A stretch of 64,000 nt of DNA. It comes from a virus. The stretch lies in the IMG/VR virus record IMGVR_UViG_3300023179_000072, positions 17,338-81,337 of that record. The stretch is one strand, 5' to 3'. Both the position numbers and the translations under genes were made by a program. The notes under the pieces are model-generated. The model was given only the letters and a program-made list of their open reading frames with translations, had not been told where the DNA came from and did not search any database. Every line of letters begins with the position of its first letter. Within the stretch, counting starts at the first letter, position 1. Shown here in pieces: positions 1-64,000 of this stretch.

Positions 1-57
1 TAGATTTTATGGTTGATTATTATCTGTAATTTTTAGTATTAGATGATAATACTTTTG

Positions 58-183
58 TTATTTAGTGCTTCTAGCATTGTCTTTTGGCAATAAATCATTA
101 TCTTGTTTATAATTAGGATTAGATGGCCTACCATTTCTAGCTAAATATAAAAAGGCTTTAACACGCGCTATTCCACCAATCAT
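58..183 (-). CDS. Small basic protein, unknown (41 aa)
   Basis: A 41-codon frame starts with MIGGIARVKAFLY and ends NARSTK. It overlaps the preceding 26-codon frame by 26 nt in another register, so only one of the two may be translated. It is the last frame of the operon that begins near position 1352. No family recognised. Confidence 0.35.
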   Translation of the reverse strand: MIGGIARVKAFLYLARNGRPSNPNYKQDNDLLPKDNARSTK

Positions 184-238
184 AAATACGAACACAAATC
201 ATATATCCTAAAATACTAAATAAAACTAAACCAGCCAT
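158..238 (-). CDS. Micro membrane peptide, unknown (26 aa)
   Basis: The peptide MAGLVLFSILGYMICVRIYD is a single hydrophobic segment followed by WWNSAC. Its ATG overlaps the stop of the upstream gene as TAATG, the coupling seen throughout this operon, which is the main argument that it is translated. Function unknown. Confidence 0.4.
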   Translation of the reverse strand: MAGLVLFSILGYMICVRIYDWWNSAC

Positions 239-471
239 TATATGTCACCTACTTCCATAAAATCCATATCAAGATTAAGTTCATCCCAATCATTTTCTGT
301 CACATTACCCACCACAATATATGTATCATCTTTATAATAATCTTTAGATCTATCATATTCTATATAAAAATCCTCAGATTGAGCCGACTTCATTTGATTA
401 AGATCAGTCACAAGTTCTTGAGCTTCTTTATGACCAATAACAGTACTAAAACATTTAATAAGGATCATCAT
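238..471 (-). CDS. Hypothetical protein, 77 aa
   Basis: A soluble acidic small protein (MMILIKCFSTVIGHKEAQEL...MDFMEVGDI) with no recognised domain. Its two possible ATG codons overlap the stop of the upstream gene, whose last codons (GGAGAAAAAGAATG) supply the Shine-Dalgarno sequence. Part of the coupled operon running left from the promoter at 1470-1497. Confidence 0.7.
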   Translation of the reverse strand: MMILIKCFSTVIGHKEAQELVTDLNQMKSAQSEDFYIEYDRSKDYYKDDTYIVVGNVTENDWDELNLDMDFMEVGDI

Positions 472-668
472 TCTTTTTCTCCAATAGTCTTATAAATATA
501 ATCGGCCAAACCCTTCAAATCTTCCCTAGATAATGGTGGTTCATCAAAAAATCCGTTTCTAGCATGAAAAGCGACATCATAATCTTTAGTTCTTTGATTA
601 ATTGGATTTTCTCTTTTCTCAATAAAGAATTTTAGATAATCACAAGTATAAGGATTAGTATATTTCAT
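468..668 (-). CDS. Hypothetical protein with KGLADYI C-terminal module (66 aa)
   Basis: The start at 668 is preceded by GGGAGG at good spacing. The C-terminal segment SREDLKGLADYIYKTIGEKE is closely related to the end of the 64-aa protein at 4856-5050 (TKEELKGLADFINNYLEKNN) and to remnants near 4467 and 4783, so it belongs to a small paralogous family. Function unknown. Its stop overlaps the next start. Confidence 0.7.
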   Translation of the reverse strand: MKYTNPYTCDYLKFFIEKRENPINQRTKDYDVAFHARNGFFDEPPLSREDLKGLADYIYKTIGEKE

Positions 669-901
669 TCTACCTCCCAACTTTCAATTTCCATATCATA
701 ATATCCATTACGATAATAAGACGTATCTCCATAAGATTGTCTTTTACATTTAGCCAATTTGTTATCGGCTACGAACTTTCTTGCGTCATCGTCATTAGAA
801 AATACTCTTACAATTTCTTTATCTGGATGAGGCAAAAACTCTCCACCAATAGTATCCTGATAAACATTTTCTTTTTCGCCAATCACAATATAAACTGTCA
901 T
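665..901 (-). CDS. Hypothetical protein, 78 aa
   Basis: Starts MTVYIVIGEKENVYQDTIGG and contains SNDDDARKFVADNKLAKCK, the sort of short alpha/beta sequence common in phage early regions. Its stop overlaps the next ATG and its own ATG overlaps the upstream stop, so expression is coupled to both neighbours. No function assigned. Confidence 0.7.
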   Translation of the reverse strand: MTVYIVIGEKENVYQDTIGGEFLPHPDKEIVRVFSNDDDARKFVADNKLAKCKRQSYGDTSYYRNGYYDMEIESWEVE

Positions 902-1173
902 ACTTTTTCCTTGGCCTGAAATTGAATTATTGGCAACCGACTAGATTGTATCAGTTGATCTAAACTTTGTAAAGAGGTTGAGTTTAAAGTTCGTAAATAA
1001 TCATCAAAATTATTCCAATCTTTTTTATCTATCATTAACCAATACTCTCGCTCAGAATATCCTAACGAATCTTCATTGTGACATTCTACTCGACCAGCCG
1101 CCCAATTATCTCCATTTTGTTCTATCCATTCTTGGTTCATTATAAGTTCTTGAACCAAATAGTAGTGCCACAT
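898..1173 (-). CDS. Hypothetical protein, 91 aa (or 80 aa)
   Basis: Two starts are possible: MWHYYLV at 1173, three bases after the upstream stop, or MNQEWIEQNG at 1140. The body is Trp- and Asp-rich (EYWLMIDKKDWNNFDDYL) with no recognised family. Second gene of the leftward operon. Confidence 0.65.
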   Translation of the reverse strand: MWHYYLVQELIMNQEWIEQNGDNWAAGRVECHNEDSLGYSEREYWLMIDKKDWNNFDDYLRTLNSTSLQSLDQLIQSSRLPIIQFQAKEKV

Positions 1174-1175
1174 AA

Positions 1176-1352
1176 TTATTCTGGTTTCTCCACCAATTTA
1201 ACAATAGTTCCATCTTTAAACTTTATTTCAATCCAATCTTTCCAAGGACTATCAAAACCAGTATAAAATACTCGTTGTATACTAATTATAGGACAGGTTT
1301 TCTTGCCTAGTCGCCCCATTAGATAATTAATTAGTTGATTCATTTTTCTCAT
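1176..1352 (-). CDS. Hypothetical protein, 58 aa
   Basis: A complete 58-codon frame, MRKMNQLINYLMGRLGKK...IVKLVEKPE, ending three bases before the next start. A second in-frame ATG lies at 1343. It is the first gene after the promoter at 1470-1497, with a leader of about 110 nt. The segment WKDWIEIKFKDGTIVKLV looks like a beta-hairpin; function unknown. Confidence 0.6.
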   Translation of the reverse strand: MRKMNQLINYLMGRLGKKTCPIISIQRVFYTGFDSPWKDWIEIKFKDGTIVKLVEKPE

Positions 1353-1469
1353 AAAATATTGTTCGGTTTTATCTACATCTTATCACTAGAACTAACAGCG
1401 TATGCAACTTAATCATGCCTTACTAGTTTGCTGATAGCAGACCGGACGCACCGAAACCGGGATAGCGTA

Positions 1470-1497
1470 AGTATACTATGTATATCGGAATTGTCAA
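1470..1497 (-). promoter_or_regulatory. Sigma70-type promoter of the leftmost operon
   Basis: TTGACA (1492-1497) and TATACT (1470-1475) separated by 16 bp, with CCGATA in the spacer as in the promoters of the 12-32 kb region. Transcription runs left into the gene starting at 1352. Confidence 0.75.
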
Positions 1498-1506
1498 GCA
1501 TAGCCT

Positions 1507-1731
1507 TTAAAGAAAAGCCTTGCCCCACATATATTTACCATTAAGAGTTTTTCCAAATCTCTCAATAGTAAAAATTGTCAACTTAAAATCTTCTTTATAA
1601 ATACAATCATGACGCTTAGACCAATCAGCAGCATCAGCCCAGTTATTAAATATCAAACATTCTGGAAATGGGCCAAGATTGCCAAGATTAGCAATCTCAA
1701 TAGGATCAAAATACAATACTAGTTTATTCAT
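1507..1731 (-). CDS. Hypothetical protein, 74 aa
   Basis: MNKLVLYFDPIEIANLGNLG...FNNWADAADWSKRHDCIYK: an alpha/beta layout similar to other small proteins here that contain a ...DAxxW/F helix. Its start overlaps the upstream stop by 4 nt. It is the last gene of the long operon from the promoter near 5950. Function unknown. Confidence 0.65.
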   Translation of the reverse strand: MNKLVLYFDPIEIANLGNLGPFPECLIFNNWADAADWSKRHDCIYKEDFKLTIFTIERFGKTLNGKYMWGKAFL

Positions 1732-1913
1732 TTATTTTCCCCATTAGGATCAAATCCTATTAATTGATAATAAAACTTAAATAAGTTTTCAATACTCTCA
1801 CCAATTTTATGCCACAATTCACTATCAATATCCAGAGTATCTCTATAGTCTTGCATACAAGAAATAGCGATCATAATATCTTCAGCAAGAGTTGGTTTAT
1901 TTAGATTGCTCAT
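1728..1913 (-). CDS. Hypothetical helical protein, 61 aa
   Basis: A mostly helical small protein (LAEDIMIAISCMQDYRDTLD...IENLFKFYYQLIG). Coupled to the downstream gene by a 4-nt overlap and 3 nt from the upstream one. No family recognised. Confidence 0.6.
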   Translation of the reverse strand: MSNLNKPTLAEDIMIAISCMQDYRDTLDIDSELWHKIGESIENLFKFYYQLIGFDPNGENK

Positions 1914-1916
1914 GAT

Positions 1917-2099
1917 TTATAGTATTGCTTTGTTTAGCGATGTTTTATCTATAATAGATATATTGCCGTCAATGTCTTGCTCAATGTATAGATTTTTGGA
2001 CTCATAGATTTTGATTGGATTCTTAGGTGGGCCATTATTTAATTTATCCCACTCTTGTTTAAGTTTATCAATATGATATTGAACCGCTTTATCAGTCAT
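1917..2099 (-). CDS. Hypothetical protein, 60 aa
   Basis: MTDKAVQYHIDKLKQEWDKL at the N-terminus suggests a helix, followed by a beta-rich part (LYIEQDIDGNISIIDKT). The start overlaps the upstream stop as ATGA. Function unknown. Confidence 0.6.
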   Translation of the reverse strand: MTDKAVQYHIDKLKQEWDKLNNGPPKNPIKIYESKNLYIEQDIDGNISIIDKTSLNKAIL

Positions 2100-2272
2100 A
2101 ATCCATATCCTTTAAGAATATTTGTAACATAATTTTGTGTTTTAATAATATCTATGGCTCTGATAGCATCTTCTAGAGAAACAAACTCATTGGGTAAATT
2201 AGAATATGTGACTACTGTATTATTTTCTAGAATAATGAATTTATTATCTTGTTTAGTAATAGATAGATTCAT
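2096..2272 (-). CDS. Hypothetical protein, 58 aa
   Basis: A 58-codon frame, MNLSITKQDNKFIILENNTV...ILKGYGL, with ATGA overlaps at both ends, which strongly suggests a real coupled gene. It includes FVSLEDAIRAIDIIKTQNYV, a predicted helix. No function recognised. Confidence 0.6.
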   Translation of the reverse strand: MNLSITKQDNKFIILENNTVVTYSNLPNEFVSLEDAIRAIDIIKTQNYVTNILKGYGL

Positions 2273-2610
2273 TTCTTTTGCTCATCAAAATAGGGAGGTA
2301 GTGGCATCCAATGACTACAGGGAAACCAATCATCATTAATATCTCCATATTCCATTACAATAGCCTTGCCGTCTGTCCATTGACCTTCCCACCATCCAAG
2401 ATTTACTTCTGTAAGAGGATCATCTAAGTAAAAAAGAACACGCTCCCCTTCTTGTGGTAATCTCTCTATTATAGAAATCCATTTTGTATTTATTTGAAAT
2501 TTTACCCACTCAAACCATTGATCTGGAGTAAAATTATAGTATCCTTCTGGCCCTTTGCTGGACAATAATTCTCCAAGTTTCAAAGCAACATTTTGCCATT
2601 CATTAGTCAT
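2269..2610 (-). CDS. DUF551-type protein (113 aa)
   Basis: The start at 2610 (MTNEWQNVALKLGELL) follows an AAAGG sequence. The segment KWISIIERLPQEGERVLFYL and the C-terminal HWMPLPPYF are the hallmark of the DUF551 phage family (WIsV..RLPe.g..VL, ending HWMPLP). The family is widespread in phages and has no known activity. A second, more divergent member lies at 21632-21889. Confidence 0.8.
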   Translation of the reverse strand: MTNEWQNVALKLGELLSSKGPEGYYNFTPDQWFEWVKFQINTKWISIIERLPQEGERVLFYLDDPLTEVNLGWWEGQWTDGKAIVMEYGDINDDWFPCSHWMPLPPYFDEQKK

Positions 2611-2614
2611 TTCT

Positions 2615-2734
2615 TTACCTTTTGTCTCTATTAATAGATATTTGAATAGTACCAACAATCAATCCTAGTTTTAGTTCTTTTAATTCTTGATCGAATCTAC
2701 TCATAATTTTATCAATTTTTTCTTTTAAACTCAT
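2615..2734 (-). CDS. Hypothetical peptide, 39 aa
   Basis: MSLKEKIDKIMSRFDQELKE followed by LKLGLIVGTIQISINRDKR. The ATG overlaps the upstream stop as ATGA and the stop lies 4 bases before the DUF551 start, so it fits the operon exactly. Predicted amphipathic helix plus strand; function unknown. Confidence 0.5.
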   Translation of the reverse strand: MSLKEKIDKIMSRFDQELKELKLGLIVGTIQISINRDKR

Positions 2735-2910
2735 TTTTTGTCTTTAAAATTAGTTGAAACTCTATCCATACTAACTTGACTAATTATACCATTCTGAAAT
2801 TCAATTTGCATATAACTCTTAAAAGGACGAATAAGTTCTATAATAGTATCACCATCAACTCCGTCCTCTTTTAACCAGTTAAGTCTTTCTATAAGTTCAT
2901 TTAATGTCAT
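2731..2910 (-). CDS. Hypothetical protein, 59 aa
   Basis: MTLNELIERLNWLKEDGVDG then a beta-rich tail (YMQIEFQNGIISQVSMD). ATGA overlaps at both ends tie it to its neighbours. No recognised family. Confidence 0.55.
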   Translation of the reverse strand: MTLNELIERLNWLKEDGVDGDTIIELIRPFKSYMQIEFQNGIISQVSMDRVSTNFKDKK

Positions 2911-3179
2911 TTCTTTTCTCCAATCTTGATTGGTTTTATCCCATCAAATCCCCAACAATCTCGTATGCTCCAAAATAGATTATCATGCTCTTGTCCGCAA
3001 CATTCACAAATTTGTTGATAATCATATTCTGTTTTACCAGCCCTATCCAACCCTTTATAATCATAGCCATAAGGATCATACCCGTCCAGATCATAAGGAT
3101 TTTCACCAGCATATTTCTCAAACCAGTTTTGGTCTTTTTGATATGCTACACTAACTGTTGGACTATATTTGCCTTTCAT
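2907..3179 (-). CDS. Hypothetical Tyr/Asp-rich protein with CxxC (90 aa)
   Basis: The centre is rich in Tyr, Asp and Gly (YDLDGYDPYGYDYKGLD). QICECCGQEHDN near residue 58 has three cysteines and a histidine that could bind one metal ion, followed by Trp-rich FWSIRDCWGF. Coupled to both neighbours. Function unknown. Confidence 0.6.
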   Translation of the reverse strand: MKGKYSPTVSVAYQKDQNWFEKYAGENPYDLDGYDPYGYDYKGLDRAGKTEYDYQQICECCGQEHDNLFWSIRDCWGFDGIKPIKIGEKK

Positions 3180-3526
3180 TTATCATACTTTCTTTTTAGT
3201 CTTAGATAAGTTTGATATTCAACATCTTGTTGTTTTCTTTTTGATTGTTTGGTCTGATTTCTGGTTTTCATTAGTTTCTTAACTCTAGCATCAAATTCTT
3301 TATCATTTTCCCAACGCTCAATATAAACATCAAATTCACCAGTAAATTTATCTACCCAATTATTATCTTCTACCCAAATTTCATAAGCATCTGGAAATGT
3401 TTCCTGATAATATAGTTGAAGTTCTAGTATGCGTTTAATTATGTCGCCAAAATTTCCTGTTAAAGTTGAAAAATCAATAACTCCAACTCGTTCTTTTACT
3501 TTTTGTCGTTTAATTTTTATTGTCAT
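3176..3526 (-). CDS. Hypothetical protein with basic C-terminus (116 aa)
   Basis: The start at 3526 (MTIKIKRQKVKERVGV) fits the 4-nt overlap with the upstream stop at 3523. The first 75 residues look globular and the last 40 are strongly basic (KKLMKTRNQTKQSKRKQQDV), suggesting nucleic-acid contact. No family recognised. Confidence 0.6.
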   Translation of the reverse strand: MTIKIKRQKVKERVGVIDFSTLTGNFGDIIKRILELQLYYQETFPDAYEIWVEDNNWVDKFTGEFDVYIERWENDKEFDARVKKLMKTRNQTKQSKRKQQDVEYQTYLRLKRKYDK

Positions 3527-3849
3527 TTCTTTCCCCAACTATCTATAAAAATAGGATTGCCGTGTTTATCAGTTCCTACTATTGGTCTAACATATTGCCA
3601 TTCTGTGTTTTCTTCTTTATCTTTACAAATTGAACACTTATCATTAGTGGACAATATTCTTTCTTTAGCATCTGCCCAAACTTTTCCACCATATTCAGCC
3701 ATCCAATCTTGATACGCTTGATGGGCCGCTTTGCTACTTTTAAATCGTTCAATTAAATTAAATTCAAAAGTATCTAGGCGACGAATAATATCAGTACCAT
3801 AAACCAGTTCGTTACCTTGGGGTTGGCCGTATTTCTCAGAGTATTTCAT
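3523..3849 (-). CDS. Hypothetical protein with CxxC motif (108 aa)
   Basis: Helical N-terminal part (IERFKSSKAAHQAYQDWMAE) followed by KCSICKDKEENTEWQYVRPI, a single CxxC too short for a full zinc ribbon alone. Starts directly after the upstream stop. Function unknown. Confidence 0.6.
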   Translation of the reverse strand: MKYSEKYGQPQGNELVYGTDIIRRLDTFEFNLIERFKSSKAAHQAYQDWMAEYGGKVWADAKERILSTNDKCSICKDKEENTEWQYVRPIVGTDKHGNPIFIDSWGKK

Positions 3850-4239
3850 TTAACAATAATCCTTACATTTTAAATGAATATTGTGATTATAATCATAATC
3901 ATGTTTTTTGCTAATTGTTTCAACGATATCAATAGATTTATAGTAGTTTAAATCAAGAAGTTTAGAAGATATGAGATTTAGAAGTAATTTTGGTCTTAGA
4001 GATTCGCAAATGATTTCATAAGCATAATCTTCTTTGTTAATAGTTCCAAATCCATAAACACAAAAACATTTATTTGATTGAATAGATTCATCAGTAAAAA
4101 TTTGTAATTGATCCGTAAATACTTGTAAATCTTTTATATATGATAAGTATTTAGAAGGCGATTCCAAAAATTGAATTTTTTTATTAAAACCATCAATAAA
4201 TGCGTTAACCGCACTTTCATAATCTTTATAAATAGTCAT
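3850..4239 (-). CDS. Hypothetical protein, 129 aa
   Basis: An alpha-helical N-terminal half (YESAVNAFIDGFNKKIQFLE) and a C-terminus with several Cys and His residues (HNIHLKCKDYC). Overlaps the upstream gene by 4 nt. No family recognised. Confidence 0.6.
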   Translation of the reverse strand: MTIYKDYESAVNAFIDGFNKKIQFLESPSKYLSYIKDLQVFTDQLQIFTDESIQSNKCFCVYGFGTINKEDYAYEIICESLRPKLLLNLISSKLLDLNYYKSIDIVETISKKHDYDYNHNIHLKCKDYC

Positions 4240-4466
4240 TTGTTTCTTTCCACTAATTTTTCAATACCACCAGAAGCCCCACAAATTATCTCCATCATTA
4301 CTTTATTACATTCTAATATATCGTTATAAATAGTTTGATAATCTTTCCAAATCTCCAGACTAGGGCCGCTTGCAGATAGGGACAAAGGCATTTTACCCAA
4401 TCTTTTTAGACTATCTAACTGTTCATTTAATACAGTTTTAATATCGTCAATATCTTGATTAATCAT
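4236..4466 (-). CDS. Hypothetical helical protein, 76 aa
   Basis: Predicted all-helical (MINQDIDDIKTVLNEQLDSL...IYNDILECNKVMMEIICG). Its start lies inside a remnant of the KGLADFI module, whose GGAGAAAAATAATG supplies both the ribosome-binding site and the ATG. Function unknown. Confidence 0.6.
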   Translation of the reverse strand: MINQDIDDIKTVLNEQLDSLKRLGKMPLSLSASGPSLEIWKDYQTIYNDILECNKVMMEIICGASGGIEKLVERNK

Positions 4467-4505
4467 TATTTTTCTCCAAATACTTGTAAATAAAATCGGC
4501 TATCT
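4467..4505 (-). pseudogene. Remnant of KGLADFI-type C-terminal module
   Basis: Read leftward, the bases encode ADFIYKYLEKNND and then a stop, closely matching the end of the protein at 4856-5050 (ADFINNYLEKNN). A stop codon lies just upstream in this frame and no start is available. It is therefore a fragment of a duplicated small gene that survives as the ribosome-binding region of the next gene. Confidence 0.5.
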
Positions 4506-4508
4506 AAT

Positions 4509-4691
4509 CTATGGTCGTTCCATCCTTGAGACAATTATAGCAAAAATGATGGACATAATTAGTCCTATAAGACTACCACCAAACCATGCTCCTAAAGTCC
4601 AGATAATTGCATCTCTACTAATCATTATTTTTTTCAACATTCCTTTCAAAGATTTAGCCAAATTTTCCACATCATCAATACCCCCCCACAT
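4509..4691 (-). CDS. Small membrane protein (60 aa)
   Basis: After a helical start (MWGGIDDVENLAKSLKGMLK) the sequence AWFGGSLIGLIMSIIFAIIV forms one clear membrane span, ending SRMERP. The GGGGGG run at the ATG makes the exact start uncertain. Function unknown. Confidence 0.5.
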   Translation of the reverse strand: MWGGIDDVENLAKSLKGMLKKIMISRDAIIWTLGAWFGGSLIGLIMSIIFAIIVSRMERP

Positions 4692-4782
4692 ATATTTATA
4701 TCCAAAAAATGACCCATTCTCAATATACCGTTGGTAACTTTCTAATTAGTCTAGAATTAGATCAATTTCATGCTTATCAAGA

Positions 4783-4866
4783 TTAATATTCATTTTTCTC
4801 AATAGTCTTATAAAGAGTGTTAGACAAAATAACTTGTTGAACGAAATATATTATTTTAGTTTGCAT
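4783..4866 (-). CDS. Peptide carrying a degenerate KGLADYI-module tail (27 aa)
   Basis: MQTKIIYFVQQVILSNTLYK followed by TIEKNEY; the last ten residues resemble IYKTIGEKE of the 66-aa protein at 468-668. It overlaps the end of the gene at 4856. It may be a vestige of a duplicated gene rather than a functional product. Confidence 0.3.
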   Translation of the reverse strand: MQTKIIYFVQQVILSNTLYKTIEKNEY

Positions 4867-5050
4867 TATTTTTCTCCAAATAGTTATTGATAAAATCGGC
4901 CAATCCCTTTAGTTCTTCCTTGGTTAATTTCATTTTCATCCATTCCCAAGAGATAGCATTATTAATAGTCAGATTAAGTAGGCTACCATGTCGTTCAAGA
5001 TCAAACCTGAAAACATCTGCCTTATAAGAATCTTTGATTATCAAACTCAT
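4856..5050 (-). CDS. KGLADFI-module protein (64 aa)
   Basis: Related at its C-terminus (TKEELKGLADFINNYLEKNN) to the protein at 468-668, with an unrelated N-terminal part (IIKDSYKADVFRFDLERHGS). Small phage family of unknown function; the pair suggests local duplication in this operon. Confidence 0.7.
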   Translation of the reverse strand: MSLIIKDSYKADVFRFDLERHGSLLNLTINNAISWEWMKMKLTKEELKGLADFINNYLEKNNAN

Positions 5051-5053
5051 TAT

Positions 5054-5437
5054 TTATTCTCCGCACTGGATTCCTGTTGTAAAAACTATACCCTTACGAG
5101 ACAGAATGGTTTGTGGTTGATCGAATTTGTTAATACGGCTAACCACCCATCCATATTTTGGCTTATCATCTTTCCAACCATACTCATTAGTAATATGAAC
5201 ACAATGTCTTTGATAATCGAAAGCCCAGTGGCCTTTATTCTGGTATTGAAAACAATGACTAAAAGTTATGGTTCCAATAATTCTGCTCTTAAACTTAGCC
5301 GATTTCCCCGGAGTCTCAATCAATGCCAACTCAACATTCTCATACTTCTTAGGTAGGCTATATGATCTTGTTTCTACGGTTTTAGATCCATTCATTAAAA
5401 GATGACTCCAAGGAGTCTGTATGTTTATACCAGTCAT
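5054..5437 (-). CDS. ASCH-domain protein (127 aa)
   Basis: The N-terminus INIQTPWSHLLMNGSKTVET, then RSYSLPKKYENVELALIETP and RIIGTITFSHCF follow the ASCH domain pattern: a PUA-like barrel with PW..L..G.KTIE.R and a G.a.f strand. Family members are thought to bind RNA or modified nucleotides; the phage substrate is unknown. Full length for the domain. Fourth gene of the operon from the promoter near 5950. Confidence 0.7.
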   Translation of the reverse strand: MTGINIQTPWSHLLMNGSKTVETRSYSLPKKYENVELALIETPGKSAKFKSRIIGTITFSHCFQYQNKGHWAFDYQRHCVHITNEYGWKDDKPKYGWVVSRINKFDQPQTILSRKGIVFTTGIQCGE

Positions 5438-5481
5438 TCTTGCACCAGAAAGTTATTGATTAAGTTAGCCAGTTTCCACCA

Positions 5482-5670
5482 TTAAATAAGTTTGTGTTCT
5501 TTTAAAATCTTGTACAAATTTTCCATATCTTTTTCATCCAACCGTAGTTCTTCTGGATAATCATTGTTGTAATTGAATATTCTAATCAAATAAGGTTTGT
5601 TTTTCAAATTAGGATTGTAATGAATTTCTATAAGATCATAATCCAAATTTAGAGTTCTGATCTTTGTCAT
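5482..5670 (-). CDS. Hypothetical protein, 62 aa
   Basis: MTKIRTLNLDYDLIEIHYNP with a C-terminal helix (LDEKDMENLYKILKEHKLI). Layout and position of the helix resemble the KGLADFI-type proteins, but the similarity is too weak to group them firmly. It overlaps the upstream gene by 35 nt. Confidence 0.6.
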   Translation of the reverse strand: MTKIRTLNLDYDLIEIHYNPNLKNKPYLIRIFNYNNDYPEELRLDEKDMENLYKILKEHKLI

Positions 5671-5896
5671 TTTTTGTCCAAGCTTTATTGTCTGATAAAT
5701 ATTGCATTATCTTATTGCCCACATTATTCACACTATCATTTTTAGCATAATAATCATCCAACATATTCTTTATAGTATATCTTTCATCTTGAGTTAAATC
5801 TCTTAATGAAGATGACCGATTTCCCCCATATTCATCATCAATATAATCTGCAACAGCCAGCAGAAATTGATTAAATGATAGGTTGTTTGATTTCAT
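5636..5896 (-). CDS. Hypothetical protein, 86 aa
   Basis: The start is set at 5896 (MKSNNLSFNQFLLAVADYID) because the upstream ATG at 5947 lies upstream of the predicted -10 box. Contains RDLTQDERYTIKNMLDDYY. First gene of a long leftward operon. A tandem GATTTGTGGGTTTGTTTTGA repeat fills the leader. Confidence 0.6.
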   Translation of the reverse strand: MKSNNLSFNQFLLAVADYIDDEYGGNRSSSLRDLTQDERYTIKNMLDDYYAKNDSVNNVGNKIMQYLSDNKAWTKNDKDQNSKFGL

Positions 5897-5937
5897 TCTG
5901 ATTTGTGGGTTTGTTTTGATTTGTGGGTTTTCGGTGT

Positions 5938-5966
5938 ATTCTACCATATGAAGTATCGACTGTCAA
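5938..5966 (-). promoter_or_regulatory. Sigma70-type promoter of the 5.9-1.5 kb operon
   Basis: TTGACA (5961-5966) and TAGAAT (5938-5943) with a 17-bp spacer containing GTCGATA. The -35 box overlaps the Shine-Dalgarno region of the divergent HNH gene at 5977. Confidence 0.75.
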
Positions 5967-5976
5967 GGAGACAAAC

Positions 5977-6609
5977 ATGAGAAAATGTCTAGATTGTGAA
6001 ATAGAATTAGGTCAATGTGGAAATGCTAAAAAACGATGTGATTCTTGTCAAAAAGAATATCGTAAATTATGTTGGAGAATGAGGGAGAAAGATCCAGCTA
6101 GAAAAGAACACAATAGACAACGAAATAAAAAATTTAGAGACGCTAATCCAGATAAGATTAAAGAGTATGCTAAAAAACATAATGATAATTATAGGAAGGG
6201 AATCAATAGACAAAATTATTTAGCTAAAAAAAGAGAACTGAATAAAAAATATTACCATGATAATATCGAAACTAAATTAGCTCAGGTATTGAGAAATAAA
6301 CTTTGGAAATCACTAAAAGACCAAAATACAAATAAGCAAAATTCTGCATTAGAATTGGTAGGTTGTTCTAAAGAAGAATTAATAGAACATATACAGTCAC
6401 AATTCAAAAAAGGTATGACATGGGAAAACTGGTCTTTAAATGGTTGGCATATTGACCATATTCGCCCAGTATCTTCTTTTGATCTTTCCGATCCTGCTCA
6501 AGTTAAAGAGTGTTTTCATTTCTCTAATTTACAACCATTATGGGCTATAGAAAATCTGAAAAAATCAAATTCGTGGGAGGAAGACCCGCAGGATGATATA
6601 TTCTTTTGA
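5977..6609 (+). CDS. HNH homing-type endonuclease (210 aa)
   Basis: The start is chosen because AAGGAG lies 6 nt upstream of ATG. The N-terminus has a zinc-finger-like cluster (KCLDCEIELG...RCDSCQKEY). The basic middle is followed by the HNH motif GWHIDHIRPVSSFD and a later FSNLQPLWAIENLKKSN, which matches phage HNH nucleases of the H-I-D-H / N-L-x-x-L type. It is a lone plus-strand gene between minus-strand operons, as expected for a mobile free-standing endonuclease. Confidence 0.85.
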   Translation: MRKCLDCEIELGQCGNAKKRCDSCQKEYRKLCWRMREKDPARKEHNRQRNKKFRDANPDKIKEYAKKHNDNYRKGINRQNYLAKKRELNKKYYHDNIETKLAQVLRNKLWKSLKDQNTNKQNSALELVGCSKEELIEHIQSQFKKGMTWENWSLNGWHIDHIRPVSSFDLSDPAQVKECFHFSNLQPLWAIENLKKSNSWEEDPQDDIFF

Positions 6610-6628
6610 TTTGTTGCCCATTCATGCC

Positions 6629-6805
6629 CTATTTACCATAATTAAAGAATTGATTGTGTTGAATAGACGGTTGTATTTGCCTTAAACGGTTAAGAATAAT
6701 GGTCAAATTTTTAGCTTCTGGAACTATTTTTTCATGCAAAGTATCTCCAATAATCCTTTTGATCAGAGCAATTTCTTTATCTGTCAACAATACATTTTTA
6801 TACAT
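6629..6805 (-). CDS. Hypothetical protein, 58 aa
   Basis: MYKNVLLTDKEIALIKRIIG...FFNYGK, preceded by GAGGG six bases before ATG and by a clear promoter at 6845-6873. The TDKEIALIKRIIGDT segment looks helix-turn-helix-like but is too short to assign. The gene is monocistronic and converges on the HNH gene. Confidence 0.65.
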   Translation of the reverse strand: MYKNVLLTDKEIALIKRIIGDTLHEKIVPEAKNLTIILNRLRQIQPSIQHNQFFNYGK

Positions 6806-6844
6806 TTTTCCCTCAAATACTAACTTATTCTTCCCTTATACCTC

Positions 6845-6873
6845 ACTATACCACACACCATACCATTTGTCAA
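6845..6873 (-). promoter_or_regulatory. Sigma70-type promoter
   Basis: TTGACA (6868-6873), 17 bp, TATAGT (6845-6850). It lies about 40 bases before the 58-aa gene ending at 6629. Confidence 0.75.
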
Positions 6874-7010
6874 CACAAGCCTTATATCGACAGTTTGATA
6901 AAATACTCTTTAAACTATTTTCCAACAGCCCCCTCGTACCACGGCATAGCATAATAAGTGAAATATAATCAAATTAAGGCTAAAATATAAGCTATTAGCT
7001 CAAAAAACCC

Positions 7011-7187
7011 TTATTTGTCGGATGTATATGATTTGGAAGAGGAAAAAGAAGGGGTATTTTTAAGGGGAGATAATGATTTTAATAGATAAAAATGCACAGA
7101 AATCATAGAAACCAGAGTCAAAACAGCAATAAATACTAGATTCTGGATAAAAGGAATGTAAAATTCGTTAATTTTTGATTTTTTCAT
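7011..7187 (-). CDS. Small membrane protein (58 aa)
   Basis: MKKSKINEFYIPFIQNLVFI runs into one membrane span (NLVFIAVLTLVSMISVHFYL) and a Ser-rich tail. The ribosome-binding site (AGAG) is weak. N-in topology is likely from the basic N-terminus. Function unknown. Confidence 0.5.
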   Translation of the reverse strand: MKKSKINEFYIPFIQNLVFIAVLTLVSMISVHFYLLKSLSPLKNTPSFSSSKSYTSDK

Positions 7188-7347
7188 TTTTGATCTCTAA
7201 TTGATAGTGCTAAAGATTTTATGATATGATGCAGATAGGAATCTTATGGACTATTAAATTTGACCAGTATCCCATATAGTATGTATAGTAGTAGTAGTAA
7301 TAATAAGGATAGTAATATTATGTTTTGGTTATATATCATAACAATGA

Positions 7348-7485
7348 TTATTTCTTGGGAAAAATTTTATCTATAAAATATGTTATTAAGTCTATGACTA
7401 TAACCACCATTACAATACATAATACAATACTTATAACAATATCAGTATTATTAATAGTATATATAAGCTCGCTGACTATTTCCAT
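7348..7485 (-). CDS. Micro membrane protein (45 aa)
   Basis: MEIVSELIYTINNTDIVISI then a continuous hydrophobic span (IVLCIVMVVIVIDLITYFI) and KIFPKK. The ATG lies inside family B repeat copy B1; no strong Shine-Dalgarno. Function unknown. Confidence 0.4.
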   Translation of the reverse strand: MEIVSELIYTINNTDIVISIVLCIVMVVIVIDLITYFIDKIFPKK

Positions 7486-7516
7486 AAATTCGAACTGGAT
7501 ATATTAGGTATGACAG
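7471..7516 (-). repeat. Family B intergenic hairpin repeat, copy B1 (divergent)
   Basis: Keeps GCTGACTAT and the GGATATATTAGG end of family B, but with a short insertion relative to the AATCC..GGATT core. It overlaps the start of the 45-aa gene. Confidence 0.5.
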
Positions 7517-7559
7517 ATCGGTTCTTTCATTAGTAGTATAACTGAGCCAGACTATGATT

Positions 7560-7760
7560 TCAAGAGACTATATTTTTATGTTCTAATTTAGGAATAAGAC
7601 TACTAGTATCATCATAAGGTTTTTTAATATCAATAACTATAATATGATCAGTCAAATCAATATTATTATTATCTTTCCTATAATTTGTAATAGCCTCATG
7701 AAATTTTTTACAAATATAATTACAGTCCATTGTGGGTTGTAACTTGATACTGGTGATCAT
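7560..7760 (-). CDS. Hypothetical protein, 66 aa
   Basis: MITSIKLQPTMDCNYICKKF followed by an alternating strand/helix region (DHIIVIDIKKPYDDTSSLIP). A ten-codon leader frame (MVTVSNKVL) encoded by repeat copy B2 ends in an ATGA overlap with its start, so it may be translationally coupled to that leader. Confidence 0.5.
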   Translation of the reverse strand: MITSIKLQPTMDCNYICKKFHEAITNYRKDNNNIDLTDHIIVIDIKKPYDDTSSLIPKLEHKNIVS

Positions 7761-7771
7761 AATACTTTGTT

Positions 7772-7816
7772 ACTGACTGTTACCATAAAAGCCGAACAGG
7801 ATATATTAGGTAGAAC
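7772..7816 (-). repeat. Family B intergenic hairpin repeat, copy B2 (divergent)
   Basis: CTGACTGTTACC...GGATATATTAGG, the same subtype as B1. It lies between tRNA-Gly and the 66-aa gene. Confidence 0.5.
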
Positions 7817-7818
7817 AA

Positions 7819-7891
7819 AGCAAGAGATGGGAATCGAACCCACGACATTTTGATTGGAAATCAAATACTCTACCAACTGAGTTACTCTTGC
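7819..7891 (-). tRNA. tRNA-Gly(TCC)
   Basis: Full cloverleaf: acceptor GCAAGAG paired with CTCTTGC, anticodon stem TTTGA/TCAAA with loop TTTCCAA, T-arm GTGGG-TTCGATT-CCCAT. It reads GGA codons. It stands alone, away from the main tRNA cluster, and no CCA is encoded. Confidence 0.95.
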
Positions 7892-7972
7892 TTAATTATT
7901 ATTTTAGATTTGTGCTATTTAATAGTAATCCTAATATAAAAATGAGTAATACAATAATAATTATATTTATAA

Positions 7973-8314
7973 TCAGCGCCAACTCCTTACTCTGTACCAT
8001 TTACCATTACGACCTTGAGCAGCAGCATCTCCTGTTAAAACCATATTAGTTCGGGGAACACAAGTGTTACAATATCTACTGGACCCATAACCTATTCCTT
8101 CAAAATTTCCTATGGTTCCCCATACATGAGATGTTATGTTATTTGATGCCATATAATTTGCTTCTGCCTGACAACGATCTTGATCACTATTAGTTATAGT
8201 ACTAGCATAACTTTCTACCCTTAAATTTTGCTGACTACTATAGTTAGGCTTGGATGCTTCAGCATTTAATGTTCTAACAAAAATTAAACATAAAACTAGC
8301 ATAAGGTTTTTCAT
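7973..8314 (-). CDS. Secreted Cys-containing protein (113 aa)
   Basis: An N-terminal signal peptide (MKNLMLVLCLIFVRTLNAEA) is followed by a small domain with CQAEANYMASNNITSHVWG, YCNTC and C-terminal WYRVRSWR. The CQAEANYMA...G.FEG.G.GS pattern resembles small exported proteins I associate with planctomycetes (from memory, unverified). Good Shine-Dalgarno (GGAGG). Likely host-derived and acting in the periplasm or outside the cell; role unknown. Confidence 0.65.
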   Translation of the reverse strand: MKNLMLVLCLIFVRTLNAEASKPNYSSQQNLRVESYASTITNSDQDRCQAEANYMASNNITSHVWGTIGNFEGIGYGSSRYCNTCVPRTNMVLTGDAAAQGRNGKWYRVRSWR

Positions 8315-8345
8315 AATGTCCTCCTTGAATTATTATTGTTATTAA

Positions 8346-8370
8346 GAAAAAACCCCCGAAGACTCGGGGG
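8346..8370 (-). terminator. Rho-independent terminator
   Basis: CCCCCGA stem with GTC loop, TCGGGGG, then a run of six T on the minus strand. It sits just downstream of the 71-aa secreted protein gene. Confidence 0.85.
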
Positions 8371-8393
8371 AATTTTCCTAAATAAAACTAATT

Positions 8394-8609
8394 TCATCGC
8401 ACAATATTACGAACTCTGGATACTGTTTTCCTACCAACATTACGAGTAGCCTCAACAGTGCGACGAGTTACTGTAACAGGAACACTAACTACTTCTTGTG
8501 TAACATTAACAACTCTGCTACGAAGAGTACAAGAATTTGAGGCACATTCTCCTGCTACAACAAATGAGCCCGAAAGAATAAAACATACTGCCATTACAAA
8601 TTTAATCAT
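8394..8609 (-). CDS. Secreted basic repeat protein (71 aa)
   Basis: The start at 8609 follows CCAGGAG. A signal peptide (MIKFVMAVCFILSGSFVVAG) precedes ECASNSC and a strongly basic Val/Arg/Thr-rich tail (VPVTVTRRTVEATRNVGRKT). I associate such CxxxxC plus Arg/Val tails with planctomycete exported proteins, which is an inference. Own promoter and terminator, so monocistronic. Confidence 0.6.
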   Translation of the reverse strand: MIKFVMAVCFILSGSFVVAGECASNSCTLRSRVVNVTQEVVSVPVTVTRRTVEATRNVGRKTVSRVRNIVR

Positions 8610-8657
8610 AATTTTCTCCTGGTAAAGTTCTGTCGCATCCATACGACCGTTTTCTAT

Positions 8658-8686
8658 ATAGTAAAACTATCTGATGTAGTGGTCAA
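8658..8686 (-). promoter_or_regulatory. Sigma70-type promoter
   Basis: TTGACC (8681-8686), 17 bp, TACTAT (8658-8663), upstream of the 71-aa secreted protein gene. Confidence 0.6.
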
Positions 8687-8714
8687 CATTGGTCTTTTAA
8701 ACACCATTTACTAT

Positions 8715-8760
8715 GCTGACTACAACCAAAAAAACCAAATCCGCTAGATTAGCTGGGACT
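8715..8760 (-). repeat. Family B intergenic hairpin repeat, copy B3
   Basis: Contains GCTGACTA and the AATC..GGATT core variant. It lies between the promoter at 8658-8686 and the next gene upstream. Confidence 0.65.
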
Positions 8761-8800
8761 AACCTAACGGACTGGTTTTATTACTGATACTATATTGAGT

Positions 8801-9046
8801 TTAAACTACAAAAAATTCAGTATCAGGTTTTTCTGATGTGGTTATTTTTGATCGTCGTGATAGTTTTGTAATTCTGCCACGATTATCATTATGACAAGCT
8901 TCTAAAAAGCATTTGCCCTCATGATTATCTTGATAACCTTTGAATTTCCATTCATAACTTTTTATGATATCTTCTGGTAATGTAGAGTTATCATAAATTT
9001 CTCCTTCAACATCAAAATAGACTATTCTACGAAATGTTCTAGGCAT
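8801..9046 (-). CDS. Hypothetical basic protein, 81 aa
   Basis: MPRTFRRIVYFDVEGEIYDN at the start and RITKLSRRSKITTSEKPDTE near the end. No recognised family. It overlaps the upstream gene by 8 nt. Confidence 0.6.
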   Translation of the reverse strand: MPRTFRRIVYFDVEGEIYDNSTLPEDIIKSYEWKFKGYQDNHEGKCFLEACHNDNRGRITKLSRRSKITTSEKPDTEFFVV

Positions 9047-9293
9047 GATGCTGATACTCCTTGGTTAAAGTTGCTGGTTTATCAAAGTCTTCCCAGTTAT
9101 CAACTAAAATATCAGGAGCCTCTTTTCTTATTTCTGATTCTAAAGCATAATTAGATTCTTTGTCTTTTTCTTTACTAAGATAATCTCGTAGTCTATCCTT
9201 TATTTGCATAAAGTCTAATTCACCCAAGATTTGATCTATATACTTTCTTTGAATTTCTTGACGATTAATCTGATTAATAACTTTAGTTTTCAT
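9039..9293 (-). CDS. Small phage protein, paralogue of 11263-11457 (84 aa)
   Basis: The pattern INxxxRxEIxxxYIxxILxxxD...LxxEKDxxxNxxLExEI...PDIL matches the 64-aa protein at 11263-11457 over its whole length. I recognise the pattern (Y-I-D..I..MD...L) from small proteins of large phages, function unknown. GAGGTGA precedes the ATG. Confidence 0.65.
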   Translation of the reverse strand: MKTKVINQINRQEIQRKYIDQILGELDFMQIKDRLRDYLSKEKDKESNYALESEIRKEAPDILVDNWEDFDKPATLTKEYQHHA

Positions 9294-9456
9294 AAATCAC
9301 CTCATAGAAAAAGTTAAAATACCATTTCTATGACTCCAACTATTCCCCTAGTAACTAAGGTAATATTTGGCACCGTAGTACTTTTGATTTTACCAAAAAT
9401 GAGTTATGAGTCAATTTGATATCTTATATCTTTTTTTATTAGGACCAAGCTATTTG

Positions 9457-9503
9457 GCTGACTATAACCAACAAAGCCAAATCTGAAAGATTAGCAGAGA
9501 CAG
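9457..9503 (-). repeat. Family B intergenic hairpin repeat, copy B4
   Basis: The core reads AATCT-TTC-AGATT instead of AATCC-TTC-GGATT: both arms changed together, which supports a paired RNA hairpin. Confidence 0.7.
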
Positions 9504-9511
9504 TTGTGCTA

Positions 9512-9808
9512 TTACTTAGTAGTATACTGATATTTATGTTTAAAAAATAACAAACAAAATAGTAATAGATTTAGTAATATAAAATATGAACTTGGTTCGG
9601 GAACACTATGAGAATGATAGTTGTGTATAGTATCAGAATCATGTGTTTTTGATTCTAGTAAAAAAAGATTATAAGAATCATCTTGTTCTTGTTCTTCAAG
9701 CAATTTAAAATTTTGGATATTTTTTATAAAGTCAGATTTATCAATATCTAATATTGAAAAATTATATGAGTATGATGTTAAGAAATCACTAGATAGAGTT
9801 TTTTCCAT
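9512..9808 (-). CDS. Protein with PEP-CTERM-like C-terminus (98 aa)
   Basis: The last 30 residues read VPEPSSYFILLNLLLFCLLF followed by basic FKHKYQYTTK: a PEP motif, a hydrophobic span and a basic tail, the three parts of a PEP-CTERM sorting signal. The N-terminal 65 residues are acidic and lack a signal peptide, which is atypical. It could instead be a small tail-anchored membrane protein. PEP-CTERM systems are frequent in planctomycetes, so host sorting machinery may act on it. Confidence 0.5.
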   Translation of the reverse strand: MEKTLSSDFLTSYSYNFSILDIDKSDFIKNIQNFKLLEEQEQDDSYNLFLLESKTHDSDTIHNYHSHSVPEPSSYFILLNLLLFCLLFFKHKYQYTTK

Positions 9809-10120
9809 AGTTTATAATGTCTTTATTTGGGAAGTTTTTTGTTATATTTTTGATTATGGTTTATGTGAGTCTGTCCCGCGACCCACTCCACTATCATACA
9901 CCAGATGGCAATCAAAAATGATATGGGACATTTTATTAAAGGCTGTGTGTGGTTGGTCTATGTTTTTAAATGGCCATATCCTAGCTCTTCATAAATTTAA
10001 GTTGTACTCATAAAAAAATTTTTACTTGACAGAAATCAGAGAAAAAGTTACATATTATGCAGGTGGTAAGGTTAAATATTAAAAGGTCTATAACACAATA
10101 GATACTAGTGAATAATAAAT
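9809..10120. other. Gene-poor AT-rich stretch
   Basis: No frame with a credible ribosome-binding site is seen on either strand. A possible weak plus-strand promoter (TTGACA at about 10035, then TACATA) points toward 10.1 kb. Otherwise nothing recognisable. Confidence 0.5.
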
Positions 10121-10210
10121 CTAAGTAAAGTTACTATTAGCAACACCCCTGCATTCTTTCAGTCCACTAGCAACTCCAATAACCATAGCCAAACAAAAAA
10201 TATAACACAT
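10121..10210 (-). CDS. Micro hydrophobic peptide (29 aa)
   Basis: MCYIFCLAMVIGVASGLKEC RGVANSNFT with AAGGA about 12 bases upstream. The hydrophobic N-terminal half could be a membrane anchor or a short signal peptide. Low certainty. Confidence 0.3.
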   Translation of the reverse strand: MCYIFCLAMVIGVASGLKECRGVANSNFT

Positions 10211-10240
10211 TGGCAAAATATCCTTTTACTAGAGTTTTGG

Positions 10241-10268
10241 TTGACAAGCACAGTTTTTGAGGTATGAT
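10241..10268 (+). promoter_or_regulatory. Plus-strand sigma70-type promoter with no gene downstream
   Basis: TTGACA (10241-10246), 16 bp, TATGAT (10263-10268). It faces right into a 70-bp stretch with no frame, ahead of the 3' end of the convergent Nudix gene, so it may drive a small RNA or an antisense transcript. Confidence 0.55.
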
Positions 10269-10344
10269 GAGAAAGGGTTCCTTCCCTCCTGCTACCCATT
10301 GTAACACACGGAGCTATTGGCACAATGCGTTGAGAATGAAAGAT

Positions 10345-10737
10345 TTACATCATAACTTCAAGATCACGCAAGGTTTGAATGGTGGTCCACAGCCCAGGAA
10401 CTATTTCTAAACAGGATATTTCTTTTATGCTGGCCCAGATATAACCAGAATGTTCCCAGTTTAATTTTACACTATACTCTTTGGTACTAGTAGCATAAAA
10501 TACTATTTTACTATATTTAGGATAATTAATAGTAACAGACTTTAGTTCTGAATGTGATAAAACTATTCCTGTTTCCTCACTTAACTCTCTTACTGCACAA
10601 TCTAATAGAGTTTCATTATGTTCTAATTTTCCACCAGGCAAACAATACTTATCAGGATTCCAAGGTGCTGTTGATCCTCTTTTTAGCAACAGAACCTTGT
10701 TTTTATGTACCAATGCTACTGTGGAGCTTTTTTGCAT
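10345..10737 (-). CDS. Nudix hydrolase (130 aa)
   Basis: The Nudix box G(x5)E(x7)REUxEExGU is complete at about residues 36-58: GGKLEHNETLLDCAVRELSE followed by ETGI. The protein starts MQKSSTVALVHKNKVLLLKR, the usual first strands, and has normal family length. It should hydrolyse a nucleoside diphosphate derivative, cleaning nucleotide pools or acting on NAD or capped RNA; the substrate cannot be told from sequence. Last gene of a four-gene operon. Confidence 0.9.
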   Translation of the reverse strand: MQKSSTVALVHKNKVLLLKRGSTAPWNPDKYCLPGGKLEHNETLLDCAVRELSEETGIVLSHSELKSVTINYPKYSKIVFYATSTKEYSVKLNWEHSGYIWASIKEISCLEIVPGLWTTIQTLRDLEVMM

Positions 10738-10905
10738 TTAATTTGATGATGGTTTGATTGTTATATTAGGTGGCAAAGAATTATCATAATCAGCAACTAA
10801 ATTATTACTTATATCTTCATTAACCAAAGTTAAAATTTCATTAACATAATCTAGCTCAAAAGTTTTGTAAAATTTATCTTGAACATAAACATCATATTTT
10901 CTCAT
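10738..10905 (-). CDS. Hypothetical protein, 55 aa
   Basis: MRKYDVYVQDKFYKTFELDY then helix VNEILTLVNEDISNN. It abuts the Nudix ATG (TAAATG) and overlaps the upstream stop, so it belongs to the operon. Function unknown. Confidence 0.6.
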   Translation of the reverse strand: MRKYDVYVQDKFYKTFELDYVNEILTLVNEDISNNLVADYDNSLPPNITIKPSSN

Positions 10906-11156
10906 AATTTAATACTTCCTGGTTTCCATAACATGCCTATAAAAAATCCAAGAATAAAATTTAAAAGTCCTACTATAACTATATTTTCATAAAAAGTTCT
11001 TATAGATAAATATCCATAGTAAGGATCTAGTGCCATATATTTTGAGTATGAACTATTTGTTAGAATTTCTAATTCTGTGCTCATCATAGAGACCGCGATC
11101 CATGCGAATAAACATCCGCAAAAAATAGACCGAATTAATCTCCATAAATTTTTCAT
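10902..11156 (-). CDS. Two-span membrane protein, DPxYGY family (84 aa)
   Basis: Two hydrophobic segments (FCGCLFAWIAVSMM and NIVIVGLLNFILGFFIGMLW) flank a loop with KYMALDPYYGYLSIRTFYE. The loop motif MAxDPxYGYxxxR and the following N..xG..IG..W recur in the 86-aa protein at 63666-63926 on the other side of the window, so the two are divergent relatives. Function unknown; holin or envelope protein are possibilities. Extended -10 promoter (TGTATAAT) upstream. Confidence 0.6.
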   Translation of the reverse strand: MKNLWRLIRSIFCGCLFAWIAVSMMSTELEILTNSSYSKYMALDPYYGYLSIRTFYENIVIVGLLNFILGFFIGMLWKPGSIKL

Positions 11157-11262
11157 ACAGAGTCCAACTAGTTAAATAACTTATTATACACCCATTAATC
11201 ACCACTCTCCATATAAATAATAAGAGTAACAAGAAATATAGCAAATAGATACATTGTAAATA

Positions 11263-11457
11263 TCATGATTGTTCCAAAATATATGGATAAAATTCATTTA
11301 TTTCATTTTCCAAAACCTCATTAGTCAACAAATCTTTTTCACTCATCAAATGTTCATAAGCAAAAGTATACAAAGTATCAGAGTCCATACCGTCTAATAT
11401 GGCACCCACATATTGCTCTGTTAACTCGTCACGATTAAAATCATTAATTTTGATCAT
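11263..11457 (-). CDS. Small phage protein, paralogue of 9039-9293 (64 aa)
   Basis: MIKINDFNRDELTEQYVGAI followed by DGMD, LYTFAYEHLMSEKD and EINEFYPYIL, which aligns with the 84-aa protein at 9039 without gaps. All helical by eye. Ends 9 nt after the upstream gene. Function unknown. Confidence 0.65.
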   Translation of the reverse strand: MIKINDFNRDELTEQYVGAILDGMDSDTLYTFAYEHLMSEKDLLTNEVLENEINEFYPYILEQS

Positions 11458-11465
11458 ATTTTTTT

Positions 11466-11705
11466 CTAATTGGTACTATTTATGTGAAAACCGGCCAAAT
11501 CCCTATTAACATTCTTACAACACTCTTTTAATTTTTCAGGATTAATAATATCCCCTAAATGTAAAAGTGCTTCATATGTTTTATCATCAATAGTATCATA
11601 CTTCAAAGCATCATGAAACAAATAGAAATATCTGGTTTCTATCTCTTTTAAAAGAGTATTAACTTGTTTATTAAGATATACTATACTATTTAAATCGCCC
11701 ACCAT
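11466..11705 (-). CDS. Hypothetical helical protein, 79 aa
   Basis: MVGDLNSIVYLNKQVNTLLK...LKECCKNVNRDLAGFHINST. All-helical appearance, no family recognised. Confidence 0.55.
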   Translation of the reverse strand: MVGDLNSIVYLNKQVNTLLKEIETRYFYLFHDALKYDTIDDKTYEALLHLGDIINPEKLKECCKNVNRDLAGFHINSTN

Positions 11706-11728
11706 ACTAATTAACCCTCTCTTTATAC

Positions 11729-11919
11729 TTATACTTGAATATTTTCTTTAGAACTTTTTATACTATCAATTTCCCAACTTTCCATATAAATAGTATTCTC
11801 ATCAGGATACTGGATCATTAATTCGGTCAGTTTTATATAGCGTCCATTTTAGATTTACAATTTCTCATAACAATATTTACATTAACATAATAATAAGTTT
11901 TATCAGTTTCTTCCTGCAT
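11729..11919 (-). pseudogene. Frameshifted small gene
   Basis: Frame one encodes MQEETDKTYYYVNVNIVMRN CKSKMDAI and stops. The -1 frame continues as KLTELMIQYPDENTIYMESW EIDSIKSSKENIQV. Joined, they make one plausible 62-residue protein, so a single-base indel near 11834 probably broke the gene. The site (TATATAAAAC) is not a standard slippery sequence, so programmed shifting is unlikely. Confidence 0.4.
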
Positions 11920-11941
11920 AATCAATGGACTCCCATTTGTT

Positions 11942-11988
11942 GCTGACTATCACCACGACCGCCAAATCCGAAGGATAAGGTGCGACAG
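11942..11988 (-). repeat. Family B intergenic hairpin repeat, copy B5
   Basis: Core TATCC-TTC-GGATT and GCTGACTAT. Lies just upstream of the frameshifted gene. Confidence 0.65.
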
Positions 11989-12063
11989 TAAAGGGTTCCA
12001 ATATAAGCCAGACTACTAACAATAGTCTTATAAAGTTGGTGTTCATAATACTGAGATTTTGTC

Positions 12064-12303
12064 TCAAATATTTTCTACCACTTTTACTATCACTATCCCA
12101 CACACCAGTATACCATACTTTGCTACTGGTGGCAAGTCTTTTAGTTTCAAGGGTTTATGTTGAATCATCTCTTTTACTATTTGATCATATTCTGGCTGAC
12201 TATCGGCATGTGGGGCAAACCGGCTAGATAAGGTGGTACAGTTTAGGTATTCTCTTTTTTTACAAAACCTATTATAATTTTTATCTAAACCCTTTATTTC
12301 CAT
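12064..12303 (-). CDS. Hypothetical protein, 79 aa
   Basis: MEIKGLDKNYNRFCKKREYL...KEMIQHKPLKLKDLPPVAKY with a hydrophobic end (GILVCGIVIVKVVENI). Family B copy B6 lies inside the frame, so the reading may be an accident of the repeat. A TTTACA-16-TATAAT promoter at about 12330-12355 supports transcription. Confidence 0.35.
   Translation of the reverse strand: MEIKGLDKNYNRFCKKREYLNCTTLSSRFAPHADSQPEYDQIVKEMIQHKPLKLKDLPPVAKYGILVCGIVIVKVVENI
12195..12242 (-). repeat. Family B intergenic hairpin repeat, copy B6 (divergent)
   Basis: GCTGACTATCGGC...CTAGATAAGG; the core is partly eroded. Confidence 0.45.
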
Positions 12304-12370
12304 ATACTTACAACCCCACCCCCCTATCCATTATATCGGCAGTCTGGCCTTTGTAAATTAGAAAACTTTC

Positions 12371-12452
12371 GTAACCCCTTATGGATATTAAACTTACGAC
12401 AAATTTTACGGGCCCCGGTCGTCACAAGTCCTTTGCTAGCAAGCACTTACGC
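12371..12452 (-). repeat. Family A double-hairpin repeat, copy A1
   Basis: First copy of the family at the left boundary of the higher-GC region. It shows the two TAAGT..ACTTA hairpins around a GGGCCCCGG core and follows the DUF932 terminator. Confidence 0.75.
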
Positions 12453-12469
12453 ACTTACCCACAATCTAC

Positions 12470-12511
12470 AAAAAAAAGGAAGCCGCCCCCCATTTCTGAG
12501 GGACGGCCTCC
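12470..12511 (-). terminator. Rho-independent terminator of the DUF932 gene
   Basis: GGAGGCCGTCCCTC, a short loop, GGGGGGCGGCTTCC and then eight T on the minus strand. Very strong GC stem. Confidence 0.95.
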
Positions 12512-12540
12512 CCGAGCCACGCACCACGAAAGGAGAGCGA

Positions 12541-13488
12541 TTAGATAGCGCTCGCAAACTCGACGGCTGTATTTAGAGCCTTGAGATTGTCCACGCCATT
12601 CTGGCCGAACCAGAGAGAGTCGAGGCGGTTGCTTACCGTGCGACCCTTAGTGTAGTTCAGGTATTCGTTGAAACCGTTGTATGCAGCCCACCACGTTCCG
12701 CGAACCCCAACCGCACTCTGCTTCGGTCCTTCGACGAGCGTAAGAATCTCGTCCATGATGTTGCGAGTACGAGTTTTGATATCCTCGTCCGGGGTCTTAT
12801 CAATCCCGAGCAGCACCTTGACGTACTTACGAACGTCGTTTTGGTTGAAGTCTTTCGACGCGAGGAACCGATACTGTTCCGCAGTCGCCTCAAACTGTGC
12901 ATTGATATTGTCCATGATATCTCGCACATTTTCCAAATTCGTCTTGCTGGAACGGGTATGACGAATCCTAATAAGTGAACTCTCTTTGCTGCTATGAGCA
13001 GCGGCGAGGGTGTTCACACACACAACCCGAATCGGCGTATAGCCGACGCGAATCGACGTTGTGCCGTCGTGACTGTTAGATAGCAGGATGAACTTGCTCA
13101 CCTCGTCACCCTTGACAATCTCGCAATTGTCGCGGTTGAGTTGAGCCAGTACCCAAACCTTCTCGCCTTCACTGAGCGAACCGGCAGTGTGCAGTTGGCA
13201 CTCGCCAGCATCGAGGAACGGCTGGAACCAGTCGAACGCATCCTGATTTTGCAGGGGCGTATAACGGGGGCCAACCACTCCCAGAACACGGTTGTCGGTC
13301 TTGCGGAAAGTCGCCTTGGCATTGACCTCCGTACCTTCAGCCGTAAAGAGCGGCTTGGTTCCGACCTCCCAATCCAGACCAGCAGCGGTAATCGCCTCGC
13401 TGATCGACGGATTCTCATCCAATTGCGTACCCTCACCGTGCCAAGGGGTGGCACCGACGAACATCATCTTTTCAACCATAGCGGGCAT
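12541..13488 (-). CDS. DUF932 family protein (315 aa)
   Basis: The start at 13488 follows AAGGAG with 6-nt spacing. The N-terminal MVEKMMFVGATPWHGEGTQL, the RYTPLQNQDAFDWFQPFLDA segment and the C-terminal SAVGVRGTWWAAYNGFNEYL are typical of DUF932 (phage/plasmid-like TIGR03299) proteins, and the length is normal. These are often highly expressed phage early proteins, sometimes linked to DNA metabolism; no activity is established. Strong promoter, strong terminator and clearly higher GC than the left arm. Confidence 0.9.
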   Translation of the reverse strand: MPAMVEKMMFVGATPWHGEGTQLDENPSISEAITAAGLDWEVGTKPLFTAEGTEVNAKATFRKTDNRVLGVVGPRYTPLQNQDAFDWFQPFLDAGECQLHTAGSLSEGEKVWVLAQLNRDNCEIVKGDEVSKFILLSNSHDGTTSIRVGYTPIRVVCVNTLAAAHSSKESSLIRIRHTRSSKTNLENVRDIMDNINAQFEATAEQYRFLASKDFNQNDVRKYVKVLLGIDKTPDEDIKTRTRNIMDEILTLVEGPKQSAVGVRGTWWAAYNGFNEYLNYTKGRTVSNRLDSLWFGQNGVDNLKALNTAVEFASAI

Positions 13489-13531
13489 AACTAACTCCTT
13501 CGTGTCTAAGAACTTTTGCTTTGATAGTCTA

Positions 13532-13559
13532 AGTATACTACTATTATCGGCTCTGTCAA
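13532..13559 (-). promoter_or_regulatory. Promoter of the DUF932 gene
   Basis: TTGACA (13554-13559), 16 bp with GCCGATAAT, TATACT (13532-13537). Reference example of the promoter family of this region. Confidence 0.85.
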
Positions 13560-13586
13560 GGGGCAAACTTGCGAAAAAATTTCGTG

Positions 13587-13670
13587 ACGCAAGTCGTTGG
13601 TATACAAGCACTTACGTCGGGCGGGGCCGCCCCGGTTTGCTCTAAGTCTTTTATGGTGAAGGATTTAGGA
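13587..13670 (-). repeat. Family A double-hairpin repeat, copy A2
   Basis: One hairpin at 13587-13617, a GGGGCGGCCCC core and a second hairpin at 13642-13669. The second contains the stop codon of the phosphoribosyltransferase gene. An AT-rich T run and the DUF932 promoter follow on the minus strand. Confidence 0.85.
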
Positions 13671-14148
13671 GAGGCATACCATATTTCTTTTCAAAAAGTT
13701 TTGATGTTTCTGAGGTATACGCACACTCTTCTGGAATATAACAATACAATCCAACACATCTGGCCTTCGGATTATCCTCATGAATTGCTTGCTTAATCCA
13801 TTTAAGAGTATCGCCAGAACAAATTAGATCATCCACTACAATATAACGAAAAGGAGAAACTCCCTCGATATGGAAATTACTATATCTTTTTTCATCAGGC
13901 TTACGAACAATCACAATGTTCTTATTCAGAATTTCACAAACTTGAGGGGTAACAACTAACCCGCTTACGCCACAACACGCAATACTATCAAAAGTATTAA
14001 TTATCTTTCGTAGATTACATACTGCCTTAATGATTATTTTATTTCTATTCTTGTGATTTAGCACCTGACAAGTATGAGAGGCTCCTTGGATAATTTGTCC
14101 ATCTGCTGTGCGACGAACATCTTCAATACTTTGATTCATTATATTCAT
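13651..14148 (-). CDS. Phosphoribosyltransferase-like protein (165 aa)
   Basis: The PRPP-binding loop is clear at about residue 107 (RYIVVDDLICSGDTLKWIKQ: two hydrophobics, two acidics, then SGDTL). Earlier IACCGVSGLVVTP is the type I fold's beta-strand/loop. It probably transfers a base to or from PRPP, or uses the fold for regulation. Start MNIMNQSIEDVR at 14148 or MNQ at 14139; no Shine-Dalgarno, and the ATG lies 3 nt after a tRNA-like element, so a processed leaderless mRNA is likely. Confidence 0.8.
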   Translation of the reverse strand: MNIMNQSIEDVRRTADGQIIQGASHTCQVLNHKNRNKIIIKAVCNLRKIINTFDSIACCGVSGLVVTPQVCEILNKNIVIVRKPDEKRYSNFHIEGVSPFRYIVVDDLICSGDTLKWIKQAIHEDNPKARCVGLYCYIPEECAYTSETSKLFEKKYGMPLLNPSP

Positions 14149-14151
14149 AAA

Positions 14152-14229
14152 AACGGATGGTACGATTCGAACGTACTATAAGATAAGAAATAAAGAGAGA
14201 TAATACTTGTCCCACCAAGTCGCATCCGT
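14152..14229 (-). ncRNA. tRNA-like element lacking an anticodon stem
   Basis: Acceptor ACGGATG/CATCCGT pairs perfectly, the T-arm is GTACG-TTCGAAT-CGTAC, and a D-arm ACTTG/CAAGT with a GTGGGA loop is present. The 28 nt where the anticodon arm should be contain only T, C and A, so no normal stem with an anticodon can form. It may be a degenerate tRNA, or a tRNA-like processing signal releasing the mRNA that starts 3 nt downstream. Confidence 0.7.
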
Positions 14230-14244
14230 TAGAGAGAAGATCAA

Positions 14245-14442
14245 TTACTCATCATCTATTTCATTAGTTAGATTATGATAGTAATTATCCCAGTTGGTGT
14301 TTTCAGAATCCTCATAATCTTCGCTATCTTCTTCATCCATCCATGGCTCATCGTTATTACTATCATGATAGTAATTTTCGTCAATATAATCGGATTCTGC
14401 GACTAACTTGTGATAATCATATTCATATTCATTCAGATTCAT
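14245..14442 (-). CDS. Very acidic protein (65 aa)
   Basis: About half the residues are Asp, Glu or Asn, with many Tyr (DEPWMDEEDSEDYEDSENTN). GGAGAGAAGAAATG start. Similar acidic Asp/Tyr-rich proteins occur at 27961 and 28577. Extreme acidity suggests a nucleic-acid mimic or binder of basic proteins, which is speculative. Confidence 0.65.
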   Translation of the reverse strand: MNLNEYEYDYHKLVAESDYIDENYYHDSNNDEPWMDEEDSEDYEDSENTNWDNYYHNLTNEIDDE

Positions 14443-14461
14443 TTCTTCTCTCCTTAGACCG

Positions 14462-14490
14462 ATTATACACCAACTTTGCTAACTTGTCAA
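14462..14490 (-). promoter_or_regulatory. Promoter of the acidic protein gene
   Basis: TTGACA (14485-14490), 17 bp, TATAAT (14462-14467). Immediately after tRNA-Lys. Lacks the CGATAAT motif. Confidence 0.8.
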
Positions 14491-14491
14491 G

Positions 14492-14564
14492 TGGACCCTC
14501 TGGGGCTCGAACCCAGAACCAACGGATTAAAAGTCCGCTGCGCTGCCAATTGCGCCAAAGGTCC
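14492..14564 (-). tRNA. tRNA-Lys(TTT)
   Basis: Acceptor GGACCTT, anticodon stem CGGAC/GTCCG with loop TTTTAA containing TTT, T-arm CTGGG-TTCGAGC-CCCAG. Reads AAA. No encoded CCA. Confidence 0.95.
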
Positions 14565-14572
14565 GTTTAATT

Positions 14573-14600
14573 AGCATACCACTAAAATTTTTTTTGTCAA
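14573..14600 (-). promoter_or_regulatory. Promoter of tRNA-Lys
   Basis: TTGACA (14595-14600), 16 bp, TATGCT (14573-14578). Confidence 0.65.
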
Positions 14601-14601
14601 G

Positions 14602-14673
14602 CAGCCCTATGGAGGATCGAACTCCAATCTCCGGGATGAAAGCCCGGTATACTAGCCATTATACGATAGGGCC
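14602..14673 (-). tRNA. tRNA-Glu(TTC)
   Basis: Acceptor GGCCCTA/TAGGGCT, anticodon arm CCGGG-CTTTCAT-CCCGG, T-arm TGGAG-TTCGATC-CTCCA. Reads GAA. Co-transcribed with tRNA-Ile. Confidence 0.95.
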
Positions 14674-14702
14674 ACATCGCAACTCAATCGTCAGCCTCCG
14701 AA

Positions 14703-14778
14703 TAGGGCGTCAAGGAGTCGAACCTTGCTCATGAACTGCTTATAAGACAGGTGACCACTACCGGCGGTCGCACGCCCC
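14703..14778 (-). tRNA. tRNA-Ile(TAT)
   Basis: Acceptor GGGGCGT/ACGCCCT, anticodon loop CTTATAA with TAT, T-arm AAGG-TTCGACT-CCTT. It reads AUA directly, avoiding the lysidine-modified CAT tRNA that bacteria normally use. AUA is common in the AT-rich genes here. Confidence 0.85.
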
Positions 14779-14786
14779 ATACTTCA

Positions 14787-14815
14787 ATCATACAATACTT
14801 ATCGGCACTTGTCAA
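14787..14815 (-). promoter_or_regulatory. Promoter of tRNA-Ile and tRNA-Glu
   Basis: TTGACA (14810-14815), 17 bp with GCCGATAA, TATGAT (14787-14792). Confidence 0.8.
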
Positions 14816-14834
14816 CCAGATACTTGAAAAAATC

Positions 14835-14914
14835 CTAAGTCGTTACGAGATAAGAACTTACGTCAAATTCGGCCCGCCACATTTGCTCTAAGTCTTTTAT
14901 TTCCAACAACTTAG
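14835..14914 (-). repeat. Family A double-hairpin repeat, copy A3
   Basis: CTAAGTC..ACTTACG, CGGCCCGCC core, CTAAGTC..ACTTAG. It abuts the 3' end of tRNA-Tyr, showing that the element also bounds RNA genes. Confidence 0.85.
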
Positions 14915-14994
14915 TGGTTGGTTAGGGACTCGAACCCCCGAAGCCGAAGCACCTGATCTACAGTCAGGCCCATTTGCCGCTCTGGAAACTCACC
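14915..14994 (-). tRNA. tRNA-Tyr(GTA), weak acceptor stem
   Basis: Anticodon arm CCTGA-CTGTAGA-TCAGG and a long variable arm, as expected of bacterial tRNA-Tyr. Acceptor GGTGAGT against ACCAACC pairs at only five of seven positions, and the first T-stem pair is G-A. It may be decaying, or need editing. Confidence 0.75.
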
Positions 14995-15003
14995 TATATA
15001 TAA

Positions 15004-15090
15004 CAGAGGCCGAGAGAATTGAACTCTCACCGGTTTTATCCGGCCCGCTTTAGCAAAGCGGTGCAGCAAACCAATATCTGCCTGACCTCT
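15004..15090 (-). tRNA. tRNA-Ser(GCT)
   Basis: Class II cloverleaf: acceptor AGAGGTC/GGCCTCT, D-stem GCAG/CTGC, anticodon arm CCGCT-TTGCTAA-AGCGG, variable arm CCGG..CCGG, T-arm GAGAG-TTCAATT-CTCTC, discriminator G. Position 8 is A instead of T. Confidence 0.85.
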
Positions 15091-15098
15091 AAATATAA

Positions 15099-15180
15099 CT
15101 GCTCGGGCTGGACTTAAACCAGCAAGTCTTTCGACGGTTGATTAACAGTCAACTGCGTTTATCAATTTCGCCACCGAGCA
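15099..15180 (-). tRNA. tRNA with anticodon GTT (Asn) but a long variable arm
   Basis: Acceptor TGCTCGG/CCGAGCA, discriminator G, anticodon arm GTTGA-CTGTTAA-TCAAC, T-arm GCTGG-TTTAAGT-CCAGC. Between the anticodon and T stems lie 13 nt able to form GTC-GAAA-GAC, a class II variable arm. Normal tRNA-Asn has a 5-nt variable loop. The D-arm resembles tRNA-Leu. Charged amino acid uncertain. Confidence 0.8.
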
Positions 15181-15185
15181 TCAAA

Positions 15186-15257
15186 TTCCGGAGTCTGGGT
15201 ACGATCCAGAAATAAAAGGGCCAAAACCTTTTGTGATACCAGTTTCACCACTCCGGA
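15186..15257 (-). tRNA. tRNA-Gln(TTG)
   Basis: Acceptor TCCGGAG/CTCCGGA, anticodon arm AAAGG-TTTTGGC-CCTTT, T-arm TCTGG-ATCGTAC-CCAGA. Reads CAA. Its 5' end directly follows the stop codon of the HNH gene. Confidence 0.9.
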
Positions 15258-15779
15258 TCATCTTCTACATTCTCTGCCATTTCCTCTGTTCATGTTCTTA
15301 TATGTATCTGTTAATGAGTGACAATTTGGACACAGTATCTGTAAATTATCTTCTTTATTATTTTTATAGTTACCATCCTTATGATGAATTTCTAGTGGAC
15401 ACTTATTCGTATTTGGATTAATTTTATTCCATCCACACTCTTCACACTTTCTACCTCGTTCTATCAATAAAAATTTTTTGATATAGCGTCTTACTGTTCC
15501 ATTATTTTCACATCCATCATCTTTTCCAAGTTTCCATAACTGTATTTTATTATTATATTGAAATATGTTCTGGCATTTAATACTGCAATAAATTTGTCCT
15601 TGACCTTTAATTAGATTGCTACAATTTTTACAATATTTAATCTTTTTATTGCGTTTTTTAAATAACTTGTTATTTACTTTAGCAGCACAACTACGAGAGC
15701 AATAATTTTTTGATGTTTTTTTAATCTCTGATATTTGTTTATTAAATTCTTTATTGCAGCAGTTACATTTAACTTTCAT
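15258..15779 (-). CDS. HNH homing endonuclease with zinc fingers, inside the tRNA cluster (173 aa)
   Basis: Three CxxC-type clusters (KCNCCNKEF, YCSRSC, YCKNCSN...YCSIKC) precede a C-terminal HNH nuclease: KCEECGWN...CPLEIHHKDGNYKNNKEDNL QILCPNCHS, with the catalytic His pair and two structural CxxC pairs. It interrupts the tRNA cluster, its stop codon touching the 5' end of tRNA-Gln, which suggests insertion of a mobile nuclease. Its ribosome-binding site AAAGGAG is held in an 11-bp hairpin (15787-15824). Confidence 0.9.
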   Translation of the reverse strand: MKVKCNCCNKEFNKQISEIKKTSKNYCSRSCAAKVNNKLFKKRNKKIKYCKNCSNLIKGQGQIYCSIKCQNIFQYNNKIQLWKLGKDDGCENNGTVRRYIKKFLLIERGRKCEECGWNKINPNTNKCPLEIHHKDGNYKNNKEDNLQILCPNCHSLTDTYKNMNRGNGRECRR

Positions 15780-15786
15780 TTTTTGT

Positions 15787-15824
15787 TTCTCCTTTTGATA
15801 CGAATATATACACCAAAAGGAGAA
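15787..15824 (-). promoter_or_regulatory. Shine-Dalgarno-sequestering hairpin with late-type box in the loop
   Basis: TTCTCCTTTTG and CAAAAGGAGAA are perfect inverted repeats with a 16-nt loop. The arm carrying AAAGGAG is the ribosome-binding site of the HNH gene, so long transcripts would mask it. The loop contains GTGTATATATT, close to the GTGTATATT box ahead of late genes; a transcript starting there would lack the other arm. The same logic is known for T4 I-TevI. Confidence 0.65.
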
Positions 15825-15854
15825 CTATTTACCGTTTTTTATTTCAATTCCCAA

Positions 15855-15927
15855 AGCCGGTAGTAGGATTTGCACCCACGACATTCAAATTACAAATTTG
15901 ACACTCTGCTAACTGAGTTATACCGGC
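15855..15927 (-). tRNA. tRNA-Thr(TGT)
   Basis: Acceptor GCCGGTA/TACCGGC, anticodon arm TCAAA-TTTGTAA-TTTGA, T-arm GTGGG-TGCAAAT-CCTAC. Reads ACA. Upstream of the HNH gene. Confidence 0.95.
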
Positions 15928-15930
15928 AAT

Positions 15931-16119
15931 CTACATATCATACTCTTGACGCCAAGCCTTGTCAATGTCGCGTCGTGTTCGCTGACGCTTGGGCCTGTTG
16001 TCCATAGTGGTATCCCGATGCTCCTTGTGACCCGTAGGAACTTGCCACTGTGGCCTGACCTTGAGTTTGATATGGTTGCGGCGTGGTCGCATATCGTCGT
16101 TGTTGTGGAGCGTAATCAT
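15931..16119 (-). CDS. Small basic Arg-rich protein (62 aa or 53 aa)
   Basis: The core RPQWQVPTGHKEHRDTTMDN followed by RPKRQRTRR aligns with the 56-aa protein at 27647-27817 (RPVWEIGKGHN...DNRPKRLRTRG), so they are paralogues. Basic composition suggests nucleic-acid binding. The ATG at 16119 is close to the predicted transcription start, so it may be leaderless; MRPRR at 16092 is the alternative. Confidence 0.6.
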   Translation of the reverse strand: MITLHNNDDMRPRRNHIKLKVRPQWQVPTGHKEHRDTTMDNRPKRQRTRRDIDKAWRQEYDM

Positions 16120-16125
16120 GATTTC

Positions 16126-16153
16126 ATCTTACCTAAAAATTTTGCGTTGTCAA
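16126..16153 (-). promoter_or_regulatory. Promoter of the 62-aa gene and tRNA-Thr
   Basis: TTGACA (16148-16153), 16 bp, TAAGAT (16126-16131). A second copy (TTGACA 16212-16217, 17 bp, TAAAAT) lies 60 bp upstream. Confidence 0.7.
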
Positions 16154-16281
16154 GTGCTTTTTTGGCGTATAATATCCCGTATACTTGTATTTTACACTAT
16201 AGGGGACAGAATGTCAAGATGAAGAAATTTCAAAATGTGAATGCTTATGTAGGACGTGTCATCATATAGACAGACATTATT

Positions 16282-16533
16282 CTAACGATAATACTCACCG
16301 ATCCTCTTCTGAGTAGGAGCGAACTCTCTCCAAATACCGTCTTCGTGTCTATAAAAAACCTTATCAAGGTTAGGATCGTATGCCATTACGCAATACTGAA
16401 TAGGATAAACTGGTTTTGTCAAGACCTGTTTTTGAGGAAGTTTAGGAAGTTTGATATCACCTTTCTGGTAGTCTTTTACACCATTATAGGCCAAACCAAA
16501 AATAGCAATCAAAACCCCAATCCACTGGATCAT
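16282..16533 (-). CDS. Membrane-anchored protein (83 aa)
   Basis: The start at 16533 (MIQWIGVLIAIFGLAYNGVK) follows GAAGGGG. One N-terminal membrane span is followed by a soluble part (QYCVMAYDPNLDKVFYRHED). Upstream codons to 16569 overlap the predicted -10 box. Function unknown. Confidence 0.6.
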   Translation of the reverse strand: MIQWIGVLIAIFGLAYNGVKDYQKGDIKLPKLPQKQVLTKPVYPIQYCVMAYDPNLDKVFYRHEDGIWREFAPTQKRIGEYYR

Positions 16534-16625
16534 TCTTTCGCCCCTTCGCTTTGTTCTTCGTGTCATCATAGCATATTTATCGTCCAGCGTCCACCAGGAA
16601 CTTTAGAAGATTTTTGAATTTGCCC

Positions 16626-16706
16626 TAAAGTATTGTGGCTAAAGGACTTACGATGAACCCGGCCGGCCCCGCTTGCCCTAAGTGCTGTCGCACCAAGGGT
16701 TTGCGG
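16626..16706 (-). repeat. Family A double-hairpin repeat, copy A4
   Basis: TAAAGT..ACTTACG, CGGCCGGCCCCG core, CTAAGTG..GGTTTGCGG. Downstream of the zinc-ribbon gene stop. Confidence 0.8.
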
Positions 16707-16712
16707 CAAGCC

Positions 16713-16883
16713 TTATGATTCAATATCTATTTCTGTATGGATATATTCCATGTCATCGTCACACTCAGTACACATGGGAGTACCATTCTCAGAATACCAC
16801 CACGGTTGCACATAGGCGTGTTCATCGCAATTCGGACATTCCCATTTGTGCTTTAGTTTTTTCTCGTCAATAATTACCCACAT
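16713..16883 (-). CDS. Zinc-ribbon protein (56 aa)
   Basis: ECPNCDEHAYVQPWWYSENG then PMCTECDDD: two CxxC pairs 20 residues apart form a one-zinc ribbon. The start at 16883 follows GGAGAAATAACT. Such mini ribbons often bind RNA polymerase or nucleic acids; the partner is unknown. Confidence 0.7.
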   Translation of the reverse strand: MWVIIDEKKLKHKWECPNCDEHAYVQPWWYSENGTPMCTECDDDMEYIHTEIDIES

Positions 16884-16885
16884 AG

Positions 16886-17116
16886 TTATTTCTCCAAACT
16901 CCACCCAGCCTTTTCGATCACCTTCGTACTTTTATAGACTTTTGTGTCAGGTAACGCTGAAACATAATCCTTAAAACCTCTTTCGTCTACATAGAAATGT
17001 TCATCTAGCACATCAAACTTATTTGTTTCCCATAGTGCGTCCACTGCTGCTTCAAGAGGTTTTTTACTTGTAGAGTATATCAATTCTAGTGTGCCGCATT
17101 TGATATAGTATTTCAT
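16886..17116 (-). CDS. Hypothetical protein, 76 aa
   Basis: The start at 17116 (MKYYIKCGTLELIYSTSKKP) follows AAAGGAAAATG. A mixed strand/helix small domain (EAAVDALWETNKFDVLDEHF). Middle gene of a three-gene unit. Function unknown. Confidence 0.65.
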   Translation of the reverse strand: MKYYIKCGTLELIYSTSKKPLEAAVDALWETNKFDVLDEHFYVDERGFKDYVSALPDTKVYKSTKVIEKAGWSLEK

Positions 17117-17133
17117 GACATTTTCCTTTCTTT

Positions 17134-17838
17134 TCAATGAGCAGGGAATAAAACATTCGCAAGCCCCCTTACGCAGAGATCGCAAGAGATACTATCCTTC
17201 GTGCCCGTGCAAGTAATAACCGAGCGGCCACGACGGATTTCTGGACATACCACAAACTTTGTATCATTAAGAACCACCAACTTCGGCAGTGCTTTTCTCC
17301 ATGCATCTGCCTTTGCTTTGTTCTTCGGTCGCTTGGGTGCAATCTTCATATCGCTATCGCACCACGCAAACTTTTTGAAACCCTGTGATAGTGCTTCGCC
17401 CATATCATTATCATCATGCACACTAGCGTACACATTCATATACTTTTCCAGGCTCACAAGCCTAGAATCGTAAATATGAGTGTAAAACCACATATCGGGC
17501 AGCGCATCACCATCGGCAAGAATACTCTCACAAGCCCATGTCACGTTGGCAACATAGTCTAGGTCAAGTTCGCCATTGAGAAACCAATCGCCACGCTCAT
17601 GCCAACGGATACTCTTCTCACGACGCTTGGCGTCAAGAATCATTGCCCGAATCTTATTCTTCTCAGTCACAACATTCGCAAAACCAGCCGTGCGGGCATT
17701 CTTATATTGATTTTCAGTCGCTTCAGCATAGCAACCATTCCCAAGATAATCGCAGTCAGGAGGACAAGTATCCCCAACCGGACGCGAAACCACAATGCAA
17801 CCCTTACCCAACTTATCATTACCATCAGCGGTTTTCAT
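17134..17838 (-). CDS. Cys-rich phage-conserved protein (234 aa)
   Basis: Conserved blocks include KLGKGCIVVSRPVGDTCPPD followed by CDYLGNGCYAEATENQYKNA, then MWFYTHIYDSRLVSLEKYMN, KFAWCDSDMKIAPKRPKNK and a C-terminal CTGTKDSISCDLCVRG. I recognise this as a protein carried by cyanophages and other large phages. The two Cys clusters may bind iron-sulfur or zinc. First gene of its unit, from the promoter at 17863-17891. Confidence 0.7.
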   Translation of the reverse strand: MKTADGNDKLGKGCIVVSRPVGDTCPPDCDYLGNGCYAEATENQYKNARTAGFANVVTEKNKIRAMILDAKRREKSIRWHERGDWFLNGELDLDYVANVTWACESILADGDALPDMWFYTHIYDSRLVSLEKYMNVYASVHDDNDMGEALSQGFKKFAWCDSDMKIAPKRPKNKAKADAWRKALPKLVVLNDTKFVVCPEIRRGRSVITCTGTKDSISCDLCVRGLANVLFPAH

Positions 17839-17862
17839 AGCTTTCTCCTAGCGTGTCATCCG

Positions 17863-17891
17863 ATTCTACTCTAGATTATCGGCAACGTCAA
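17863..17891 (-). promoter_or_regulatory. Promoter of the Cys-rich protein unit
   Basis: TTGACG (17886-17891), 17 bp with GCCGATAAT, TAGAAT (17863-17868). Confidence 0.8.
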
Positions 17892-17920
17892 GTGAAAAAC
17901 TTGAAAAAATTATTTTTGAT

Positions 17921-18000
17921 GCAAGTCCTTATGGGTAAAGAACTTACGATGAATCCGACCCGCCCCGTTTATCCTAAGTCTTTACCCTCAAAGAACTTAG
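17921..18000 (-). repeat. Family A double-hairpin repeat, copy A5
   Basis: GCAAGTCCTT..AAGAACTTAC, CGACCCGCCCCG core, CTAAGTCTTT..AAAGAACTTAG with a perfect 7-bp outer stem. It contains the end of a 26-codon frame. Confidence 0.85.
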
Positions 18001-18054
18001 AAGAAGCTCACAAGCTTTTAAGAATTGCTCGGTAGTTTCAGCATCGCTTTTCAT
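17974..18054 (-). CDS. Micro-protein directly after tRNA-Arg (26 aa)
   Basis: MKSDAETTEQFLKACELLLS followed by SLRVKT. The ATG lies 8 nt after the 3' end of tRNA-Arg with no Shine-Dalgarno, and its last nine codons are the second hairpin of repeat A5. Translation is uncertain, though the leaderless layout resembles the phosphoribosyltransferase gene. Confidence 0.35.
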   Translation of the reverse strand: MKSDAETTEQFLKACELLLSSLRVKT

Positions 18055-18061
18055 AATCTAA

Positions 18062-18133
18062 TACTGCCGGAAGGATTTGCACCCTCGTAAATCAACTTAG
18101 AAGGTTGATGCCTAATCTACTCGGCCACGGCAG
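18062..18133 (-). tRNA. tRNA-Arg(TCT)
   Basis: Acceptor GCTGCCG/CGGCAGT, anticodon arm ATCAA-CCTTCTAAG-TTGAT with TCT in the loop, T-arm GAGGG-TGCAAAT-CCTTC. Reads AGA. Promoter TTGCGG-16-TATAAT at 18142-18169. Confidence 0.9.
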
Positions 18134-18141
18134 CGTATATG

Positions 18142-18169
18142 TATTATACCATACCCACTCAACGCCGCA
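18142..18169 (-). promoter_or_regulatory. Promoter of tRNA-Arg
   Basis: TTGCGG (18164-18169), 16 bp, TATAAT (18142-18147). Confidence 0.65.
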
Positions 18170-18398
18170 AGCCCACATGGCGTCCCATGCAGGCTATACG
18201 GGTTTGTGGCGTTATCCTTACCACTACATAGTATACTCTAGAGAGGATAACTTCGGAGTTACCATCTCCTTATTCGGTTGGTTAGACCTTCTCTAGGTTG
18301 CACCATTATTGTCCTGCAACGAGAACTTCATACGCGGGACGAGTCCCGCCGCACTATGCCTAAATTCTATTTATACTGGCATAGTCCAGTTTATTGAT
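18170..18398 (-). ncRNA. Structured non-coding stretch, candidate RNA
   Basis: A stretch of about 230 nt without a credible gene has several nested inverted repeats. CTAGAGAGG (18238-18246) pairs with CCTTCTCTAG (18287-18296) around an inner GGAG/CTCC hairpin, and GCGGGAC-GA-GTCCCGC (18334-18349) is a perfect 7-bp stem. It lies downstream of the 82-aa gene on the minus strand, so it would be a 3' region or processed RNA. Orientation is inferred. Confidence 0.4.
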
Positions 18399-18647
18399 TC
18401 AGGCCACAGCCTCCTCTTCAACCTTGGCATTATGGGCATCACCAGCCTGCTTCGCCGTAATACCCATAACCCTCGCACGGAAAACCTTCCAACCCTGTTC
18501 ACTGAAAGCCTTGACCTCACCAATCTTCACGTTAGCATGAGCATCTTCGGGCAGATAGTTAGACAAACACGACACAATAGTATCCCTAGTCTCATCACGA
18601 TCCAGATCCTCAGCAACCACATCAACCGTAAAAGAAAACTTCTTCAT
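18399..18647 (-). CDS. Hypothetical protein, 82 aa
   Basis: MKKFSFTVDVVAEDLDRDET then a helix and two strands (IGEVKAFSEQGWKVFRARVM), an Ala/Glu-rich end. Alpha/beta small domain; no family recognised. Own promoter. Confidence 0.7.
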   Translation of the reverse strand: MKKFSFTVDVVAEDLDRDETRDTIVSCLSNYLPEDAHANVKIGEVKAFSEQGWKVFRARVMGITAKQAGDAHNAKVEEEAVA

Positions 18648-18690
18648 GTTACATTCTCCAAAGTGTTACAGTTACCAATCACATAGTACC

Positions 18691-18719
18691 AGTATACGCT
18701 ACTGATACTCACTTGTCAA
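18691..18719 (-). promoter_or_regulatory. Promoter of the 82-aa gene
   Basis: TTGACA (18714-18719), 17 bp, TATACT (18691-18696). Confidence 0.8.
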
Positions 18720-18778
18720 GTCTGCCATGAAGGTTTCTGTTGTTGGCATCGTGGCAGCCACTTGCGTCGTGTTCAATC

Positions 18779-18807
18779 ATTCTACAGTATAGTATCGTCA
18801 TTGTCAA
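18779..18807 (-). promoter_or_regulatory. Promoter with only a vestigial unit downstream
   Basis: TTGACA (18802-18807), 17 bp with GACGATA, TAGAAT (18779-18784). Only about 60 bp separate it from the next promoter; the sole frame encodes 16 residues (MPTTETFMADLTSEYQ). Confidence 0.7.
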
Positions 18808-18847
18808 GAGCGAACTTGAGTCTCCCTCAAAAATTTTTTCTTTTGTT

Positions 18848-18928
18848 GTAAGTTGTTTGGTGGTAAGCACTTACGTCAAGGTCGGCCAGCCCCGTTTGCC
18901 GTAAGTCTTTACAGCATAGGGGTTTAGG
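18848..18928 (-). repeat. Family A double-hairpin repeat, copy A6
   Basis: GTAAGTTG..GCACTTAC, CGGCCAGCCCCG core, GTAAGTCTTT..GGGGTTTAGG. Confidence 0.85.
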
Positions 18929-19312
18929 TTACGAGAGATAACCCTCACAACCCAAACCCACCAGATCACGCAGCAGTGCCTCTGCCGCTTCGGGCGTTTT
19001 CAGAGTAATACTCTGCTTTGCACCGGACTTGGCAGGAACGAACTTGTCGTAATGCCAGCCACCAACCAGACAATCCGTCCAATCCTTGCTTTCCTTCAAT
19101 CCCCAACCAGTGTGGAGTCGAATAGCCTTAATGCAAGCGATACGATTATCCAGAGTCATACCACCAGTGATGGTTACGGTGCGATTCTGGTTCACGCCCA
19201 ATTCCATCTCAAAAGCGTTCACAATCTTGTGATACAGTTCGACATCATTATTGTATGCCCAACTGGTAGCCAGATTCATAGCCTCACGCACCGTCAGTTC
19301 CAACTTAATCAT
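18929..19312 (-). CDS. Protein with ribosomal L7/L12 C-terminal-like domain (127 aa)
   Basis: Residues about 43-127 follow the bL12 C-terminal pattern: TVTITGGM..NRIACIKAIRLHTGW GLKESKDWTD, then a loop and TPEAAEALLRDLVGLGCEG, matching K..vIK.vR..tglGLKEAK.lVd...A..i...L...Ga. The N-terminal 40 residues are a separate helical part. The L12 domain recruits translation factors on the ribosome, so the phage protein could bind them; this is inference. Last gene of a three-gene unit. Confidence 0.7.
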   Translation of the reverse strand: MIKLELTVREAMNLATSWAYNNDVELYHKIVNAFEMELGVNQNRTVTITGGMTLDNRIACIKAIRLHTGWGLKESKDWTDCLVGGWHYDKFVPAKSGAKQSITLKTPEAAEALLRDLVGLGCEGYLS

Positions 19313-19314
19313 CT

Positions 19315-19728
19315 CTAAATCCTTTCTTCCAAAATATAAACTTGTCGATCTTGCGTAATCAAAGTAGCATACTCGCTACCATCCCAAGCAAATTCACCAC
19401 AATCACTTTCGCGTCTCCACCTTGGATCACGAATAGGATTATAGTATAGCTTTTCTAAGTTGTCAATACCAATCTCACTATTTAGAATCACTTCTTCACA
19501 TTGAACCCACCCACTAACATTCTTTTTCTGTTTTTTATGAACCCACTTGGCCCTAGCTAATTTGTTGATAAGTTTACAGCCCCTCATTTCCAACTGATAT
19601 TCGGCAGGATCAACATAATACTGGTCAACCCTTTTTCTCCCCTGCATAATATTCACCTGCCACTTACGGTAATTTTTACCATTTAGCAGATGAAATCGAA
19701 CTTCGGCGTGTAGCGGTTTCTGTTTCAT
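19315..19728 (-). CDS. Hypothetical basic protein (137 aa)
   Basis: MKQKPLHAEVRFHLLNGKNY then QGRKRVDQYYVDPAEYQLEM. The beta-rich fold with a Trp/Lys-rich centre (AKWVHKKQKKNVSGWVQCEE) hints at RNA contact. Conserved-looking but no named family. TAATG coupling with the upstream gene. Confidence 0.65.
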   Translation of the reverse strand: MKQKPLHAEVRFHLLNGKNYRKWQVNIMQGRKRVDQYYVDPAEYQLEMRGCKLINKLARAKWVHKKQKKNVSGWVQCEEVILNSEIGIDNLEKLYYNPIRDPRWRRESDCGEFAWDGSEYATLITQDRQVYILEERI

Positions 19729-19940
19729 TAATAGATATCTCCATCTATTTCGTCAATACCTAGCGTTGCTCCAACACCATAGTCACCATCTGCTATTCTA
19801 GCACTTCTGTTTTCGATAAACTCTTGTGCATCCGCATAGTTATCAAAACGATAGGTTGGAGTAGCAGAAAATGAGATCCACCCATCATCGCCAATAACTT
19901 CTCCATCGTATGGGCCACCACAAACAACCACTTTAAACAT
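19728..19940 (-). CDS. Hypothetical protein, 70 aa
   Basis: MFKVVVCGGPYDGEVIGDDG, YADAQEFIENRSARIADGDY: small alpha/beta protein with a conserved-looking GGPYDG turn often seen in short phage proteins. Function unknown. Confidence 0.65.
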   Translation of the reverse strand: MFKVVVCGGPYDGEVIGDDGWISFSATPTYRFDNYADAQEFIENRSARIADGDYGVGATLGIDEIDGDIY

Positions 19941-19958
19941 ATAAAACCTCTTGCTATC

Positions 19959-19987
19959 AGTATACCTTATCGACCAACGCTTGTCAA
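19959..19987 (-). promoter_or_regulatory. Promoter of the L12-like unit
   Basis: TTGACA (19982-19987), 17 bp with GTCGATAA, TATACT (19959-19964). Confidence 0.8.
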
Positions 19988-20002
19988 GACCTTTAAATTT
20001 TC

Positions 20003-20050
20003 GCTGACTATACCCATCCAGCCCAAATCCGAAGGATTAGGAGAAACAAG
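20003..20050 (-). repeat. Family B intergenic hairpin repeat, copy B7
   Basis: Standard copy: GCTGACTAT, then AATCC-TTC-GGATT read on the minus strand. It lies between the promoter at 19959-19987 and a vestigial unit. Confidence 0.8.
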
Positions 20051-20130
20051 GCTGGCTTCCGCCATACTCGACCAGCATTTCAGATAGCCTCTTTTGATAT
20101 CATTGTGGCTATCCCCAAGCCTTGCCTCCT
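20051..20130 (-). pseudogene. Vestigial transcription unit
   Basis: A good promoter at 20132-20160 and AGGAGG are followed by only about 80 bp. GATAGCC/GGCTATC and CAAGGCT..AGCCTTG can pair. Traces of the 59-aa gene at 25875 are visible (TGGTCGAG, then SLVSPNPSDL in frame), so this looks like a gene reduced by deletion. A small structured RNA is the alternative. Confidence 0.35.
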
Positions 20131-20131
20131 A

Positions 20132-20160
20132 AGTATACCTCTATTATCGTCATTTGTCAA
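20132..20160 (-). promoter_or_regulatory. Promoter of the vestigial unit
   Basis: TTGACA (20155-20160), 17 bp with GACGATAAT, TATACT (20132-20137). Confidence 0.8.
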
Positions 20161-20186
20161 GGTGGAACTTTAAAAAATTTTTGAGA

Positions 20187-20270
20187 CGTAAAGTATTGGT
20201 AGATAAAGAGTTACGACAAAAGTGGCCCCGCCGCCTTGCTCTAAGTGTTTTAGAGACAAGGACTTGCGTC
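20187..20270 (-). repeat. Family A double-hairpin repeat, copy A7
   Basis: CGTAAAGT..AGTTACG, GGCCCCGCCGCC core, CTAAGTGTTT..GGACTTGCG. The second hairpin reaches the stop of the next gene. Confidence 0.85.
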
Positions 20271-20475
20271 AAACCACCAGATCGGCTGCATTCTTCACAA
20301 CAGCCTTTTCTCTGGCAGACCCGATATTTTTGATAATGATCTCTTTGGTTCCCTTGAACTCCACCGTGCCATTAGAGTGCATCACCAGATAAGCCTCTCT
20401 GCCGTTCTTTCCCTTGAAGAAATAGAGAAGTTCACCCTCGTCTTCAAAATCGCTTCGTGTCCACTGTCCGCTCAT
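20269..20475 (-). CDS. Hypothetical protein, 68 aa
   Basis: MSGQWTRSDFEDEGELLYFF then GREAYLVMHSNGTVEFKGTK: beta-rich, ending NAADLVV. No family. Fourth gene of a four-gene unit joined by ATGA overlaps. Confidence 0.65.
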   Translation of the reverse strand: MSGQWTRSDFEDEGELLYFFKGKNGREAYLVMHSNGTVEFKGTKEIIIKNIGSAREKAVVKNAADLVV

Positions 20476-20642
20476 TTCTTCTTGTCCTCTACAACCTGAT
20501 AGAAACGCCCGTTAACGCTAATCGTACCACCAAACATATCCCAGGTCAACTCTTCCTTCAAAGCCCGCTTGTGAGCAGCCAAAACAGCCTTGCGATCCTG
20601 TTTCATCTGTTCCGCTGTTGCGTTTGTCGAAATGATCTTCAT
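20472..20642 (-). CDS. Hypothetical protein, 56 aa
   Basis: MKIISTNATAEQMKQDRKAV followed by a basic helix (LAAHKRALKEELTWDMFGGT) and ISVNGRFYQVVEDKKK. ATGA overlaps at both ends confirm the frame. Function unknown. Confidence 0.65.
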   Translation of the reverse strand: MKIISTNATAEQMKQDRKAVLAAHKRALKEELTWDMFGGTISVNGRFYQVVEDKKK

Positions 20643-20842
20643 GTCTCAATTTTCTCCAGTTCGCTAAGATAAGCATCCTTTTCGCCACCGTCATCGTACT
20701 CAACCCAACACCAAGTGAGATTGCCGAGATCCTCACTAACCGCCACGACCGTTCCTTCGTGTCCGATCAAGCCTCTCTCTTGTCCAAATGGCTTCCAACG
20801 AATCCTGTCACCACTCTTAATATCGCTGCTCTTGCCGCTCAT
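20639..20842 (-). CDS. SH3-like small protein (67 aa)
   Basis: The sequence KSGDRIRWKPFGQERGLIGH then EGTVVAVSEDLGNLTWCWVE and YDDG..AYLSELEKIE resembles KOW/SH3-like barrels (GDRVRW..G..GtVv.......vW.dg......L). Possible RNA or protein contact; speculative. Confidence 0.6.
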   Translation of the reverse strand: MSGKSSDIKSGDRIRWKPFGQERGLIGHEGTVVAVSEDLGNLTWCWVEYDDGGEKDAYLSELEKIET

Positions 20843-21195
20843 TTGATATTTACTCCGTACTTGTGTGCCTGAAACCTAGAATCAATCTGCTCCGGCTCGT
20901 CGCAAGGCTCGATCATAATCGAGATACCGTTTGGTGCGGTAAACACGTTACGATAGTCGCCATCTTCCCAATCGGGCATCTCGTTAGTTACGCCACGCTG
21001 ATCCATTACCAGACTGTCGGCATAGTAAGTTGCCAGATCAAAGTTTCTAAACGCCTTAACGTGAATCACCCGCTCATGCTGAACCATCAATACCAGATAC
21101 ATCTGCTTTATACCGGAAATCTCCCTCTTCATCTCTTCCGCTGCCATCTTGAAAGTCTTACCCAAGTTGTTCGCAATTCGTTCTTCGATATCCAC
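20839..21195 (-). CDS. Hypothetical protein, 118 aa
   Basis: A helical N-terminus (MDIEERIANNLGKTFKMAAE) then a mixed domain (YLVLMVQHERVIHVKAFRNF). First gene of the unit, from the promoter at 21222-21250. No family. Confidence 0.65.
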   Translation of the reverse strand: MDIEERIANNLGKTFKMAAEEMKREISGIKQMYLVLMVQHERVIHVKAFRNFDLATYYADSLVMDQRGVTNEMPDWEDGDYRNVFTAPNGISIMIEPCDEPEQIDSRFQAHKYGVNIK

Positions 21196-21221
21196 AGTCT
21201 GCTCTCCTATTGTAAAGCCTC

Positions 21222-21250
21222 ATTCTACAGTAAATTATCGGCATTGTCAA
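21222..21250 (-). promoter_or_regulatory. Promoter of the 21.2-20.3 kb unit
   Basis: TTGACA (21245-21250), 17 bp with GCCGATAAT, TAGAAT (21222-21227). Confidence 0.85.
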
Positions 21251-21271
21251 GTGGGTTTCTTTAAAAAATCA

Positions 21272-21351
21272 CAAAGTGTTGTGGCTACAGCACTTACGTC
21301 GAAGTTGGCCGCCCCGGTTTGCTCTAAGTGCTTTTGTAGCAACTACTTATG
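21272..21351 (-). repeat. Family A double-hairpin repeat, copy A8
   Basis: CAAAGTGTT..GCACTTACG, GGCCGCCCCGG core, CTAAGTGCTTTTG..CAACTACTTATG. Confidence 0.85.
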
Positions 21352-21356
21352 TACCA

Positions 21357-21440
21357 CTAACCACAATTTCCACACTTGTCTACAGCGTATAGAGTTTTCC
21401 TACAGTTACTACAGTAACAAATATCACTAAGAGTTTTCAA
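21357..21440 (-). CDS. Putative zinc-binding micro-protein (27 aa, TTG start)
   Basis: MKTLSDICYCSNCRKTLYAV DKCGNCG: a CxCxxC and CxxC pair 13 residues apart could hold one zinc. The TTG start follows GGAG with 7-nt spacing and overlaps the end of the upstream gene by 14 nt. Short length keeps this tentative. Confidence 0.4.
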   Translation of the reverse strand: MKTLSDICYCSNCRKTLYAVDKCGNCG

Positions 21441-21696
21441 GAACCAACTCCACATATCTATTTACCAGTTCGCTCAAGTTAATTTTATGTAGATCAATTA
21501 ACTCCTTAGCCTTGTTCACATGAGATTTACTCATTGTCATTATACGAGAGTTAAAAAAGTGGATAATGTAGATCATGGCCTGTTCACGATTCATGTTGCA
21601 GGCTTCCACAGTATTCAAGTCTCTAAAGCTTTTAGCCACTGGGATAATCCTTTGGAATAATTCGTTCGGGTTTGTGCGGCCTAACCATCTTTCCAT
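21427..21696 (-). CDS. Hypothetical helical protein, 89 aa
   Basis: MERWLGRTNPNELFQRIIPV, CNMNREQAMIYIIHFFNSRI: all-helical. It overlaps the upstream DUF551-like gene by 65 nt, so the real start may be MNREQ at about 21594. Function unknown. Confidence 0.55.
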   Translation of the reverse strand: MERWLGRTNPNELFQRIIPVAKSFRDLNTVEACNMNREQAMIYIIHFFNSRIMTMSKSHVNKAKELIDLHKINLSELVNRYVELVLENS

Positions 21697-21889
21697 CGTC
21701 CGGCATCCACCAAGGTGCGTCCATACGATCTACCACACCGGGAGCTTCATCACAAAATATACGATGAGGACTAAAAGGGTCATTAGCACAATAAGAATAC
21801 CTACCAACCCACACACCGATATGTTGTCCATAATACCAGATACCCTGACCATCTTCTGGTTGACGCTCAAAAAAACTAATCCATTCCAT
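21632..21889 (-). CDS. DUF551-like protein (85 aa)
   Basis: MEWISFFERQPEDGQGIWYY followed by GVWVGRYSY and APWWMPDDGK reproduces the DUF551 scheme (WIs...RlPe.g..Vl...HWMP). More divergent than the member at 2269-2610. Function unknown. Confidence 0.65.
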   Translation of the reverse strand: MEWISFFERQPEDGQGIWYYGQHIGVWVGRYSYCANDPFSPHRIFCDEAPGVVDRMDAPWWMPDDGKMVRPHKPERIIPKDYPSG

Positions 21890-22073
21890 CGTAACCCTTT
21901 CTATAAGGATCGATAAGATCGTATGCTTCTCTAATTTTTTCTAGTACCCGATCTTGCATTTTATAGAATTTATCTTGATCGCCCCAGTAAATTGAACTAC
22001 TAATATGATCTTCTACGATATTATACAGATATTGCAGTTCTGCTCTGGTCAACTCCAATTTTTCAGTTTTCAT
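21876..22073 (-). CDS. Hypothetical helical protein, 65 aa
   Basis: The start at 22073 (MKTEKLELTRAELQYLYNIV) follows GGAGAGTTGGTG. Two helices (ELTRAELQYLYNIVEDHISS, YKMQDRVLEKIREAYD) resemble a short coiled-coil adaptor. Function unknown. Confidence 0.65.
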   Translation of the reverse strand: MKTEKLELTRAELQYLYNIVEDHISSSIYWGDQDKFYKMQDRVLEKIREAYDLIDPYRKGYDGMD

Positions 22074-22297
22074 CACCAACTCTCCGGCATAGGAATCTCA
22101 TCAAAACCAATATAGCATACAACTAGATCATTGTCAAACTGGTTCCATGCTGCCAAACCATCATCATATTCACCGTGCCACCATTCTCCCCATCCGCCTT
22201 CTTCTTTATTCCAATCCAGATCAATAGGAGAAGAATATCCCCTCACACAACAAAGATATTTGCCATTTATGATAGGATCGCTATAATGCCAGGTCAT
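22073..22297 (-). CDS. Hypothetical Trp-rich protein, 74 aa
   Basis: The start at 22297 (MTWHYSDPIINGKYLCCVRG) overlaps the upstream stop. WNKEEGGWGEWWHGEYDDGL and VCYIGFDEIPMPESW resemble the DUF551-like layout (Y.lv.........W.........gw..ip.p), so it may be a distant member. Function unknown. Confidence 0.6.
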   Translation of the reverse strand: MTWHYSDPIINGKYLCCVRGYSSPIDLDWNKEEGGWGEWWHGEYDDGLAAWNQFDNDLVVCYIGFDEIPMPESW

Positions 22298-22518
22298 TTT
22301 ACTCTCGTAATAATTACACACTTCGTGCCAGTATCACTATCGGTAAACTTCACACACTCATGAGGCCCATAATACCAAGCATCATTCTTCGAGAAGTTGA
22401 ATACAACCTCATCGGTATTGAGTCGAATATCATTATACCCACCCTCATATCCAAGAGTAAGAACCCTCATATCAGCCGGATAACTCTTCAACTGCTCAAT
22501 AAGTTCAGCAACGGTCAT
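22294..22518 (-). CDS. Hypothetical protein, 74 aa
   Basis: MTVAELIEQLKSYPADMRVL TLGYEGGYNDI: the TVaELI..L...p.d..V..... pattern is a common small phage protein of unknown function. The start at 22518 follows GGAGGACGAGTG. Confidence 0.7.
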   Translation of the reverse strand: MTVAELIEQLKSYPADMRVLTLGYEGGYNDIRLNTDEVVFNFSKNDAWYYGPHECVKFTDSDTGTKCVIITRVK

Positions 22519-22778
22519 CACTCGTCCTCCGATCCTGCAAACATTTCGTTCCACGATTGGCTATCAATTCCGGTCATCAGAATCTCACGCTCATCGGCAG
22601 AGAGATACGGGAAACAATTTTGAATCAAACCACCATTGATCCACTCATTAGCATCGTCAAGATAGGTGACAATACTAAATGGACGACCACCAGTAGTATT
22701 ACCACTAAAAGTAATCGTACCACCATCATGACTCACCCAACGATCAACAGCATCTGTCATAGCATATCGCTGAAACAT
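22518..22778 (-). CDS. Hypothetical protein, 86 aa
   Basis: MFQRYAMTDAVDRWVSHDGG then beta-rich TITFSGNTTGGRPFSIVTYL and a helical acidic end. First gene of a seven-gene unit. Function unknown. Confidence 0.7.
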   Translation of the reverse strand: MFQRYAMTDAVDRWVSHDGGTITFSGNTTGGRPFSIVTYLDDANEWINGGLIQNCFPYLSADEREILMTGIDSQSWNEMFAGSEDE

Positions 22779-22797
22779 ATCTTTCTCCTTTGGCTAT

Positions 22798-22826
22798 ATT
22801 CTACTATCTATTATCGGCACTGTCAA
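22798..22826 (-). promoter_or_regulatory. Promoter of the 22.8-21.4 kb unit
   Basis: TTGACA (22821-22826), 17 bp with GCCGATAAT, TAGAAT (22798-22803). Confidence 0.85.
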
Positions 22827-22856
22827 GAGGGTTTCTTGAAGAAAAATTCTTGTAGC

Positions 22857-22937
22857 ATAAGTGTTTGGTAGGTCAGCACTTACATCAAGCCGGGGCCGCC
22901 AGCCTCGTCCTAAGTGCTTTAGGAGCAAGGCTTTATA
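22857..22937 (-). repeat. Family A double-hairpin repeat, copy A9
   Basis: ATAAGTGTTT..GCACTTAC, CGGGGCCGCC core, CTAAGTGCTTT..AGGCTTTATA. Confidence 0.85.
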
Positions 22938-22938
22938 A

Positions 22939-23196
22939 TCACTTCATTAGATAGGTTATTTCTTGTCCGGAAGATATTTGAGCAGCATACAGCGCTATAC
23001 GCTTATCCTTTTCTCGCTTCTCAATCTGGTGGTCGGTCTCACCAATCTCTCTAGCATCGCACTTTCGTTCCAGATCAGCCAGCAAAACGCTATCGGTACG
23101 ATTGTCCCTGAAATCTTCCGGAAGCCAGTGATTAGGAACCATAATCATGTCCTTAATCAGTTTCTCAAACTCTGCCATCAGTTCGTAGCCGTTCAT
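22939..23196 (-). CDS. Hypothetical charged helical protein, 85 aa
   Basis: The start at 23196 (MNGYELMAEFEKLIKDMIMV) follows GAGGAGAAGAT. Contains ERKCDAREIGETDHQIEKRE, strongly helical. Function unknown. Confidence 0.65.
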   Translation of the reverse strand: MNGYELMAEFEKLIKDMIMVPNHWLPEDFRDNRTDSVLLADLERKCDAREIGETDHQIEKREKDKRIALYAAQISSGQEITYLMK

Positions 23197-23399
23197 ATCT
23201 TCTCCTCGCACCCTGCTCTACAATCCTTAACAGAATTGCTCTGAATACAACGCCAAAGTTTTCCGTTGGTATGAATAGCCACACAATTCATAGCCCCATG
23301 AATCTTGCAGTGGGGTGTAGGGTTTATCCTAGGGTGTGTGGACTTGATTTCCACTAAGTCAAATCGGCTGTTGTTGTCGTTGATTGGTACGATGTTCAT
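23193..23399 (-). CDS. Cys/His-rich protein, putative zinc binder (68 aa)
   Basis: HCKIHGAMNCVAIHTNGKLW RCIQ and DCRAGCEEK provide five Cys and three His arranged like a small metal-binding fold. The CKxHGAMN..G.WRC pattern occurs in other phage early proteins. Function unknown. Confidence 0.65.
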   Translation of the reverse strand: MNIVPINDNNSRFDLVEIKSTHPRINPTPHCKIHGAMNCVAIHTNGKLWRCIQSNSVKDCRAGCEEKI

Positions 23400-23405
23400 A
23401 AGGAT

Positions 23406-23434
23406 ATCCTACTATCTATTATCGGTTCTGTCAA
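23406..23434 (-). promoter_or_regulatory. Promoter of the 23.4-22.9 kb unit
   Basis: TTGACA (23429-23434), 17 bp with ACCGATAAT, TAGGAT (23406-23411). Confidence 0.8.
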
Positions 23435-23463
23435 TAGGTTCCCTTGAAGGAAAATTTTTAAGA

Positions 23464-23545
23464 CGTAAAGTATTGCTCTACAAGTACTTACGTCAAACCG
23501 GGGCCGCCAGCCTCGCCCTAAGTACTTTATCTATAAAGAGTTAGG
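23464..23545 (-). repeat. Family A double-hairpin repeat, copy A10
   Basis: CGTAAAGTATT..AGTACTTACG, GGGGCCGCC core, CTAAGTACTTT..AAAGAGTTAGG. It marks the 3' boundary of the large structured RNA candidate. Confidence 0.85.
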
Positions 23546-24245
23546 ATAAAATCGTGTTGAATCACTTCTTTAACGTCGGTTGGCGGGTAGCACACGCAAC
23601 TCCCTAGCCGAATATTGCCGACAATATGAAAACCAGCGGAATCTTTTACGCCCCGATTCCTATAGCCCACACGATTGCCCCTTGTCAGGATCGGATGGAA
23701 ACCGCCCACGGAAACCTCCCTAGAATCTTTCACACTGCGCCATGCTATATGATTCATCTGGCTCTTGGTGACGGTTACTGGTTGTATTGTTGCGGTGCCA
23801 CGGTGGTAATTGCTGTGGCTTTTCTCATTTCAGGCTTGCGATTGCCTTACTACCCCTGCCGATTCTTCGCTCCGAATCGGTATAGATGATTACGTTTCAT
23901 CTACTTCAGCAGGACCGCATTGTATTGGTCGTGGTGAGGATGCCATCCCCCATAGATTGGTACTTCTATCCAACGTATAACCCCGTTGGCAACTCCCCCA
24001 GTCTTTCAGAGAAAGTTTATCGAAATAGGTTATCCCAATCTAGTCCCGAGCATGGACCCACGATAGTTTTTAGGGACGGATGGATTCGTCTTGGGTTGTC
24101 AACGGTGTGCTATCACCTAGACTCTCAACTTGACCATCTACTTCACTGCCCGCCTCTTCCCACCATAGCAGGCAGTTGGGCTTTGGGGAAGTTGCTCACG
24201 CAACCTAGCAGTCCCTGTTTTGTATTGTCAATGATCGCTGCGAAC
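23546..24245 (-). ncRNA. Large structured RNA candidate (about 700 nt)
   Basis: A full promoter unit of this region with no plausible protein: frames in it are short, on both strands and of odd composition. At least ten local inverted repeats are visible, such as CCGATTC/GAATCGG (23859-23880), TAGATGA/TCATCTA (23883-23903), GCCACGG/CTGTGGC (23797-23819), CCAACG/CGTTGG (23970-23989), GTTGC-TCAC-GCAAC (24191-24204), ACTGCC/GGCAGT (24145-24176), GGAATC/GATTCC (23638-23660) and ATATTG-CCGA-CAATAT (23612-23627). Size, structure density and phage context recall the GOLLD and ROOL giant RNAs; I cannot assign it to either. Confidence 0.65.
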
Positions 24246-24251
24246 TCTTGT

Positions 24252-24279
24252 ATTCTACAGTATATTATCGGCTTGTCAA
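24252..24279 (-). promoter_or_regulatory. Promoter of the large structured RNA
   Basis: TTGACA (24274-24279), 16 bp with GCCGATAAT, TAGAAT (24252-24257). Predicted start is about 24245; no Shine-Dalgarno or start codon follows. Confidence 0.8.
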
Positions 24280-24309
24280 GAGGGTTTCTTGAAAAAATAT
24301 TTTTTTGAT

Positions 24310-24389
24310 GCAAGTCGTTGATACATAAAGACTTACGACGAACTGGGCGGCGCAAATTCGCCCTAAGTCCCCTTAGGCTAAGAACTTAG
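24310..24389 (-). repeat. Family A double-hairpin repeat, copy A11
   Basis: GCAAGTCGTT..AAAGACTTACG, GGGCGGCGC core, CTAAGTCCCC..AGAACTTAG. In the first hairpin both arms read AAGTC/GACTT, a change matched on both sides. Confidence 0.85.
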
Positions 24390-24401
24390 AGCGAACCGCG
24401 T

Positions 24402-24896
24402 TTAGGTAGTGATTTCTTCTGGATCGTCCTTGAAGAATTCTTCCATACCAAACTCATTCCACAGTGCAACAGGAATCATATCCTTACTAGGATAGTCTAC
24501 ATAATTATCAGCACCATTATCCCAAATACCACAAAAGGCCATACCCGGTTCCCAATAACTAGCCCTCACATTATATCCCAACTCAACCAGTTTATCATAC
24601 AAACCAACAGGAGGACTCCACGCACTATCAAAAGAACAACAAACTTCATTATCCACCCGCGTAGCCTTGAGTCCGTATCTTTCCTCTTTATCCGTACCCA
24701 TATAGGCTCCGATATCCCATTTTGTTGACCAGTTATCTATGCACCAGTTATACCATTTATCATTATCATAATAACCTTCTGGAACAGGTAAAAATTCTTG
24801 ACAGGCTTTTCCTCTATTATACGCGTTCTCGAAACGGTCTAACATATGAGAATCGTTATGTTTCACTGTCAATTTATTTAGACACCAATTAGGGAT
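24402..24896 (-). CDS. DUF1281 (api92-like) protein with possible AUC start (164 aa)
   Basis: The sequence IPNWCLNKLTVKHNDSHMLD, NWCIDNWSTKWDIGAYMG, SFDSAWSPPVGLYDKLVELG and SYWEPGMAFCGIWDNG are the conserved blocks of DUF1281, whose members begin MPNWC. Here the codon at that place is ATC, exactly 8 nt after AAGGAGG. A TTG at 24929 is in frame but sits at the predicted transcription start. So either AUC initiates or a leaderless TTG is used. Function of the family unknown. Confidence 0.75.
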   Translation of the reverse strand: MPNWCLNKLTVKHNDSHMLDRFENAYNRGKACQEFLPVPEGYYDNDKWYNWCIDNWSTKWDIGAYMGTDKEERYGLKATRVDNEVCCSFDSAWSPPVGLYDKLVELGYNVRASYWEPGMAFCGIWDNGADNYVDYPSKDMIPVALWNEFGMEEFFKDDPEEITT

Positions 24897-24936
24897 ATAG
24901 ATACCCTCCTTTTCTAAGAAACAGGCCAATACGATA

Positions 24937-24964
24937 AGTATACTGTATTTATTTTGCTTGTCAA
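24937..24964 (-). promoter_or_regulatory. Promoter of the DUF1281 gene
   Basis: TTGACA (24959-24964), 16 bp, TATACT (24937-24942). Its -35 box overlaps that of a plus-strand promoter (TTGTCA 24958-24963, 16 bp, TATTAT) for the HNH gene at 25008. Confidence 0.8.
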
Positions 24965-25007
24965 GTCAGTATTTTGGGGTATTATAAGGGTATACTGGAG
25001 GTTTGTC

Positions 25008-25442
25008 ATGGATTCTAAAATAAACCCTAAATTTCCTAATCATATTATTTATGAAGATGGTAGAATTTATTCTCTCAGATTGAATAGATTCATGAAACCA
25101 GATATGAATAGTTCTAATTATATCAGATATTCTATTCGTGGTAATAATAAGAAAGTTTTTGCTCATCATTTAGTTATGGATACTTTTGGAAGTGTGCCAC
25201 CATCAAATATGGTAAATCCTACAATAGATCATATTGACGGAAATAAACATAATAATCACATAAATAATTTACGATGGCTACCTAAAAAAACCAATACAGG
25301 TAGACATAATCCCCGTAAAGTTAGTCTAGATAAAATTCAACAAATTCGTGAACTCTATAATACCGGTAAATACTCATATAGACAAATAGCAAGAAAACTA
25401 GATATTGGATGTCACAAAACAATCAAGAGATTACTCAATTAG
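25008..25442 (+). CDS. HNH endonuclease with NUMOD-type domains (144 aa)
   Basis: The start at 25008 follows TGGAGG. N-terminal PNHIIYEDGRIYSLRLNRFM is NUMOD4-like; the HNH core is HHLVMDTFG...NPTIDHIDGNKHNNHINNLR W; the C-terminal KIQQIRELYNTGKYSYRQIA RKLDIGCHKTIKRLL is a helix-turn-helix for DNA targeting. A lone plus-strand gene inserted between two minus-strand units, sharing its -35 box with the divergent neighbour. Free-standing homing endonuclease. Confidence 0.9.
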   Translation: MDSKINPKFPNHIIYEDGRIYSLRLNRFMKPDMNSSNYIRYSIRGNNKKVFAHHLVMDTFGSVPPSNMVNPTIDHIDGNKHNNHINNLRWLPKKTNTGRHNPRKVSLDKIQQIRELYNTGKYSYRQIARKLDIGCHKTIKRLLN

Positions 25443-25641
25443 AACTCAGAGCAACAGCCCGATCACGTTGAGAACGAATTTTTTTCAGTATGCTAGCAAA
25501 TGTTTTGTCTGTCATTGCAGTAATAGCAGATGTTTTGACTGACAAAGGCAGATCACTTTTTTCTGCAATATCAACAGAAAACAATACCAACCCAAACAAT
25601 TCGTCATACAACTTATCAAAATCTGTTTTTGCTAACTTCAT
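25435..25641 (-). CDS. Hypothetical helical protein, 68 aa
   Basis: MKLAKTDFDKLYDELFGLVL, VKTSAITAMTDKTFASILKK: all-helical. Overlaps the HNH stop in convergent orientation and the upstream gene by 1 nt. Function unknown. Confidence 0.6.
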   Translation of the reverse strand: MKLAKTDFDKLYDELFGLVLFSVDIAEKSDLPLSVKTSAITAMTDKTFASILKKIRSQRDRAVALSSN

Positions 25642-25793
25642 TATTCTACCTCAATGAGTTCATAACTAATATCAGCCTCAATTTCTTCATCAAAACCTAT
25701 TTCTTGACTGATCCAGTCTCTAGCATCCCCTATATCGTCAAAATCATAGGCTCTACTTGAGCCATTTTCGGTTCTAATCACACGATATATCAT
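25641..25793 (-). CDS. Hypothetical protein, 50 aa
   Basis: The start at 25793 (MIYRVIRTENGSSRAYDFDD) follows GAGGATGTT; the upstream in-frame ATGs overlap the -10 box. The layout (strand, then DIGDARDWISQEIG helix, then strand) resembles the 70-aa protein at 19728-19940. Function unknown. Confidence 0.6.
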   Translation of the reverse strand: MIYRVIRTENGSSRAYDFDDIGDARDWISQEIGFDEEIEADISYELIEVE

Positions 25794-25815
25794 AACATCC
25801 TCTCTTTCCTCACCA

Positions 25816-25844
25816 ATCATATCATAATCAGTATGGGTTGTCAA
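25816..25844 (-). promoter_or_regulatory. Promoter of the 25.8-25.4 kb unit
   Basis: TTGACA (25839-25844), 17 bp, TATGAT (25816-25821). Confidence 0.75.
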
Positions 25845-25859
25845 GATCCCCCTATTTTG

Positions 25860-25907
25860 GCTGACTATAGCCCATCACAGCAAATCCGTAGGATTAGGAG
25901 AGACAAG
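25860..25907 (-). repeat. Family B intergenic hairpin repeat, copy B8
   Basis: GCTGACTATAGC and AATCC-TAC-GGATT. Here the repeat encodes the last residues (VSPNPTDLL) of the 59-aa gene. Confidence 0.8.
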
Positions 25908-26054
25908 CAACCTTTCGACCCACACATCTCGACCATATTTTTCAGTTGCTTTACGAATAGCGTCGAATTGGCTAAATGATACAACATATCCAACAAAACG
26001 GTTATTTTTGATAACACGCCAACAATAATCAGTATAGAAGGTGGTTGAGTTCAT
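25875..26054 (-). CDS. Hypothetical protein, 59 aa
   Basis: MNSTTFYTDYCWRVIKNNRF VGYVVSFSQFDAIRKATEKY GRDVWVERLL..: strand-helix-strand small fold like others in the region. Its 3' end lies inside family B copy B8. Function unknown. Confidence 0.65.
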   Translation of the reverse strand: MNSTTFYTDYCWRVIKNNRFVGYVVSFSQFDAIRKATEKYGRDVWVERLLVSPNPTDLL

Positions 26055-26060
26055 AGGTTC

Positions 26061-26088
26061 ATTCTATATGATATTATCGGTTTGTCAA
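26061..26088 (-). promoter_or_regulatory. Promoter of the 59-aa gene
   Basis: TTGACA (26083-26088), 16 bp with ACCGATAAT, TAGAAT (26061-26066). Confidence 0.8.
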
Positions 26089-26115
26089 CACAAAAACTGA
26101 AAGAAAAAACTTGTT

Positions 26116-26195
26116 GTAAGTCCTTGCATATCAAGCACTTATGTCAAATGCGGCCCCGCGGCCTTGCCCTAAGTGCTTATGAGTAAACACTTTAG
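26116..26195 (-). repeat. Family A double-hairpin repeat, copy A12
   Basis: GTAAGTCCTTG..CAAGCACTTAT, CGGCCCCGCGGCC core, CTAAGTGCTTAT..AACACTTTAG. Confidence 0.85.
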
Positions 26196-26219
26196 AGCAA
26201 GACTCAGGACTCTTGTAAT

Positions 26220-26609
26220 TTAGGCCATAGCAGCCTTGAACATCATACTAGCAAACAAAGGCTTGCGACAATTCTTAGTACGCTCTGCATAGAAATTACG
26301 CACCGATCCATTAGACATTTGGCAGGTAACCAGATGGTTGGTACGAACAAAATTAGGATCATTACGACGGTACTTGCTATGAGTATTCAGCCTGTGAATA
26401 CTGTTATTGTCCAGATTATGAACACTAAGAACCTTAGCAAGATAACGCTCAGGCTCACCCTGTGCGGGCTGTTCATAAATAAAGTTATACACTTCACCAA
26501 CCTTAGCGGTACTAAGAGAAGCATGAGTGCCACTAATAGGCCCGTAAGAACTAAAAAGCATCAAACCAAGAACAATAGCAGCAGCAATACCACAAACAAC
26601 ATAAACCAT
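26220..26609 (-). CDS. Membrane-anchored protein (129 aa)
   Basis: The N-terminal span MVYVVCGIAAAIVLGLMLFS is followed by a soluble domain with VGEVYNFIYEQPAQGEPERY LAKVLSVHNLDN, a beta-rich part that recurs in other phage and planctomycete proteins by eye. Likely faces the periplasm. Function unknown. Confidence 0.6.
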   Translation of the reverse strand: MVYVVCGIAAAIVLGLMLFSSYGPISGTHASLSTAKVGEVYNFIYEQPAQGEPERYLAKVLSVHNLDNNSIHRLNTHSKYRRNDPNFVRTNHLVTCQMSNGSVRNFYAERTKNCRKPLFASMMFKAAMA

Positions 26610-26655
26610 AAATCAAACCCTTTCTAAAAGAAAATCAAACCACAACACTCACTCG

Positions 26656-26683
26656 ATTCTACACTATTATCGTCATTTGTCAA
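26656..26683 (-). promoter_or_regulatory. Promoter of the membrane-anchored protein gene
   Basis: TTGACA (26678-26683), 16 bp with GACGATAAT, TAGAAT (26656-26661). The -35 lies within the last codons of the upstream gene. Confidence 0.85.
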
Positions 26684-26943
26684 GAGCGAACTTGAGAAAA
26701 ATTTTCTTCCCAGAACTCTTTCAATTCCGCAAGGTTCACAGCACTATCGTTCCATGAAACACTGTCCGGTGTCTCATACGCTATAACTGAACATGGGACC
26801 ACTTCCCTCAGTCTAGCCTTGAAATCATTATAGTCTTGACACACGCCAGCAAACTCATTCAAACCCTCATCATTACTGATCCACAGACATACATTCCATG
26901 TCTGATAGTTTGCATAACCATTGTAGGTTCCATCAGCACTCAT
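26680..26943 (-). CDS. YQTWNVxLW-family phage protein (87 aa)
   Basis: MSADGTYNGYANYQTWNVCL WISNDEGLNEFA: the NYQTWNV.LW..NDe.ly motif marks a small conserved phage protein family of unknown function. Start 26943 chosen after GAGAGTGATGAC; MRERESDDMSADG at 26967 is possible. Confidence 0.7.
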   Translation of the reverse strand: MSADGTYNGYANYQTWNVCLWISNDEGLNEFAGVCQDYNDFKARLREVVPCSVIAYETPDSVSWNDSAVNLAELKEFWEENFSQVRS

Positions 26944-26968
26944 GTCATCACTCTCTCTTTCTCTCATC

Positions 26969-26997
26969 ATTCTACTATCTATTATCGTCAAATGCAA
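26969..26997 (-). promoter_or_regulatory. Promoter of the YQTWNV gene
   Basis: TTGCAT (26992-26997), 17 bp with GACGATAAT, TAGAAT (26969-26974). Confidence 0.75.
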
Positions 26998-27035
26998 GAG
27001 GGAAACTTTAATCTTTCAGTATTGCAAGGATTGTT

Positions 27036-27117
27036 GTAAAGTATTGGTAAATAAAGACTTATGGCAAAATAGGCCCCGCCCCGTCAGCCCTAAGTGTTTT
27101 AACACAAAGGGTTTATG
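27036..27117 (-). repeat. Family A double-hairpin repeat, copy A13
   Basis: GTAAAGTATT..AAAGACTTATG, GGCCCCGCCCCG core, CTAAGTGTTTT..AAAGGGTTTATG. Confidence 0.85.
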
Positions 27118-27133
27118 ACGAGTACAGATTTAT

Positions 27134-27364
27134 TCAATCAAAATCCACAAAAATAATCTGATGATATCCACGAGGCTTAATAGTCAAACCACTATCATAA
27201 TCTGTGGTATCAGACTTAACACCCGTCATACCAACCAAAGCCTTAGCCCGCCTAGTAATCTTATGCTGAGTAGCGTCGTTCTTCACTGCAAAATCATAAC
27301 GCTTTACCCAACCATAATTAGGCTCACCACCAAAAGTATCAGTAATCGTTACGGTCGCTTTCAT
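27134..27364 (-). CDS. Hypothetical protein, 76 aa
   Basis: The start at 27364 (MKATVTITDTFGGEPNYGWV) follows AAGGAG. AVKNDATQHKITRRAKALVG MTG..: beta-rich with a basic helix; the NYxWVkRy..... pattern is shared with small phage proteins. Function unknown. Confidence 0.65.
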   Translation of the reverse strand: MKATVTITDTFGGEPNYGWVKRYDFAVKNDATQHKITRRAKALVGMTGVKSDTTDYDSGLTIKPRGYHQIIFVDFD

Positions 27365-27461
27365 TTTCGAACTCCTTGTTATCAAAAACCAAATCACTCA
27401 CAAGATAAGACGCCAGAACACCAAACACAAAACCTAAACCAAAAATAGTATAACCATCCAT
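27339..27461 (-). CDS. Micro membrane protein (40 aa)
   Basis: MDGYTIFGLGFVFGVLASYL VSDLVFDNKEFENESDRNDY: one membrane span and an acidic tail, AAAAGGAAAAGGGCC upstream of ATG. Overlaps the next gene by 26 nt. Confidence 0.5.
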   Translation of the reverse strand: MDGYTIFGLGFVFGVLASYLVSDLVFDNKEFENESDRNDY

Positions 27462-27474
27462 GGCCCTTTTCCTT

Positions 27475-27549
27475 TTAATTTACCAGATAGGTAATCAAAC
27501 ACCCTCCAATAAAACTTGCCAACAACACCATTTTTTCCATAAAACTCAT
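27475..27549 (-). CDS. Micro membrane peptide (24 aa)
   Basis: MSFMEKMVLLASFIGGCLIT YLVN: a single membrane span. First frame after the promoter at 27559-27587. Confidence 0.45.
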   Translation of the reverse strand: MSFMEKMVLLASFIGGCLITYLVN

Positions 27550-27558
27550 TCTTGCACC

Positions 27559-27587
27559 ATTCTATATTAGAGTTATCGACATGTCAA
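27559..27587 (-). promoter_or_regulatory. Promoter of the 27.5-27.1 kb unit
   Basis: TTGACA (27582-27587), 17 bp with GTCGATAA, TAGAAT (27559-27564). Confidence 0.85.
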
Positions 27588-27602
27588 GACCACCAACTTT
27601 AG

Positions 27603-27649
27603 GCTGACTATGGCCACCTTCGCCAAATCCGAAGGATTAGGAGAGACTA
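27603..27649 (-). repeat. Family B intergenic hairpin repeat, copy B9
   Basis: GCTGACTAT and AATCC-TTC-GGATT. Starts right after the stop codon of the 56-aa gene, so the peptide reading of the repeat is not used here. Confidence 0.8.
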
Positions 27650-27817
27650 CCAACCATCATTCATCGCTTTACGATTCTTAGCCCCACGAGTTCGGAGGCG
27701 CTTGGGACGATTATCGTGCTGACCGCTACCCCCAAGGTGGGGATTATGTCCCTTACCAATTTCCCATACTGGACGAATATTCAGCACCAGTACCATAGGC
27801 TTTTTTCGTTTGCTCAT
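27647..27817 (-). CDS. Small basic Arg-rich protein (56 aa)
   Basis: MSKRKKPMVLVLNIRPVWEI GKGHNPHLGG...HDNRPKRLRTRGAKNRK AMND: paralogue of the protein at 15931-16119. The R(P)xW.x..GH......DnRpkR.RTR pattern is conserved in phages; likely nucleic-acid or ribosome contact, unproven. Confidence 0.65.
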   Translation of the reverse strand: MSKRKKPMVLVLNIRPVWEIGKGHNPHLGGSGQHDNRPKRLRTRGAKNRKAMNDGW

Positions 27818-27824
27818 GTTCTCT

Positions 27825-27852
27825 ACTATACCATATTATCGACAATCGTCAA
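27825..27852 (-). promoter_or_regulatory. Promoter of the 56-aa gene
   Basis: TTGACG (27847-27852), 16 bp with GTCGATAAT, TATAGT (27825-27830). Confidence 0.8.
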
Positions 27853-27879
27853 GCACAATGTTTAGGAAATCTTTTTGAT

Positions 27880-27960
27880 GTAAAGTGTGAGCCCACAAGG
27901 ACTTGTGTCAAAAACGGCCCGCCCCCCGCGACGTAAGTCTTTACATCACAAGGGTTTATA
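27880..27960 (-). repeat. Family A double-hairpin repeat, copy A14
   Basis: GTAAAGTGTGAGC..AGGACTTGTG, CGGCCCGCCCCCCG core, CGTAAGTCTTT..AGGGTTTATA. Confidence 0.8.
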
Positions 27961-28170
27961 TCACCAATCTGATTGGTCAAAGTCCAGATCAGCATCTTCT
28001 AGATGCTCGTCTTGCTCATCGTAATAATCGTCATCATCTTCCGTAGAATAGTTATCGGAGTGGTAATCGTCGTATCGCTCTGCAATCTCATCATACATAT
28101 GTTCAGTGTCGGCAGTCCAGCCGCCGATGTGCGATTCCATGAACGAGTCGAGGAAAGAATCTTCAAACAT
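27961..28170 (-). CDS. Acidic Asp/Tyr-rich protein (69 aa)
   Basis: MFEDSFLDSFMESHIGGWTA then DDYHSDNYSTEDDDDYYDEQ: almost no basic residues after residue 30. Third member of the acidic set with 14245 and 28577. A DNA-mimic role is possible but unsupported beyond composition. Confidence 0.65.
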   Translation of the reverse strand: MFEDSFLDSFMESHIGGWTADTEHMYDEIAERYDDYHSDNYSTEDDDDYYDEQDEHLEDADLDFDQSDW

Positions 28171-28209
28171 GAGCCTATCTCCAAGTGGTGGTGTTACTGA
28201 ACTTCGCTT

Positions 28210-28238
28210 AGTCTACATCTATTATCGTCGCTTGTCAA
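28210..28238 (-). promoter_or_regulatory. Promoter of the acidic protein gene
   Basis: TTGACA (28233-28238), 17 bp with GACGATAAT, TAGACT (28210-28215). Confidence 0.85.
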
Positions 28239-28266
28239 GCGCATTCTTGAAAAATTTTTTACTATT

Positions 28267-28348
28267 CGTAAACCATTGATATATAAGCACTTACAACTAG
28301 CGCGGTCCGGCCCCGTTGCTACAAGTGCTGTAGCAGCAAGGGTTTACG
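28267..28348 (-). repeat. Family A double-hairpin repeat, copy A15
   Basis: CGTAAACCATTG..AAGCACTTACAA, CGGTCCGGCCCCG core, ACAAGTGCTG..CAAGGGTTTACG. Confidence 0.8.
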
Positions 28349-28349
28349 T

Positions 28350-28577
28350 TTAGTAATCGCCGCAAGTATCCAAGCGTACAGGCTCGCTTCTAAATGAACA
28401 TACGTTCAGTCCGCTAGCAGCAGTTACAGCGTCAAGTTGTATGCCTAGAAACTCTTGTCGTTCCATAGCATTAGTATCATTATGATTTGGCAATTCCAAA
28501 ACAAACTCATGCCAGAGCGGCATTTCATAGCCGTGTTCATCTTCCACTACAATATCGTAAAAACGATAGTTATTCAT
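28350..28577 (-). CDS. Hypothetical protein, 75 aa
   Basis: MNNYRFYDIVVEDEHGYEMP LWHEFVLELPN..: beta-rich start then a helix (ERQEFLGIQLDAVTAASG). TAATG coupling with the acidic gene upstream. Function unknown. Confidence 0.65.
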   Translation of the reverse strand: MNNYRFYDIVVEDEHGYEMPLWHEFVLELPNHNDTNAMERQEFLGIQLDAVTAASGLNVCSFRSEPVRLDTCGDY

Positions 28578-28834
28578 TAGTAATCTTCTCCATAAAAGGA
28601 ACCATCATCATTATCATAGTATCCGTAATCTTCGTTCGTTCCATAACCTGCGGACGCAAGACCGGATTCATGATCTCCGTCCATGCTATCATTGTAATCG
28701 TCATTCCAGAAATTATCTTCTGGCGGAGCAGGCGGAATATCATTATCGTCCTCATAAAAATCATTGTAATCGTCGTAGTTCATATCATCCTCATAAGCGT
28801 TATCGGGATCGAACAGAGGATCGGGGTGACTCAT
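28577..28834 (-). CDS. Acidic Asp/Tyr/Asn-rich low-complexity protein (85 aa)
   Basis: MSHPDPLFDPDNAYEDDMNY DDYNDFYEDDNDIPPAPPED: highly acidic and almost certainly disordered. Clustered with 27961-28170. Function unknown. Confidence 0.65.
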   Translation of the reverse strand: MSHPDPLFDPDNAYEDDMNYDDYNDFYEDDNDIPPAPPEDNFWNDDYNDSMDGDHESGLASAGYGTNEDYGYYDNDDGSFYGEDY

Positions 28835-28850
28835 AGACTATTCTCCTTTT

Positions 28851-29039
28851 TCAAGAAACATACCACACTTCGCCGCTATCATCAACCATCTCTTCCGGCT
28901 CAAACTCATCCACGATGCCGATCACATCGGCCCAGTCCCAAAAATCCACATTGATACTGTAATCGTCAATCGGTTCCACCGTACCCTCATCACGCATTTC
29001 GGACAGAATCCGGTTCACATCCTCAAAATCGTTCAGCAT
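28851..29039 (-). CDS. Acidic protein, 62 aa
   Basis: MLNDFEDVNRILSEMRDEGT VEPIDDYSINVDFWDWADVI: acidic but with a regular helix/strand pattern, so probably folded. First gene of a three-gene unit. Function unknown. Confidence 0.65.
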   Translation of the reverse strand: MLNDFEDVNRILSEMRDEGTVEPIDDYSINVDFWDWADVIGIVDEFEPEEMVDDSGEVWYVS

Positions 29040-29066
29040 GGTAGCGTTCTCCGTTGTGATGCTCTG

Positions 29067-29094
29067 AGTCTACACTATTTATCGACCATTGCAA
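29067..29094 (-). promoter_or_regulatory. Promoter of the 29.0-28.4 kb unit
   Basis: TTGCAA (29089-29094), 16 bp with GTCGATAAA, TAGACT (29067-29072). Confidence 0.8.
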
Positions 29095-29147
29095 GAGGCA
29101 AACTTAGAAAATAATCTTGTGCCAAACAAAAAAAATATTATTTGTTG

Positions 29148-29228
29148 TAAGTTGTTGTAGGATAAGCACTTACGCTTAGCGGGGCCTGCCTTACTGATCA
29201 TAAGTTCTTATGCAGCAAGGGCTTATGT
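29148..29228 (-). repeat. Family A double-hairpin repeat, copy A16
   Basis: GTAAGTTGTTG..AAGCACTTACG, CGGGGCCTGCC core, CATAAGTTCTTAT..AGGGCTTATG. Ends at the HU-like gene stop. Confidence 0.85.
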
Positions 29229-29524
29229 CAACATACACTTTCAGCCTTTACCGACAGTTCCTGTGCCATAGCCTTACCCATCTTGAACTTGACGGTCTTG
29301 CGAGCCTCAATCATAACGGTTTCGCCAGTACGAGGATTACGAGCCTTACGAGCCTTAGATTCAACCACGTTGAAAACACCAAAATTACGCAGTTCGATTC
29401 GTCCTTCACTGACAAGAGTAGCCATCAGTTCATCCAAAGTGTGCTGGACTATGGCCTTAGCCTGCAAACCAGTAATGCCACACTTCTCAGCAATCCGTTC
29501 GGCCATATCACGCTTAGTATTCAT
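29228..29524 (-). CDS. HU/IHF-family DNA-binding protein (98 aa)
   Basis: MNTKRDMAERIAEKCGITGL..VQHTLDELMATLVSEGRIEL RNFGVFNVVESKARKARNPR TGETVMIEARKTVKFKMGKA: a full-length HU fold including the GVF strand and the RNPRTGE DNA-binding arm with its proline. As a dimer it should bend DNA and shape phage or host chromatin. Start at 29524; a longer upstream extension reads through promoter and repeat sequence and is rejected. Monocistronic. Confidence 0.95.
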   Translation of the reverse strand: MNTKRDMAERIAEKCGITGLQAKAIVQHTLDELMATLVSEGRIELRNFGVFNVVESKARKARNPRTGETVMIEARKTVKFKMGKAMAQELSVKAESVC

Positions 29525-29549
29525 TCTGCTCTCTCTTTCTTGTCTGATC

Positions 29550-29578
29550 ATTCTATACTTATTATCGACCAAAGTCAA
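29550..29578 (-). promoter_or_regulatory. Promoter of the HU-like gene
   Basis: TTGACT (29573-29578), 17 bp with GTCGATAAT, TAGAAT (29550-29555). Confidence 0.8.
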
Positions 29579-29644
29579 GCCCCAGTATAAAAAAACTTTG
29601 CTTATAATCTCGTAAGATTTCTTATGGCAAATACCGTGCCAAAG

Positions 29645-29726
29645 CCGTAAGTCGTTAGCCAGCAAGCACTTGCGGCAAATCTGGCCCGCCGGCCTTGTCC
29701 TAAGTGTTTTAGGCTCAAGGCTTTAT
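29645..29726 (-). repeat. Family A double-hairpin repeat, copy A17
   Basis: CGTAAGTCGTT..AAGCACTTGCG, GGCCCGCCGGCC core, CTAAGTGTTTT..AAGGCTTTATG. Confidence 0.85.
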
Positions 29727-29728
29727 GT

Positions 29729-30040
29729 TCAAGGACCAATAACCATTCCACTATAGAACGGGAACACCTGTTCACCTTTACTCACAAACCACTTAAAGTT
29801 TTTCTGAAATACAGTATACGGACTATACTGATTGATTCGATCCTTCGTGGTACTGGTTTGCCAGCCCCCATTGCTGAGGGTATACGTTCCATCCTCATGG
29901 ATTCTCACCACGCAAGTACGATGCAGCGTGATGCCCACGCTACCATCACTCAAAATCTCCGCATAAGTATTATTACCAACCTTACGACGGTTAGCATTAC
30001 GCTTACCACGAACCATAGAAACTGCTTGTGAGTGAGTCAT
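29729..30040 (-). CDS. Conserved phage protein, 103 aa
   Basis: AEILSDGSVGITLHRTCVVR IHEDGTYTLSNGGWQTSTTK DRINQYSPYTVFQKNFKWFV: the GGW.t.TTK.RiN.Y block with preceding HgT.Vv.i..dG.. strands is a pattern I recognise from many phage and environmental proteins without known function. Second gene of its unit. Confidence 0.75.
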   Translation of the reverse strand: MTHSQAVSMVRGKRNANRRKVGNNTYAEILSDGSVGITLHRTCVVRIHEDGTYTLSNGGWQTSTTKDRINQYSPYTVFQKNFKWFVSKGEQVFPFYSGMVIGP

Positions 30041-30060
30041 ATTTACCCTTTATGTAATTT

Positions 30061-30276
30061 TCAAGAAACGCCCATGTATGAAGAGTTCTTCACACAATAA
30101 TCATAAAACATCTCGTTCAACACTTCGCTATAGTTTTCGTAAGTCAAACGCTTCTTAGAACAAGTAGACTGACACTCTGCAAAAAACTTTCCAGAACTAA
30201 CTTCATACACAATGGTGCAAGCGTAAGACTCGCTACCCCAAATCCTAGCCTTGCAGTCGATAAACTTCTTGAACAT
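30061..30276 (-). CDS. Hypothetical protein, 71 aa
   Basis: MFKKFIDCKARIWGSESYAC TIVYEVSSGKFFAECQSTCS: beta-rich with four cysteines. First gene of the unit. Function unknown. Confidence 0.6.
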   Translation of the reverse strand: MFKKFIDCKARIWGSESYACTIVYEVSSGKFFAECQSTCSKKRLTYENYSEVLNEMFYDYCVKNSSYMGVS

Positions 30277-30316
30277 CTTTCTCTCTCTTTCTTCCTTCTC
30301 TATCTCTTATATCGAC

Positions 30317-30344
30317 ATTATACCGCAGCATTCTTTAGTTGCAA
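30317..30344 (-). promoter_or_regulatory. Promoter of the 30.3-29.7 kb unit
   Basis: TTGCAA (30339-30344), 16 bp, TATAAT (30317-30322), followed by TGTCGATATAAGAG. Shares this extended module with the promoters at 30884 and 32406. Confidence 0.8.
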
Positions 30345-30410
30345 GATAAAACTTTCCTTGCAATGCTGTAAGGTTTAGCTCAGCAAAAAGCGTGCCAAAA
30401 TAGTTGGTGT

Positions 30411-30492
30411 CATAAGTTGTTGTGTGGCAAGTACTTACGTCAAATCCGGCCCGCCATATTTGCTGTAAGTGCTTATACAGCAAGGGCTTATG
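30411..30492 (-). repeat. Family A double-hairpin repeat, copy A18
   Basis: CATAAGTTGTTG..AAGTACTTACG, CGGCCCGCC core, GTAAGTGCTTAT..AAGGGCTTATG. Preceded by an extra shared block (TTTGGCAC, GCTGAGCTAAACCTTACAGC). Confidence 0.85.
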
Positions 30493-30523
30493 CATTATGC
30501 TGAAACTTTGTTAAGCATGATCA

Positions 30524-30856
30524 TCAACCTTCCCAATGGAAAGGTGAAACTTCAGCATTATTTGCCATAATAGCCTGATACTGATCCTTCAAGGCTTCAA
30601 CCCTTTCACGAGAACCGGGCTTTCCAACCTTGAGAATCATGGTATCCTCACCACCAATCAGACGAGGATCAGCCTTTTCATCCCTAACCTTGCCAATACG
30701 ACGTAAAGCCTTGCGATTGAATTTCAGCACCTTTTCACTGCTGATCGGACCATACACATGGTTTGCCAAAGACGGCTGATGACGAATAGCAATTCCAACA
30801 AACGTCATACGAGCCTGAATCTTAGCCTTTTCGATGATAGGGAACTTGGTTTTCAT
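30524..30856 (-). CDS. Hypothetical basic protein (110 aa)
   Basis: MKTKFPIIEKAKIQARMTFV GIAIRHQPSLANHVYGPISS, KFNRKALRRIGKVRDEKADP: basic, mixed fold. The start at 30856 follows GAAAGAAAA; the upstream extension runs through repeat A19. Function unknown. Confidence 0.65.
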   Translation of the reverse strand: MKTKFPIIEKAKIQARMTFVGIAIRHQPSLANHVYGPISSEKVLKFNRKALRRIGKVRDEKADPRLIGGEDTMILKVGKPGSRERVEALKDQYQAIMANNAEVSPFHWEG

Positions 30857-30883
30857 TTTTCTTTCTCTCTTTCTTGTATTTGG

Positions 30884-30911
30884 ATTATAGCAGGATTTTT
30901 TTGGATTGCAA
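30884..30911 (-). promoter_or_regulatory. Promoter of the 110-aa gene
   Basis: TTGCAA (30906-30911), 16 bp, TATAAT (30884-30889). Confidence 0.75.
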
Positions 30912-30987
30912 GACAAAAGTTTCCTTGCAATGTCGTAAGATTCAGCAGAGCAAATGCTGTGCCAAATATTGAGCAAATCATGTTGAA

Positions 30988-31069
30988 CATAAAGTGTTGC
31001 GGCATAAAGACTTACATCAAATCCGGCCCGCCCGCTTTGCCGCAAGTCTTTTAGCGACAAGGGGTTACG
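30988..31069 (-). repeat. Family A double-hairpin repeat, copy A19
   Basis: CATAAAGTGTT..AAAGACTTACAT, CGGCCCGCCCG core, CGCAAGTCTTT..AGGGGTTACG. Confidence 0.85.
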
Positions 31070-31070
31070 T

Positions 31071-31337
31071 TCAATCCCCACTCAGGAAGGGGTATCGCTC
31101 TTGAAGCACCCTATCCGTCTCATCCCACACAGCGTCCTGCTCGACACGGACGCAGTAGTCGTTCAGCTTCTGGTAGAACGTAGCCGCATCCCGAAGCAAA
31201 ACATTTTCGGGAAAATTGTTGATTCGTACGAAAAATCCACCACCCCCCGTTGAGGTGATATCAAAACGCACGTCATCATGCATCATATCATAGATAGCGT
31301 CGATGATTTCCTGAGCCGTAACGATTCGACCAAGCAT
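31071..31337 (-). CDS. Hypothetical protein, 88 aa
   Basis: MLGRIVTAQEIIDAIYDMMH, STGGGGFFVRINNFPENVLL, DYCVRVEQDAVWDETDRVLQ: alternates helix and strand; no family. GAGAAAAGGAAAAAGAA precedes the ATG. Confidence 0.65.
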   Translation of the reverse strand: MLGRIVTAQEIIDAIYDMMHDDVRFDITSTGGGGFFVRINNFPENVLLRDAATFYQKLNDYCVRVEQDAVWDETDRVLQERYPFLSGD

Positions 31338-31370
31338 TTCTTTTTCCTTTTCTCTCTTTCTCTTTCCAGA

Positions 31371-31398
31371 ATTGTATGCAATTTTTCCGCCGCGTCAA
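31371..31398 (-). promoter_or_regulatory. Promoter of the 88-aa gene, GAGGGAT module
   Basis: TTGACG (31393-31398), 16 bp, TACAAT (31371-31376). An ATCCCTC-GTTT-GAGGGAT hairpin overlaps the -35 upstream edge; the same block occurs at 32248-32276. Confidence 0.7.
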
Positions 31399-31402
31399 TC
31401 CC

Positions 31403-31630
31403 TCAAACGAGGGATCGGTTTTCGCTAGCGATTTTCGCATAGAGAGAATCGTACACAGTACGATGAACACAGTCCAAATCAACACTCTTCAAGGTATAGT
31501 AGCCGACAATATTGTCAAAAATATGGTACTTGTCACCTTCCTTGACAATCGTAAAACCCACCCGATAGGCGTAATAGTTGATCTTTGCACGAATAGTGCT
31601 ATACTTCGGCATCTTGCGAATCTTTCTCAT
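31403..31630 (-). CDS. Hypothetical basic protein, 75 aa
   Basis: MRKIRKMPKYSTIRAKINYY AYRVGFTIVKEGDKYHIFDN: beta-rich basic small protein. Its last codons overlap the GAGGGAT promoter module of the next gene. Function unknown. Confidence 0.65.
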   Translation of the reverse strand: MRKIRKMPKYSTIRAKINYYAYRVGFTIVKEGDKYHIFDNIVGYYTLKSVDLDCVHRTVYDSLYAKIASENRSLV

Positions 31631-31674
31631 GTTCTTCTCTCTCTTTCTCTTTCTTCTCTACTTCTTATATCGAC

Positions 31675-31703
31675 ATTATACAGGGTCTATCTTGAGTTTT
31701 CAA
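31675..31703 (-). promoter_or_regulatory. Promoter of the 75-aa gene
   Basis: TTGAAA (31698-31703), 17 bp, TATAAT (31675-31680), followed by TGTCGATATAAGAAG. Confidence 0.75.
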
Positions 31704-31815
31704 GAGAAATCCTGAAATTTTTCTGTCAAGAAATTTTGACAAAACTTTTTGGATTTTTCATATGCTTTGGCATACCATATGCTAGAGCAAAAAGTGTGCC
31801 ATACTAGCAATTCGC

Positions 31816-31897
31816 CCTAAGTCTTTACGCTGTAAGTACTTACATCAAATCCGGCCCGCCATATTTGCTGTAAGTGCTTATACGACAACGGTTTATG
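31816..31897 (-). repeat. Family A double-hairpin repeat, copy A20
   Basis: CCTAAGTCTTT..AAGTACTTACAT, CGGCCCGCC core, GTAAGTGCTTAT..AACGGTTTATG. Confidence 0.85.
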
Positions 31898-31926
31898 GCT
31901 TCACAAAATTTCGTATAAGATTTCTG

Positions 31927-32001
31927 TTAAGCATTGAGCACCTGTACAGTAGTGTATGTTACAAAAACGCTAAACACTAACAACCCTATAATTTCAGGCA
32001 T
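31927..32001 (-). CDS. Micro membrane peptide (24 aa)
   Basis: MPEIIGLLVFSVFVTYTTVQ VLNA: one membrane span. The ATG overlaps the end of the upstream gene, with GGTAGGA before it. Confidence 0.45.
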   Translation of the reverse strand: MPEIIGLLVFSVFVTYTTVQVLNA

Positions 32002-32215
32002 TCCTACCTTCTTTCCAACCAGCAAACACCAAAGTAAACTCCTTACCGGGATATTTGGCAGCAATATAAGCACGAGCAGTCTCTTCACGATTGTCGGAAG
32101 CAGACACACCCTGAACACCAACACCATCAATCATAACATTCCAAATCCTACGCTTAGGAAACTTCACCCTAGGCAGGCTTCGGATAAACTGATTCACACT
32201 AGTAACCTTTTGCAT
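31994..32215 (-). CDS. Hypothetical protein, 73 aa
   Basis: The start at 32215 (MQKVTSVNQFIRSLPRVKFP) follows a GAGAGA run. NVMIDGVGVQGVSASDNREE TARAYIAAKYPGKEFTLVFA: strand-helix-strand. Function unknown. Confidence 0.65.
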   Translation of the reverse strand: MQKVTSVNQFIRSLPRVKFPKRRIWNVMIDGVGVQGVSASDNREETARAYIAAKYPGKEFTLVFAGWKEGRNA

Positions 32216-32247
32216 TTTCTCTCTCTCTCTCTCTTTCTCTACAAACC

Positions 32248-32276
32248 AATCTACCAAACTTTTTCCGCCGCGTCAA
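32248..32276 (-). promoter_or_regulatory. Promoter of the 73-aa gene, GAGGGAT module
   Basis: TTGACG (32271-32276), 17 bp beginning CGGCGGAAAAA, TAGATT (32248-32253). ATCCCTC-ATTA-GGGGGAT hairpin directly upstream. Confidence 0.7.
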
Positions 32277-32302
32277 TCCCCCTAATGAGGGATAAATTTT
32301 CA

Positions 32303-32365
32303 TCACGGCATTGTTACGCCAACAATCAAACCGAAAATAGCCACAACGCAAAAAATGCAAACCAT
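32303..32365 (-). CDS. Micro membrane peptide (20 aa)
   Basis: MVCIFCVVAIFGLIVGVTMP, a single hydrophobic span preceded by GAAAGAAAGGG and by a promoter (TTGCAA-16-TATAAT, 32406-32433). Plausible but very short. Confidence 0.4.
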   Translation of the reverse strand: MVCIFCVVAIFGLIVGVTMP

Positions 32366-32405
32366 AAACGAAACCCTTTCTTTCTTCTCTATCTCTTATA
32401 TCGAC

Positions 32406-32433
32406 ATTATACCACGGTATTCTTTAGTTGCAA
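32406..32433 (-). promoter_or_regulatory. Promoter of the 20-aa peptide unit
   Basis: TTGCAA (32428-32433), 16 bp, TATAAT (32406-32411), then TGTCGATATAAGAG. Confidence 0.75.
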
Positions 32434-32509
32434 GAAAAAAATTTCCTTGCAATGCTGTAAGGTTTAGCTCAGCAAATATTGTGCCAAATATTTAATTCAA
32501 TAGACTCGC

Positions 32510-32590
32510 CATAAATCCTTTACCAGATTAGACTTACATCAAATGTGGGCGTCCATATTGATCATAAGTCTTTATACCTCAATAACATAG
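32510..32590 (-). repeat. Family A double-hairpin repeat, copy A21
   Basis: Rightmost copy: CATAAATCCTTT..AGACTTACAT, TGGGCGTCC core, CATAAGTCTTT..AACATAG. More eroded than the others and at the edge of the AT-rich fibre region. Confidence 0.7.
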
Positions 32591-32687
32591 GGGTGGTTTT
32601 TCTGTTTTTTTTACCCTTTTCCCAACCCAGACTAAAAGCGGAGGGTGGTTGATACGCAATCGAAACCAATAAAATATAATGTATTAC

Positions 32688-33848
32688 CTAAACTATCCCT
32701 GTAGACCCTTGTTTCTTACTCTTTCTTTGTCTTTTTAGCTGTCTATAAGACAAGCTGAATCTTCTGTTTCTATTAGAATCCAGTATATCAGGATACTTTT
32801 CTTTTAATTTAAGTTCCTTTTCCCATCTGTACGCAGCATATGATACTTTTTTACCGCACCATATTTGGTTACCACTCCAGCGGTCAGCAAAATATTGCGT
32901 TAACTTGTATAAATCTGCTTTAAACTCTATCCACTTTTCCTCAAATTCTTTTGGAAAATCCCCGCGTTTATCAAGACTGTTTTGTCTATGGCTTCCTTTT
33001 TCTAGATGATCAGGATTAAAGCACCGACCGTTACCACATTTATGTCGTATTAATTCGGGATACTCTCCAGTTTTTTCCCAATACGCAACCCTATGCTTTA
33101 ATAGTGTCTTGGTTTGACCAGAGTCTTTGGATTCGCCAATAGTTACCTGCATTCTAGCATAACCACTAACATGAACATCATTACTTTCTTTACATCCCGT
33201 CTCATTATTTATAGTATAAAATTTTGTATAAGAATTATACGTAATAGCTTTTTGTAGCCATGGTCTCAAATATTCTTCGTTATTGGAGGCCCACGTATTC
33301 AATAAGCAATTTTTATTGTATTTATTTAGATAATGTGTTTCTTTCCTCAATAGCTCAGCCTCACTACACTGCTCAATAATAGCATACTTGATAGTACAGT
33401 CTTTATTATTAAAATAAGACAATAACAATTTTGAATTATGCTTATTATGTTTTAAGTCTCTGCAATGTTCTGTTAGTCTTTTTTTAATGTTTATACTACT
33501 ACCTATATATAGTTTGATATCATTAATTTTAAAAGCAGCACACGAATCATTTTTGTCATATTTCCAAACAAAATAAATAGCATAGACACCAGAAACACTA
33601 TTTTTCATTCGTTTGATATTATTAATAGTTTTCCATTGTTTGATCACAGAATGATCTACATTAGTTTTTATATCTCTTAGCTTAAACATATTACTCAAAT
33701 ATGCTTTGCTCACATTATATTTTTTTATTAAACTATTAGTAGTAGCACCAGCTGCATATTCTGCTATTAATTTTCTTTCTTGGTTGCCATTTAATATGGT
33801 TTTAATTTTGCGTTTAGTTTTGTCCTTACTGCCTTTTGGTCTTGGCAT
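32688..33848 (-). CDS. GIY-YIG / HNH fusion endonuclease (386 aa)
   Basis: Residues about 15-60 form a helix-turn-helix (NQERKLIAEYAAGATTNSLI KKYNVSKAYLSNMF). Residues about 83-190 are a GIY-YIG nuclease (SGVYAIYFVWKYD..KLYIGSSINIKKRLTEHC, catalytic Arg and later E in ELLRKETHYLNKYN). Residues about 255-305 hold an HNH-type motif (KHRVAYWEKTGEYPELIRHK CGNGRCFNPDHLEKGSHRQN). Two nuclease folds in one chain is unusual. Likely a homing endonuclease inserted after the subtilase; its start is 1 nt from the subtilase stop. Confidence 0.85.
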   Translation of the reverse strand: MPRPKGSKDKTKRKIKTILNGNQERKLIAEYAAGATTNSLIKKYNVSKAYLSNMFKLRDIKTNVDHSVIKQWKTINNIKRMKNSVSGVYAIYFVWKYDKNDSCAAFKINDIKLYIGSSINIKKRLTEHCRDLKHNKHNSKLLLSYFNNKDCTIKYAIIEQCSEAELLRKETHYLNKYNKNCLLNTWASNNEEYLRPWLQKAITYNSYTKFYTINNETGCKESNDVHVSGYARMQVTIGESKDSGQTKTLLKHRVAYWEKTGEYPELIRHKCGNGRCFNPDHLEKGSHRQNSLDKRGDFPKEFEEKWIEFKADLYKLTQYFADRWSGNQIWCGKKVSYAAYRWEKELKLKEKYPDILDSNRNRRFSLSYRQLKRQRKSKKQGSTGIV

Positions 33849-33849
33849 T

Positions 33850-35448
33850 TTATTTCCTAATAGTGAACTGATGGGTTATTGTTGTTTGTTTCGATACAGG
33901 ATCAAATACCTGAATCTTAACGTTATTATAACCCCTATGAAACCAGTTCCTATTAAATAAAATATTAAAGCCATGATTAGTACCCCACACAGTCTGCATT
34001 AATGCTGGCCTATACTGATTAGCCCACTGACCAGCAACTAATCTATTATTAACTAGTATTCTTACAATCACAGGAGAACTACCACTTATTTCACTATAAG
34101 CCCATCCCGTCACTCTTCTTAAACTTATAAAACCTACATGAACCACAGGAGGAGGAACGGTAACCTTTGTCGAAGCTATTTCACTCCAAGATCCGCTCTG
34201 AACGTCCTGAGCCTTGATACTTATAACATGTTCCCCTACCACCAGACCACCCAGATTAAAAATGAAAGATCCATCCGAGTTTGTTATCTTGGTAGTTACT
34301 AAAGTATTATCTATCCACAACTGAACGTTTACTGATACCGAACTATCAGGATCTTTTGCCCAACCACCTATAACTCTTAAGGTCTGGTAATTAATTGCCC
34401 CAATAGGAGCTTGATTATGAGTATATGGAATCCCCAACAAACTATCTACAGCCGCCTCTAAATTTAATTTGCCCCCAGTAGCTACCTTACCAAATAATTC
34501 TGGAATTTTATCCACGTTTGAGAATAACACAGTCTTAGTTTCTGCAACACTTATTCCTGGCTTAACAGCATTTAATAACGCCACAGCCCCAGCAACAAAT
34601 GGAGAGGCCATGCTAGTTCCACTCATATATCCATAATTGTTATCTGGTAAAGTAGATAAAATCATTGTGCCAGGAGCAGCTAAGTCCACAGTTTCATTTC
34701 CATAATTAGAATATCCAGATAAATTAATATTATCATCCCCTAATGATGCTACACTAATAATATTATCTAAATTATAACAACTAGGATAATTTAAGCTAAT
34801 ATCATTATTGCTAGAACTATTTCCTGCTGCCACCGTAAGCATAATATTACTATCATTTAATTTAGATATTTCATTATACATTACTGAACTATAATTAGTA
34901 CCCATATTCCAGCTAGCATTAGCCACAACTATATTTATATGATAAGTATTTTTCATCATTAAAATATAATCCATAGCTTTTAAGGCCCCACTTGTATATC
35001 CCACCCCCTTATCATCCATAAATTTTAAGCTCATTATACTAACATTCCAATTTATTCCACAAATTCCCAACCCATTATTCCCTTCTGCACCAATTATGCC
35101 CGCAACATGAGTTCCATGACCATAATTATCTTGAATATTATTAGTATTATCAACAAAATTCCACCCATGAATATCATCAACATATCCATTATGATCATTA
35201 TCTATTCCATCTCCTGGTATTTCTCCAGGATTAGTCCACAAATTATTTTTTAGATCATTATGGTTTACATCAACTCCACTATCAATAATAGCCACCACCA
35301 CATTTTTTGATCCTGTATAGTTTGTCCATGCATTATAAGCTGAAGTACTATTTAAGCCCCATTGATCATTAATTCTATTATCATTAGGAGCTATTGATAA
35401 TAGTTGTTTGGATTCTAATTTCTCTATGCCCAGAACTTTTGTGTTCAC
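33850..35448 (-). CDS. Subtilisin-like serine protease with planctomycete-type N-terminus (532 aa)
   Basis: The GTG start at 35448 follows AAGGA; a TTG at 35475 is the alternative. The first residues (MNTKVLGIEKLESKQLLSI) match the LExRxLLS motif found at the start of exported planctomycete proteins. The S8 catalytic triad is intact: Asp in VAIIDSGVDVNHND, His in YGHGTHVAGIIGAEGNNG, Ser in SGTSMASPFVAGAVALLNA, with the oxyanion Asn in AAGNSS. Two Ig-like domains follow, about residues 345-435 and 435-530. It lies downstream of the fibre genes and may mature fibres or digest host surface proteins. Confidence 0.9.
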   Translation of the reverse strand: MNTKVLGIEKLESKQLLSIAPNDNRINDQWGLNSTSAYNAWTNYTGSKNVVVAIIDSGVDVNHNDLKNNLWTNPGEIPGDGIDNDHNGYVDDIHGWNFVDNTNNIQDNYGHGTHVAGIIGAEGNNGLGICGINWNVSIMSLKFMDDKGVGYTSGALKAMDYILMMKNTYHINIVVANASWNMGTNYSSVMYNEISKLNDSNIMLTVAAGNSSSNNDISLNYPSCYNLDNIISVASLGDDNINLSGYSNYGNETVDLAAPGTMILSTLPDNNYGYMSGTSMASPFVAGAVALLNAVKPGISVAETKTVLFSNVDKIPELFGKVATGGKLNLEAAVDSLLGIPYTHNQAPIGAINYQTLRVIGGWAKDPDSSVSVNVQLWIDNTLVTTKITNSDGSFIFNLGGLVVGEHVISIKAQDVQSGSWSEIASTKVTVPPPVVHVGFISLRRVTGWAYSEISGSSPVIVRILVNNRLVAGQWANQYRPALMQTVWGTNHGFNILFNRNWFHRGYNNVKIQVFDPVSKQTTITHQFTIRK

Positions 35449-35533
35449 TTTTGCTCTTCCTTGAAACAAATTCAAAACTCTATATCAGCACAAGTTAGCA
35501 TAAAAAGCTCAAAAATCAATAAGAATTTTTTAT

Positions 35534-36481
35534 TTATCTTATATAAATTTCTACTCTTGCAGACCTATTGATACCTGTACTATTATTACAACAATTAATT
35601 ATATCACCAGCTGAATAATTACCAAAATTAGAATCCAGACCAATACCATTGCTAACATCATTGGTTCCTGCCCAATAACCCCAACTATTACTAAGGGTGG
35701 ATGGAGAAGAATAATTTCCTTCTCCATTGTCATTCCAACCAAAACCCCATCGTACTCTTGCGGTACCATAGTTCCAAAAGGGTCTTGGATAACTTTTAAA
35801 ATTGAATCCATAAAAATTGATATCTTTCTGTGTTGCAAAAATATTATTCCCCCAGTTTGGAGAATTTGTTGCTAGTCCTTTAAAATATCCTCCATAGTTT
35901 CCTCCTGTATTAACACCACCAGTATTAAAGGTGCCAGCAGTATTAAAAAAATCGATTAAACATATTCTATTTCCATCAAAGAAATTATTCTCCAGCCATG
36001 TCCAACAATTAAAAGGATTAGGAGTTATTGCTCCACCCCCATTATTTACTAAAATATCCGGCCAAATAGCCATAATATCTTTAGCTTGAAAAGTATTCAT
36101 AATATGAAATTTAGCATCACTATTATTTCTATTAGCATCACTATGATTTAAAGTATTAGCTTGTGTCCAATAACTAGAAATATAATTAAATTTAGTACTA
36201 CCCAACGAAGCTTTCATAGCCAACATCCATGCTCCTCCATCAAAAGATGAATCCATTAAACAGTATGTTAAATTATTATTAATTAAATAAACTCCGTTAG
36301 GAGCTGTTGGTAACATATTTTTAATTTCTAAAGCATTATTAAAACTGATTGACCCATTAGTTGTTGGTGTTATATTATTTGATTCTATAGAATATGGACC
36401 ATTTCCACAATTATTAGCTGAGTATACTCTAAATTTATAATTAGTATTATTACTAAGATTATTAATTTTTAACATTTTCAT
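35534..36481 (-). CDS. Fibre tip protein, partial FN3 plus fibrinogen-like domain (315 aa)
   Basis: It starts with half a fibronectin III domain (NNLSNNTNYKFRVYSANNCG), so it looks cut off from the preceding fibre protein. The rest resembles a fibrinogen/intelectin-like receptor-binding domain: GVYLI...YCLMDSSFDGGAWMLAMKA, SYWTQANTLNHSDANRNNSD AKFHIMNTFQAKDIMAIWP, and RVRWGFGWNDNGEGN with ..GIGLDSN near the end. Probably binds host glycans. AAAGGAAAAATAAAA precedes the ATG. Confidence 0.75.
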   Translation of the reverse strand: MKMLKINNLSNNTNYKFRVYSANNCGNGPYSIESNNITPTTNGSISFNNALEIKNMLPTAPNGVYLINNNLTYCLMDSSFDGGAWMLAMKASLGSTKFNYISSYWTQANTLNHSDANRNNSDAKFHIMNTFQAKDIMAIWPDILVNNGGGAITPNPFNCWTWLENNFFDGNRICLIDFFNTAGTFNTGGVNTGGNYGGYFKGLATNSPNWGNNIFATQKDINFYGFNFKSYPRPFWNYGTARVRWGFGWNDNGEGNYSSPSTLSNSWGYWAGTNDVSNGIGLDSNFGNYSAGDIINCCNNSTGINRSARVEIYIR

Positions 36482-36499
36482 TTTTATTTTTCCTTTTTT

Positions 36500-39400
36500 T
36501 TATTTTGGATTTATAAAAGGAGCATCAGATGGTGTAAAATTATCATTATATCTTGCAACACCCTTGGTTATACGGAATTCATCAAAATAACCCAGAATAT
36601 AACCAGCATTTCCGTTATCCCCACCTATTGCTAATGGCAAATTATCATTAATATTAGCTGATGAAGATCCTCCACCACAATAAATTCCATTAATATACAT
36701 TCTTATTGTGCCATTATCTCTAACAACTGCGACATGATTCCACTGATTAGGAACAACAGAAATATTGCCAGGTAAAAAGCTTGATGTTTCATCAATCCAC
36801 ATTAAGACGTTATTTACACCATTATTATAATTAGTATCTAACAAGAAATACCAACCTCCAGGATTAGGTGCTGTTGCGGTAGATGCTATTGATCCCCATG
36901 TGTAGTACCCCGATATGCTTCCTGTCCAATATAACCAACATTCTATTGTAAAGTTTTGAGTTCCAAATTGTATAGAAGAACTATTATTTACTATAGCTTT
37001 TTTACCCCATGAAGAGCAATCTAACGAATTATTGAATTTGCCTATTTGGTTTGTTATAGCAGCACCATTTATAGCATTTACAACATTACTATTAATGGAA
37101 CTATCAATCAGATTGGTATCTCCATTACCGCTATCCATGTGTAACAGTAGCGAAACATTATTTATATAAGGATCAGGATCACTGAATGGAACATTTGAAG
37201 GATTACAATAGTCGGGGAACGGCGCGGTGGGCGGAACGAAATTGGAGGTGTAACGGGCCATTGACGAGATGCGCAAATCGTCGATGAAACCCGAAAAATT
37301 AAACCCGTAGTTCGGGGCACTCCCAATCGAAATGCCGCTATTCGTGACGGGGAACGTCTGAGTGCTCGTGCCGATTAACGTGCCGTCCTGATACATCGAA
37401 TTGGTGCCGACATAACGAACGCACGCTATGTGCGTCCATGCGTCAACGCCAACGGAACCGCCCGCAATCGCCCCTGTGAGTGCGTTGTTCCAGTAGAGCG
37501 TTCCGTTTGGCGTCACGTACACGTTCATGCCTCCGACACCACCACGGATGTTGCCGGCCTCAAAAAAAGTTTGTACGCTACCACCACCGGCGGCGCGTCG
37601 CATCCACAGTTCAATCGTAAAATCGCCCGACCAATCAAATCCCGGCAGCGACGCAGACAGGTAATCGCCGATGCCGTCGAACGCCGCGGACTGAGATCCG
37701 AACTTGCATTGCGCCGACGATTGCGTTGCGTTGCCATTCGCCGTGACGGTTTTGGGAGTGCCGCTGGAATCGGTAAACGACGATCCGTTGCCTTCCATGT
37801 GTAACAGTAGCGAAACATTATTTATATAAGGATCACAATCACTGAATGGAACATTTGGTGGAGTGAAATTATTAGTATAAACTGCTTTGCTAACTATTCT
37901 AAGTTCATCTATATAACCATTTAACACATACTGGGATGCAGGATGTTTTCCTATTATTAGAGGAGCATTTTCTGTTACAGAATAATATGAGCCACTAGCC
38001 TGACTTTGTAGGTTTCCATCTACAAATAAAGATGTTAAATTACCATCGTAAACCACTGCTATATGATGCCAAGTTTGGGAAGATGGTTGGTTTATAGCTA
38101 TATTTCCCCATGATGGACTACCTGGATAAGCCATAGCATTTAACCACTGCCAGTATAAAGTATTATTTTCTACAAACAAATTGTATTGTAGTCCATTTAC
38201 ATAATTCCACTCACCTTGTGAAGCTCCTTTTGAGATTAAAACCTTATCTGTATTATCTATAAAATTAACAAACATTTCTATAGTAAAGGGTTGATTATTT
38301 AATCCGAGATCAAACTTAGTATCATCTGGTATCGAAATATAAGAATCATTCGTACCATTTACATATAAACTAGATCCTCCAAACTTGCTTTGATTCGTAC
38401 TAATTTTTGCATTATTATATGGTGTTATAGATGAATTATAACAACTACTATCAATAAAGTTAGTGCTTCCATCATTACCATCAAAATGTAGAAGTAAAAC
38501 ACAATCTTGACATTGATTTGAGGTCGGGGTTGGGGTTGGGGTTGGTGTAGCGGTTGGAGTTGGTGTAGCGGTTGGAGTTATATAAGCATCACAATCACTA
38601 CTGAATGGAGCAGTCGGAATTGCAATATTACTGTCTGATATTAAATTAAGTGCAGAGCCTGAGCCTATAGTAAGGCGTAATTCATCAATATAACCAACAA
38701 AAGATGGAAAATAATTTTCTCCACCATACCCAATATAGGTAGGCTCAGTATAAAAAGTTATAATACTATTATTAAAACCACTACCAGCAAAATTTCCATT
38801 TATATACCAACGCCATATATTAGATGCGCGAGAAAATGCAATATAATTCCATTGATTAACCACAACCTGACTATTAGCGGATAAATATAAATCGTTAGCA
38901 TTAGGAAGATTATTTATATGAATTTTAGGAACTAGAGAATCAATATGAACCACAAACTTTGCATGATCACCTGATCCGCCGCTAGTTGCATAAATTCCAT
39001 AACGCCCAGAAGATTGTGTTGGATAAATCCAGCATTCGAAAGCTAAATCACTATCATTAATATTAAAATCAGAATCATATTCACTATAGATCCATCCATT
39101 GTTGGTAATCATAGAATTACCAAATTTGGCGAACCATTTAAATTGTACTGGATTACCCGGTTCAGACAATATTAATGTTTTTGGAATATTACTAGAGTCT
39201 ATAAATACATTACTTCCATCCTCACCATCAAAATGTAGAAGTAGAACACATTTACATTGATTTGGGGTCGGGGTCGGGGTAATGTATTCGTTCCAAATCG
39301 ATCCACCATCAATACTATATTCTACTATATATTTTAGTGGTGATTTACCACTATTAATATCTGATATTTCATCCCAAATTAGATACGCTTCGCTATCACC

Positions 39401-40663
39401 CGCTATTGTTAGGATATTTGTAGGAGCTTCTGTTGGTGTTGTACAATTATTAGAATCAGGAATGACACTATTACTATTAACACTATATTTAGTATCATTA
39501 ATATTATATATAGCTCCAATTCTAAAAATATAAGAAGTTCCATTATTTAAATTTTTAAGTAGAATATAATTTAAAGTTGGATCTATATAATTTAAATAGT
39601 TATTCCAACTAATACCATTATTAATACTATATTGTATATTATATCCTAATACTTTTAATATATGATTATTAGGAAAGCTCCAACTTAAAAGAGCACTAGT
39701 ATCTCCACTTTCCGCCTCCACATTGAATGGTATATCCAACTTTACTTCACAGGACTCATAAGATCCTATACCAGCACTATTTATTGCAGCTACTCTAACT
39801 AAATATGTTTTATCAATAGTTAAATTATTAAGATTAATATTTGTATTTATAGAATTATTAATATAATCAACCCAATCTATTCCATTATTATTAGAATACT
39901 GTATACTATAATTAATAATTTCTCCGCCATTATCATCATCTGGTTTAGTCCATAATAATGATATACTGTTATTAGAATCAGCATGAGCAGATAAATTAGT
40001 AATATTATTTGGAATCGATATTTGTGTTCCTGTTGATGGAAATGGAGCAAGAATACTATTTATATTAAAATTATCGTTATATCTACATGATCCTACTCCT
40101 TTTGTAATTCTTAACTCATCTATATAGCCATTAAATGTTTCACTACCATAACTATGCATACCAGTACCAATATAAACTTCTCTAGAGTACCCCAAATCAG
40201 AAGCTGCTGCCCCACCACTAATTGATAAAGATTGGTTACCATTAATATATACGCTAATATTTCCATTATTTCTCACCAATGCTAAATGATTCCAAGCATT
40301 TAGGGTCACACTATTAGCTCCCCAATTCCAAGATGTGCCATTAAAATATAATTGGTCTCCATTTGTGCCCATTCTCCATAATAATCCACTATCATATCGT
40401 CCTATAGAAATAAGAGTTCTCCAATTAATATTATCTAAAGGATAAATCCACATCTCCACTGTAAAATCTTCTGTTCCAAATCCAAAAGCAGGATCGCTTT
40501 CTATAAAAACATACGGAGATCCACCGTTAGGAGCATAGTCACTTCGTCCACTTAGTTTTAAAGATCCCGATTCTGTACCAAATCTATCTTTATTCTTACT
40601 TATAAAAGCCCCATTATATAAAGTAACATTTTTAGGGGTTATAGATGAATCAATAATATTCAT
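36500..40663 (-). CDS. Tail fibre protein with multiple LamG and FN3 domains (1387 aa)
   Basis: The start at 40663 (MNIIDSSITPKNVTLYNGAF) follows TAAGGAT; it begins inside a LamG repeat whose first strand (KLLLHMDA) ends the previous gene. There are about six LamG modules (FTVEMWIYPL, LAFECWIYPT, FTIEMFVNF, FTIELWMRRA, FTIECWLYW), FN3 modules near residues 240-450, and TPTATPTPTPTPT linkers. Modules share 13-25-residue identities with those of the 43426 gene, showing duplication. One module (37198-37793) is GC-rich and flanked by 64-bp direct repeats. Probable carbohydrate-binding fibre. Confidence 0.8.
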   Translation of the reverse strand: MNIIDSSITPKNVTLYNGAFISKNKDRFGTESGSLKLSGRSDYAPNGGSPYVFIESDPAFGFGTEDFTVEMWIYPLDNINWRTLISIGRYDSGLLWRMGTNGDQLYFNGTSWNWGANSVTLNAWNHLALVRNNGNISVYINGNQSLSISGGAAASDLGYSREVYIGTGMHSYGSETFNGYIDELRITKGVGSCRYNDNFNINSILAPFPSTGTQISIPNNITNLSAHADSNNSISLLWTKPDDDNGGEIINYSIQYSNNNGIDWVDYINNSINTNINLNNLTIDKTYLVRVAAINSAGIGSYESCEVKLDIPFNVEAESGDTSALLSWSFPNNHILKVLGYNIQYSINNGISWNNYLNYIDPTLNYILLKNLNNGTSYIFRIGAIYNINDTKYSVNSNSVIPDSNNCTTPTEAPTNILTIAGDSEAYLIWDEISDINSGKSPLKYIVEYSIDGGSIWNEYITPTPTPNQCKCVLLLHFDGEDGSNVFIDSSNIPKTLILSEPGNPVQFKWFAKFGNSMITNNGWIYSEYDSDFNINDSDLAFECWIYPTQSSGRYGIYATSGGSGDHAKFVVHIDSLVPKIHINNLPNANDLYLSANSQVVVNQWNYIAFSRASNIWRWYINGNFAGSGFNNSIITFYTEPTYIGYGGENYFPSFVGYIDELRLTIGSGSALNLISDSNIAIPTAPFSSDCDAYITPTATPTPTATPTPTPTPTSNQCQDCVLLLHFDGNDGSTNFIDSSCYNSSITPYNNAKISTNQSKFGGSSLYVNGTNDSYISIPDDTKFDLGLNNQPFTIEMFVNFIDNTDKVLISKGASQGEWNYVNGLQYNLFVENNTLYWQWLNAMAYPGSPSWGNIAINQPSSQTWHHIAVVYDGNLTSLFVDGNLQSQASGSYYSVTENAPLIIGKHPASQYVLNGYIDELRIVSKAVYTNNFTPPNVPFSDCDPYINNVSLLLHMEGNGSSFTDSSGTPKTVTANGNATQSSAQCKFGSQSAAFDGIGDYLSASLPGFDWSGDFTIELWMRRAAGGGSVQTFFEAGNIRGGVGGMNVYVTPNGTLYWNNALTGAIAGGSVGVDAWTHIACVRYVGTNSMYQDGTLIGTSTQTFPVTNSGISIGSAPNYGFNFSGFIDDLRISSMARYTSNFVPPTAPFPDYCNPSNVPFSDPDPYINNVSLLLHMDSGNGDTNLIDSSINSNVVNAINGAAITNQIGKFNNSLDCSSWGKKAIVNNSSSIQFGTQNFTIECWLYWTGSISGYYTWGSIASTATAPNPGGWYFLLDTNYNNGVNNVLMWIDETSSFLPGNISVVPNQWNHVAVVRDNGTIRMYINGIYCGGGSSSANINDNLPLAIGGDNGNAGYILGYFDEFRITKGVARYNDNFTPSDAPFINPK
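37134..37197. repeat. 64-bp direct repeat, left copy
   Basis: Nearly identical to 37794-37857 (TCCATGTGTAACAGTAGCGA ... ACATTTG), offset exactly 660 bp. It encodes the NVSLLLHM start of a LamG module and flanks the GC-rich cassette. Confidence 0.9.
37198..37793 (-). other. GC-rich LamG cassette inserted in an AT-rich gene
   Basis: A roughly 600-bp segment with GC-rich codons encodes one complete in-frame LamG module (GDFTIELWMRRAAGGGSVQT, GVDAWTHIACVRYVGTNSMY). The surrounding gene is extremely AT-rich. It ends sharply at the direct repeats, as expected of cassette exchange by homologous recombination. Its base composition matches the right end of the window. Confidence 0.85.
37794..37857. 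repeat. 64-bp direct repeat, right copy
   Basis: Right-hand copy flanking the GC-rich LamG cassette. Confidence 0.9.
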
Positions 40664-40673
40664 TATTTTATCC

Positions 40674-43409
40674 TTATGCGTCCATATGAAGAAGAAGTTT
40701 TGTTTTATTATATAGATTATCTGTTGCTCTAGGAGCAACATTTACAGCAGAAGATATTTCGCTGTATGGTCCAATTCCTGCAAAATTAATATGAGCTATT
40801 TTAAAAATATAAGTAGTATTATTTTCTAAATTAACTATATTTATAATATCATTTAATAGATAAGATATAAAATTATTCCAAGAAGATCCATTATCACTAG
40901 AGTATAAAACAGAATAACCTTTACTAGGCGAAGAATAAGTTGTACTTATATTTGGATTTATAGCTATAAATACTTGCTTATCATCTGGTATGATATTAAT
41001 TATTTGTGGAATATCAGTTATAGTAGATAATTCAACAATATTGCTATATGGTCCAGAACCAACACTATTAGTAGCTTTAATTCTAAATAAATATGAATTA
41101 TTTGTGCTTAAATTATATAATTGTCTATTATTAATACTATTATTAATATTAGCACTATATTTAATATAGTCTATATGCGAATATAATTCATTACTACAAT
41201 TATTGCTTTTAATATGATTATGAGAAAAATTCTTAAAACTATTACTAAATATATCATTATAATAAGTTTGTACTATTCCATTTATATTTATAGCTAAATT
41301 TTTTAATATAGGATTTATTGATATCTTAATAGTATTAAAAATTCCTGGATCAGAAAAAATTAAACTATCATGCAAAGACCAAACTGTAGATTGTCCTTGT
41401 GGTTCTATACCTACCACAACCCTAGATGGATAATTAATACCTAATGCTGAATTCCACTCTGTTTCTTCTGTTCCATAGCTATTATAGTATATTTTAACAG
41501 ACCCTAAATCATTATAAAAAACTATACTAGGATTTCTATTAGTATCAAATGTACTAAGAAAACTGATTTCAAAATCAAATAAATTTTGATCTTCAATAAA
41601 ACTATAAGAACTAAAATTATCTTGAGAATTACAGCAAAGTGTTATTCTATAATTGTTAATACTACAATTATTACCTGATAATATTTGAAAATTGTTATTA
41701 AAATTTACTAATTTATTTCGAGTATTTAGAGTTATAGTTTTTGTATCGCTATAAATATCAGTATATTCTATCCAAGAATCTCCATTATCATTACTATATT
41801 CTACAATATAATTATTTATACTAATAATATTATTTTTAGATATTGGATTTGGATAATTTGGATTATTCCATGATAAATTAATAATATTATTATATTCTAT
41901 GAGAGAAAGATCCAAGGGTTCTGAAGGAATAGTTGGAGGTGATCCAAAATCAGGATAAGGACGATATGATACTGTAAAATTAGGATATATACCATTATAT
42001 ATACGATATCTTGCTACCCCTTTAGTAACTCTAAATTCATCTATATAACCAGTAAACATCTGATTTCCAGTAGTATCACTGCCAATATATGCAGATGCTA
42101 TTGATGAATACTGTCTATCATCATTAATCGTAGCTGATACAGCTCCATTAACATATAAATTTAAAATACCTGAAGTTTTTACTAGTGCCAAATGTGTCCA
42201 TGTTGATAGTGGTATAGATGGCCCATTAATAATATTTTCATTATTATTAGCTACTACTATATTTCCTGAAGATGTGTTAGCATATATAGCTACTCCCTCA
42301 ACCGTTGAATCTTCATATCTTCTATTATCAAATAATATTTGATTATCATTTTTATTAGATAACCAAACCCAAGCTTCTATAGTATAATCTTCTGATCCAA
42401 AACCTAATCTTTCACTATTTTCAATAATTATATAATTACTACCATCAAGATACAAACTATTACCTCCCATAACGCTAGTATTATTACTAATAATAGGATT
42501 ATTATATGGTATTATATTATGTTTATATATCGAATAATCAACTAATAATTTATTTATATCATTGTCATTATATGATGATATCTCAAAACTATCTATATAT
42601 CTTGCTATTTTTTTGGTTACTCTAATATTATCCATATATCCAATAAAAGAATACTCAAAATTAATTAGTTGTCCAATTAGAGGATTAGATCTTTCACAAT
42701 TTATATCTTGTGAAAATACCATAGTATTATTTTGTATTTGACCGTCAATAAATAATCTACATAATCCGTCTTTTCTTGTAACTGCCACATGTGTCCATTT
42801 ATTAATTTGTATATTAGTATTTGATTGAAGTCTTGTATTTCCATAAACTCCACCAGGAGTAAAATCTAAAACAGAACCATATATACCAAATATATAAGAA
42901 TTATATGAAATTTCATTTCTTGTTTCTATAAATGGAGAATACGAAGAGTCCAATGAAGTAGGATATATCCATAACTCTATTGTGAAATCATCAGTTCCAA
43001 AACTTACACAATCAGAAGATCCTATCTCTAAATAAGAATAATCTTTTCCATTAAGATATAAACTTGTATTACCTTCTTTTTTTTCATCTGATGATAATTT
43101 AGCATCTCCTGCTCCTATAACAGCATTATTATATTTTGATATATCTCTAAAATCTATACTATTATTTTCTCCTTCCATATCCATTAATAAAGATGTATTA
43201 TCTACATAAAAATTATCCATATGTATTAACAAAGATGTATCATAATAATAATCGTCAGTATAATATGTTGGGGTTACTAATACGTATCTACTGAATAAGC
43301 CGTCTTTATTATTGTTTACAGCAGCAACTCTTACTTTATACGTAGAATTATTTTTTAATCCTCTTATAGCAATATTAGTATTAGTATTATTAGTAGTAAT
43401 AGTATTCAT
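40674..43409 (-). CDS. Tail fibre protein with LamG and FN3 domains (911 aa)
   Basis: It begins with the second half of an FN3 domain (RGLKNNSTYKVRVAAVNNNK) and ends with the first strand of a LamG domain (NKTKLLLHMDA), so both ends cut through domains. Between them are LamG modules (FTIELWIYPT, YTIEAWVWLS), an additional beta domain near residues 600-740 and FN3 repeats. The next gene resumes the LamG domain 11 bp later. The four fibre genes look like one giant fibre split into coupled frames. Confidence 0.75.
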   Translation of the reverse strand: MNTITTNNTNTNIAIRGLKNNSTYKVRVAAVNNNKDGLFSRYVLVTPTYYTDDYYYDTSLLIHMDNFYVDNTSLLMDMEGENNSIDFRDISKYNNAVIGAGDAKLSSDEKKEGNTSLYLNGKDYSYLEIGSSDCVSFGTDDFTIELWIYPTSLDSSYSPFIETRNEISYNSYIFGIYGSVLDFTPGGVYGNTRLQSNTNIQINKWTHVAVTRKDGLCRLFIDGQIQNNTMVFSQDINCERSNPLIGQLINFEYSFIGYMDNIRVTKKIARYIDSFEISSYNDNDINKLLVDYSIYKHNIIPYNNPIISNNTSVMGGNSLYLDGSNYIIIENSERLGFGSEDYTIEAWVWLSNKNDNQILFDNRRYEDSTVEGVAIYANTSSGNIVVANNNENIINGPSIPLSTWTHLALVKTSGILNLYVNGAVSATINDDRQYSSIASAYIGSDTTGNQMFTGYIDEFRVTKGVARYRIYNGIYPNFTVSYRPYPDFGSPPTIPSEPLDLSLIEYNNIINLSWNNPNYPNPISKNNIISINNYIVEYSNDNGDSWIEYTDIYSDTKTITLNTRNKLVNFNNNFQILSGNNCSINNYRITLCCNSQDNFSSYSFIEDQNLFDFEISFLSTFDTNRNPSIVFYNDLGSVKIYYNSYGTEETEWNSALGINYPSRVVVGIEPQGQSTVWSLHDSLIFSDPGIFNTIKISINPILKNLAININGIVQTYYNDIFSNSFKNFSHNHIKSNNCSNELYSHIDYIKYSANINNSINNRQLYNLSTNNSYLFRIKATNSVGSGPYSNIVELSTITDIPQIINIIPDDKQVFIAINPNISTTYSSPSKGYSVLYSSDNGSSWNNFISYLLNDIINIVNLENNTTYIFKIAHINFAGIGPYSEISSAVNVAPRATDNLYNKTKLLLHMDA

Positions 43410-43425
43410 TTGTTTTATATTAATC

Positions 43426-46400
43426 TTAATTAGTAGTAATATTTCCAGTAATTAAACCACACCCATTAGACGTTATATTTCCAATAAATATATTTGTAAA
43501 TGTAATATTGTCCATACTCCCAGAAACAGTAAAGTTAGATCCTCGTACTCCATCGCCATATGTAGAATAAATTTTTGCTGCTGTTGGTAATCCTATTACT
43601 CCATCTCCCAGATCAAGAGTATATGAAGATCCGACTCCTGGTATCTCTCCGCTATCAGAGCAATTATCATCAGTAAATACTACAACATTTACATCTATAT
43701 TATCAATAGTTAATATAATTCTTGAACATCTGGGGTGATGAGACTCTGTGATACTAGTACTAGTATATTGTAAATATCTATATCCTTTAGGAATATTCGA
43801 AGGGGTTGGCGTCGAAGTTTTAGTTGGAGTTATGGTTAGAGATACAGAAGGAGACGGAGTTGGAGTTGGAGTAGATTCAATTTGTTCCTCAAATGCGCAA
43901 ATTCCAAAAGTACCCGTGCCCCCACCATATTTCCAGTATTGGATCCATAAAGTTTCTCCCGGAGTTCTATCGCTTAATGATATAAGAGGTTGATATCCAG
44001 GACCAGAATCATCGTCGCAAGTTATTAAATTTAAATTATTACAATCGCTTCCAGAATAAACAGCCATAGCTCCATCTATTATACCTATACCTTGTATAAT
44101 TACAGATCCGGATTCCGGAACTATTAAATAGAACCATATACTATTATTATCTGAATAGTTGGCGCACGGAGGTATCCAGCCACTGATATCTAAGTATCCA
44201 ATATTATTATAAGTTAAAGGAATACAAGATGATCTATTAACAGACAATTGTATTGCATTACAAGGATAAATATTAATTTTTTCTATCATTTCATATTCTA
44301 CTATATAATGGTCGATATTATCATGAATAAAATCTAAAGAATTATAAAGCGTTATATTTATATCTATAGTATTATTTGATTCTATAGCTATTAAATCAGA
44401 AACTATATTTTGCTTTTTTCTAGAATCTCTAAAAACAAATTGGTTTAAAGAACTATTTGATGGAATAAAATTATAAGTATAAACAGCAACTCCTTTACAA
44501 ATACGAAGATCATCTATATATCCTCTAAATTCATTGCCTATTCTAACTTGACCGCTAAATCCTGACGAATATACTGTAGATTCTAATAAAATACCATTTA
44601 AATACATAGATATAATATTTGAGTCTCTAACAAGACAAATATGGTTCCATGTATATCCTTGTGCTGTTATAGTGTGTCCTCCACCTAAGATATAATTATC
44701 ATTTCCAAAGAAAAATAATCCTCGATAATCGTCGTGTAACCAAAGACTATGATTACCAATAAATACAATTCCTGGCTGTCCACCATACAGGTCTTTTGGT
44801 CTGGTATCATATATCCAAAATTCTATAGTAAAATCTTCTTTTTCATCAATTACAATATTTTTATCTATTAATAAATAATCTTTCTCCTCAAAGTATCCAC
44901 TACTTAATCCAAATTTATTTTCATCTTCACTAATTTTTACATTACCATAACAGGTTATTGGTAATTGGTATTTGCTACTATCTACAAAATTATTGGTATT
45001 ATTCTGGCCCTCAAAATGTAGTAATAAAGATGCTGGTATACCATTAGGATCAGAATTATCAAATGGATTATTTGGTGGTATAAAGTCATTATCATAACGT
45101 GATATACCTTTGGTTATACGGAATTCATCAAAATATGCAAGAATATAACCATCATTTCCATTATCCGCACCTATTGCTAAAGGTAGACCATCATTTATGT
45201 CAGCCGACGAAGATCCTCCTCCGCAATAAATTCCATTAACATACATTTTTATCACACCACTACTACGAACTACAGCTATATGAGTCCATTCATTACTAGG
45301 TATAGAAATATTACCATTTAATGGTCCTGATGTTTCATCTATCCATACTAATCCATTATTATTATTAGTATCCAATATCCAGCGCCATCCGTTAGTATTT
45401 GGGGCCGTAGCCGTAGAAGCTATTGAGCCCCAAGTATAGGAACCAGAGATACTGCCTGTCCAATATAACCAGCACTCTATTGTAAAATCATTAGTTCTAA
45501 ATAATATAGAAGAGCTATTATTTACAATAGCTTTTTTACCAGATGACGAACAATCCAAAGATTGTTCGAATTTACCAAGGTTATTTGTTATCGATGCTCC
45601 ATTAATACCATTAACAATATTATTGTTTAATGAACTATCATATAGAGTTGTTGTTCCATTAATACCGTTCATATGAAGTAATAAAGAAACATTAGAATTA
45701 TAGGGGTCATAATTTTCTAATTGAGTTGTTCTGGGAGTAAAATTAGATATATAAATTGCTTTATTATTATTTATAATCAATTCATCTATATAGCCTAATA
45801 ATGTATATTGATAACCAGCTATAGGATGTTTTCCTATTATTAGAGGAGCATTTTCACTAACAGAATAATATGAGCCATTAGAGGTTGTTTGAATTTCTCC
45901 ATCTATAAATAATGAAGTTAAGTTTCCATCATAAACAATTGCTAAATGATGCCAAGATTGTATACTTGGCACAGACGCAAATATCTCGCCATAAGAATTA
46001 TCACTGTTTAACCATCTCCAATAAATATTTTCATTTTCTATTGACAACGTATACTGTATACCATTTATTGAGTTCCATTGATTAATCGAAGCTCCTTTTG
46101 ATACTAAAAATTGATCAATATTATCTTCTAAATTAATAAATAATTCTATTGTAAATGGCTTATTATTTAAACCTAAATCTAAATTTATACTATCCTGTAT
46201 TAAAAGATAAGAATTATCAACACCCGGTATATATAGACTTGAACTACCTAAATATTTCGTATTATTATCTAGTATCACACCTCCATATGGTGTGACTGTA
46301 AAATTATTTATAGAACTATCAATAAATGTTCCATCAGGATTAATGTTATCAAAGTGCATAAGTAAAGATGTGGTATAATTAGTTGAAATTATATCTAATA

Positions 46401-47367
46401 GAGTAGGAGTATTACTAGGCGTTATTGTAATTGTGGGTGTTCTGGTATTTGTTGGTGTTGTTCTTGGAGTGTGGGTATTCGTTGGCTCTATAAATGATGT
46501 ACTTGTGGGAGTTAGTCCGGGAGTAGACGTACTTGTGGGAGTTAGTCCGGGAGTAGACGTACTTGTGGGAGTTAGTCCGGGAGTAGACGTACTTGTGGGA
46601 GTTGCAGTAGATGTTCTTGTTTGAGTTCTTGTATTTGTTGGTGTTCTTGTAGAAGTTTTAGTTTGAGTCGGTGTAATTGTTTGTGTTGGAGTGACAGTTT
46701 GAGTACTTGTTTGAGTTTGAGTTACTGTTGGAGTACTTGTTTGAGTTGGCGTAACAGTTTGAGTTGGAGTTAGTCCGGGAGTATTTGTTCGAGTAGGAGT
46801 CAAACTAATTGTCGGAGTTGCTGTTGGATCGTTTGTTGGAGTTGGTGTTTTTGTCGCTGTTTTTGTAAGAGCAGGAGTTTTTGTAGGAGTTATAGTTTGT
46901 GTATTACTTGGTGTTGTTGTTATTGTAGGAGTATTAGTAGATGTTACTGTAGCTGTTATTGTAGGAGTTGCAGTAGATGTTGAAATTGGTGGACATATTC
47001 TTGTTTGTGTTCTTGTTACTGTTCTTGTTGGAGTGGGAGTTCTGGTATAAGTTCTGGTTAATGTTCTCGTGGGTGTATTTGTACGAGTTAAAGTAGGAGC
47101 TATCGTTGGTGTTCTACTCGCATCAGGAGTAGGACACATAATCGATAGTGATTCTGTAGGTGTTACAGTTTGTGTAGGAGTTACTGTTGGGGTTGCAGTT
47201 TGTGTTACTGTTGGTGTTGGAGTTACAGTTTGTGTAGGAGTTACTGTTCGAGTTGCGGTCCTTGTAGGAGTTAGTGTTATGTCTAATATTTTATATAATG
47301 AACCAGAATCATTTATATTTTGAATAGAATCATCATTATTAATATCTGAATTATCATTATATATCAT
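43426..47367 (-). CDS. Tail fibre protein: Thr/Pro-rich stalk, LamG domains, PPC- and discoidin-like end (1313 aa)
   Basis: Residues about 28-330 are a mucin-like Thr/Pro repeat (TPTQTVTPTPTVTQTATPTV), including three identical 30-bp units. Four LamG modules follow (FTIELFINLE, FTIECWLYWT, FTIEFWIYDT). About residues 1080-1190 resemble a pre-peptidase C-terminal (PPC)-type domain (SVNRSSC..DISGWIPPCANYSDNNS, TCDDDSGPGYQPLISL). The last 120 residues look discoidin-like. First and longest of the fibre genes. Confidence 0.75.
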   Translation of the reverse strand: MIYNDNSDINNDDSIQNINDSGSLYKILDITLTPTRTATRTVTPTQTVTPTPTVTQTATPTVTPTQTVTPTESLSIMCPTPDASRTPTIAPTLTRTNTPTRTLTRTYTRTPTPTRTVTRTQTRICPPISTSTATPTITATVTSTNTPTITTTPSNTQTITPTKTPALTKTATKTPTPTNDPTATPTISLTPTRTNTPGLTPTQTVTPTQTSTPTVTQTQTSTQTVTPTQTITPTQTKTSTRTPTNTRTQTRTSTATPTSTSTPGLTPTSTSTPGLTPTSTSTPGLTPTSTSFIEPTNTHTPRTTPTNTRTPTITITPSNTPTLLDIISTNYTTSLLMHFDNINPDGTFIDSSINNFTVTPYGGVILDNNTKYLGSSSLYIPGVDNSYLLIQDSINLDLGLNNKPFTIELFINLEDNIDQFLVSKGASINQWNSINGIQYTLSIENENIYWRWLNSDNSYGEIFASVPSIQSWHHLAIVYDGNLTSLFIDGEIQTTSNGSYYSVSENAPLIIGKHPIAGYQYTLLGYIDELIINNNKAIYISNFTPRTTQLENYDPYNSNVSLLLHMNGINGTTTLYDSSLNNNIVNGINGASITNNLGKFEQSLDCSSSGKKAIVNNSSSILFRTNDFTIECWLYWTGSISGSYTWGSIASTATAPNTNGWRWILDTNNNNGLVWIDETSGPLNGNISIPSNEWTHIAVVRSSGVIKMYVNGIYCGGGSSSADINDGLPLAIGADNGNDGYILAYFDEFRITKGISRYDNDFIPPNNPFDNSDPNGIPASLLLHFEGQNNTNNFVDSSKYQLPITCYGNVKISEDENKFGLSSGYFEEKDYLLIDKNIVIDEKEDFTIEFWIYDTRPKDLYGGQPGIVFIGNHSLWLHDDYRGLFFFGNDNYILGGGHTITAQGYTWNHICLVRDSNIISMYLNGILLESTVYSSGFSGQVRIGNEFRGYIDDLRICKGVAVYTYNFIPSNSSLNQFVFRDSRKKQNIVSDLIAIESNNTIDINITLYNSLDFIHDNIDHYIVEYEMIEKINIYPCNAIQLSVNRSSCIPLTYNNIGYLDISGWIPPCANYSDNNSIWFYLIVPESGSVIIQGIGIIDGAMAVYSGSDCNNLNLITCDDDSGPGYQPLISLSDRTPGETLWIQYWKYGGGTGTFGICAFEEQIESTPTPTPSPSVSLTITPTKTSTPTPSNIPKGYRYLQYTSTSITESHHPRCSRIILTIDNIDVNVVVFTDDNCSDSGEIPGVGSSYTLDLGDGVIGLPTAAKIYSTYGDGVRGSNFTVSGSMDNITFTNIFIGNITSNGCGLITGNITTN
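46501..46590 (-). repeat. Tandem 30-bp repeat, three perfect copies
   Basis: Unit ACTTGTGGGAGTTAGTCCGG GAGTAGACGT occurs three times with a partial fourth; encodes LTPTSTSTPG. Perfect identity implies recent expansion and likely length variation between isolates. Confidence 0.9.
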
Positions 47368-47404
47368 ATATTATTAATTTTATATTGAATATATAAAATA
47401 TATA

Positions 47405-47629
47405 TTATTCAATACTTTCTATATTATTTGATAATGTTTCTTTTTTAACAGGACGCCCTCTTTTTTTAGATATTCCTAGTTTTCTTCGTTGTCTTCTAAT
47501 CATTCCTGTTGTTATAGTTTCTCCAGTCATTTCACTAAGTTTTTCAGCTAAATTTTTATCATTATAATCATTAATATTATTTTTAATATATTCCAGCTCA
47601 TTAGAAGCCCATTTTTTATAAGATCTCAT
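47405..47629 (-). CDS. Small HTH/AT-hook protein (74 aa)
   Basis: The start at 47629 follows AAAAGGAG. KWASNELEYIKNNINDYNDK NLAEKLSEMTG resembles a SANT/Myb-like helix-turn-helix, and KLGISKKRGRPVKKE contains the RGRP core of an AT-hook. Likely DNA-binding. It lies divergent to the packaging operon, whose promoter overlaps its 5' region, so it could regulate that operon. Confidence 0.65.
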   Translation of the reverse strand: MRSYKKWASNELEYIKNNINDYNDKNLAEKLSEMTGETITTGMIRRQRRKLGISKKRGRPVKKETLSNNIESIE

Positions 47630-47643
47630 AAAATTCTCCTTTT

Positions 47644-47671
47644 TTGACAAAAAGTGTAGATTAACTATGAT
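47644..47671 (+). promoter_or_regulatory. Sigma70-type promoter of the packaging operon
   Basis: TTGACA (47644-47649), 16 bp, TATGAT (47666-47671), 36 bp before the first ATG. GTGTAGATT in the spacer resembles the late box. Confidence 0.75.
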
Positions 47672-47706
47672 ATAGTAGTCATTTTTATTGTTGAGGCAAG
47701 ATAATT

Positions 47707-47886
47707 ATGGATATTCCTCCTATATATAATATAGTTGGTTCAGTATTAAAAGTTACAGCATCTGAAAATTTAGATATTTCTAAAGATCTATTATTAGATA
47801 GTAGCACATCGTTAGACCAACTAATCGAAAATCAAAAAGAGAATCCTGTTGAAAAAGATAAACAAAAAAATAGTAAAAAAGAATAA
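47707..47886 (+). CDS. Hypothetical protein, 59 aa
   Basis: MDIPPIYNIVGSVLKVTASE NLDISKDLLLDSSTSLDQLI then a Lys-rich tail. Starts right after the promoter at 47644 with TTGAGG upstream, and overlaps the sigma-like gene by 38 nt. Function unknown. Confidence 0.6.
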   Translation: MDIPPIYNIVGSVLKVTASENLDISKDLLLDSSTSLDQLIENQKENPVEKDKQKNSKKE

Positions 47887-48523
47887 AAACCAAGAAACTA
47901 ATGCCAATATAAATCAAGATACACTAAATGGTATTAGTGAAGAACAATTTTTATCCGCTATTGATAATATAACCAAAAATTTAGCTTATAAATTTAAGTT
48001 TGGTTATCATGAGATAGAAGATATGAAGCAACAAATAATAGTTTTTGCTTTAGAGGGACTTAAAAACTATGATCATAATAGACCACTAGAAAACTTTTTA
48101 TGGACTCATGTTAGAAATCGTTTATTTAATTATAAGAGAGATAATTATCAAAGACCCAATAAACCATGTTTAAGTTGTCCATTTTATGATCCTTATTTAA
48201 AAAATAGTTCAAGTGAATGTTCAAAATTTACAAATAAAGATGAGTGTGAGCTTTACACCAGATGGTTTAATAGAAATAATTCTAAGAAAAAATTAGTACA
48301 TTTTACTCCTATAGAAGATATTAAAGATTATAGTAATATTTTTTGCGAAAATAATATTTCATTATCTAATTTAGCATCAAAAGAAATTATAGATTTAATA
48401 GAAAGTAAATTAACTGGTGAATTAAGAACAATATATCTTAAACTTAAAAACGGATGTAAAGTTAACAATAGCGATAAAAGTAAACTCCTTAACTTTATTA
48501 AAACATATATATCCTATGAGTAA
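47849..48523 (+). CDS. Sigma-70-like factor, probable late transcription factor (224 aa)
   Basis: Residues about 45-100 fit sigma region 2: FKFGYHEIEDMKQQIIVFAL EGLKNYDHNRPLENFLWTHV RNRLFNYKRDN, the usual DxxQxxxxxl...fd......F..w....ir....d. A Cys-rich insertion (CLSCPFYDP...CSKFTNKDECELYTRW) follows, then a weak C-terminal helical part in place of region 4. T4 gp55 and SPO1 sigma factors are comparable minimal factors. It probably directs polymerase to late promoters; see the GTGTATATT boxes. Confidence 0.75.
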   Translation: MKKINKKIVKKNKNQETNANINQDTLNGISEEQFLSAIDNITKNLAYKFKFGYHEIEDMKQQIIVFALEGLKNYDHNRPLENFLWTHVRNRLFNYKRDNYQRPNKPCLSCPFYDPYLKNSSSECSKFTNKDECELYTRWFNRNNSKKKLVHFTPIEDIKDYSNIFCENNISLSNLASKEIIDLIESKLTGELRTIYLKLKNGCKVNNSDKSKLLNFIKTYISYE

Positions 48524-49346
48524 AAAACGTGGACAATTAAGCATATCAGAAGAAACATTTATTAAAAACAATGTATTTAATTTAACAATTGAACAAATTG
48601 CCGAATCTTTGAATAGAAACACTGATCCTATTGAAAGATATATAAAAGAAAATCAATTATATGAATCACAAGACTCTAAAGCAGAATATAACAATTTAAA
48701 AAATAAATTACATAGTAAAACATTTTGGAAAGAAATATCACGACAATTCGACGAAGAAACTGGTGAATTAGAATATTTTGAAGATGTTTGGATAAATTTA
48801 ATTAAACAATTTAGAGAAGATGTTTTACCAGCAGAGGAACTTCAAATTAAACAGTTTATCACAATAGATATTCTTATTAACAGAAGCATGAAAGAACGTA
48901 AAAGACATATTAGTGAAACTGAAAAATTACAAAAATTAGTTGATCTAGAATATTCTAAACCAGAAGATCAAAGAGATCCTGCTCGTTTACTTAATTTGGA
49001 AAACCAGCTTAGTTTTTCTAGGAATAGTATAGCTAGTTATACAAATGAATATACTAAATTATTAGCTGAATATCAAAAAATTAGTAAAGATCTAAAAGCT
49101 ACTAGAGAGCAAAGAATAAAAAGGATAGAAGATGGAAAAAGCTCTTGGGTTGGATTAATACGAATGCTAGAAGAAGAAGATATCAGAGAGAAAGAAGGAC
49201 GAGAAATGTCTATTCTTAGTTTAGCCACAGATAAAGCCAGATCTAAATTATATGAATATCATGAGTATGCTGATTCTAAAATAGATATGCCTATTTTAAA
49301 TAGTGAAAGTATAACACTAAGAGAAAAAAATGAGAAACTACAATGA
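48516..49346 (+). CDS. Probable terminase small subunit (276 aa)
   Basis: The N-terminal SISEETFIKNNVFNLTIEQI AESLNRNTDPIERYIKEN is a helix-turn-helix. The central region is a long charged helix or coiled coil (NEYTKLLAEYQKISKDLKAT REQRIKRIEDGK). Position two genes before the large terminase and this architecture (DNA-recognition domain plus oligomerising helices) suggest the small terminase. Length is above average; sequence alone does not prove it. Confidence 0.6.
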   Translation: MSKKRGQLSISEETFIKNNVFNLTIEQIAESLNRNTDPIERYIKENQLYESQDSKAEYNNLKNKLHSKTFWKEISRQFDEETGELEYFEDVWINLIKQFREDVLPAEELQIKQFITIDILINRSMKERKRHISETEKLQKLVDLEYSKPEDQRDPARLLNLENQLSFSRNSIASYTNEYTKLLAEYQKISKDLKATREQRIKRIEDGKSSWVGLIRMLEEEDIREKEGREMSILSLATDKARSKLYEYHEYADSKIDMPILNSESITLREKNEKLQ

Positions 49347-49596
49347 TCCACAATATAAATCATGGCGTCAAAAAATAAAAAAAAGAGATAACTATAGTTG
49401 TCGTTGGCCTGGTTGTTTAAGCAAAAATAAAATTCATGCTCATCATATTATGAAATGGAGCGATTATCCTGGATTAAGATATCATCCTAATAATGGTATA
49501 TCTTTATGTAAAATACATCATGATATGATTAAAAATAATGAAGATAATTATATTTCTTTTTTTTTAAGATTAGTGCATTCTTTAGAGTCTAAATAA
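49330..49596 (+). CDS. HNH endonuclease of the packaging module (88 aa)
   Basis: KRDNYSCRWPGCLSKNKIHA HHIMKWSDYPGLRYHPNNGI SLCKIHHDMIK: CxxxxC..HHI...N.I.LC..HH is the compact HNH found beside terminases in many phages, where it aids cleavage during packaging. The start overlaps the previous gene. Confidence 0.9.
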   Translation: MRNYNDPQYKSWRQKIKKRDNYSCRWPGCLSKNKIHAHHIMKWSDYPGLRYHPNNGISLCKIHHDMIKNNEDNYISFFLRLVHSLESK

Positions 49597-49636
49597 TATA
49601 TATAATTTTATGTTACTTATTAATATCTTAATTATT

Positions 49637-49645
49637 GTGTATATT
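49637..49645 (+). promoter_or_regulatory. Late-type promoter box GTGTATATT
   Basis: GTGTATATT 22 bp before the ERCC4-type nuclease ATG, with no -35 hexamer. Same word at 52151 and 57562. Confidence 0.5.
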
Positions 49646-49667
49646 TTTAGAGCAGATATAATATGAT

Positions 49668-50147
49668 ATGAATATAAATAATTTTACTATTATCGTTGAT
49701 ACTCGTGAACAAAAGCCTTGGACATTTAATAATTATACAGTAGCTAATAAAAAATTAGATACTGGAGATTATAGTATCGAAGGACTAGAAAAAATATTTA
49801 CTATTGAGCGAAAAAGAAGTGTTAGTGAAATCGCTAATAATATTTCAGAAAAACGCTTCTACGATGAATTAGATAGGATGAGAGATTTTAAACATAAATT
49901 TATATTGTTAGAATTTAGTCTTAATAGTGTTTTAGATTATCCAGTAGGATCTACAGTACCTAAAAGACTATGGAATAACCTTAAAATAACTGGTAAATAT
50001 GTTTTGAAATACTTAATAGAAATTAGTATAAAATATGATGTTCATATAATATATTGTGGATCTTCAGACAATGCTGAAGAAATGGCTATTTCCATAATGA
50101 AAAGAATGGTTGAAAAATATGCAAGATCACAAACTGAAAATTTATGA
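49668..50147 (+). CDS. ERCC4-type nuclease (159 aa)
   Basis: The motif VDTREQKPWTF...LDTGDYSIEGLEKIFTIER KR contains the GDxnERKx3D catalytic signature of the XPF/ERCC4 family in slightly altered form (GDYSIEG..TIERKRSVSE). It should cut branched DNA, for example to clear replication forks before packaging. It overlaps the terminase gene by 29 nt. Confidence 0.9.
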   Translation: MNINNFTIIVDTREQKPWTFNNYTVANKKLDTGDYSIEGLEKIFTIERKRSVSEIANNISEKRFYDELDRMRDFKHKFILLEFSLNSVLDYPVGSTVPKRLWNNLKITGKYVLKYLIEISIKYDVHIIYCGSSDNAEEMAISIMKRMVEKYARSQTENL

Positions 50148-52146
50148 GGAAGCTTGGCTTGGACTTGGTGATCTTGATAAGTTAATTATCAATGACAATC
50201 CAATGATAGGCAGATCCAAATCCGATATAGAGAAACCAGATTTGCACCTATTAAGACTATTAAGAGATCCAAAATATTTAGGAAGCACTTGTAAACTATT
50301 ATTTGACATAGAATTACATCCTATACAGATTGTTTTATTACAAGAATTCTGGTATACTCCTTTTCCAATGTTTATTGCTACTCGTGGTTTTGGTAAAAGT
50401 TTTATACTCGCCCTATATGCTTTGCTTAAATGTATCTTTATTCCCGGTACTAAAATTGTTATTGTTGGTTCAGCATTTAGACAAAGTAAAATTATTTTTG
50501 AATATATGGAAAATATTTGGAATAACAGCGCTATTTTACGTAGTATTTTTACTGGAAATAATGATGGTCCTAGAAGAGATGTTGATAGATGTACCATAAG
50601 ATTAGGAGATAGCTGGACTATTGCCGTGCCTTTAGGAACAGGAGAAAAAATTAGAGGTTTAAGAGCCCATATAATTATAGCAGATGAATTTGCTTCTATC
50701 TCTCCTGAAATATACGAAACTGTGGTTTCGGGTTTCGCTGCTGTTAGTGCTAGCCCAATACAAAATGTTAAAGAAGAAGCTCGTAAACAGGCTATGATAG
50801 CAGATGGATTATGGACAGAAGAACTCGAAGATATTCAAATTAAAAAGAACAATCAGGCTATTATCGCAGGTACAGCGGATTATAGTTTTAAACACTTTGC
50901 ATCATATTGGAAAAGATATAAATCTATTATAGAAAGTTGTGGAGATAAAAATAAATTAGAAGAATTATTTAAGGGAGAAATACCAGAAAGCTTTAACTGG
51001 AAAGATTATTCTATTATTAGAATACCCTATGAATTAGTACCTAAAGGATTTATGGACGATAAACAGGTATCTAGATCAAAAGCTACTATACATACTGGTA
51101 TATATAATATGGAATATGCCGCATGTTTTACAGAAGATAGCGATGGATTCTTTAAAAGAAGTCTTATTGAGAGCTGTGTGTGTAATGAAACCAAACCAAT
51201 AATTATTGGAGAAAAACCCATAATATTTGATGCATCAATAACAGGAAGCCCAAATCTGCAATATATTTATGGAGTTGATCCAGCATCAGAAAAAGATAAT
51301 TTCAGTATTGTGGTATTAGAACTTCATTCAGACCACTCTAGAATAGTATATTGTTGGACAACAAATAGAAATAATTTTAAAGAAAGACAAAAAACAGGAT
51401 TAGTTAAAGAATATGATTTTTATGGATTTTGTGCTAGGAAGATCAGAAGCTTAATGAAAACTTTCCCATGCTACAGAATAGGAATGGATGCTCAAGGTGG
51501 TGGAGTAGCTATAGAAGAAGCACTTCATGATCCTAGAAATTTGGAAGAAGGAGAAAGCCTAATATGGCCAGTAATAGAATCTACAAAATATAAAGAAACA
51601 GATGATAATCAAGGTCTTCATATTTTAGAATTAGTTCAATTTGCTAGAGCAGACTGGACTACTCAAGCTAATCATGGATTGCGTAAAGACCTAGAAGATA
51701 AAATTATTTTATTTCCAAGATTTGATCAATTAAGTTTAGCATTGGCTCTAGATAAAGAAAATCAAGATATTATGGAAACATCTTTTGATAATTTATATGA
51801 TTCAGAAAGTGAGTGCATATTAGAGATTGAAGAATTAAAAAATGAATTAACTACTATTATTATGACACAAACTAGTGGTGGCTCAGGAGCTAGAGACAGA
51901 TGGGATACTCCTGAAGTTAAAACTCCTAATGGTAAAAAGGGCAAACTAAGAAAAGATAGATATAGTTCACTAGTTATAGCAAATATGTTAGCTAGACAAT
52001 TAAGTAGAAGTTCTGAGCCAATTCAATATGATATTATTGGAGATAATCTTGCTAATCTGGAAAAACAAAAAGGAACTATGTATAGAGGGCCTAATTGGTT
52101 TACAGAAGAAGCTAATAATAATATATATAGAGGTATTTACAGGTAA
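50119..52146 (+). CDS. terL: Terminase large subunit (675 aa)
   Basis: The ATPase motor has Walker A at about residues 87-95 (ATRGFGKSF) and Walker B at about 184-190 (HIIIADEF), with an adenine-binding-type segment before (HPIQIVLLQEFW). The C-terminal nuclease is RNase H-like: YIYGVDPASEKDNFSIVVLE and later RIGMDAQGGGVAIEEAL supply acidic metal ligands. It pumps and cuts DNA at the portal. The ATG at 50119 is preferred to an in-frame TTG at 50110. Confidence 0.95.
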   Translation: MQDHKLKIYEEAWLGLGDLDKLIINDNPMIGRSKSDIEKPDLHLLRLLRDPKYLGSTCKLLFDIELHPIQIVLLQEFWYTPFPMFIATRGFGKSFILALYALLKCIFIPGTKIVIVGSAFRQSKIIFEYMENIWNNSAILRSIFTGNNDGPRRDVDRCTIRLGDSWTIAVPLGTGEKIRGLRAHIIIADEFASISPEIYETVVSGFAAVSASPIQNVKEEARKQAMIADGLWTEELEDIQIKKNNQAIIAGTADYSFKHFASYWKRYKSIIESCGDKNKLEELFKGEIPESFNWKDYSIIRIPYELVPKGFMDDKQVSRSKATIHTGIYNMEYAACFTEDSDGFFKRSLIESCVCNETKPIIIGEKPIIFDASITGSPNLQYIYGVDPASEKDNFSIVVLELHSDHSRIVYCWTTNRNNFKERQKTGLVKEYDFYGFCARKIRSLMKTFPCYRIGMDAQGGGVAIEEALHDPRNLEEGESLIWPVIESTKYKETDDNQGLHILELVQFARADWTTQANHGLRKDLEDKIILFPRFDQLSLALALDKENQDIMETSFDNLYDSESECILEIEELKNELTTIIMTQTSGGSGARDRWDTPEVKTPNGKKGKLRKDRYSSLVIANMLARQLSRSSEPIQYDIIGDNLANLEKQKGTMYRGPNWFTEEANNNIYRGIYR

Positions 52147-52150
52147 GCTG

Positions 52151-52159
52151 GTGTATATT
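52151..52159 (+). promoter_or_regulatory. Late-type promoter box GTGTATATT
   Basis: GTGTATATT 36 bp before the portal ATG, no -35 hexamer. Confidence 0.5.
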
Positions 52160-52195
52160 AATATAAATCTATCGTAATACCAATGTAATACTATT

Positions 52196-54388
52196 ATGCC
52201 TAGAAAAAAAACAAACCAAAACAAAAATATCAAAAATGCGCCTCCGGCTCAGCCAGAATTAGCCTATATAACATGGTCAGATGATACAGCTTCCAAGCAA
52301 GAAGCCCTAAAAGAAGCATCCAAAGGACTAGATGAATTTAGACTAATAGATAAAACAGTTGCTAATAATAGTAGATATCGTTTAGATTTTTCTAACTTAG
52401 AGCCCAATACTAGCGGTAGACCAGGTTTAACTAGACGAGATTATGATTATTTTCGTCCAGAAGAATCTATTCCCATATACATAAAATCGATTTTTCAAAA
52501 AGCGATAATAATGTATGATAGGGTAGGAATAGTTAAAAATGTTATTGATTTAATGGCAGATTTTGCTTCTCGCGGCATCAGACCGGTTCATCCCAATAAA
52601 AGAATAGAAAGATTTTATCGTAATTGGTTTGATAAGGTTAATGGTGAAGATAGAAGTGAAAGATTTTTAAATAATCTTTATAAAGTAGGAAATGTTGTTA
52701 TTAATAAACAAACAGCTAAAATTACTGTTAAAATAGAAGAAAATTTATACAAGGCCACAGGAGCCACCGATATTATATTGGATAATGATGCAAAAACAGA
52801 AAAAAGAGAAATTCCATGGAAATATACTTTTATAGATCCAACCTATGTCGATGTAATAGGTGGACCTCTAGCTTCCTTTCTGGGAAATAGAGCATATTCT
52901 ATTACTCTCCCCGCAGGATTACGACAAATTATTAATTCACCAAAATCAGAATCTGAACAAGAAATGTTGCGTCAACTTCCTCAACAAATACTAGAGGCAG
53001 CTTTAAGTAAAAAAGAGTACATACTAGATTCTGCTAAAACTTATGTTTGTCATTATAAAAAAGACGATTGGCAGACTTGGGCATATCCAATGACATATGC
53101 TATTATGGATGATATTAATATTATAGAAAAATTAAAATTAGCAGATCTTGCTGCTTTAGATGGAGCAATATCAAATATTAGAATTTTTAAATTAGGAAGC
53201 TTAGAGCATAAAATAGCTCCAACAGCTGCTGCTGCTAGTAAATTAAGCTCTATTTTAGAAAATAATGTTGGTGGAGGTACTATGGATCTGGTTTGGGGAC
53301 CAGATTTAGAACTAATAGAATCAAAAACAACTGTTCATGAATTTTTGGGTGAAGCTAAATATATTCCACATCTTAATAGTATTTATGCTGGTCTTGGTAT
53401 TCCTCCAACCTTAACAGGAGCTTATGGAGCATCAGGAACCACAAATAATTTTATATCACTAAAAACTTTAACTCAAAGATTAGAATATGGCCGTAAAAAA
53501 TTAATTAATTTTTGGAAACAAGAATTTATAGCAGTACAAAAAGCTATGGGTTTTACTTATCCAGCTAAACTAGAGTTTGATAGAATGGATCTTAGTAATG
53601 AAGATGCAGAAAAAGCATTATTAGTTCAACTAGCTGATCGTAATTTAGTATCTGATGAAATGCTACAAAGAATTTTTGGTTTTGATCCAGAAATAGAACG
53701 AAATAGACTAAATAGAGAAAATAGAGATAGAAATAATGGTCGTATGATTAGAAAATCTGGTCCTTGGCATGATCCTCAATTGGAAAATTCATTAAAGAAA
53801 ATAGCATTACAAGGAGGTTCAGTTTCACCATCTCAAGTGGGACTAGAACTGGAAAAGAAAAAAAGTGGAGAAAAAAATTCATTAGAATTAAGATCCGAAT
53901 TAAATCCATCAAAAAATTTAAATAGTACACCCCAAATTGAAGATACTCCATCAGGACAACCTGGACAGGGTAGGCCAAAATTATCCAAAGACACCAAACC
54001 TAGAAAAAGTAAAACTTTTGTTCCTCAGACTGGCGCTTCTTTACATTTGTGGGCAATATCATGTCAAGATAAAATTTCTGAAATTTTAAATCCAATTTTA
54101 CTAGAATTTTATAGTAAAAAAAATATGAGAAGTTTATCTAGTTTAGAATATGACGAGGCAGAAAAAACTAAAACTAAAGTATTTTTATCATTAGAACCTA
54201 TGAAAAATATTGATGAAAATATTATTTTAGGTAAATTATCAATAATTAATGACTCTAATATTAATACAATATATAATGAATATATCAAATGGGCCAAAAA
54301 TATCTCTATAAATTTATCTAAAACCTTAACCTCAGAAGAACACAAATATAATAAAGCCTATTTTTATAGCTTGGTGTATAGTTCTTAA
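52196..54388 (+). CDS. Portal protein (730 aa)
   Basis: Large head protein directly after terL. The blocks AIIMYDRVGIVKNVIDLMAD FASRG, SAKTYVCHYKKDDWQTWAYP and GIPPTLTGAYGASGTTNNFI SLKTLTQRLEY are characteristic of portal proteins of large myophages. A low-complexity segment at about residues 555-620 and a helical end follow. It forms the dodecameric DNA channel. Confidence 0.85.
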   Translation: MPRKKTNQNKNIKNAPPAQPELAYITWSDDTASKQEALKEASKGLDEFRLIDKTVANNSRYRLDFSNLEPNTSGRPGLTRRDYDYFRPEESIPIYIKSIFQKAIIMYDRVGIVKNVIDLMADFASRGIRPVHPNKRIERFYRNWFDKVNGEDRSERFLNNLYKVGNVVINKQTAKITVKIEENLYKATGATDIILDNDAKTEKREIPWKYTFIDPTYVDVIGGPLASFLGNRAYSITLPAGLRQIINSPKSESEQEMLRQLPQQILEAALSKKEYILDSAKTYVCHYKKDDWQTWAYPMTYAIMDDINIIEKLKLADLAALDGAISNIRIFKLGSLEHKIAPTAAAASKLSSILENNVGGGTMDLVWGPDLELIESKTTVHEFLGEAKYIPHLNSIYAGLGIPPTLTGAYGASGTTNNFISLKTLTQRLEYGRKKLINFWKQEFIAVQKAMGFTYPAKLEFDRMDLSNEDAEKALLVQLADRNLVSDEMLQRIFGFDPEIERNRLNRENRDRNNGRMIRKSGPWHDPQLENSLKKIALQGGSVSPSQVGLELEKKKSGEKNSLELRSELNPSKNLNSTPQIEDTPSGQPGQGRPKLSKDTKPRKSKTFVPQTGASLHLWAISCQDKISEILNPILLEFYSKKNMRSLSSLEYDEAEKTKTKVFLSLEPMKNIDENIILGKLSIINDSNINTIYNEYIKWAKNISINLSKTLTSEEHKYNKAYFYSLVYSS

Positions 54389-54420
54389 TAACCATTTATT
54401 TTTTGAAAGCTATAAAACAT

Positions 54421-56007
54421 ATGATTATATATAAATCAGAAATAGATGATGGTTTATCTGAAAAACTATATGCTAGTGCATTTGTATCATACGCATCTTT
54501 AGCATTCAAAGCTGATCAATTTGAAGAAAAAACCAAGTCTAATATTAAGAGTTTAGCTAATATTAATGATAAAGATTTATATTATGTTCAATCTATTTTA
54601 GTAAGTTCTTCATGGAATAAGAATGATGATATTTTTGATAAAGAAGAAGTATGGGCCGCTCGCAAAACACCAGAAGACAAACCAACTAATCTAGAACATG
54701 ATGAACATAATATTATTGGTCATATTACCGCTAATTGGCCAATTAATGAAGATGGAGACATTATAGATGAATCAACACAACCAAAAGATTTACCAGAAAA
54801 ATATCATATATTAACAGGATCAGTAATCTATACGGGATTTTCTAATACTGATCTTAGAAATAGAGCTTTAAATCTTATATCAGAAATTGAATCAGGAAAT
54901 AAATATGTTAGTATGGAGTGTTTTTTCCAAGGATTTGATTATGGATTATTAAATAATAATAATGGAGAATATAGCATATTAACTAGAAATGAATCTACTG
55001 CTCATTTAACAAAATATTTAAGAGCATATGGTGGATTAGGACATCATGAAAACTATAAAATAGGTAGAGTGCTCAGAGATATAACTTTTTCTGGAAAAGG
55101 TTTTGTTAATAAACCCGCTAATCCAGATAGTATTATATTTAATTCTGACAATCTAAAAATTAGTAAAGGTTATATAATAATAGAACCTAATAATAATTAT
55201 ATTATTTTATCCGATAACAAAGAAAAAAATATCAATTTATCAAAAATAGGTGTAAGTAATTGTTACGTTAATTCTAAGGAGAATATTAATATGAATTCAG
55301 ATAATCAAGTTGAAAATACCGAAACAAATACAGATTCTTCAAATCAGCTAACAGAGGCATTAAATCTAGTTTCATCATTAAAAAATGAACTAGCTCAAGC
55401 TCAAGTATCTTTAGCTGAAAAAGATAAGCAATTAGAAGAATATCTAAATAAGCTTAACTTAACTGATGAAGATCGTAAAACAATTCAAGCTCAACTAGAC
55501 GAAACATTAGCTCGTGAAAATTCTACTGTTGAAAGACTAAAAGCTGAGTTAGTTGCTGCAAATGAACTTATCGCAGCTTATAAAGCTAAAGAAGAAGAAA
55601 CAGCTAAAAAAGAGAAAAAAATGAAAAGAGTTTCTGATCTAATGGAAGCTGGTCTGGATAATGATACAGCAGTCTCAAGCGTCGAACAGTTTGAATCTCT
55701 TGACGATAATTCTTTTGATAATATCAAAACATTGATTACTGCTGTTAAAAAATCTCCTCTAACTAAAGAAGAAAAAGATCAGCTAGAGGATAAAGAAGAA
55801 CAAGATGAAGAACAAGATAAAACAGAAGATTCAAAGTCTTCGGTAGTCTTAGCCGATGTATCTATTCTTGAAACAGTAGAAACAGAACAAACAGCTGATT
55901 TAAGTGTTGGTGGTGAAGTTGCAACATCCGAATCTTCAACACGAGCTGCTTTGGTAGATTTTGTGTATAATAGACTAGGCAAAAAACCACATAATAAGGG
56001 AGAGTAA
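54421..56007 (+). CDS. Prohead protease-scaffold fusion (528 aa)
   Basis: The N-terminal 270 residues look like a head maturation protease: VQSILVSSSWNKNDDIFDKE EVWAARKTPEDKPTNLEHDE HNIIGHI (candidate His), SMECFFQGFDYGLL (candidate Ser region) and FSGKGFVNKPANPDS. From about residue 290 it becomes a long acidic coiled coil (LKNELAQAQVSLAEKDKQLE), a scaffold. An internal ribosome-binding site and ATG at 55291 would make the scaffold alone. Catalytic residues are inferred. Confidence 0.75.
   Translation: MIIYKSEIDDGLSEKLYASAFVSYASLAFKADQFEEKTKSNIKSLANINDKDLYYVQSILVSSSWNKNDDIFDKEEVWAARKTPEDKPTNLEHDEHNIIGHITANWPINEDGDIIDESTQPKDLPEKYHILTGSVIYTGFSNTDLRNRALNLISEIESGNKYVSMECFFQGFDYGLLNNNNGEYSILTRNESTAHLTKYLRAYGGLGHHENYKIGRVLRDITFSGKGFVNKPANPDSIIFNSDNLKISKGYIIIEPNNNYIILSDNKEKNINLSKIGVSNCYVNSKENINMNSDNQVENTETNTDSSNQLTEALNLVSSLKNELAQAQVSLAEKDKQLEEYLNKLNLTDEDRKTIQAQLDETLARENSTVERLKAELVAANELIAAYKAKEEETAKKEKKMKRVSDLMEAGLDNDTAVSSVEQFESLDDNSFDNIKTLITAVKKSPLTKEEKDQLEDKEEQDEEQDKTEDSKSSVVLADVSILETVETEQTADLSVGGEVATSESSTRAALVDFVYNRLGKKPHNKGE
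55291..56007 (+). CDS. Nested scaffold protein, internal in-frame start (238 aa)
   Basis: TAAGGAG lies 8 nt before an in-frame ATG (MNSDNQVENTETNTDSSNQL) at residue 291 of the protease gene, exactly where the coiled-coil scaffold begins. Lambda C/Nu3 uses the same nested arrangement to make scaffold in excess of protease. The AAGGAG would otherwise only encode K-E in a linker. Confidence 0.65.
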   Translation: MNSDNQVENTETNTDSSNQLTEALNLVSSLKNELAQAQVSLAEKDKQLEEYLNKLNLTDEDRKTIQAQLDETLARENSTVERLKAELVAANELIAAYKAKEEETAKKEKKMKRVSDLMEAGLDNDTAVSSVEQFESLDDNSFDNIKTLITAVKKSPLTKEEKDQLEDKEEQDEEQDKTEDSKSSVVLADVSILETVETEQTADLSVGGEVATSESSTRAALVDFVYNRLGKKPHNKGE

Positions 56008-56009
56008 AT

Positions 56010-56462
56010 ATGGCTCTAAAACCAGATCGTATTGAATCTTACACTGATATCTCATTTTTTTGTGATACAGTATCTGAGCGTGGCGGTATAGTATCCCATG
56101 TTACCGGCGGTAGCGGTGTAAGCATGGATGATGCTAATTCTGTTGTCAGATATGCGACTAATCAATCAGGCACTAAGCCAGCAGGCTTACTATTGAACGA
56201 TGTTGTTAATATTGATTTAACTAGACAGCATATCAATTGGAATAAAGATGAAGTCCAAGTTGGTGGTAAAGTTACTCTGCTTCGTCAGGGTCAAGTAACA
56301 ACCAATATGGTAGCTGCTGTAACTCCAGCAATTGGTGATGATGCATACTATGGCGCTAGTGGATTACTAACCAATGTTAGCACTAACAGTGTTAAGGTTG
56401 GCAGATTCCTAAGCGTCAAAGATGTTAATGGTTATGTTAAAGTTGACATCAATATTACCTAA
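56010..56462 (+). CDS. Head decoration/stabilisation protein (150 aa)
   Basis: MALKPDRIESYTDISFFCDT VSERGGIVSH.., then GTKPAGLLLNDVVNIDLTRQ, KVTLLRQGQVTTNMV, IGDDAYYGASGLLTN: beta-rich Gly/Val-rich protein between protease and capsid genes, the usual site of decoration proteins. AAGGGAGAG before the ATG. Higher-GC codons than its neighbours suggest high expression. Confidence 0.75.
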   Translation: MALKPDRIESYTDISFFCDTVSERGGIVSHVTGGSGVSMDDANSVVRYATNQSGTKPAGLLLNDVVNIDLTRQHINWNKDEVQVGGKVTLLRQGQVTTNMVAAVTPAIGDDAYYGASGLLTNVSTNSVKVGRFLSVKDVNGYVKVDINIT

Positions 56463-56484
56463 TTTTATAATGGAGAATAAACTT

Positions 56485-57489
56485 ATGACCACAAATAGAT
56501 TTGAACCCACACCAGAACTAACAGATCTTCTAGTACGTTCTGGTTCACAGAATAGAGAAGTTAGTTTAGCAGCCTGCCATGAGTTTGCTAAAGCTCTTGA
56601 GCTACCATTGCGTAAAGGTATTCTAAGCGGCGATATTCTAAGTGGTCTCTTTGAGCCAATCAAATTGGCCCCAGGAGCTACCCCAGAATTCCCACTAGAC
56701 TTTCTTGCTCCAGGTAGCGAAAAAGATTTTGTTGCTTATGTTATTCCTAATCACGGTTATATCCCAGAAAGACATGTCGAAGGCGATTATGTCATGGTTC
56801 CAACATATGATGTTGGCGCTAGTATTGACTATCTCCTAAAGTATGCTCGTGATGCTCGTTGGGATGTTGTTGGTCGTGCTATGGAGGTTCTAGAGGGTGC
56901 TTTTGTTAAGAAGATGAACGACGACGGTTGGCACACATTGCTAGCCGCTGGTGTTGATCGTAACATTGTTGTATTTGATAGTGATGCTGCTAATGGCCAG
57001 TTTACAAAGAGATTAGTCTCTCTCATGAAAACAGTAATGAGACGTAATGGCGGCGGTAACTCTACAAGTATTAACAGAGGCAAACTGACTGACCTTTATA
57101 TCTCGCCAGAAAGTATGGAAGATATCCGTAATTGGGGTATTGACCAAGTTGACGAGATTACTCGTAGAGAAATCTATGTTGCAGATGATGGCACTCTAAA
57201 TCGTGTATTTGGTATTAACCTACATGATCTTGATGAATTGGGCGAAGGCCAGCAATATCAGCTATTCTATAGCGATATTCTCGGAGCTTCACTACCCGGT
57301 TCAAAGAGCGAGCTTGTTGTTGGCCTTGATCTTCGCAATCGTGATAGTTTCATTATGCCAATAAGAGAAGAAGTACAGATCTTCGAAGACGATACTTTAC
57401 ATCGTCAGCGTAGAGCTGGTTACTATGGACATGCTGAAGTAGGCTTTGCCGTGCTAGATAACCGTAGAGTTCTTCTAGGCGCCGTCTGA
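56485..57489 (+). CDS. Major capsid protein (334 aa)
   Basis: The start at 56485 follows GGAGAATAAACTT. MTTNRFEPTPELTDLLVRSG, LFEPIKLAPGATPEFPLDFL APGSEKDFVAYVIPNHG, then a long helix and GKLTDLYISPESMEDIRNWG with C-terminal REEVQIFEDDTLHRQRRAGY YGHAEVGFAVLDNRRV: the arrangement of HK97-fold capsid proteins of large phages. Followed by a strong terminator. Codon use is clearly less AT-rich than flanking genes. Confidence 0.9.
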   Translation: MTTNRFEPTPELTDLLVRSGSQNREVSLAACHEFAKALELPLRKGILSGDILSGLFEPIKLAPGATPEFPLDFLAPGSEKDFVAYVIPNHGYIPERHVEGDYVMVPTYDVGASIDYLLKYARDARWDVVGRAMEVLEGAFVKKMNDDGWHTLLAAGVDRNIVVFDSDAANGQFTKRLVSLMKTVMRRNGGGNSTSINRGKLTDLYISPESMEDIRNWGIDQVDEITRREIYVADDGTLNRVFGINLHDLDELGEGQQYQLFYSDILGASLPGSKSELVVGLDLRNRDSFIMPIREEVQIFEDDTLHRQRRAGYYGHAEVGFAVLDNRRVLLGAV

Positions 57490-57522
57490 TCCTAAGATCT
57501 GCATTATAGTGTTATGTAAATA

Positions 57523-57557
57523 AGAGAGCCAGAGGTATCTGGCTCTCTTTTTTTTTT
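57523..57557 (+). terminator. Rho-independent terminator after the capsid gene
   Basis: AGAGAGCCAGA, loop GGTA, TCTGGCTCTCT, then nine or more T. Perfect 11-bp stem. Confidence 0.97.
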
Positions 57558-57561
57558 AAGG

Positions 57562-57570
57562 GTGTATATT
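57562..57570 (+). promoter_or_regulatory. Late-type promoter box GTGTATATT
   Basis: GTGTATATT immediately after the capsid terminator and 40 bp before the next ATG; no -35 hexamer. Its place right behind a terminator strongly suggests a promoter. Confidence 0.6.
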
Positions 57571-57610
57571 ACAGATAATATCATATTAGTAAAATCAGAG
57601 ACTAATTATT

Positions 57611-58015
57611 ATGCCAGCAAGCAAATATGATTTTTCTATCGAGCAAGGAACATCTTTTAAATTAGCATTAACTTATAAAGATTCTCAACAAACTCCCATA
57701 GATATTACCAATTGGTGTGCTAGATTAATTTGGACAACAGATGATGGATCTTCTCAAGCTTTTAGTACAACTAATAATGATAATAGCATTTATAAGTTTG
57801 ATATTATTGGACCAGATGGAAAACTAATATTACAAATACCAGCAAATACTACTAATCAGTTTTTATTTAATAAGGCTAAATATGATCTGGAATTAGAAAG
57901 TCCATATGATATGTATACCGGAGGAGGAAAAGAAACTATTAGATTATTATTTGGAACAATAAAAATTACTCCTAGATATAGTGAAACTAATACTCTATTA
58001 GATTGTCAAACATGA
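57611..58015 (+). CDS. Ig-like virion structural protein (134 aa)
   Basis: YDFSIEQGTSFKLALTYKDS QQTPIDITNWCARLIWTTDD: the pattern DF.IeqGstf.l.l.wkd..g.piDlTg..AR...r marks a family of phage neck or baseplate-linked proteins with an immunoglobulin-like fold. Role inferred from context and family. ATGA overlap with the next gene. Confidence 0.65.
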   Translation: MPASKYDFSIEQGTSFKLALTYKDSQQTPIDITNWCARLIWTTDDGSSQAFSTTNNDNSIYKFDIIGPDGKLILQIPANTTNQFLFNKAKYDLELESPYDMYTGGGKETIRLLFGTIKITPRYSETNTLLDCQT

Positions 58016-58275
58016 ATGATTTTATTGTAATAGTAGAAAATAATGAACCAAATACTATTTCTATAGAAACTAGTTTTTTAGACAATATAGATACCATAGA
58101 AATAGAAAGATTTTCAGCTCCTAGTGTAAATATATTAAGTGCTTCTACTATTATTAATGTTAGTGATTTACCTGATATTCCTTTTAGTAAAATAACAGGA
58201 AATTTGGATGTATCAAGAATAAGTAATTTGGATGCTTATCTTAATAGCTATACTTTTGATTGCGGCACACCATAA
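58012..58275 (+). CDS. Small virion-associated protein (87 aa)
   Basis: MNDFIVIVENNEPNTISIET, then VSDLPDIPFSKITGNLDVSR and CGTP at the end. The -CGTP / -GGTP ending recurs in the next gene (DGGTP), hinting at a shared signal or assembly motif. The ATG overlaps the previous stop; an in-frame TTG at 58003 is rejected. Confidence 0.6.
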   Translation: MNDFIVIVENNEPNTISIETSFLDNIDTIEIERFSAPSVNILSASTIINVSDLPDIPFSKITGNLDVSRISNLDAYLNSYTFDCGTP

Positions 58276-58302
58276 CTTTTTTATTTTAATGGAGAATACA
58301 TC

Positions 58303-60393
58303 ATGCCAGCCCTCACCACTATTCAGTTAAGAAGAGGAACATCAGCTCAATGGGCTAGTTCAACAAATGCATTAGCTCAAGGAGAAATGGGCTATGATAC
58401 CACGATTAAAAAATTCAAAATAGGAGATGGTACTAGTTTATGGTCTAGTTTACCATGGGCAAATATAACAGGATCAGATTTTGTAGCTGGTAGCGGTATT
58501 AATTTATCTTATAATTCGCCATCAGGATCAGTAACAGTTTCAGTATCAGGATTATCATCATCTTCTATTAGCGATTTTAATAGTAGTGTTAGCGGATTAT
58601 TACCTGTTAAAAGTATCACAGCTGGTAATAATATTACTATTACTCCTTCTGGAGACAAAAATTTTGTTATTAGTTCACCAGTAAATTCAGCTACTGTTCA
58701 GGATCTTATAGGATCCACTATAGTTGCAGGTAGTGGCATAAGAACAAGTTATGATAGTATTAATAAGGTAGAAACTATATCGGTTAGCGGATTAAATGCT
58801 TCTTATATTAGTGATTTTAATACTACTGTTAGCGGATTAGTAAATGGTATATATGCTCCATTAGTTAATCCAGCTTTAACAGGAACTCCCACAGTTCCTA
58901 CAGCAGCTGTTGATACTAATACTAATCAAATAGCTAGTACCTCATTTGTTCTTAATCAAGCATCATCTAGCACTCCACTAGCTAATGGAAGTGCTGCTGT
59001 GGGTATTTCAACAAGATATGCTAGAGCTGACCACGTTCATCCAACTGATTCATCAAGAGCAGCTTTGTCTGGTGCAGTATTTACAGGATCAGTTTCTATT
59101 CCTAGTGGTACTGGTAATTTTAATACTTTAACAGTAAATAATACTTCTGTTAGTGTTAGTGGTCATACTCATACATCAGCAAATATTACAGACTTTAATA
59201 GTGCTGTTAGTGGACTATTAAATGTAAAAAGTTTGGCTCAAGGAAGTGGTATTGGAATAGTTAATAATGCTGGAGTTCAAACTATTAGTGTTACTGGTAT
59301 TCCAAGTTCTTTTATAACAGATTTGGGCAACTTAGCTACTACCCAAGTTATTGGCAGAACAGGAATTGCTCTAACATATGATTCTGTTAGTGATATTATG
59401 TATATTGATGTTTCTGGGGTGTCTTTTAGTGGACATAAACATGTTTGGGGTGATATTACTGATGCTTCAACTAAAGCCTCATTAACAGAATTATCTTATT
59501 TATCCGGTGTTGTTCCTGGATCAGCAAGTGCTAGTAGAGCTTTGGTGGTAGACTCTAGTAAAAATTTAACAGGTATTAATAGTTTAATTACAGCTAGTGA
59601 TTTAACTGTTGGAGGTAATCTTACTGTTCAAGGAACCACAACAACAGTTAATAGTACTACTGTTAATATTGGTGATAATATAATCAGAGTTAATACTAGC
59701 GGATTAAATACTGGTGGGCTAGAAGTTTATACTGGTAGTACTACTCAATCGGTATTATGGAATAATACATCTAATAGATGGGAATTTAGTGGTGGAAATA
59801 TTTATACTAGCGGTAGTTTTATAGGAAGTTTAAGCGGAAATGCTAGCACTGTTACTAATGGTATTTATACTACAGATGTTGGAACTGTTACTAACTCTAT
59901 GTTGGCTGGTAATATAGCTAATAGTAAATTAGTAAATAGTTCTGTTACTATTGGTTCAACCCCAGTAGCTCTTGGTTCAACAATAACATCAATATCTGGA
60001 CTATCAACAGTAACATCTAATACTTTTGTTGGATCTTTGAGCGGCACAGCCACCAATGTTATAACTAATGCTAATTTGACGGGTCCAATAACTAGTATCG
60101 GTAATGCTACTACCATATCATCAGGAGCTATAGATAACTCTCATATTAGTTCATCTGCTGGTATATCTTATAGTAAACTAAATCTTTCTAATAGTATAAC
60201 TAATAATGATATTAGTAGTAGCGCAGCAATAGCTATTACTAAATTAGCTAGTAGTGGAATTACAATAGGATCAACATTTTATAGTTTAGGATCAACAGTT
60301 TCATCATTAAGTGGCTTAACCAGTATTGGTGGATCTAGTTCGTCAAGCCCCACCACCTTGTCATACTGTGTTATTGATGGCGGTACACCCTGA
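58303..60393 (+). CDS. Mtd-type tail fibre protein (696 aa)
   Basis: The N-terminal LTTIQLRRGTSAQWASSTNA LAQGEMGYDTTIKKFKIGDG TSLWSSLPW is the major tropism determinant N-terminal fold of many fibres. Then repeats of AGSGI..YD...V.VSGL...I.DFN..VSGL, with SGHTHTSANI (candidate metal-binding HxH), then ..SYLSGVVPGSASASRALVVD. Trimeric fibre shaft is likely. Ends LSYCVIDGGTP. Confidence 0.85.
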   Translation: MPALTTIQLRRGTSAQWASSTNALAQGEMGYDTTIKKFKIGDGTSLWSSLPWANITGSDFVAGSGINLSYNSPSGSVTVSVSGLSSSSISDFNSSVSGLLPVKSITAGNNITITPSGDKNFVISSPVNSATVQDLIGSTIVAGSGIRTSYDSINKVETISVSGLNASYISDFNTTVSGLVNGIYAPLVNPALTGTPTVPTAAVDTNTNQIASTSFVLNQASSSTPLANGSAAVGISTRYARADHVHPTDSSRAALSGAVFTGSVSIPSGTGNFNTLTVNNTSVSVSGHTHTSANITDFNSAVSGLLNVKSLAQGSGIGIVNNAGVQTISVTGIPSSFITDLGNLATTQVIGRTGIALTYDSVSDIMYIDVSGVSFSGHKHVWGDITDASTKASLTELSYLSGVVPGSASASRALVVDSSKNLTGINSLITASDLTVGGNLTVQGTTTTVNSTTVNIGDNIIRVNTSGLNTGGLEVYTGSTTQSVLWNNTSNRWEFSGGNIYTSGSFIGSLSGNASTVTNGIYTTDVGTVTNSMLAGNIANSKLVNSSVTIGSTPVALGSTITSISGLSTVTSNTFVGSLSGTATNVITNANLTGPITSIGNATTISSGAIDNSHISSSAGISYSKLNLSNSITNNDISSSAAIAITKLASSGITIGSTFYSLGSTVSSLSGLTSIGGSSSSSPTTLSYCVIDGGTP

Positions 60394-60421
60394 TTTTACC
60401 AAAATAAAAGGAGAATAATTT

Positions 60422-63175
60422 ATGGTCTCATTTTTTAGTTTTGGTAATAAATTTAAATTTAATTCAAATACTAATAAAGTTGTAATATCAAATAATAGTT
60501 TGCTCAATACTAATTCAGCAGCTATAGGAGCAGCAGCATTTTGGAATGGTGGGTTAAATTTTAATAGTGTGGGTACTAATGGTAAAAGTAGTAGTTATGG
60601 GACTTTTGATCAAACAGGATTAGCTTGGGAATGGTGTGATGCTAATTCTACTAGTAACACATATAAGGTTATTCGTGGAGGAGATATTAGTAATACTGGT
60701 GGAATAGCCAACTACTATAATAGTGATAAAAGTAAAAGATACTTAAAAACAACAACTGGAGGAGATACTAATCCGGTATCTTTTGTAACATCTCCTAATA
60801 GAAACAAAGGAAAACCACAAGATCAAGATTGGAGTGGTCGTATAGTATCAATATCTAATCCACTCAGTTTAAATAATTATGTTACTATAGGAAATACTAA
60901 TAATTCTAGTGATACTAATGGATATGGATCAGTTAGCTATTCTTACCAAATTAGCAAATATTTATTAACTAATGATGAATATTGTGCATTTTTAAATCTT
61001 AAAGCGGTTTCTGATCCTAATCAGTTATATGCCACTCAAATGAGTACCGAAAGAGTAGGAGGCATAGTAAGATCAGGGGTCTCAGGATCATACTCATATT
61101 CTGTTAAAACTAATATGGGTAATAAACCAGTATATTTTTTAAGTTGGTTTAGTTTAGCTAGATATTGTAACTGGCTACATAATGGAATGGGCTCAGGATC
61201 CACAGAAACTGGAGCATATACTCTTAATAATGCTTTAACTGGTATTATTAATAAAAATGTTGGAGCTAATTATTATATACCAAATGAAAATGAATGGTAC
61301 AAAGCTGCATACTATAAAGGAGGCAGTTCTAATGCTGGATATTGGAAATTTGCTACACAAAGCGATAGTATTCCTCAAATAGTCGCATCAACATTAAATG
61401 GTGATGGAACTATCAGAAATGTTAGCATAAAACCAGTTAATACTATAGGATCTAATGTTAGCGTAACTGGTATTAATGATAGTATATATAATGTTGGTAT
61501 ATCAATAAATTATGCTCAAATTAGTAGTAGCGGAGTTACAAAAGTTACTCCAGTAACATTAAATGATCCTAAATTACCAGTTAATTTTAGTTTAAGTAAT
61601 AGTTTAGGCAAATATAATATATCTACTACTTCATCAAGATCGGGTAATATTGATATTTGTTTTACTTTACCATCTACTATTAGTTTAAGTACTTTTAATA
61701 AAACTAAAGTATTTCATACCTCATCTGGAATTACAACTAATGTTACCATAACCACAGGAGCTAATGCTCCAAATTTCTCTAATAAAACTATATGTGCTAG
61801 AGTTAGTAATTTTAGTGATTTTCATATTATACCAGAAAATGATAATTTTAATTATGCTATTCCTTCTAATGTTAGTGGATCAGTTAGTAATGGGAGTGTT
61901 AATTTAAACTGGAATATGAGTGATACTACAGATATATTTGATTATAGCATTAAATATAGTAGTGATAGTGGTAATAGTTGGAGTGAGTATAATCATTTAC
62001 CAAATTCTGGTTTATCATTAGTTGTTGATGGATTAACCAACAATACCTCATATCTATTTAGCGTGGCAGCTATTGGATTATCTGGCATAGGTAATTATTC
62101 ATCCTATAGTTCATCATTAACTCCAGTAGCTAGTGTTCCTGATATTGTTACCGGATTGTCTGGATCCCCAAATATTAATTCTGTAGATTTAATTTGGAAT
62201 GTTCCAAATAACAATGGATCAAATATAATAAATTATTCTGTTCAATATAGTAGCGATAGTGGCTCAACTTGGATTTCATCAAATGATCCGTTATATTTGT
62301 TTGCTGATGATGTTTCAACCACCAGAAATTTAACAGTTACAAACTTAAATTCTTCTAATAGTTATATTTTTAGAATATCTGCTATTAATAGTATTGGTTC
62401 TGGAAATTATAGTAGTTATAGTAATAGTATTATTCCATTAAGCAATATACCAAATTGTGATTTTGTTATTAGTGATACTATAACTATTAGTGCTACTCCT
62501 ACAGTAACACCATCACCAACACCAACAAATACTCCTGCTCCTAAATTTACTCCTATGTCAGTTTTACTTACAACCGGTGATACTTATACAGTACCATCCG
62601 GTGCTACTACAATGAAGGCTTGGGCGGTGGGTGGTGGCGGAAAAAATGTTGGCGGTGGTGGTGGAGGCTGCGCATACAAAACGTGGTCTGTTACTAGCGG
62701 CCAAACAATTTCCTATACTGTGCCATCTGCAAGAACAACAACAAATGGCAATGGAGGCTCGGCCACTGTTACCGCATCTGGGGTCACTATTACAGGCGGG
62801 GGAGGGGGAGGGGTAGGTTACTTTCAGCCCGGAGGAGGTTTCTCGGGAGGTGACGGAGGCGCTAATGGCGGTTCCGGTGGTAGTGTCGAGGGAGGAAGTT
62901 ATGGTGGCGCAGTGGGCGGAAATAGCGTTACGGCCTCTTGCGGCAGGAGAACAATGACCGACGTATCTGGACTAAAAGCCGCACTATCTCTTGCGGGTGT
63001 AAATACCACCGAAACCTGCGGCAGCACGGCTGCATTTGGCAGCGGCGCATATGGAAGCAAATATGCAAACCCCAGTTTGCTAAGTCCCGGCCTTGGCGGG
63101 GGGGCGGGGGAGGAAAATTATGGTCATACTAATTCAGGTGCAGGGGGCGGCGCGGTTGTGCTGTATTTCACATGA
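60422..63175 (+). CDS. Adhesin with circularly permuted FGE/SUMF1-like domain, FN3 and Gly-rich tip (917 aa)
   Basis: Residues about 38-142 (NGKSSSYGTFDQTGLAWEWC, VIRGGDIS, DWSGRIVSISNP) are normally the C-terminal half of the formylglycine-enzyme-like domain. Residues about 150-320 (VTIGNTNNSSDTNGYGSVSY, EWYKAAYYKGGSSNAGYWKF) are normally its N-terminal half, so the order is swapped. Two FN3 modules (about 485-680), a TPTVTPSPTPTNTPAP linker and a 200-residue glycine-rich domain encoded by GC-rich DNA follow. Likely host-binding. Confidence 0.8.
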   Translation: MVSFFSFGNKFKFNSNTNKVVISNNSLLNTNSAAIGAAAFWNGGLNFNSVGTNGKSSSYGTFDQTGLAWEWCDANSTSNTYKVIRGGDISNTGGIANYYNSDKSKRYLKTTTGGDTNPVSFVTSPNRNKGKPQDQDWSGRIVSISNPLSLNNYVTIGNTNNSSDTNGYGSVSYSYQISKYLLTNDEYCAFLNLKAVSDPNQLYATQMSTERVGGIVRSGVSGSYSYSVKTNMGNKPVYFLSWFSLARYCNWLHNGMGSGSTETGAYTLNNALTGIINKNVGANYYIPNENEWYKAAYYKGGSSNAGYWKFATQSDSIPQIVASTLNGDGTIRNVSIKPVNTIGSNVSVTGINDSIYNVGISINYAQISSSGVTKVTPVTLNDPKLPVNFSLSNSLGKYNISTTSSRSGNIDICFTLPSTISLSTFNKTKVFHTSSGITTNVTITTGANAPNFSNKTICARVSNFSDFHIIPENDNFNYAIPSNVSGSVSNGSVNLNWNMSDTTDIFDYSIKYSSDSGNSWSEYNHLPNSGLSLVVDGLTNNTSYLFSVAAIGLSGIGNYSSYSSSLTPVASVPDIVTGLSGSPNINSVDLIWNVPNNNGSNIINYSVQYSSDSGSTWISSNDPLYLFADDVSTTRNLTVTNLNSSNSYIFRISAINSIGSGNYSSYSNSIIPLSNIPNCDFVISDTITISATPTVTPSPTPTNTPAPKFTPMSVLLTTGDTYTVPSGATTMKAWAVGGGGKNVGGGGGGCAYKTWSVTSGQTISYTVPSARTTTNGNGGSATVTASGVTITGGGGGGVGYFQPGGGFSGGDGGANGGSGGSVEGGSYGGAVGGNSVTASCGRRTMTDVSGLKAALSLAGVNTTETCGSTAAFGSGAYGSKYANPSLLSPGLGGGAGEENYGHTNSGAGGGAVVLYFT

Positions 63176-63660
63176 GCGAGATTCTTCGGGCACCTAACGG
63201 AAACGCAATTCTGTTGACCCCTCGCGGCGGATCGCATTCGCTAGCGACAGTTGCAATGCAAGTGTTCTGGCAGAATTCATTTGTTGGCGAGCAGGGTCAT
63301 CCTGCGTGGTACTTCGGGGAGCAGGAAGCATGGACGGGCACCAATCGAAATGTAGGCATCATCGTCCGCAACCCAATTGAACGCTTCCGCAGCACGGTCG
63401 CTCATCGACCAGAGTTGACGCTGGAGGAACATCTCGCGCAGCCCGTCTACGGTCCGCTGACGAAGGGCAACTTTGCCCGTTACTTCCGCTTCGAGGATCA
63501 ACTCAACGAAGCCGCCGAATGGTTGGGCCTGCCGACGCCTCTACCGCAGGAGGACGCGAGCGACCCGGCACTCAAGCCGACGCTCACCGCAGAGCAAGAG
63601 GCCCGCGTGCGCGAACTCTACGCCGATGACATCGCCCTCTGGCAGTCCCTCCAGCCATAA
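63172..63660 (+). CDS. Sulfotransferase-like protein (162 aa)
   Basis: The sequence ILLTPRGGSHSLATVAM stands where sulfotransferases have the 5'-phosphosulfate loop, and VGIIVRNPIERFRSTVAH matches their 3'-phosphate-binding RxPxxRxxS element. ARVRELYADDIALWQSL at the end is also typical. Much shorter than catalytic family members and without a clear catalytic base, so activity is uncertain. ATGA overlap with the adhesin. It might modify fibre or host glycans. Confidence 0.6.
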   Translation: MSEILRAPNGNAILLTPRGGSHSLATVAMQVFWQNSFVGEQGHPAWYFGEQEAWTGTNRNVGIIVRNPIERFRSTVAHRPELTLEEHLAQPVYGPLTKGNFARYFRFEDQLNEAAEWLGLPTPLPQEDASDPALKPTLTAEQEARVRELYADDIALWQSLQP

Positions 63661-63665
63661 CGCGC

Positions 63666-63926
63666 ATGCTCCGCCCCCTCTACGCCCTGTTCGGTGCGCT
63701 GGCCGCCGCGAGCCTCACGGCGTGCCTGCCGCTCGGCGAGATGTGGCTGATCGAGCAGACGCCGCTGGTGCGATGGATGGCGGCGGACCCGGAGTACGGA
63801 TACGAGACGTATCGCTCGCTGGGCGTCGTGCTTCCGTGGCTCGCGACTCACAACGGCATCGCGGGCGCGGCAATCGGGTGGTGGTGCGGTGGACGGCAAC
63901 TGCCAGACAGCAGCAATCGCCGGTAG
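63666..63926 (+). CDS. Two-span membrane protein, DPxYGY family (86 aa)
   Basis: Two hydrophobic segments (LYALFGALAAASLTACLPLG and GIAGAAIGWWCGG) flank WMAADPEYGYETYRSLG. The loop motif MAxDPxYGYxxxR and downstream N.I.G..IGW match the 84-aa protein at 10902-11156, encoded there with AT-rich codons. It lies after the adhesin, a place where holins can occur; function unproven. Confidence 0.6.
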   Translation: MLRPLYALFGALAAASLTACLPLGEMWLIEQTPLVRWMAADPEYGYETYRSLGVVLPWLATHNGIAGAAIGWWCGGRQLPDSSNRR

Positions 63927-63973
63927 CGTGGGTGTAGGCATTTAGCCGGGCACGACCCGGGCCAGGAGGACAC

Positions 63974-64000
63974 ATGAGCCAGGTACGGATCCGCACGAGC
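63974..64000 (+). CDS. Gene start cut by the window end
   Basis: AGGAGG, 5 nt, then ATG AGC CAG GTA CGG: MSQVRIRTS continues beyond 64,000. GC-rich like its neighbours. Confidence 0.6.

What the first reader, a model, noticed from the sequence alone, without database searches (positions are those of the whole stretch)
60422..61400. Circularly permuted FGE/SUMF1-like receptor-binding domain
The conserved blocks of this domain appear in swapped order: YGTFDQTGLAWEWC..RGGDIS..GRIVSI first, then VTIGN..YSYQISKYLLTNDEYCAFLN..EWYKAAYYKGG..GYWKFATQS. The junction GRIVSISNP..YVTIGN looks like the normal C-terminus fused to the normal N-terminus. Tandem duplication followed by terminal loss would give this. 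The fold is also used by DGR variable proteins such as Mtd.
Basis: partly seen in the sequence, partly recalled or inferred. Interest (0 to 1): 0.65.

Follow-up and report, generated by a model that had tools for sequence, protein, structure and literature searches.

The report
Circularly permuted lectin-fold domain in phages
A surface-binding protein module that bacteria build in one order is built by a group of large, uncultured phages with its two halves swapped and the old ends joined; this rearranged version is common, forms one phage lineage, and has been re-cut at a second place at least once.

Summary
ORF 60422-63175 (917 aa) begins with the C-terminal half of an FGE/SUMF1-type C-type-lectin (CLec) domain (aa 33-145), joined through six residues to its N-terminal half (aa 152-332). 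Each half is present once and complete. This is a lineage, not an oddity: 97 distinct (<88% identical) domains with the same swapped order occur on other IMG/VR contigs, 64 of them with exactly the same C-to-N junction length. Bacterial relatives are all N-to-C. AlphaFold2, using permuted sequences only, gives one confident domain (pLDDT 86, pTM 0.88) with the junction at pLDDT ~98. Profile matches to solved FGE-fold proteins, including the DGR variable protein TvpA, cross over as a permutation requires. In a quick two-half tree (a subset, without four awkward rows) the permuted phage domains form one clade (SH-aLRT 99). Relatives show a second cut point (L112, L200), a normal domain nested inside a permuted one (L248), and C-Ig-N-C proteins, fitting duplication and trimming. 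No reverse transcriptase was found in 78 records, so a DGR role is not supported; no member has FGE's cysteine pair. Conserved neighbours (capsid, Mtd_N fibres) suggest a virion-displayed adhesin. Structural superposition remains unproven.

The parts
60422..63175 (+). ORF, 917 aa: permuted FGE/CLec domain, unassigned domain, two FN3 domains, Pro/Thr-rich linker, glycine-rich C-terminus
   Evidence: linker and Gly-rich part by eye
60518..60856 (+). C-terminal half of the FGE/CLec domain placed first (aa 33-145; YGTFDQTGLAWEW, RGGDIS, GRIVSI)
   Evidence: HMM C-block 1-89, E 8e-26
60683..60835 (+). Length- and sequence-variable loops between RGG and GRI (aa 88-138), position-equivalent to the DGR variable region; low model confidence here
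   Evidence: VR position from PMC6328139
60854..60871 (+). New junction SNPLSL (aa 145-150) joining old C-terminal strand to old N-terminal strand
   Evidence: model residues 111-120 at pLDDT ~98; profile gap of 6 in 64 of 97 relatives
60875..61417 (+). N-terminal half of the FGE/CLec domain placed second (aa 152-332; VTIGN, TNDEYCAFLN, NENEWYKAAYYKGG, GYWKFATQS)
   Evidence: HMM N-block 1-186, E 3e-84; PF03781
61862..62422 (+). Two fibronectin type III domains (aa 481-571, 585-667)
   Evidence: PF00041, 2 stretches
58303..60393 (+). Upstream fibre ORF with Mtd_N domain (aa 7-45)
   Evidence: PF18454 E 1e-14; same neighbour in L003, L005, L045
56422..57489 (+). Major head protein, upstream of the fibre pair
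   Evidence: phrog_2522 E 4e-4
50110..52146 (+). Terminase large subunit
   Evidence: phrog_2 E 2e-21

Best explanation
This is a true circular permutant of the FGE-type C-type-lectin domain in a virion protein of a large uncultured tailed phage. The fold's two ends are neighbouring antiparallel strands. In this phage lineage they are joined by a ~6-residue turn, and the chain is opened instead in the linker between the N- and C-halves. The likely route (inferred) is tandem duplication of an N-C domain acquired from a bacterial-type gene, then loss of the first N-half and last C-half. The domain probably acts as a non-catalytic adhesin or receptor-binding module: virion proteins carry it with FN3, Ig-like, RCC1 and LamG modules on Pro/Thr linkers, and variable loops sit where CLec proteins bind ligand. 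Moving the termini should change how the binding face is presented on the fibre (inferred). Shown: swapped order, completeness, family-wide conservation, confident single-domain model, no RT found, no cysteine pair. Inferred: ligand binding, virion location, duplication route, effect on orientation.
For: C-then-N order with complete, single-copy halves; 97 distinct relatives with the same order and near-constant junction; bacterial ORF patterns NC, NCNC or NNC, never C before N alone; crossed matches to solved FGE folds including TvpA; pTM 0.88 and pLDDT 86 from permuted sequences only; permuted phage domains one clade, SH-aLRT 99, in the two-half quick tree; relatives consistent with duplication and trimming: cp2 in L112 and L200, C-Ig-N-C in L258/L260/L262, C-N followed by N-C in L008; cp2 lies inside the permuted clade. 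N- and C-termini of the CLec fold form antiparallel strands (PMC6328139). Synteny: major head protein, ~135-aa protein, Mtd_N fibre, permuted protein in the window, L003, L005 and L045. At most one cysteine between RGG and GFR in any of 98 domains.
Against: Foldseek gave no significant match: FGEs rank first in the PDB but E ~2 over 66-72 columns, and BFVD gave nothing; no unpermuted control model was run. The first, 19-sequence model was poor (pLDDT 65). The N-block tree alone scatters the permuted group (three label changes), and the clade result depends on concatenating both halves of a subset of sequences and leaving out four long or ambiguous rows; with these rows in, support for the larger clade is 84-87. 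No ligand, host or virion localisation is known.
Confidence: 0.88

Rival explanations
1. The halves swap between chains: in a fibre trimer the C-half of one subunit completes the N-half of its neighbour, so the order reflects 3D domain swapping, not an intrachain permuted fold.
For: Phage fibres are often trimers (general knowledge); halves are connected by a short loop. The model predicts a monomer only.
Against: Junction predicted at very high confidence within one monomer (pLDDT ~98, pTM 0.88); single-domain, multi-domain and nested contexts all keep the unit.
Confidence: 0.07
2. It is a DGR variable protein diversified by a reverse transcriptase.
For: FGE-type CLec fold is the usual DGR scaffold (PMC6328139, PMC5006420); loops at the VR-equivalent position are variable; neighbour has an Mtd_N domain.
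Against: No RVT_1 match in the own record or in 77 related records up to 244 kb; VRs of Mtd, TvpA and TaqVP lie at the very C-terminus, here that segment is internal.
Confidence: 0.03
3. Two unrelated partial domains, or remnants of a decayed tandem array, placed side by side by chance.
For: Tandem arrays NCNC exist in bacteria and some contigs.
Against: Both halves complete, once each, with conserved junction length across 97 divergent domains and a confident joint model.
Confidence: 0.02
4. An active sulfatase-modifying (FGE) enzyme carried by the phage.
For: Pfam name and homology.
Against: None of 98 family members has two cysteines between RGG and GFR, where FGE's catalytic pair lies (pair position from general knowledge); gene sits among virion structural genes.
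Confidence: 0.01

Closest known systems
Formylglycine-generating enzyme / SUMF1 domain (PF03781), bacterial forms in Planctomycetota and Verrucomicrobiota
   Same: N-half about 50% identical to bacterial relatives; same strand and helix motifs; no cysteine pair in the bacterial relatives sampled here either
   Different: Halves in opposite order; old termini joined; found in phage virion-module proteins
DGR variable proteins Mtd, TvpA, TaqVP (FGE-type CLec fold)
   Same: Fold class by profile match to TvpA 2y3c; variable loops at equivalent site; Mtd_N neighbour
   Different: Permuted; VR-equivalent loops internal; no reverse transcriptase found
Circularly permuted protein domains in general (e.g. 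concanavalin A, from general knowledge; phage DNA methylases noted in PMC7824862)
   Same: Joined old termini and new termini in a loop
   Different: No report of a permuted FGE/CLec domain found in the searched open-access library

Membership tests
FGE-type C-type-lectin domain (PF03781 superfamily) | Conserved N-half and C-half motifs | tested here: met
FGE-type C-type-lectin domain (PF03781 superfamily) | Canonical N-to-C order, termini as adjacent strands | tested here: not met
   order swapped; a permuted relative rather than a standard member
FGE-type C-type-lectin domain (PF03781 superfamily) | Fold superposes on FGE | tested here: inconclusive
   confident model; Foldseek sequential hits to FGE insignificant
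Formylglycine-generating enzyme (catalytic) | Catalytic cysteine pair in the C-half | tested here: not met
   0 or 1 Cys between RGG and GFR in 98 domains
DGR variable protein | Linked reverse transcriptase | tested here: not met
   0 of 78 records; records may be fragments
DGR variable protein | TR/VR repeat with adenine-specific differences | not tested
   no RT found, so not pursued
Circular permutant | Both halves complete once, old termini joined, new termini elsewhere | tested here: met
Circular permutant | Unpermuted homologues exist | tested here: met
   bacterial genome loci L120-L198, N-to-C
Phage receptor-binding protein | Virion location and receptor binding | not testable with these tools
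   context only

The most novel reading that the evidence does not exclude
Phages of this lineage treat the CLec fold as a topologically closed ring that they repeatedly re-open: one ancestral permutation (cut between halves), a second cut inside the N-half (L112, L200), domains inserted at the old-termini junction (L013, L014, L016, L017), in the variable loop (L249) and a whole normal domain nested inside a permuted one (L248). Re-cutting the ring would be a way to turn the binding face relative to the fibre and to mix modules without RT-based diversification.
Probability: 0.45. Interest if true: 0.72.

Novelty: new variant of a known kind. Interest (0 to 1): 0.6.

Why it matters
The FGE/C-type-lectin fold is one of nature's main binding scaffolds and the usual carrier of DGR diversity. 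A large natural lineage with swapped halves, a second cut point and apparent intermediates gives a rare series in which circular permutation by duplication can be traced and tested. It also shows why such phage proteins are under-annotated: profile searches see only half a domain (PF03781 matched 100 of 255 positions here), and no PHROG matched this protein.

Tried and rejected
DGR link: searched RVT_1 in the own record and 77 related records, none found. Split-gene idea: HMM scan of the whole 81-kb record found no other half. The first 19-sequence model was too poor to use. The N-block-only tree did not resolve one origin; the concatenated tree did, after four long or ambiguous rows were left out. 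The slower bootstrap tree did not finish in time. No match in 50,697 annotated phage genomes, nor, for the second-cut domain of L200, in plasmids, so host and cultured representatives remain unknown.

Full report
What is there. The window is the last 64 kb of an 81,337-bp IMG/VR virus record. ORF 60422-63175 encodes 917 aa. Pfam sees a partial FGE-sulfatase domain (aa 173-310, profile 35-134 of 255) and two FN3 domains. The first 150 residues, not matched by Pfam, carry the C-terminal half of the same domain.

Block order. From 19 relatives (A1) I built one HMM for the C-half (89 positions) and one for the N-half (186 positions). In the window ORF both are found complete and once, C first (aa 33-146) then N (aa 152-333); nowhere else in the record is there a credible second copy. 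Loci found with the A1 query in bacterial genomes (L120-L198) carry N then C: ORF patterns NC 71, NCNC 8, NNC 3, plus lone C or N in broken frames, never C before N on its own. Viral contigs give CN 92, CNCN 11, CNCNCN 4 and so on, against NC 26 (truncated copies of the same ORF in overlapping loci count apart). Several of the NC ones end in a PEP-CTERM-like tail (read by eye in L020, L021, L024), and of ten NC records searched for a terminase only two short ones matched. They may be bacterial DNA in the collection.

Conserved junction. Among 97 distinct permuted domains (<88% identity) the corrected gap between the C and N profiles is 6 in 64, and 4-9 in all but one. Typical junctions read GFRIAS..N.....NFVTVGD. 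The linker that would join N to C in bacteria is where the permuted proteins begin and end, so little or nothing has been lost. In the CLec fold the N- and C-termini form adjacent antiparallel strands (PMC6328139), which makes this joint sterically natural.

Fold. A profile of 98 permuted sequences (A3) matches PDB chains of FGE, SUMF2, TvpA and EgtB. In 5aoh, 1y4j and 2y3c both halves match, crossed. AlphaFold2 on these 98 sequences gives pLDDT 86.4 and pTM 0.88; residues 111-120, the junction, average 98 and the weak parts are loops at 62-67 and 84-103. Foldseek puts FGEs at the top but without significance, as could happen when a sequential aligner meets a permutant; BFVD gives nothing. I treat superposition as unproven.

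History. In a quick tree of both halves together (51 permuted phage rows of a subset, 63 others) the permuted phage domains form one clade, SH-aLRT 99. This is after leaving out three C-Ig-N-C phage rows and one long row; with such rows in, the clade holding every permuted domain plus the three C-Ig-N-C rows has support 84-87. The N-half alone does not resolve it. A second permutant, cut inside the N-half (order N132-185, C, N1-134, so each part is present about once), is found in L200 and L112 and lies inside the permuted clade; it reuses an SNPLSL-type junction like the window's. L248 holds a normal N-C domain inserted inside a permuted one, L008 a permuted domain followed directly by a normal one, and L258/L260/L262 a C-Ig-N-C arrangement ('Ig-like' by eye). 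These fit duplication followed by trimming, though none is a proven ancestor.

Context and function. In the window, L003, L005 and L045 the gene follows the major head protein, a ~135-aa protein and an Mtd_N fibre gene (in L003 and L045 the head and 135-aa proteins are recognised by size and position only). In L005 the next gene also carries Mtd_N; in L045 the next gene has fibre-type PHROG hits. Relatives carry the domain together with RCC1 repeats, LamG and Pro/Thr linkers, up to four copies per protein. Large records in the family carry terminase genes and reach 244 kb. Variation in sequence and length is high between RGG and GFR, the region equivalent to DGR variable regions. None of 98 domains has two cysteines there, so FGE catalysis is unlikely. 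No reverse transcriptase was found in 78 records. The best reading is a non-catalytic, virion-displayed adhesin; binding and location are inferred.

Novelty. Searches of the open-access library found no permuted FGE or C-type-lectin domain. A 224-genome survey of jumbo phages reports finding no FGS domain at all (PMC7824862). No annotated phage genome matched. Subscription papers were not searchable, so an unheld report cannot be excluded.

Noticed in passing
window 62450-64000: GC rises from ~0.28 to ~0.60 within the ORF, at the start of the glycine-rich C-terminus, and stays high to the contig end. A recent in-frame exchange or an assembly join are both possible. The following 162-aa protein has relatives in other viral contigs, one of them (L345) on a 230-kb record that also carries a permuted domain.
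   Followed up: partly
L248:167-9355 (aa 838-1414): A complete normal N-C FGE domain is inserted inside the N-half of a permuted one (domain nested in its own kind).
   Followed up: partly
L013:2119-5940, L014:2021-5944, L016:1-3537, L017:1626-5969: Insertions of roughly 160-290 aa between the C- and N-halves at or near the old-termini junction; in L014 they follow the first strand of the N-half.
   Followed up: no
L249:1490-6568: The C-half is interrupted by about 620 aa in the loop after the EW motif, the variable-loop region.
   Followed up: no
window 36500-47367 (-): Three large adjacent proteins with repeated baseplate-wedge-type PHROG matches.
   Followed up: no
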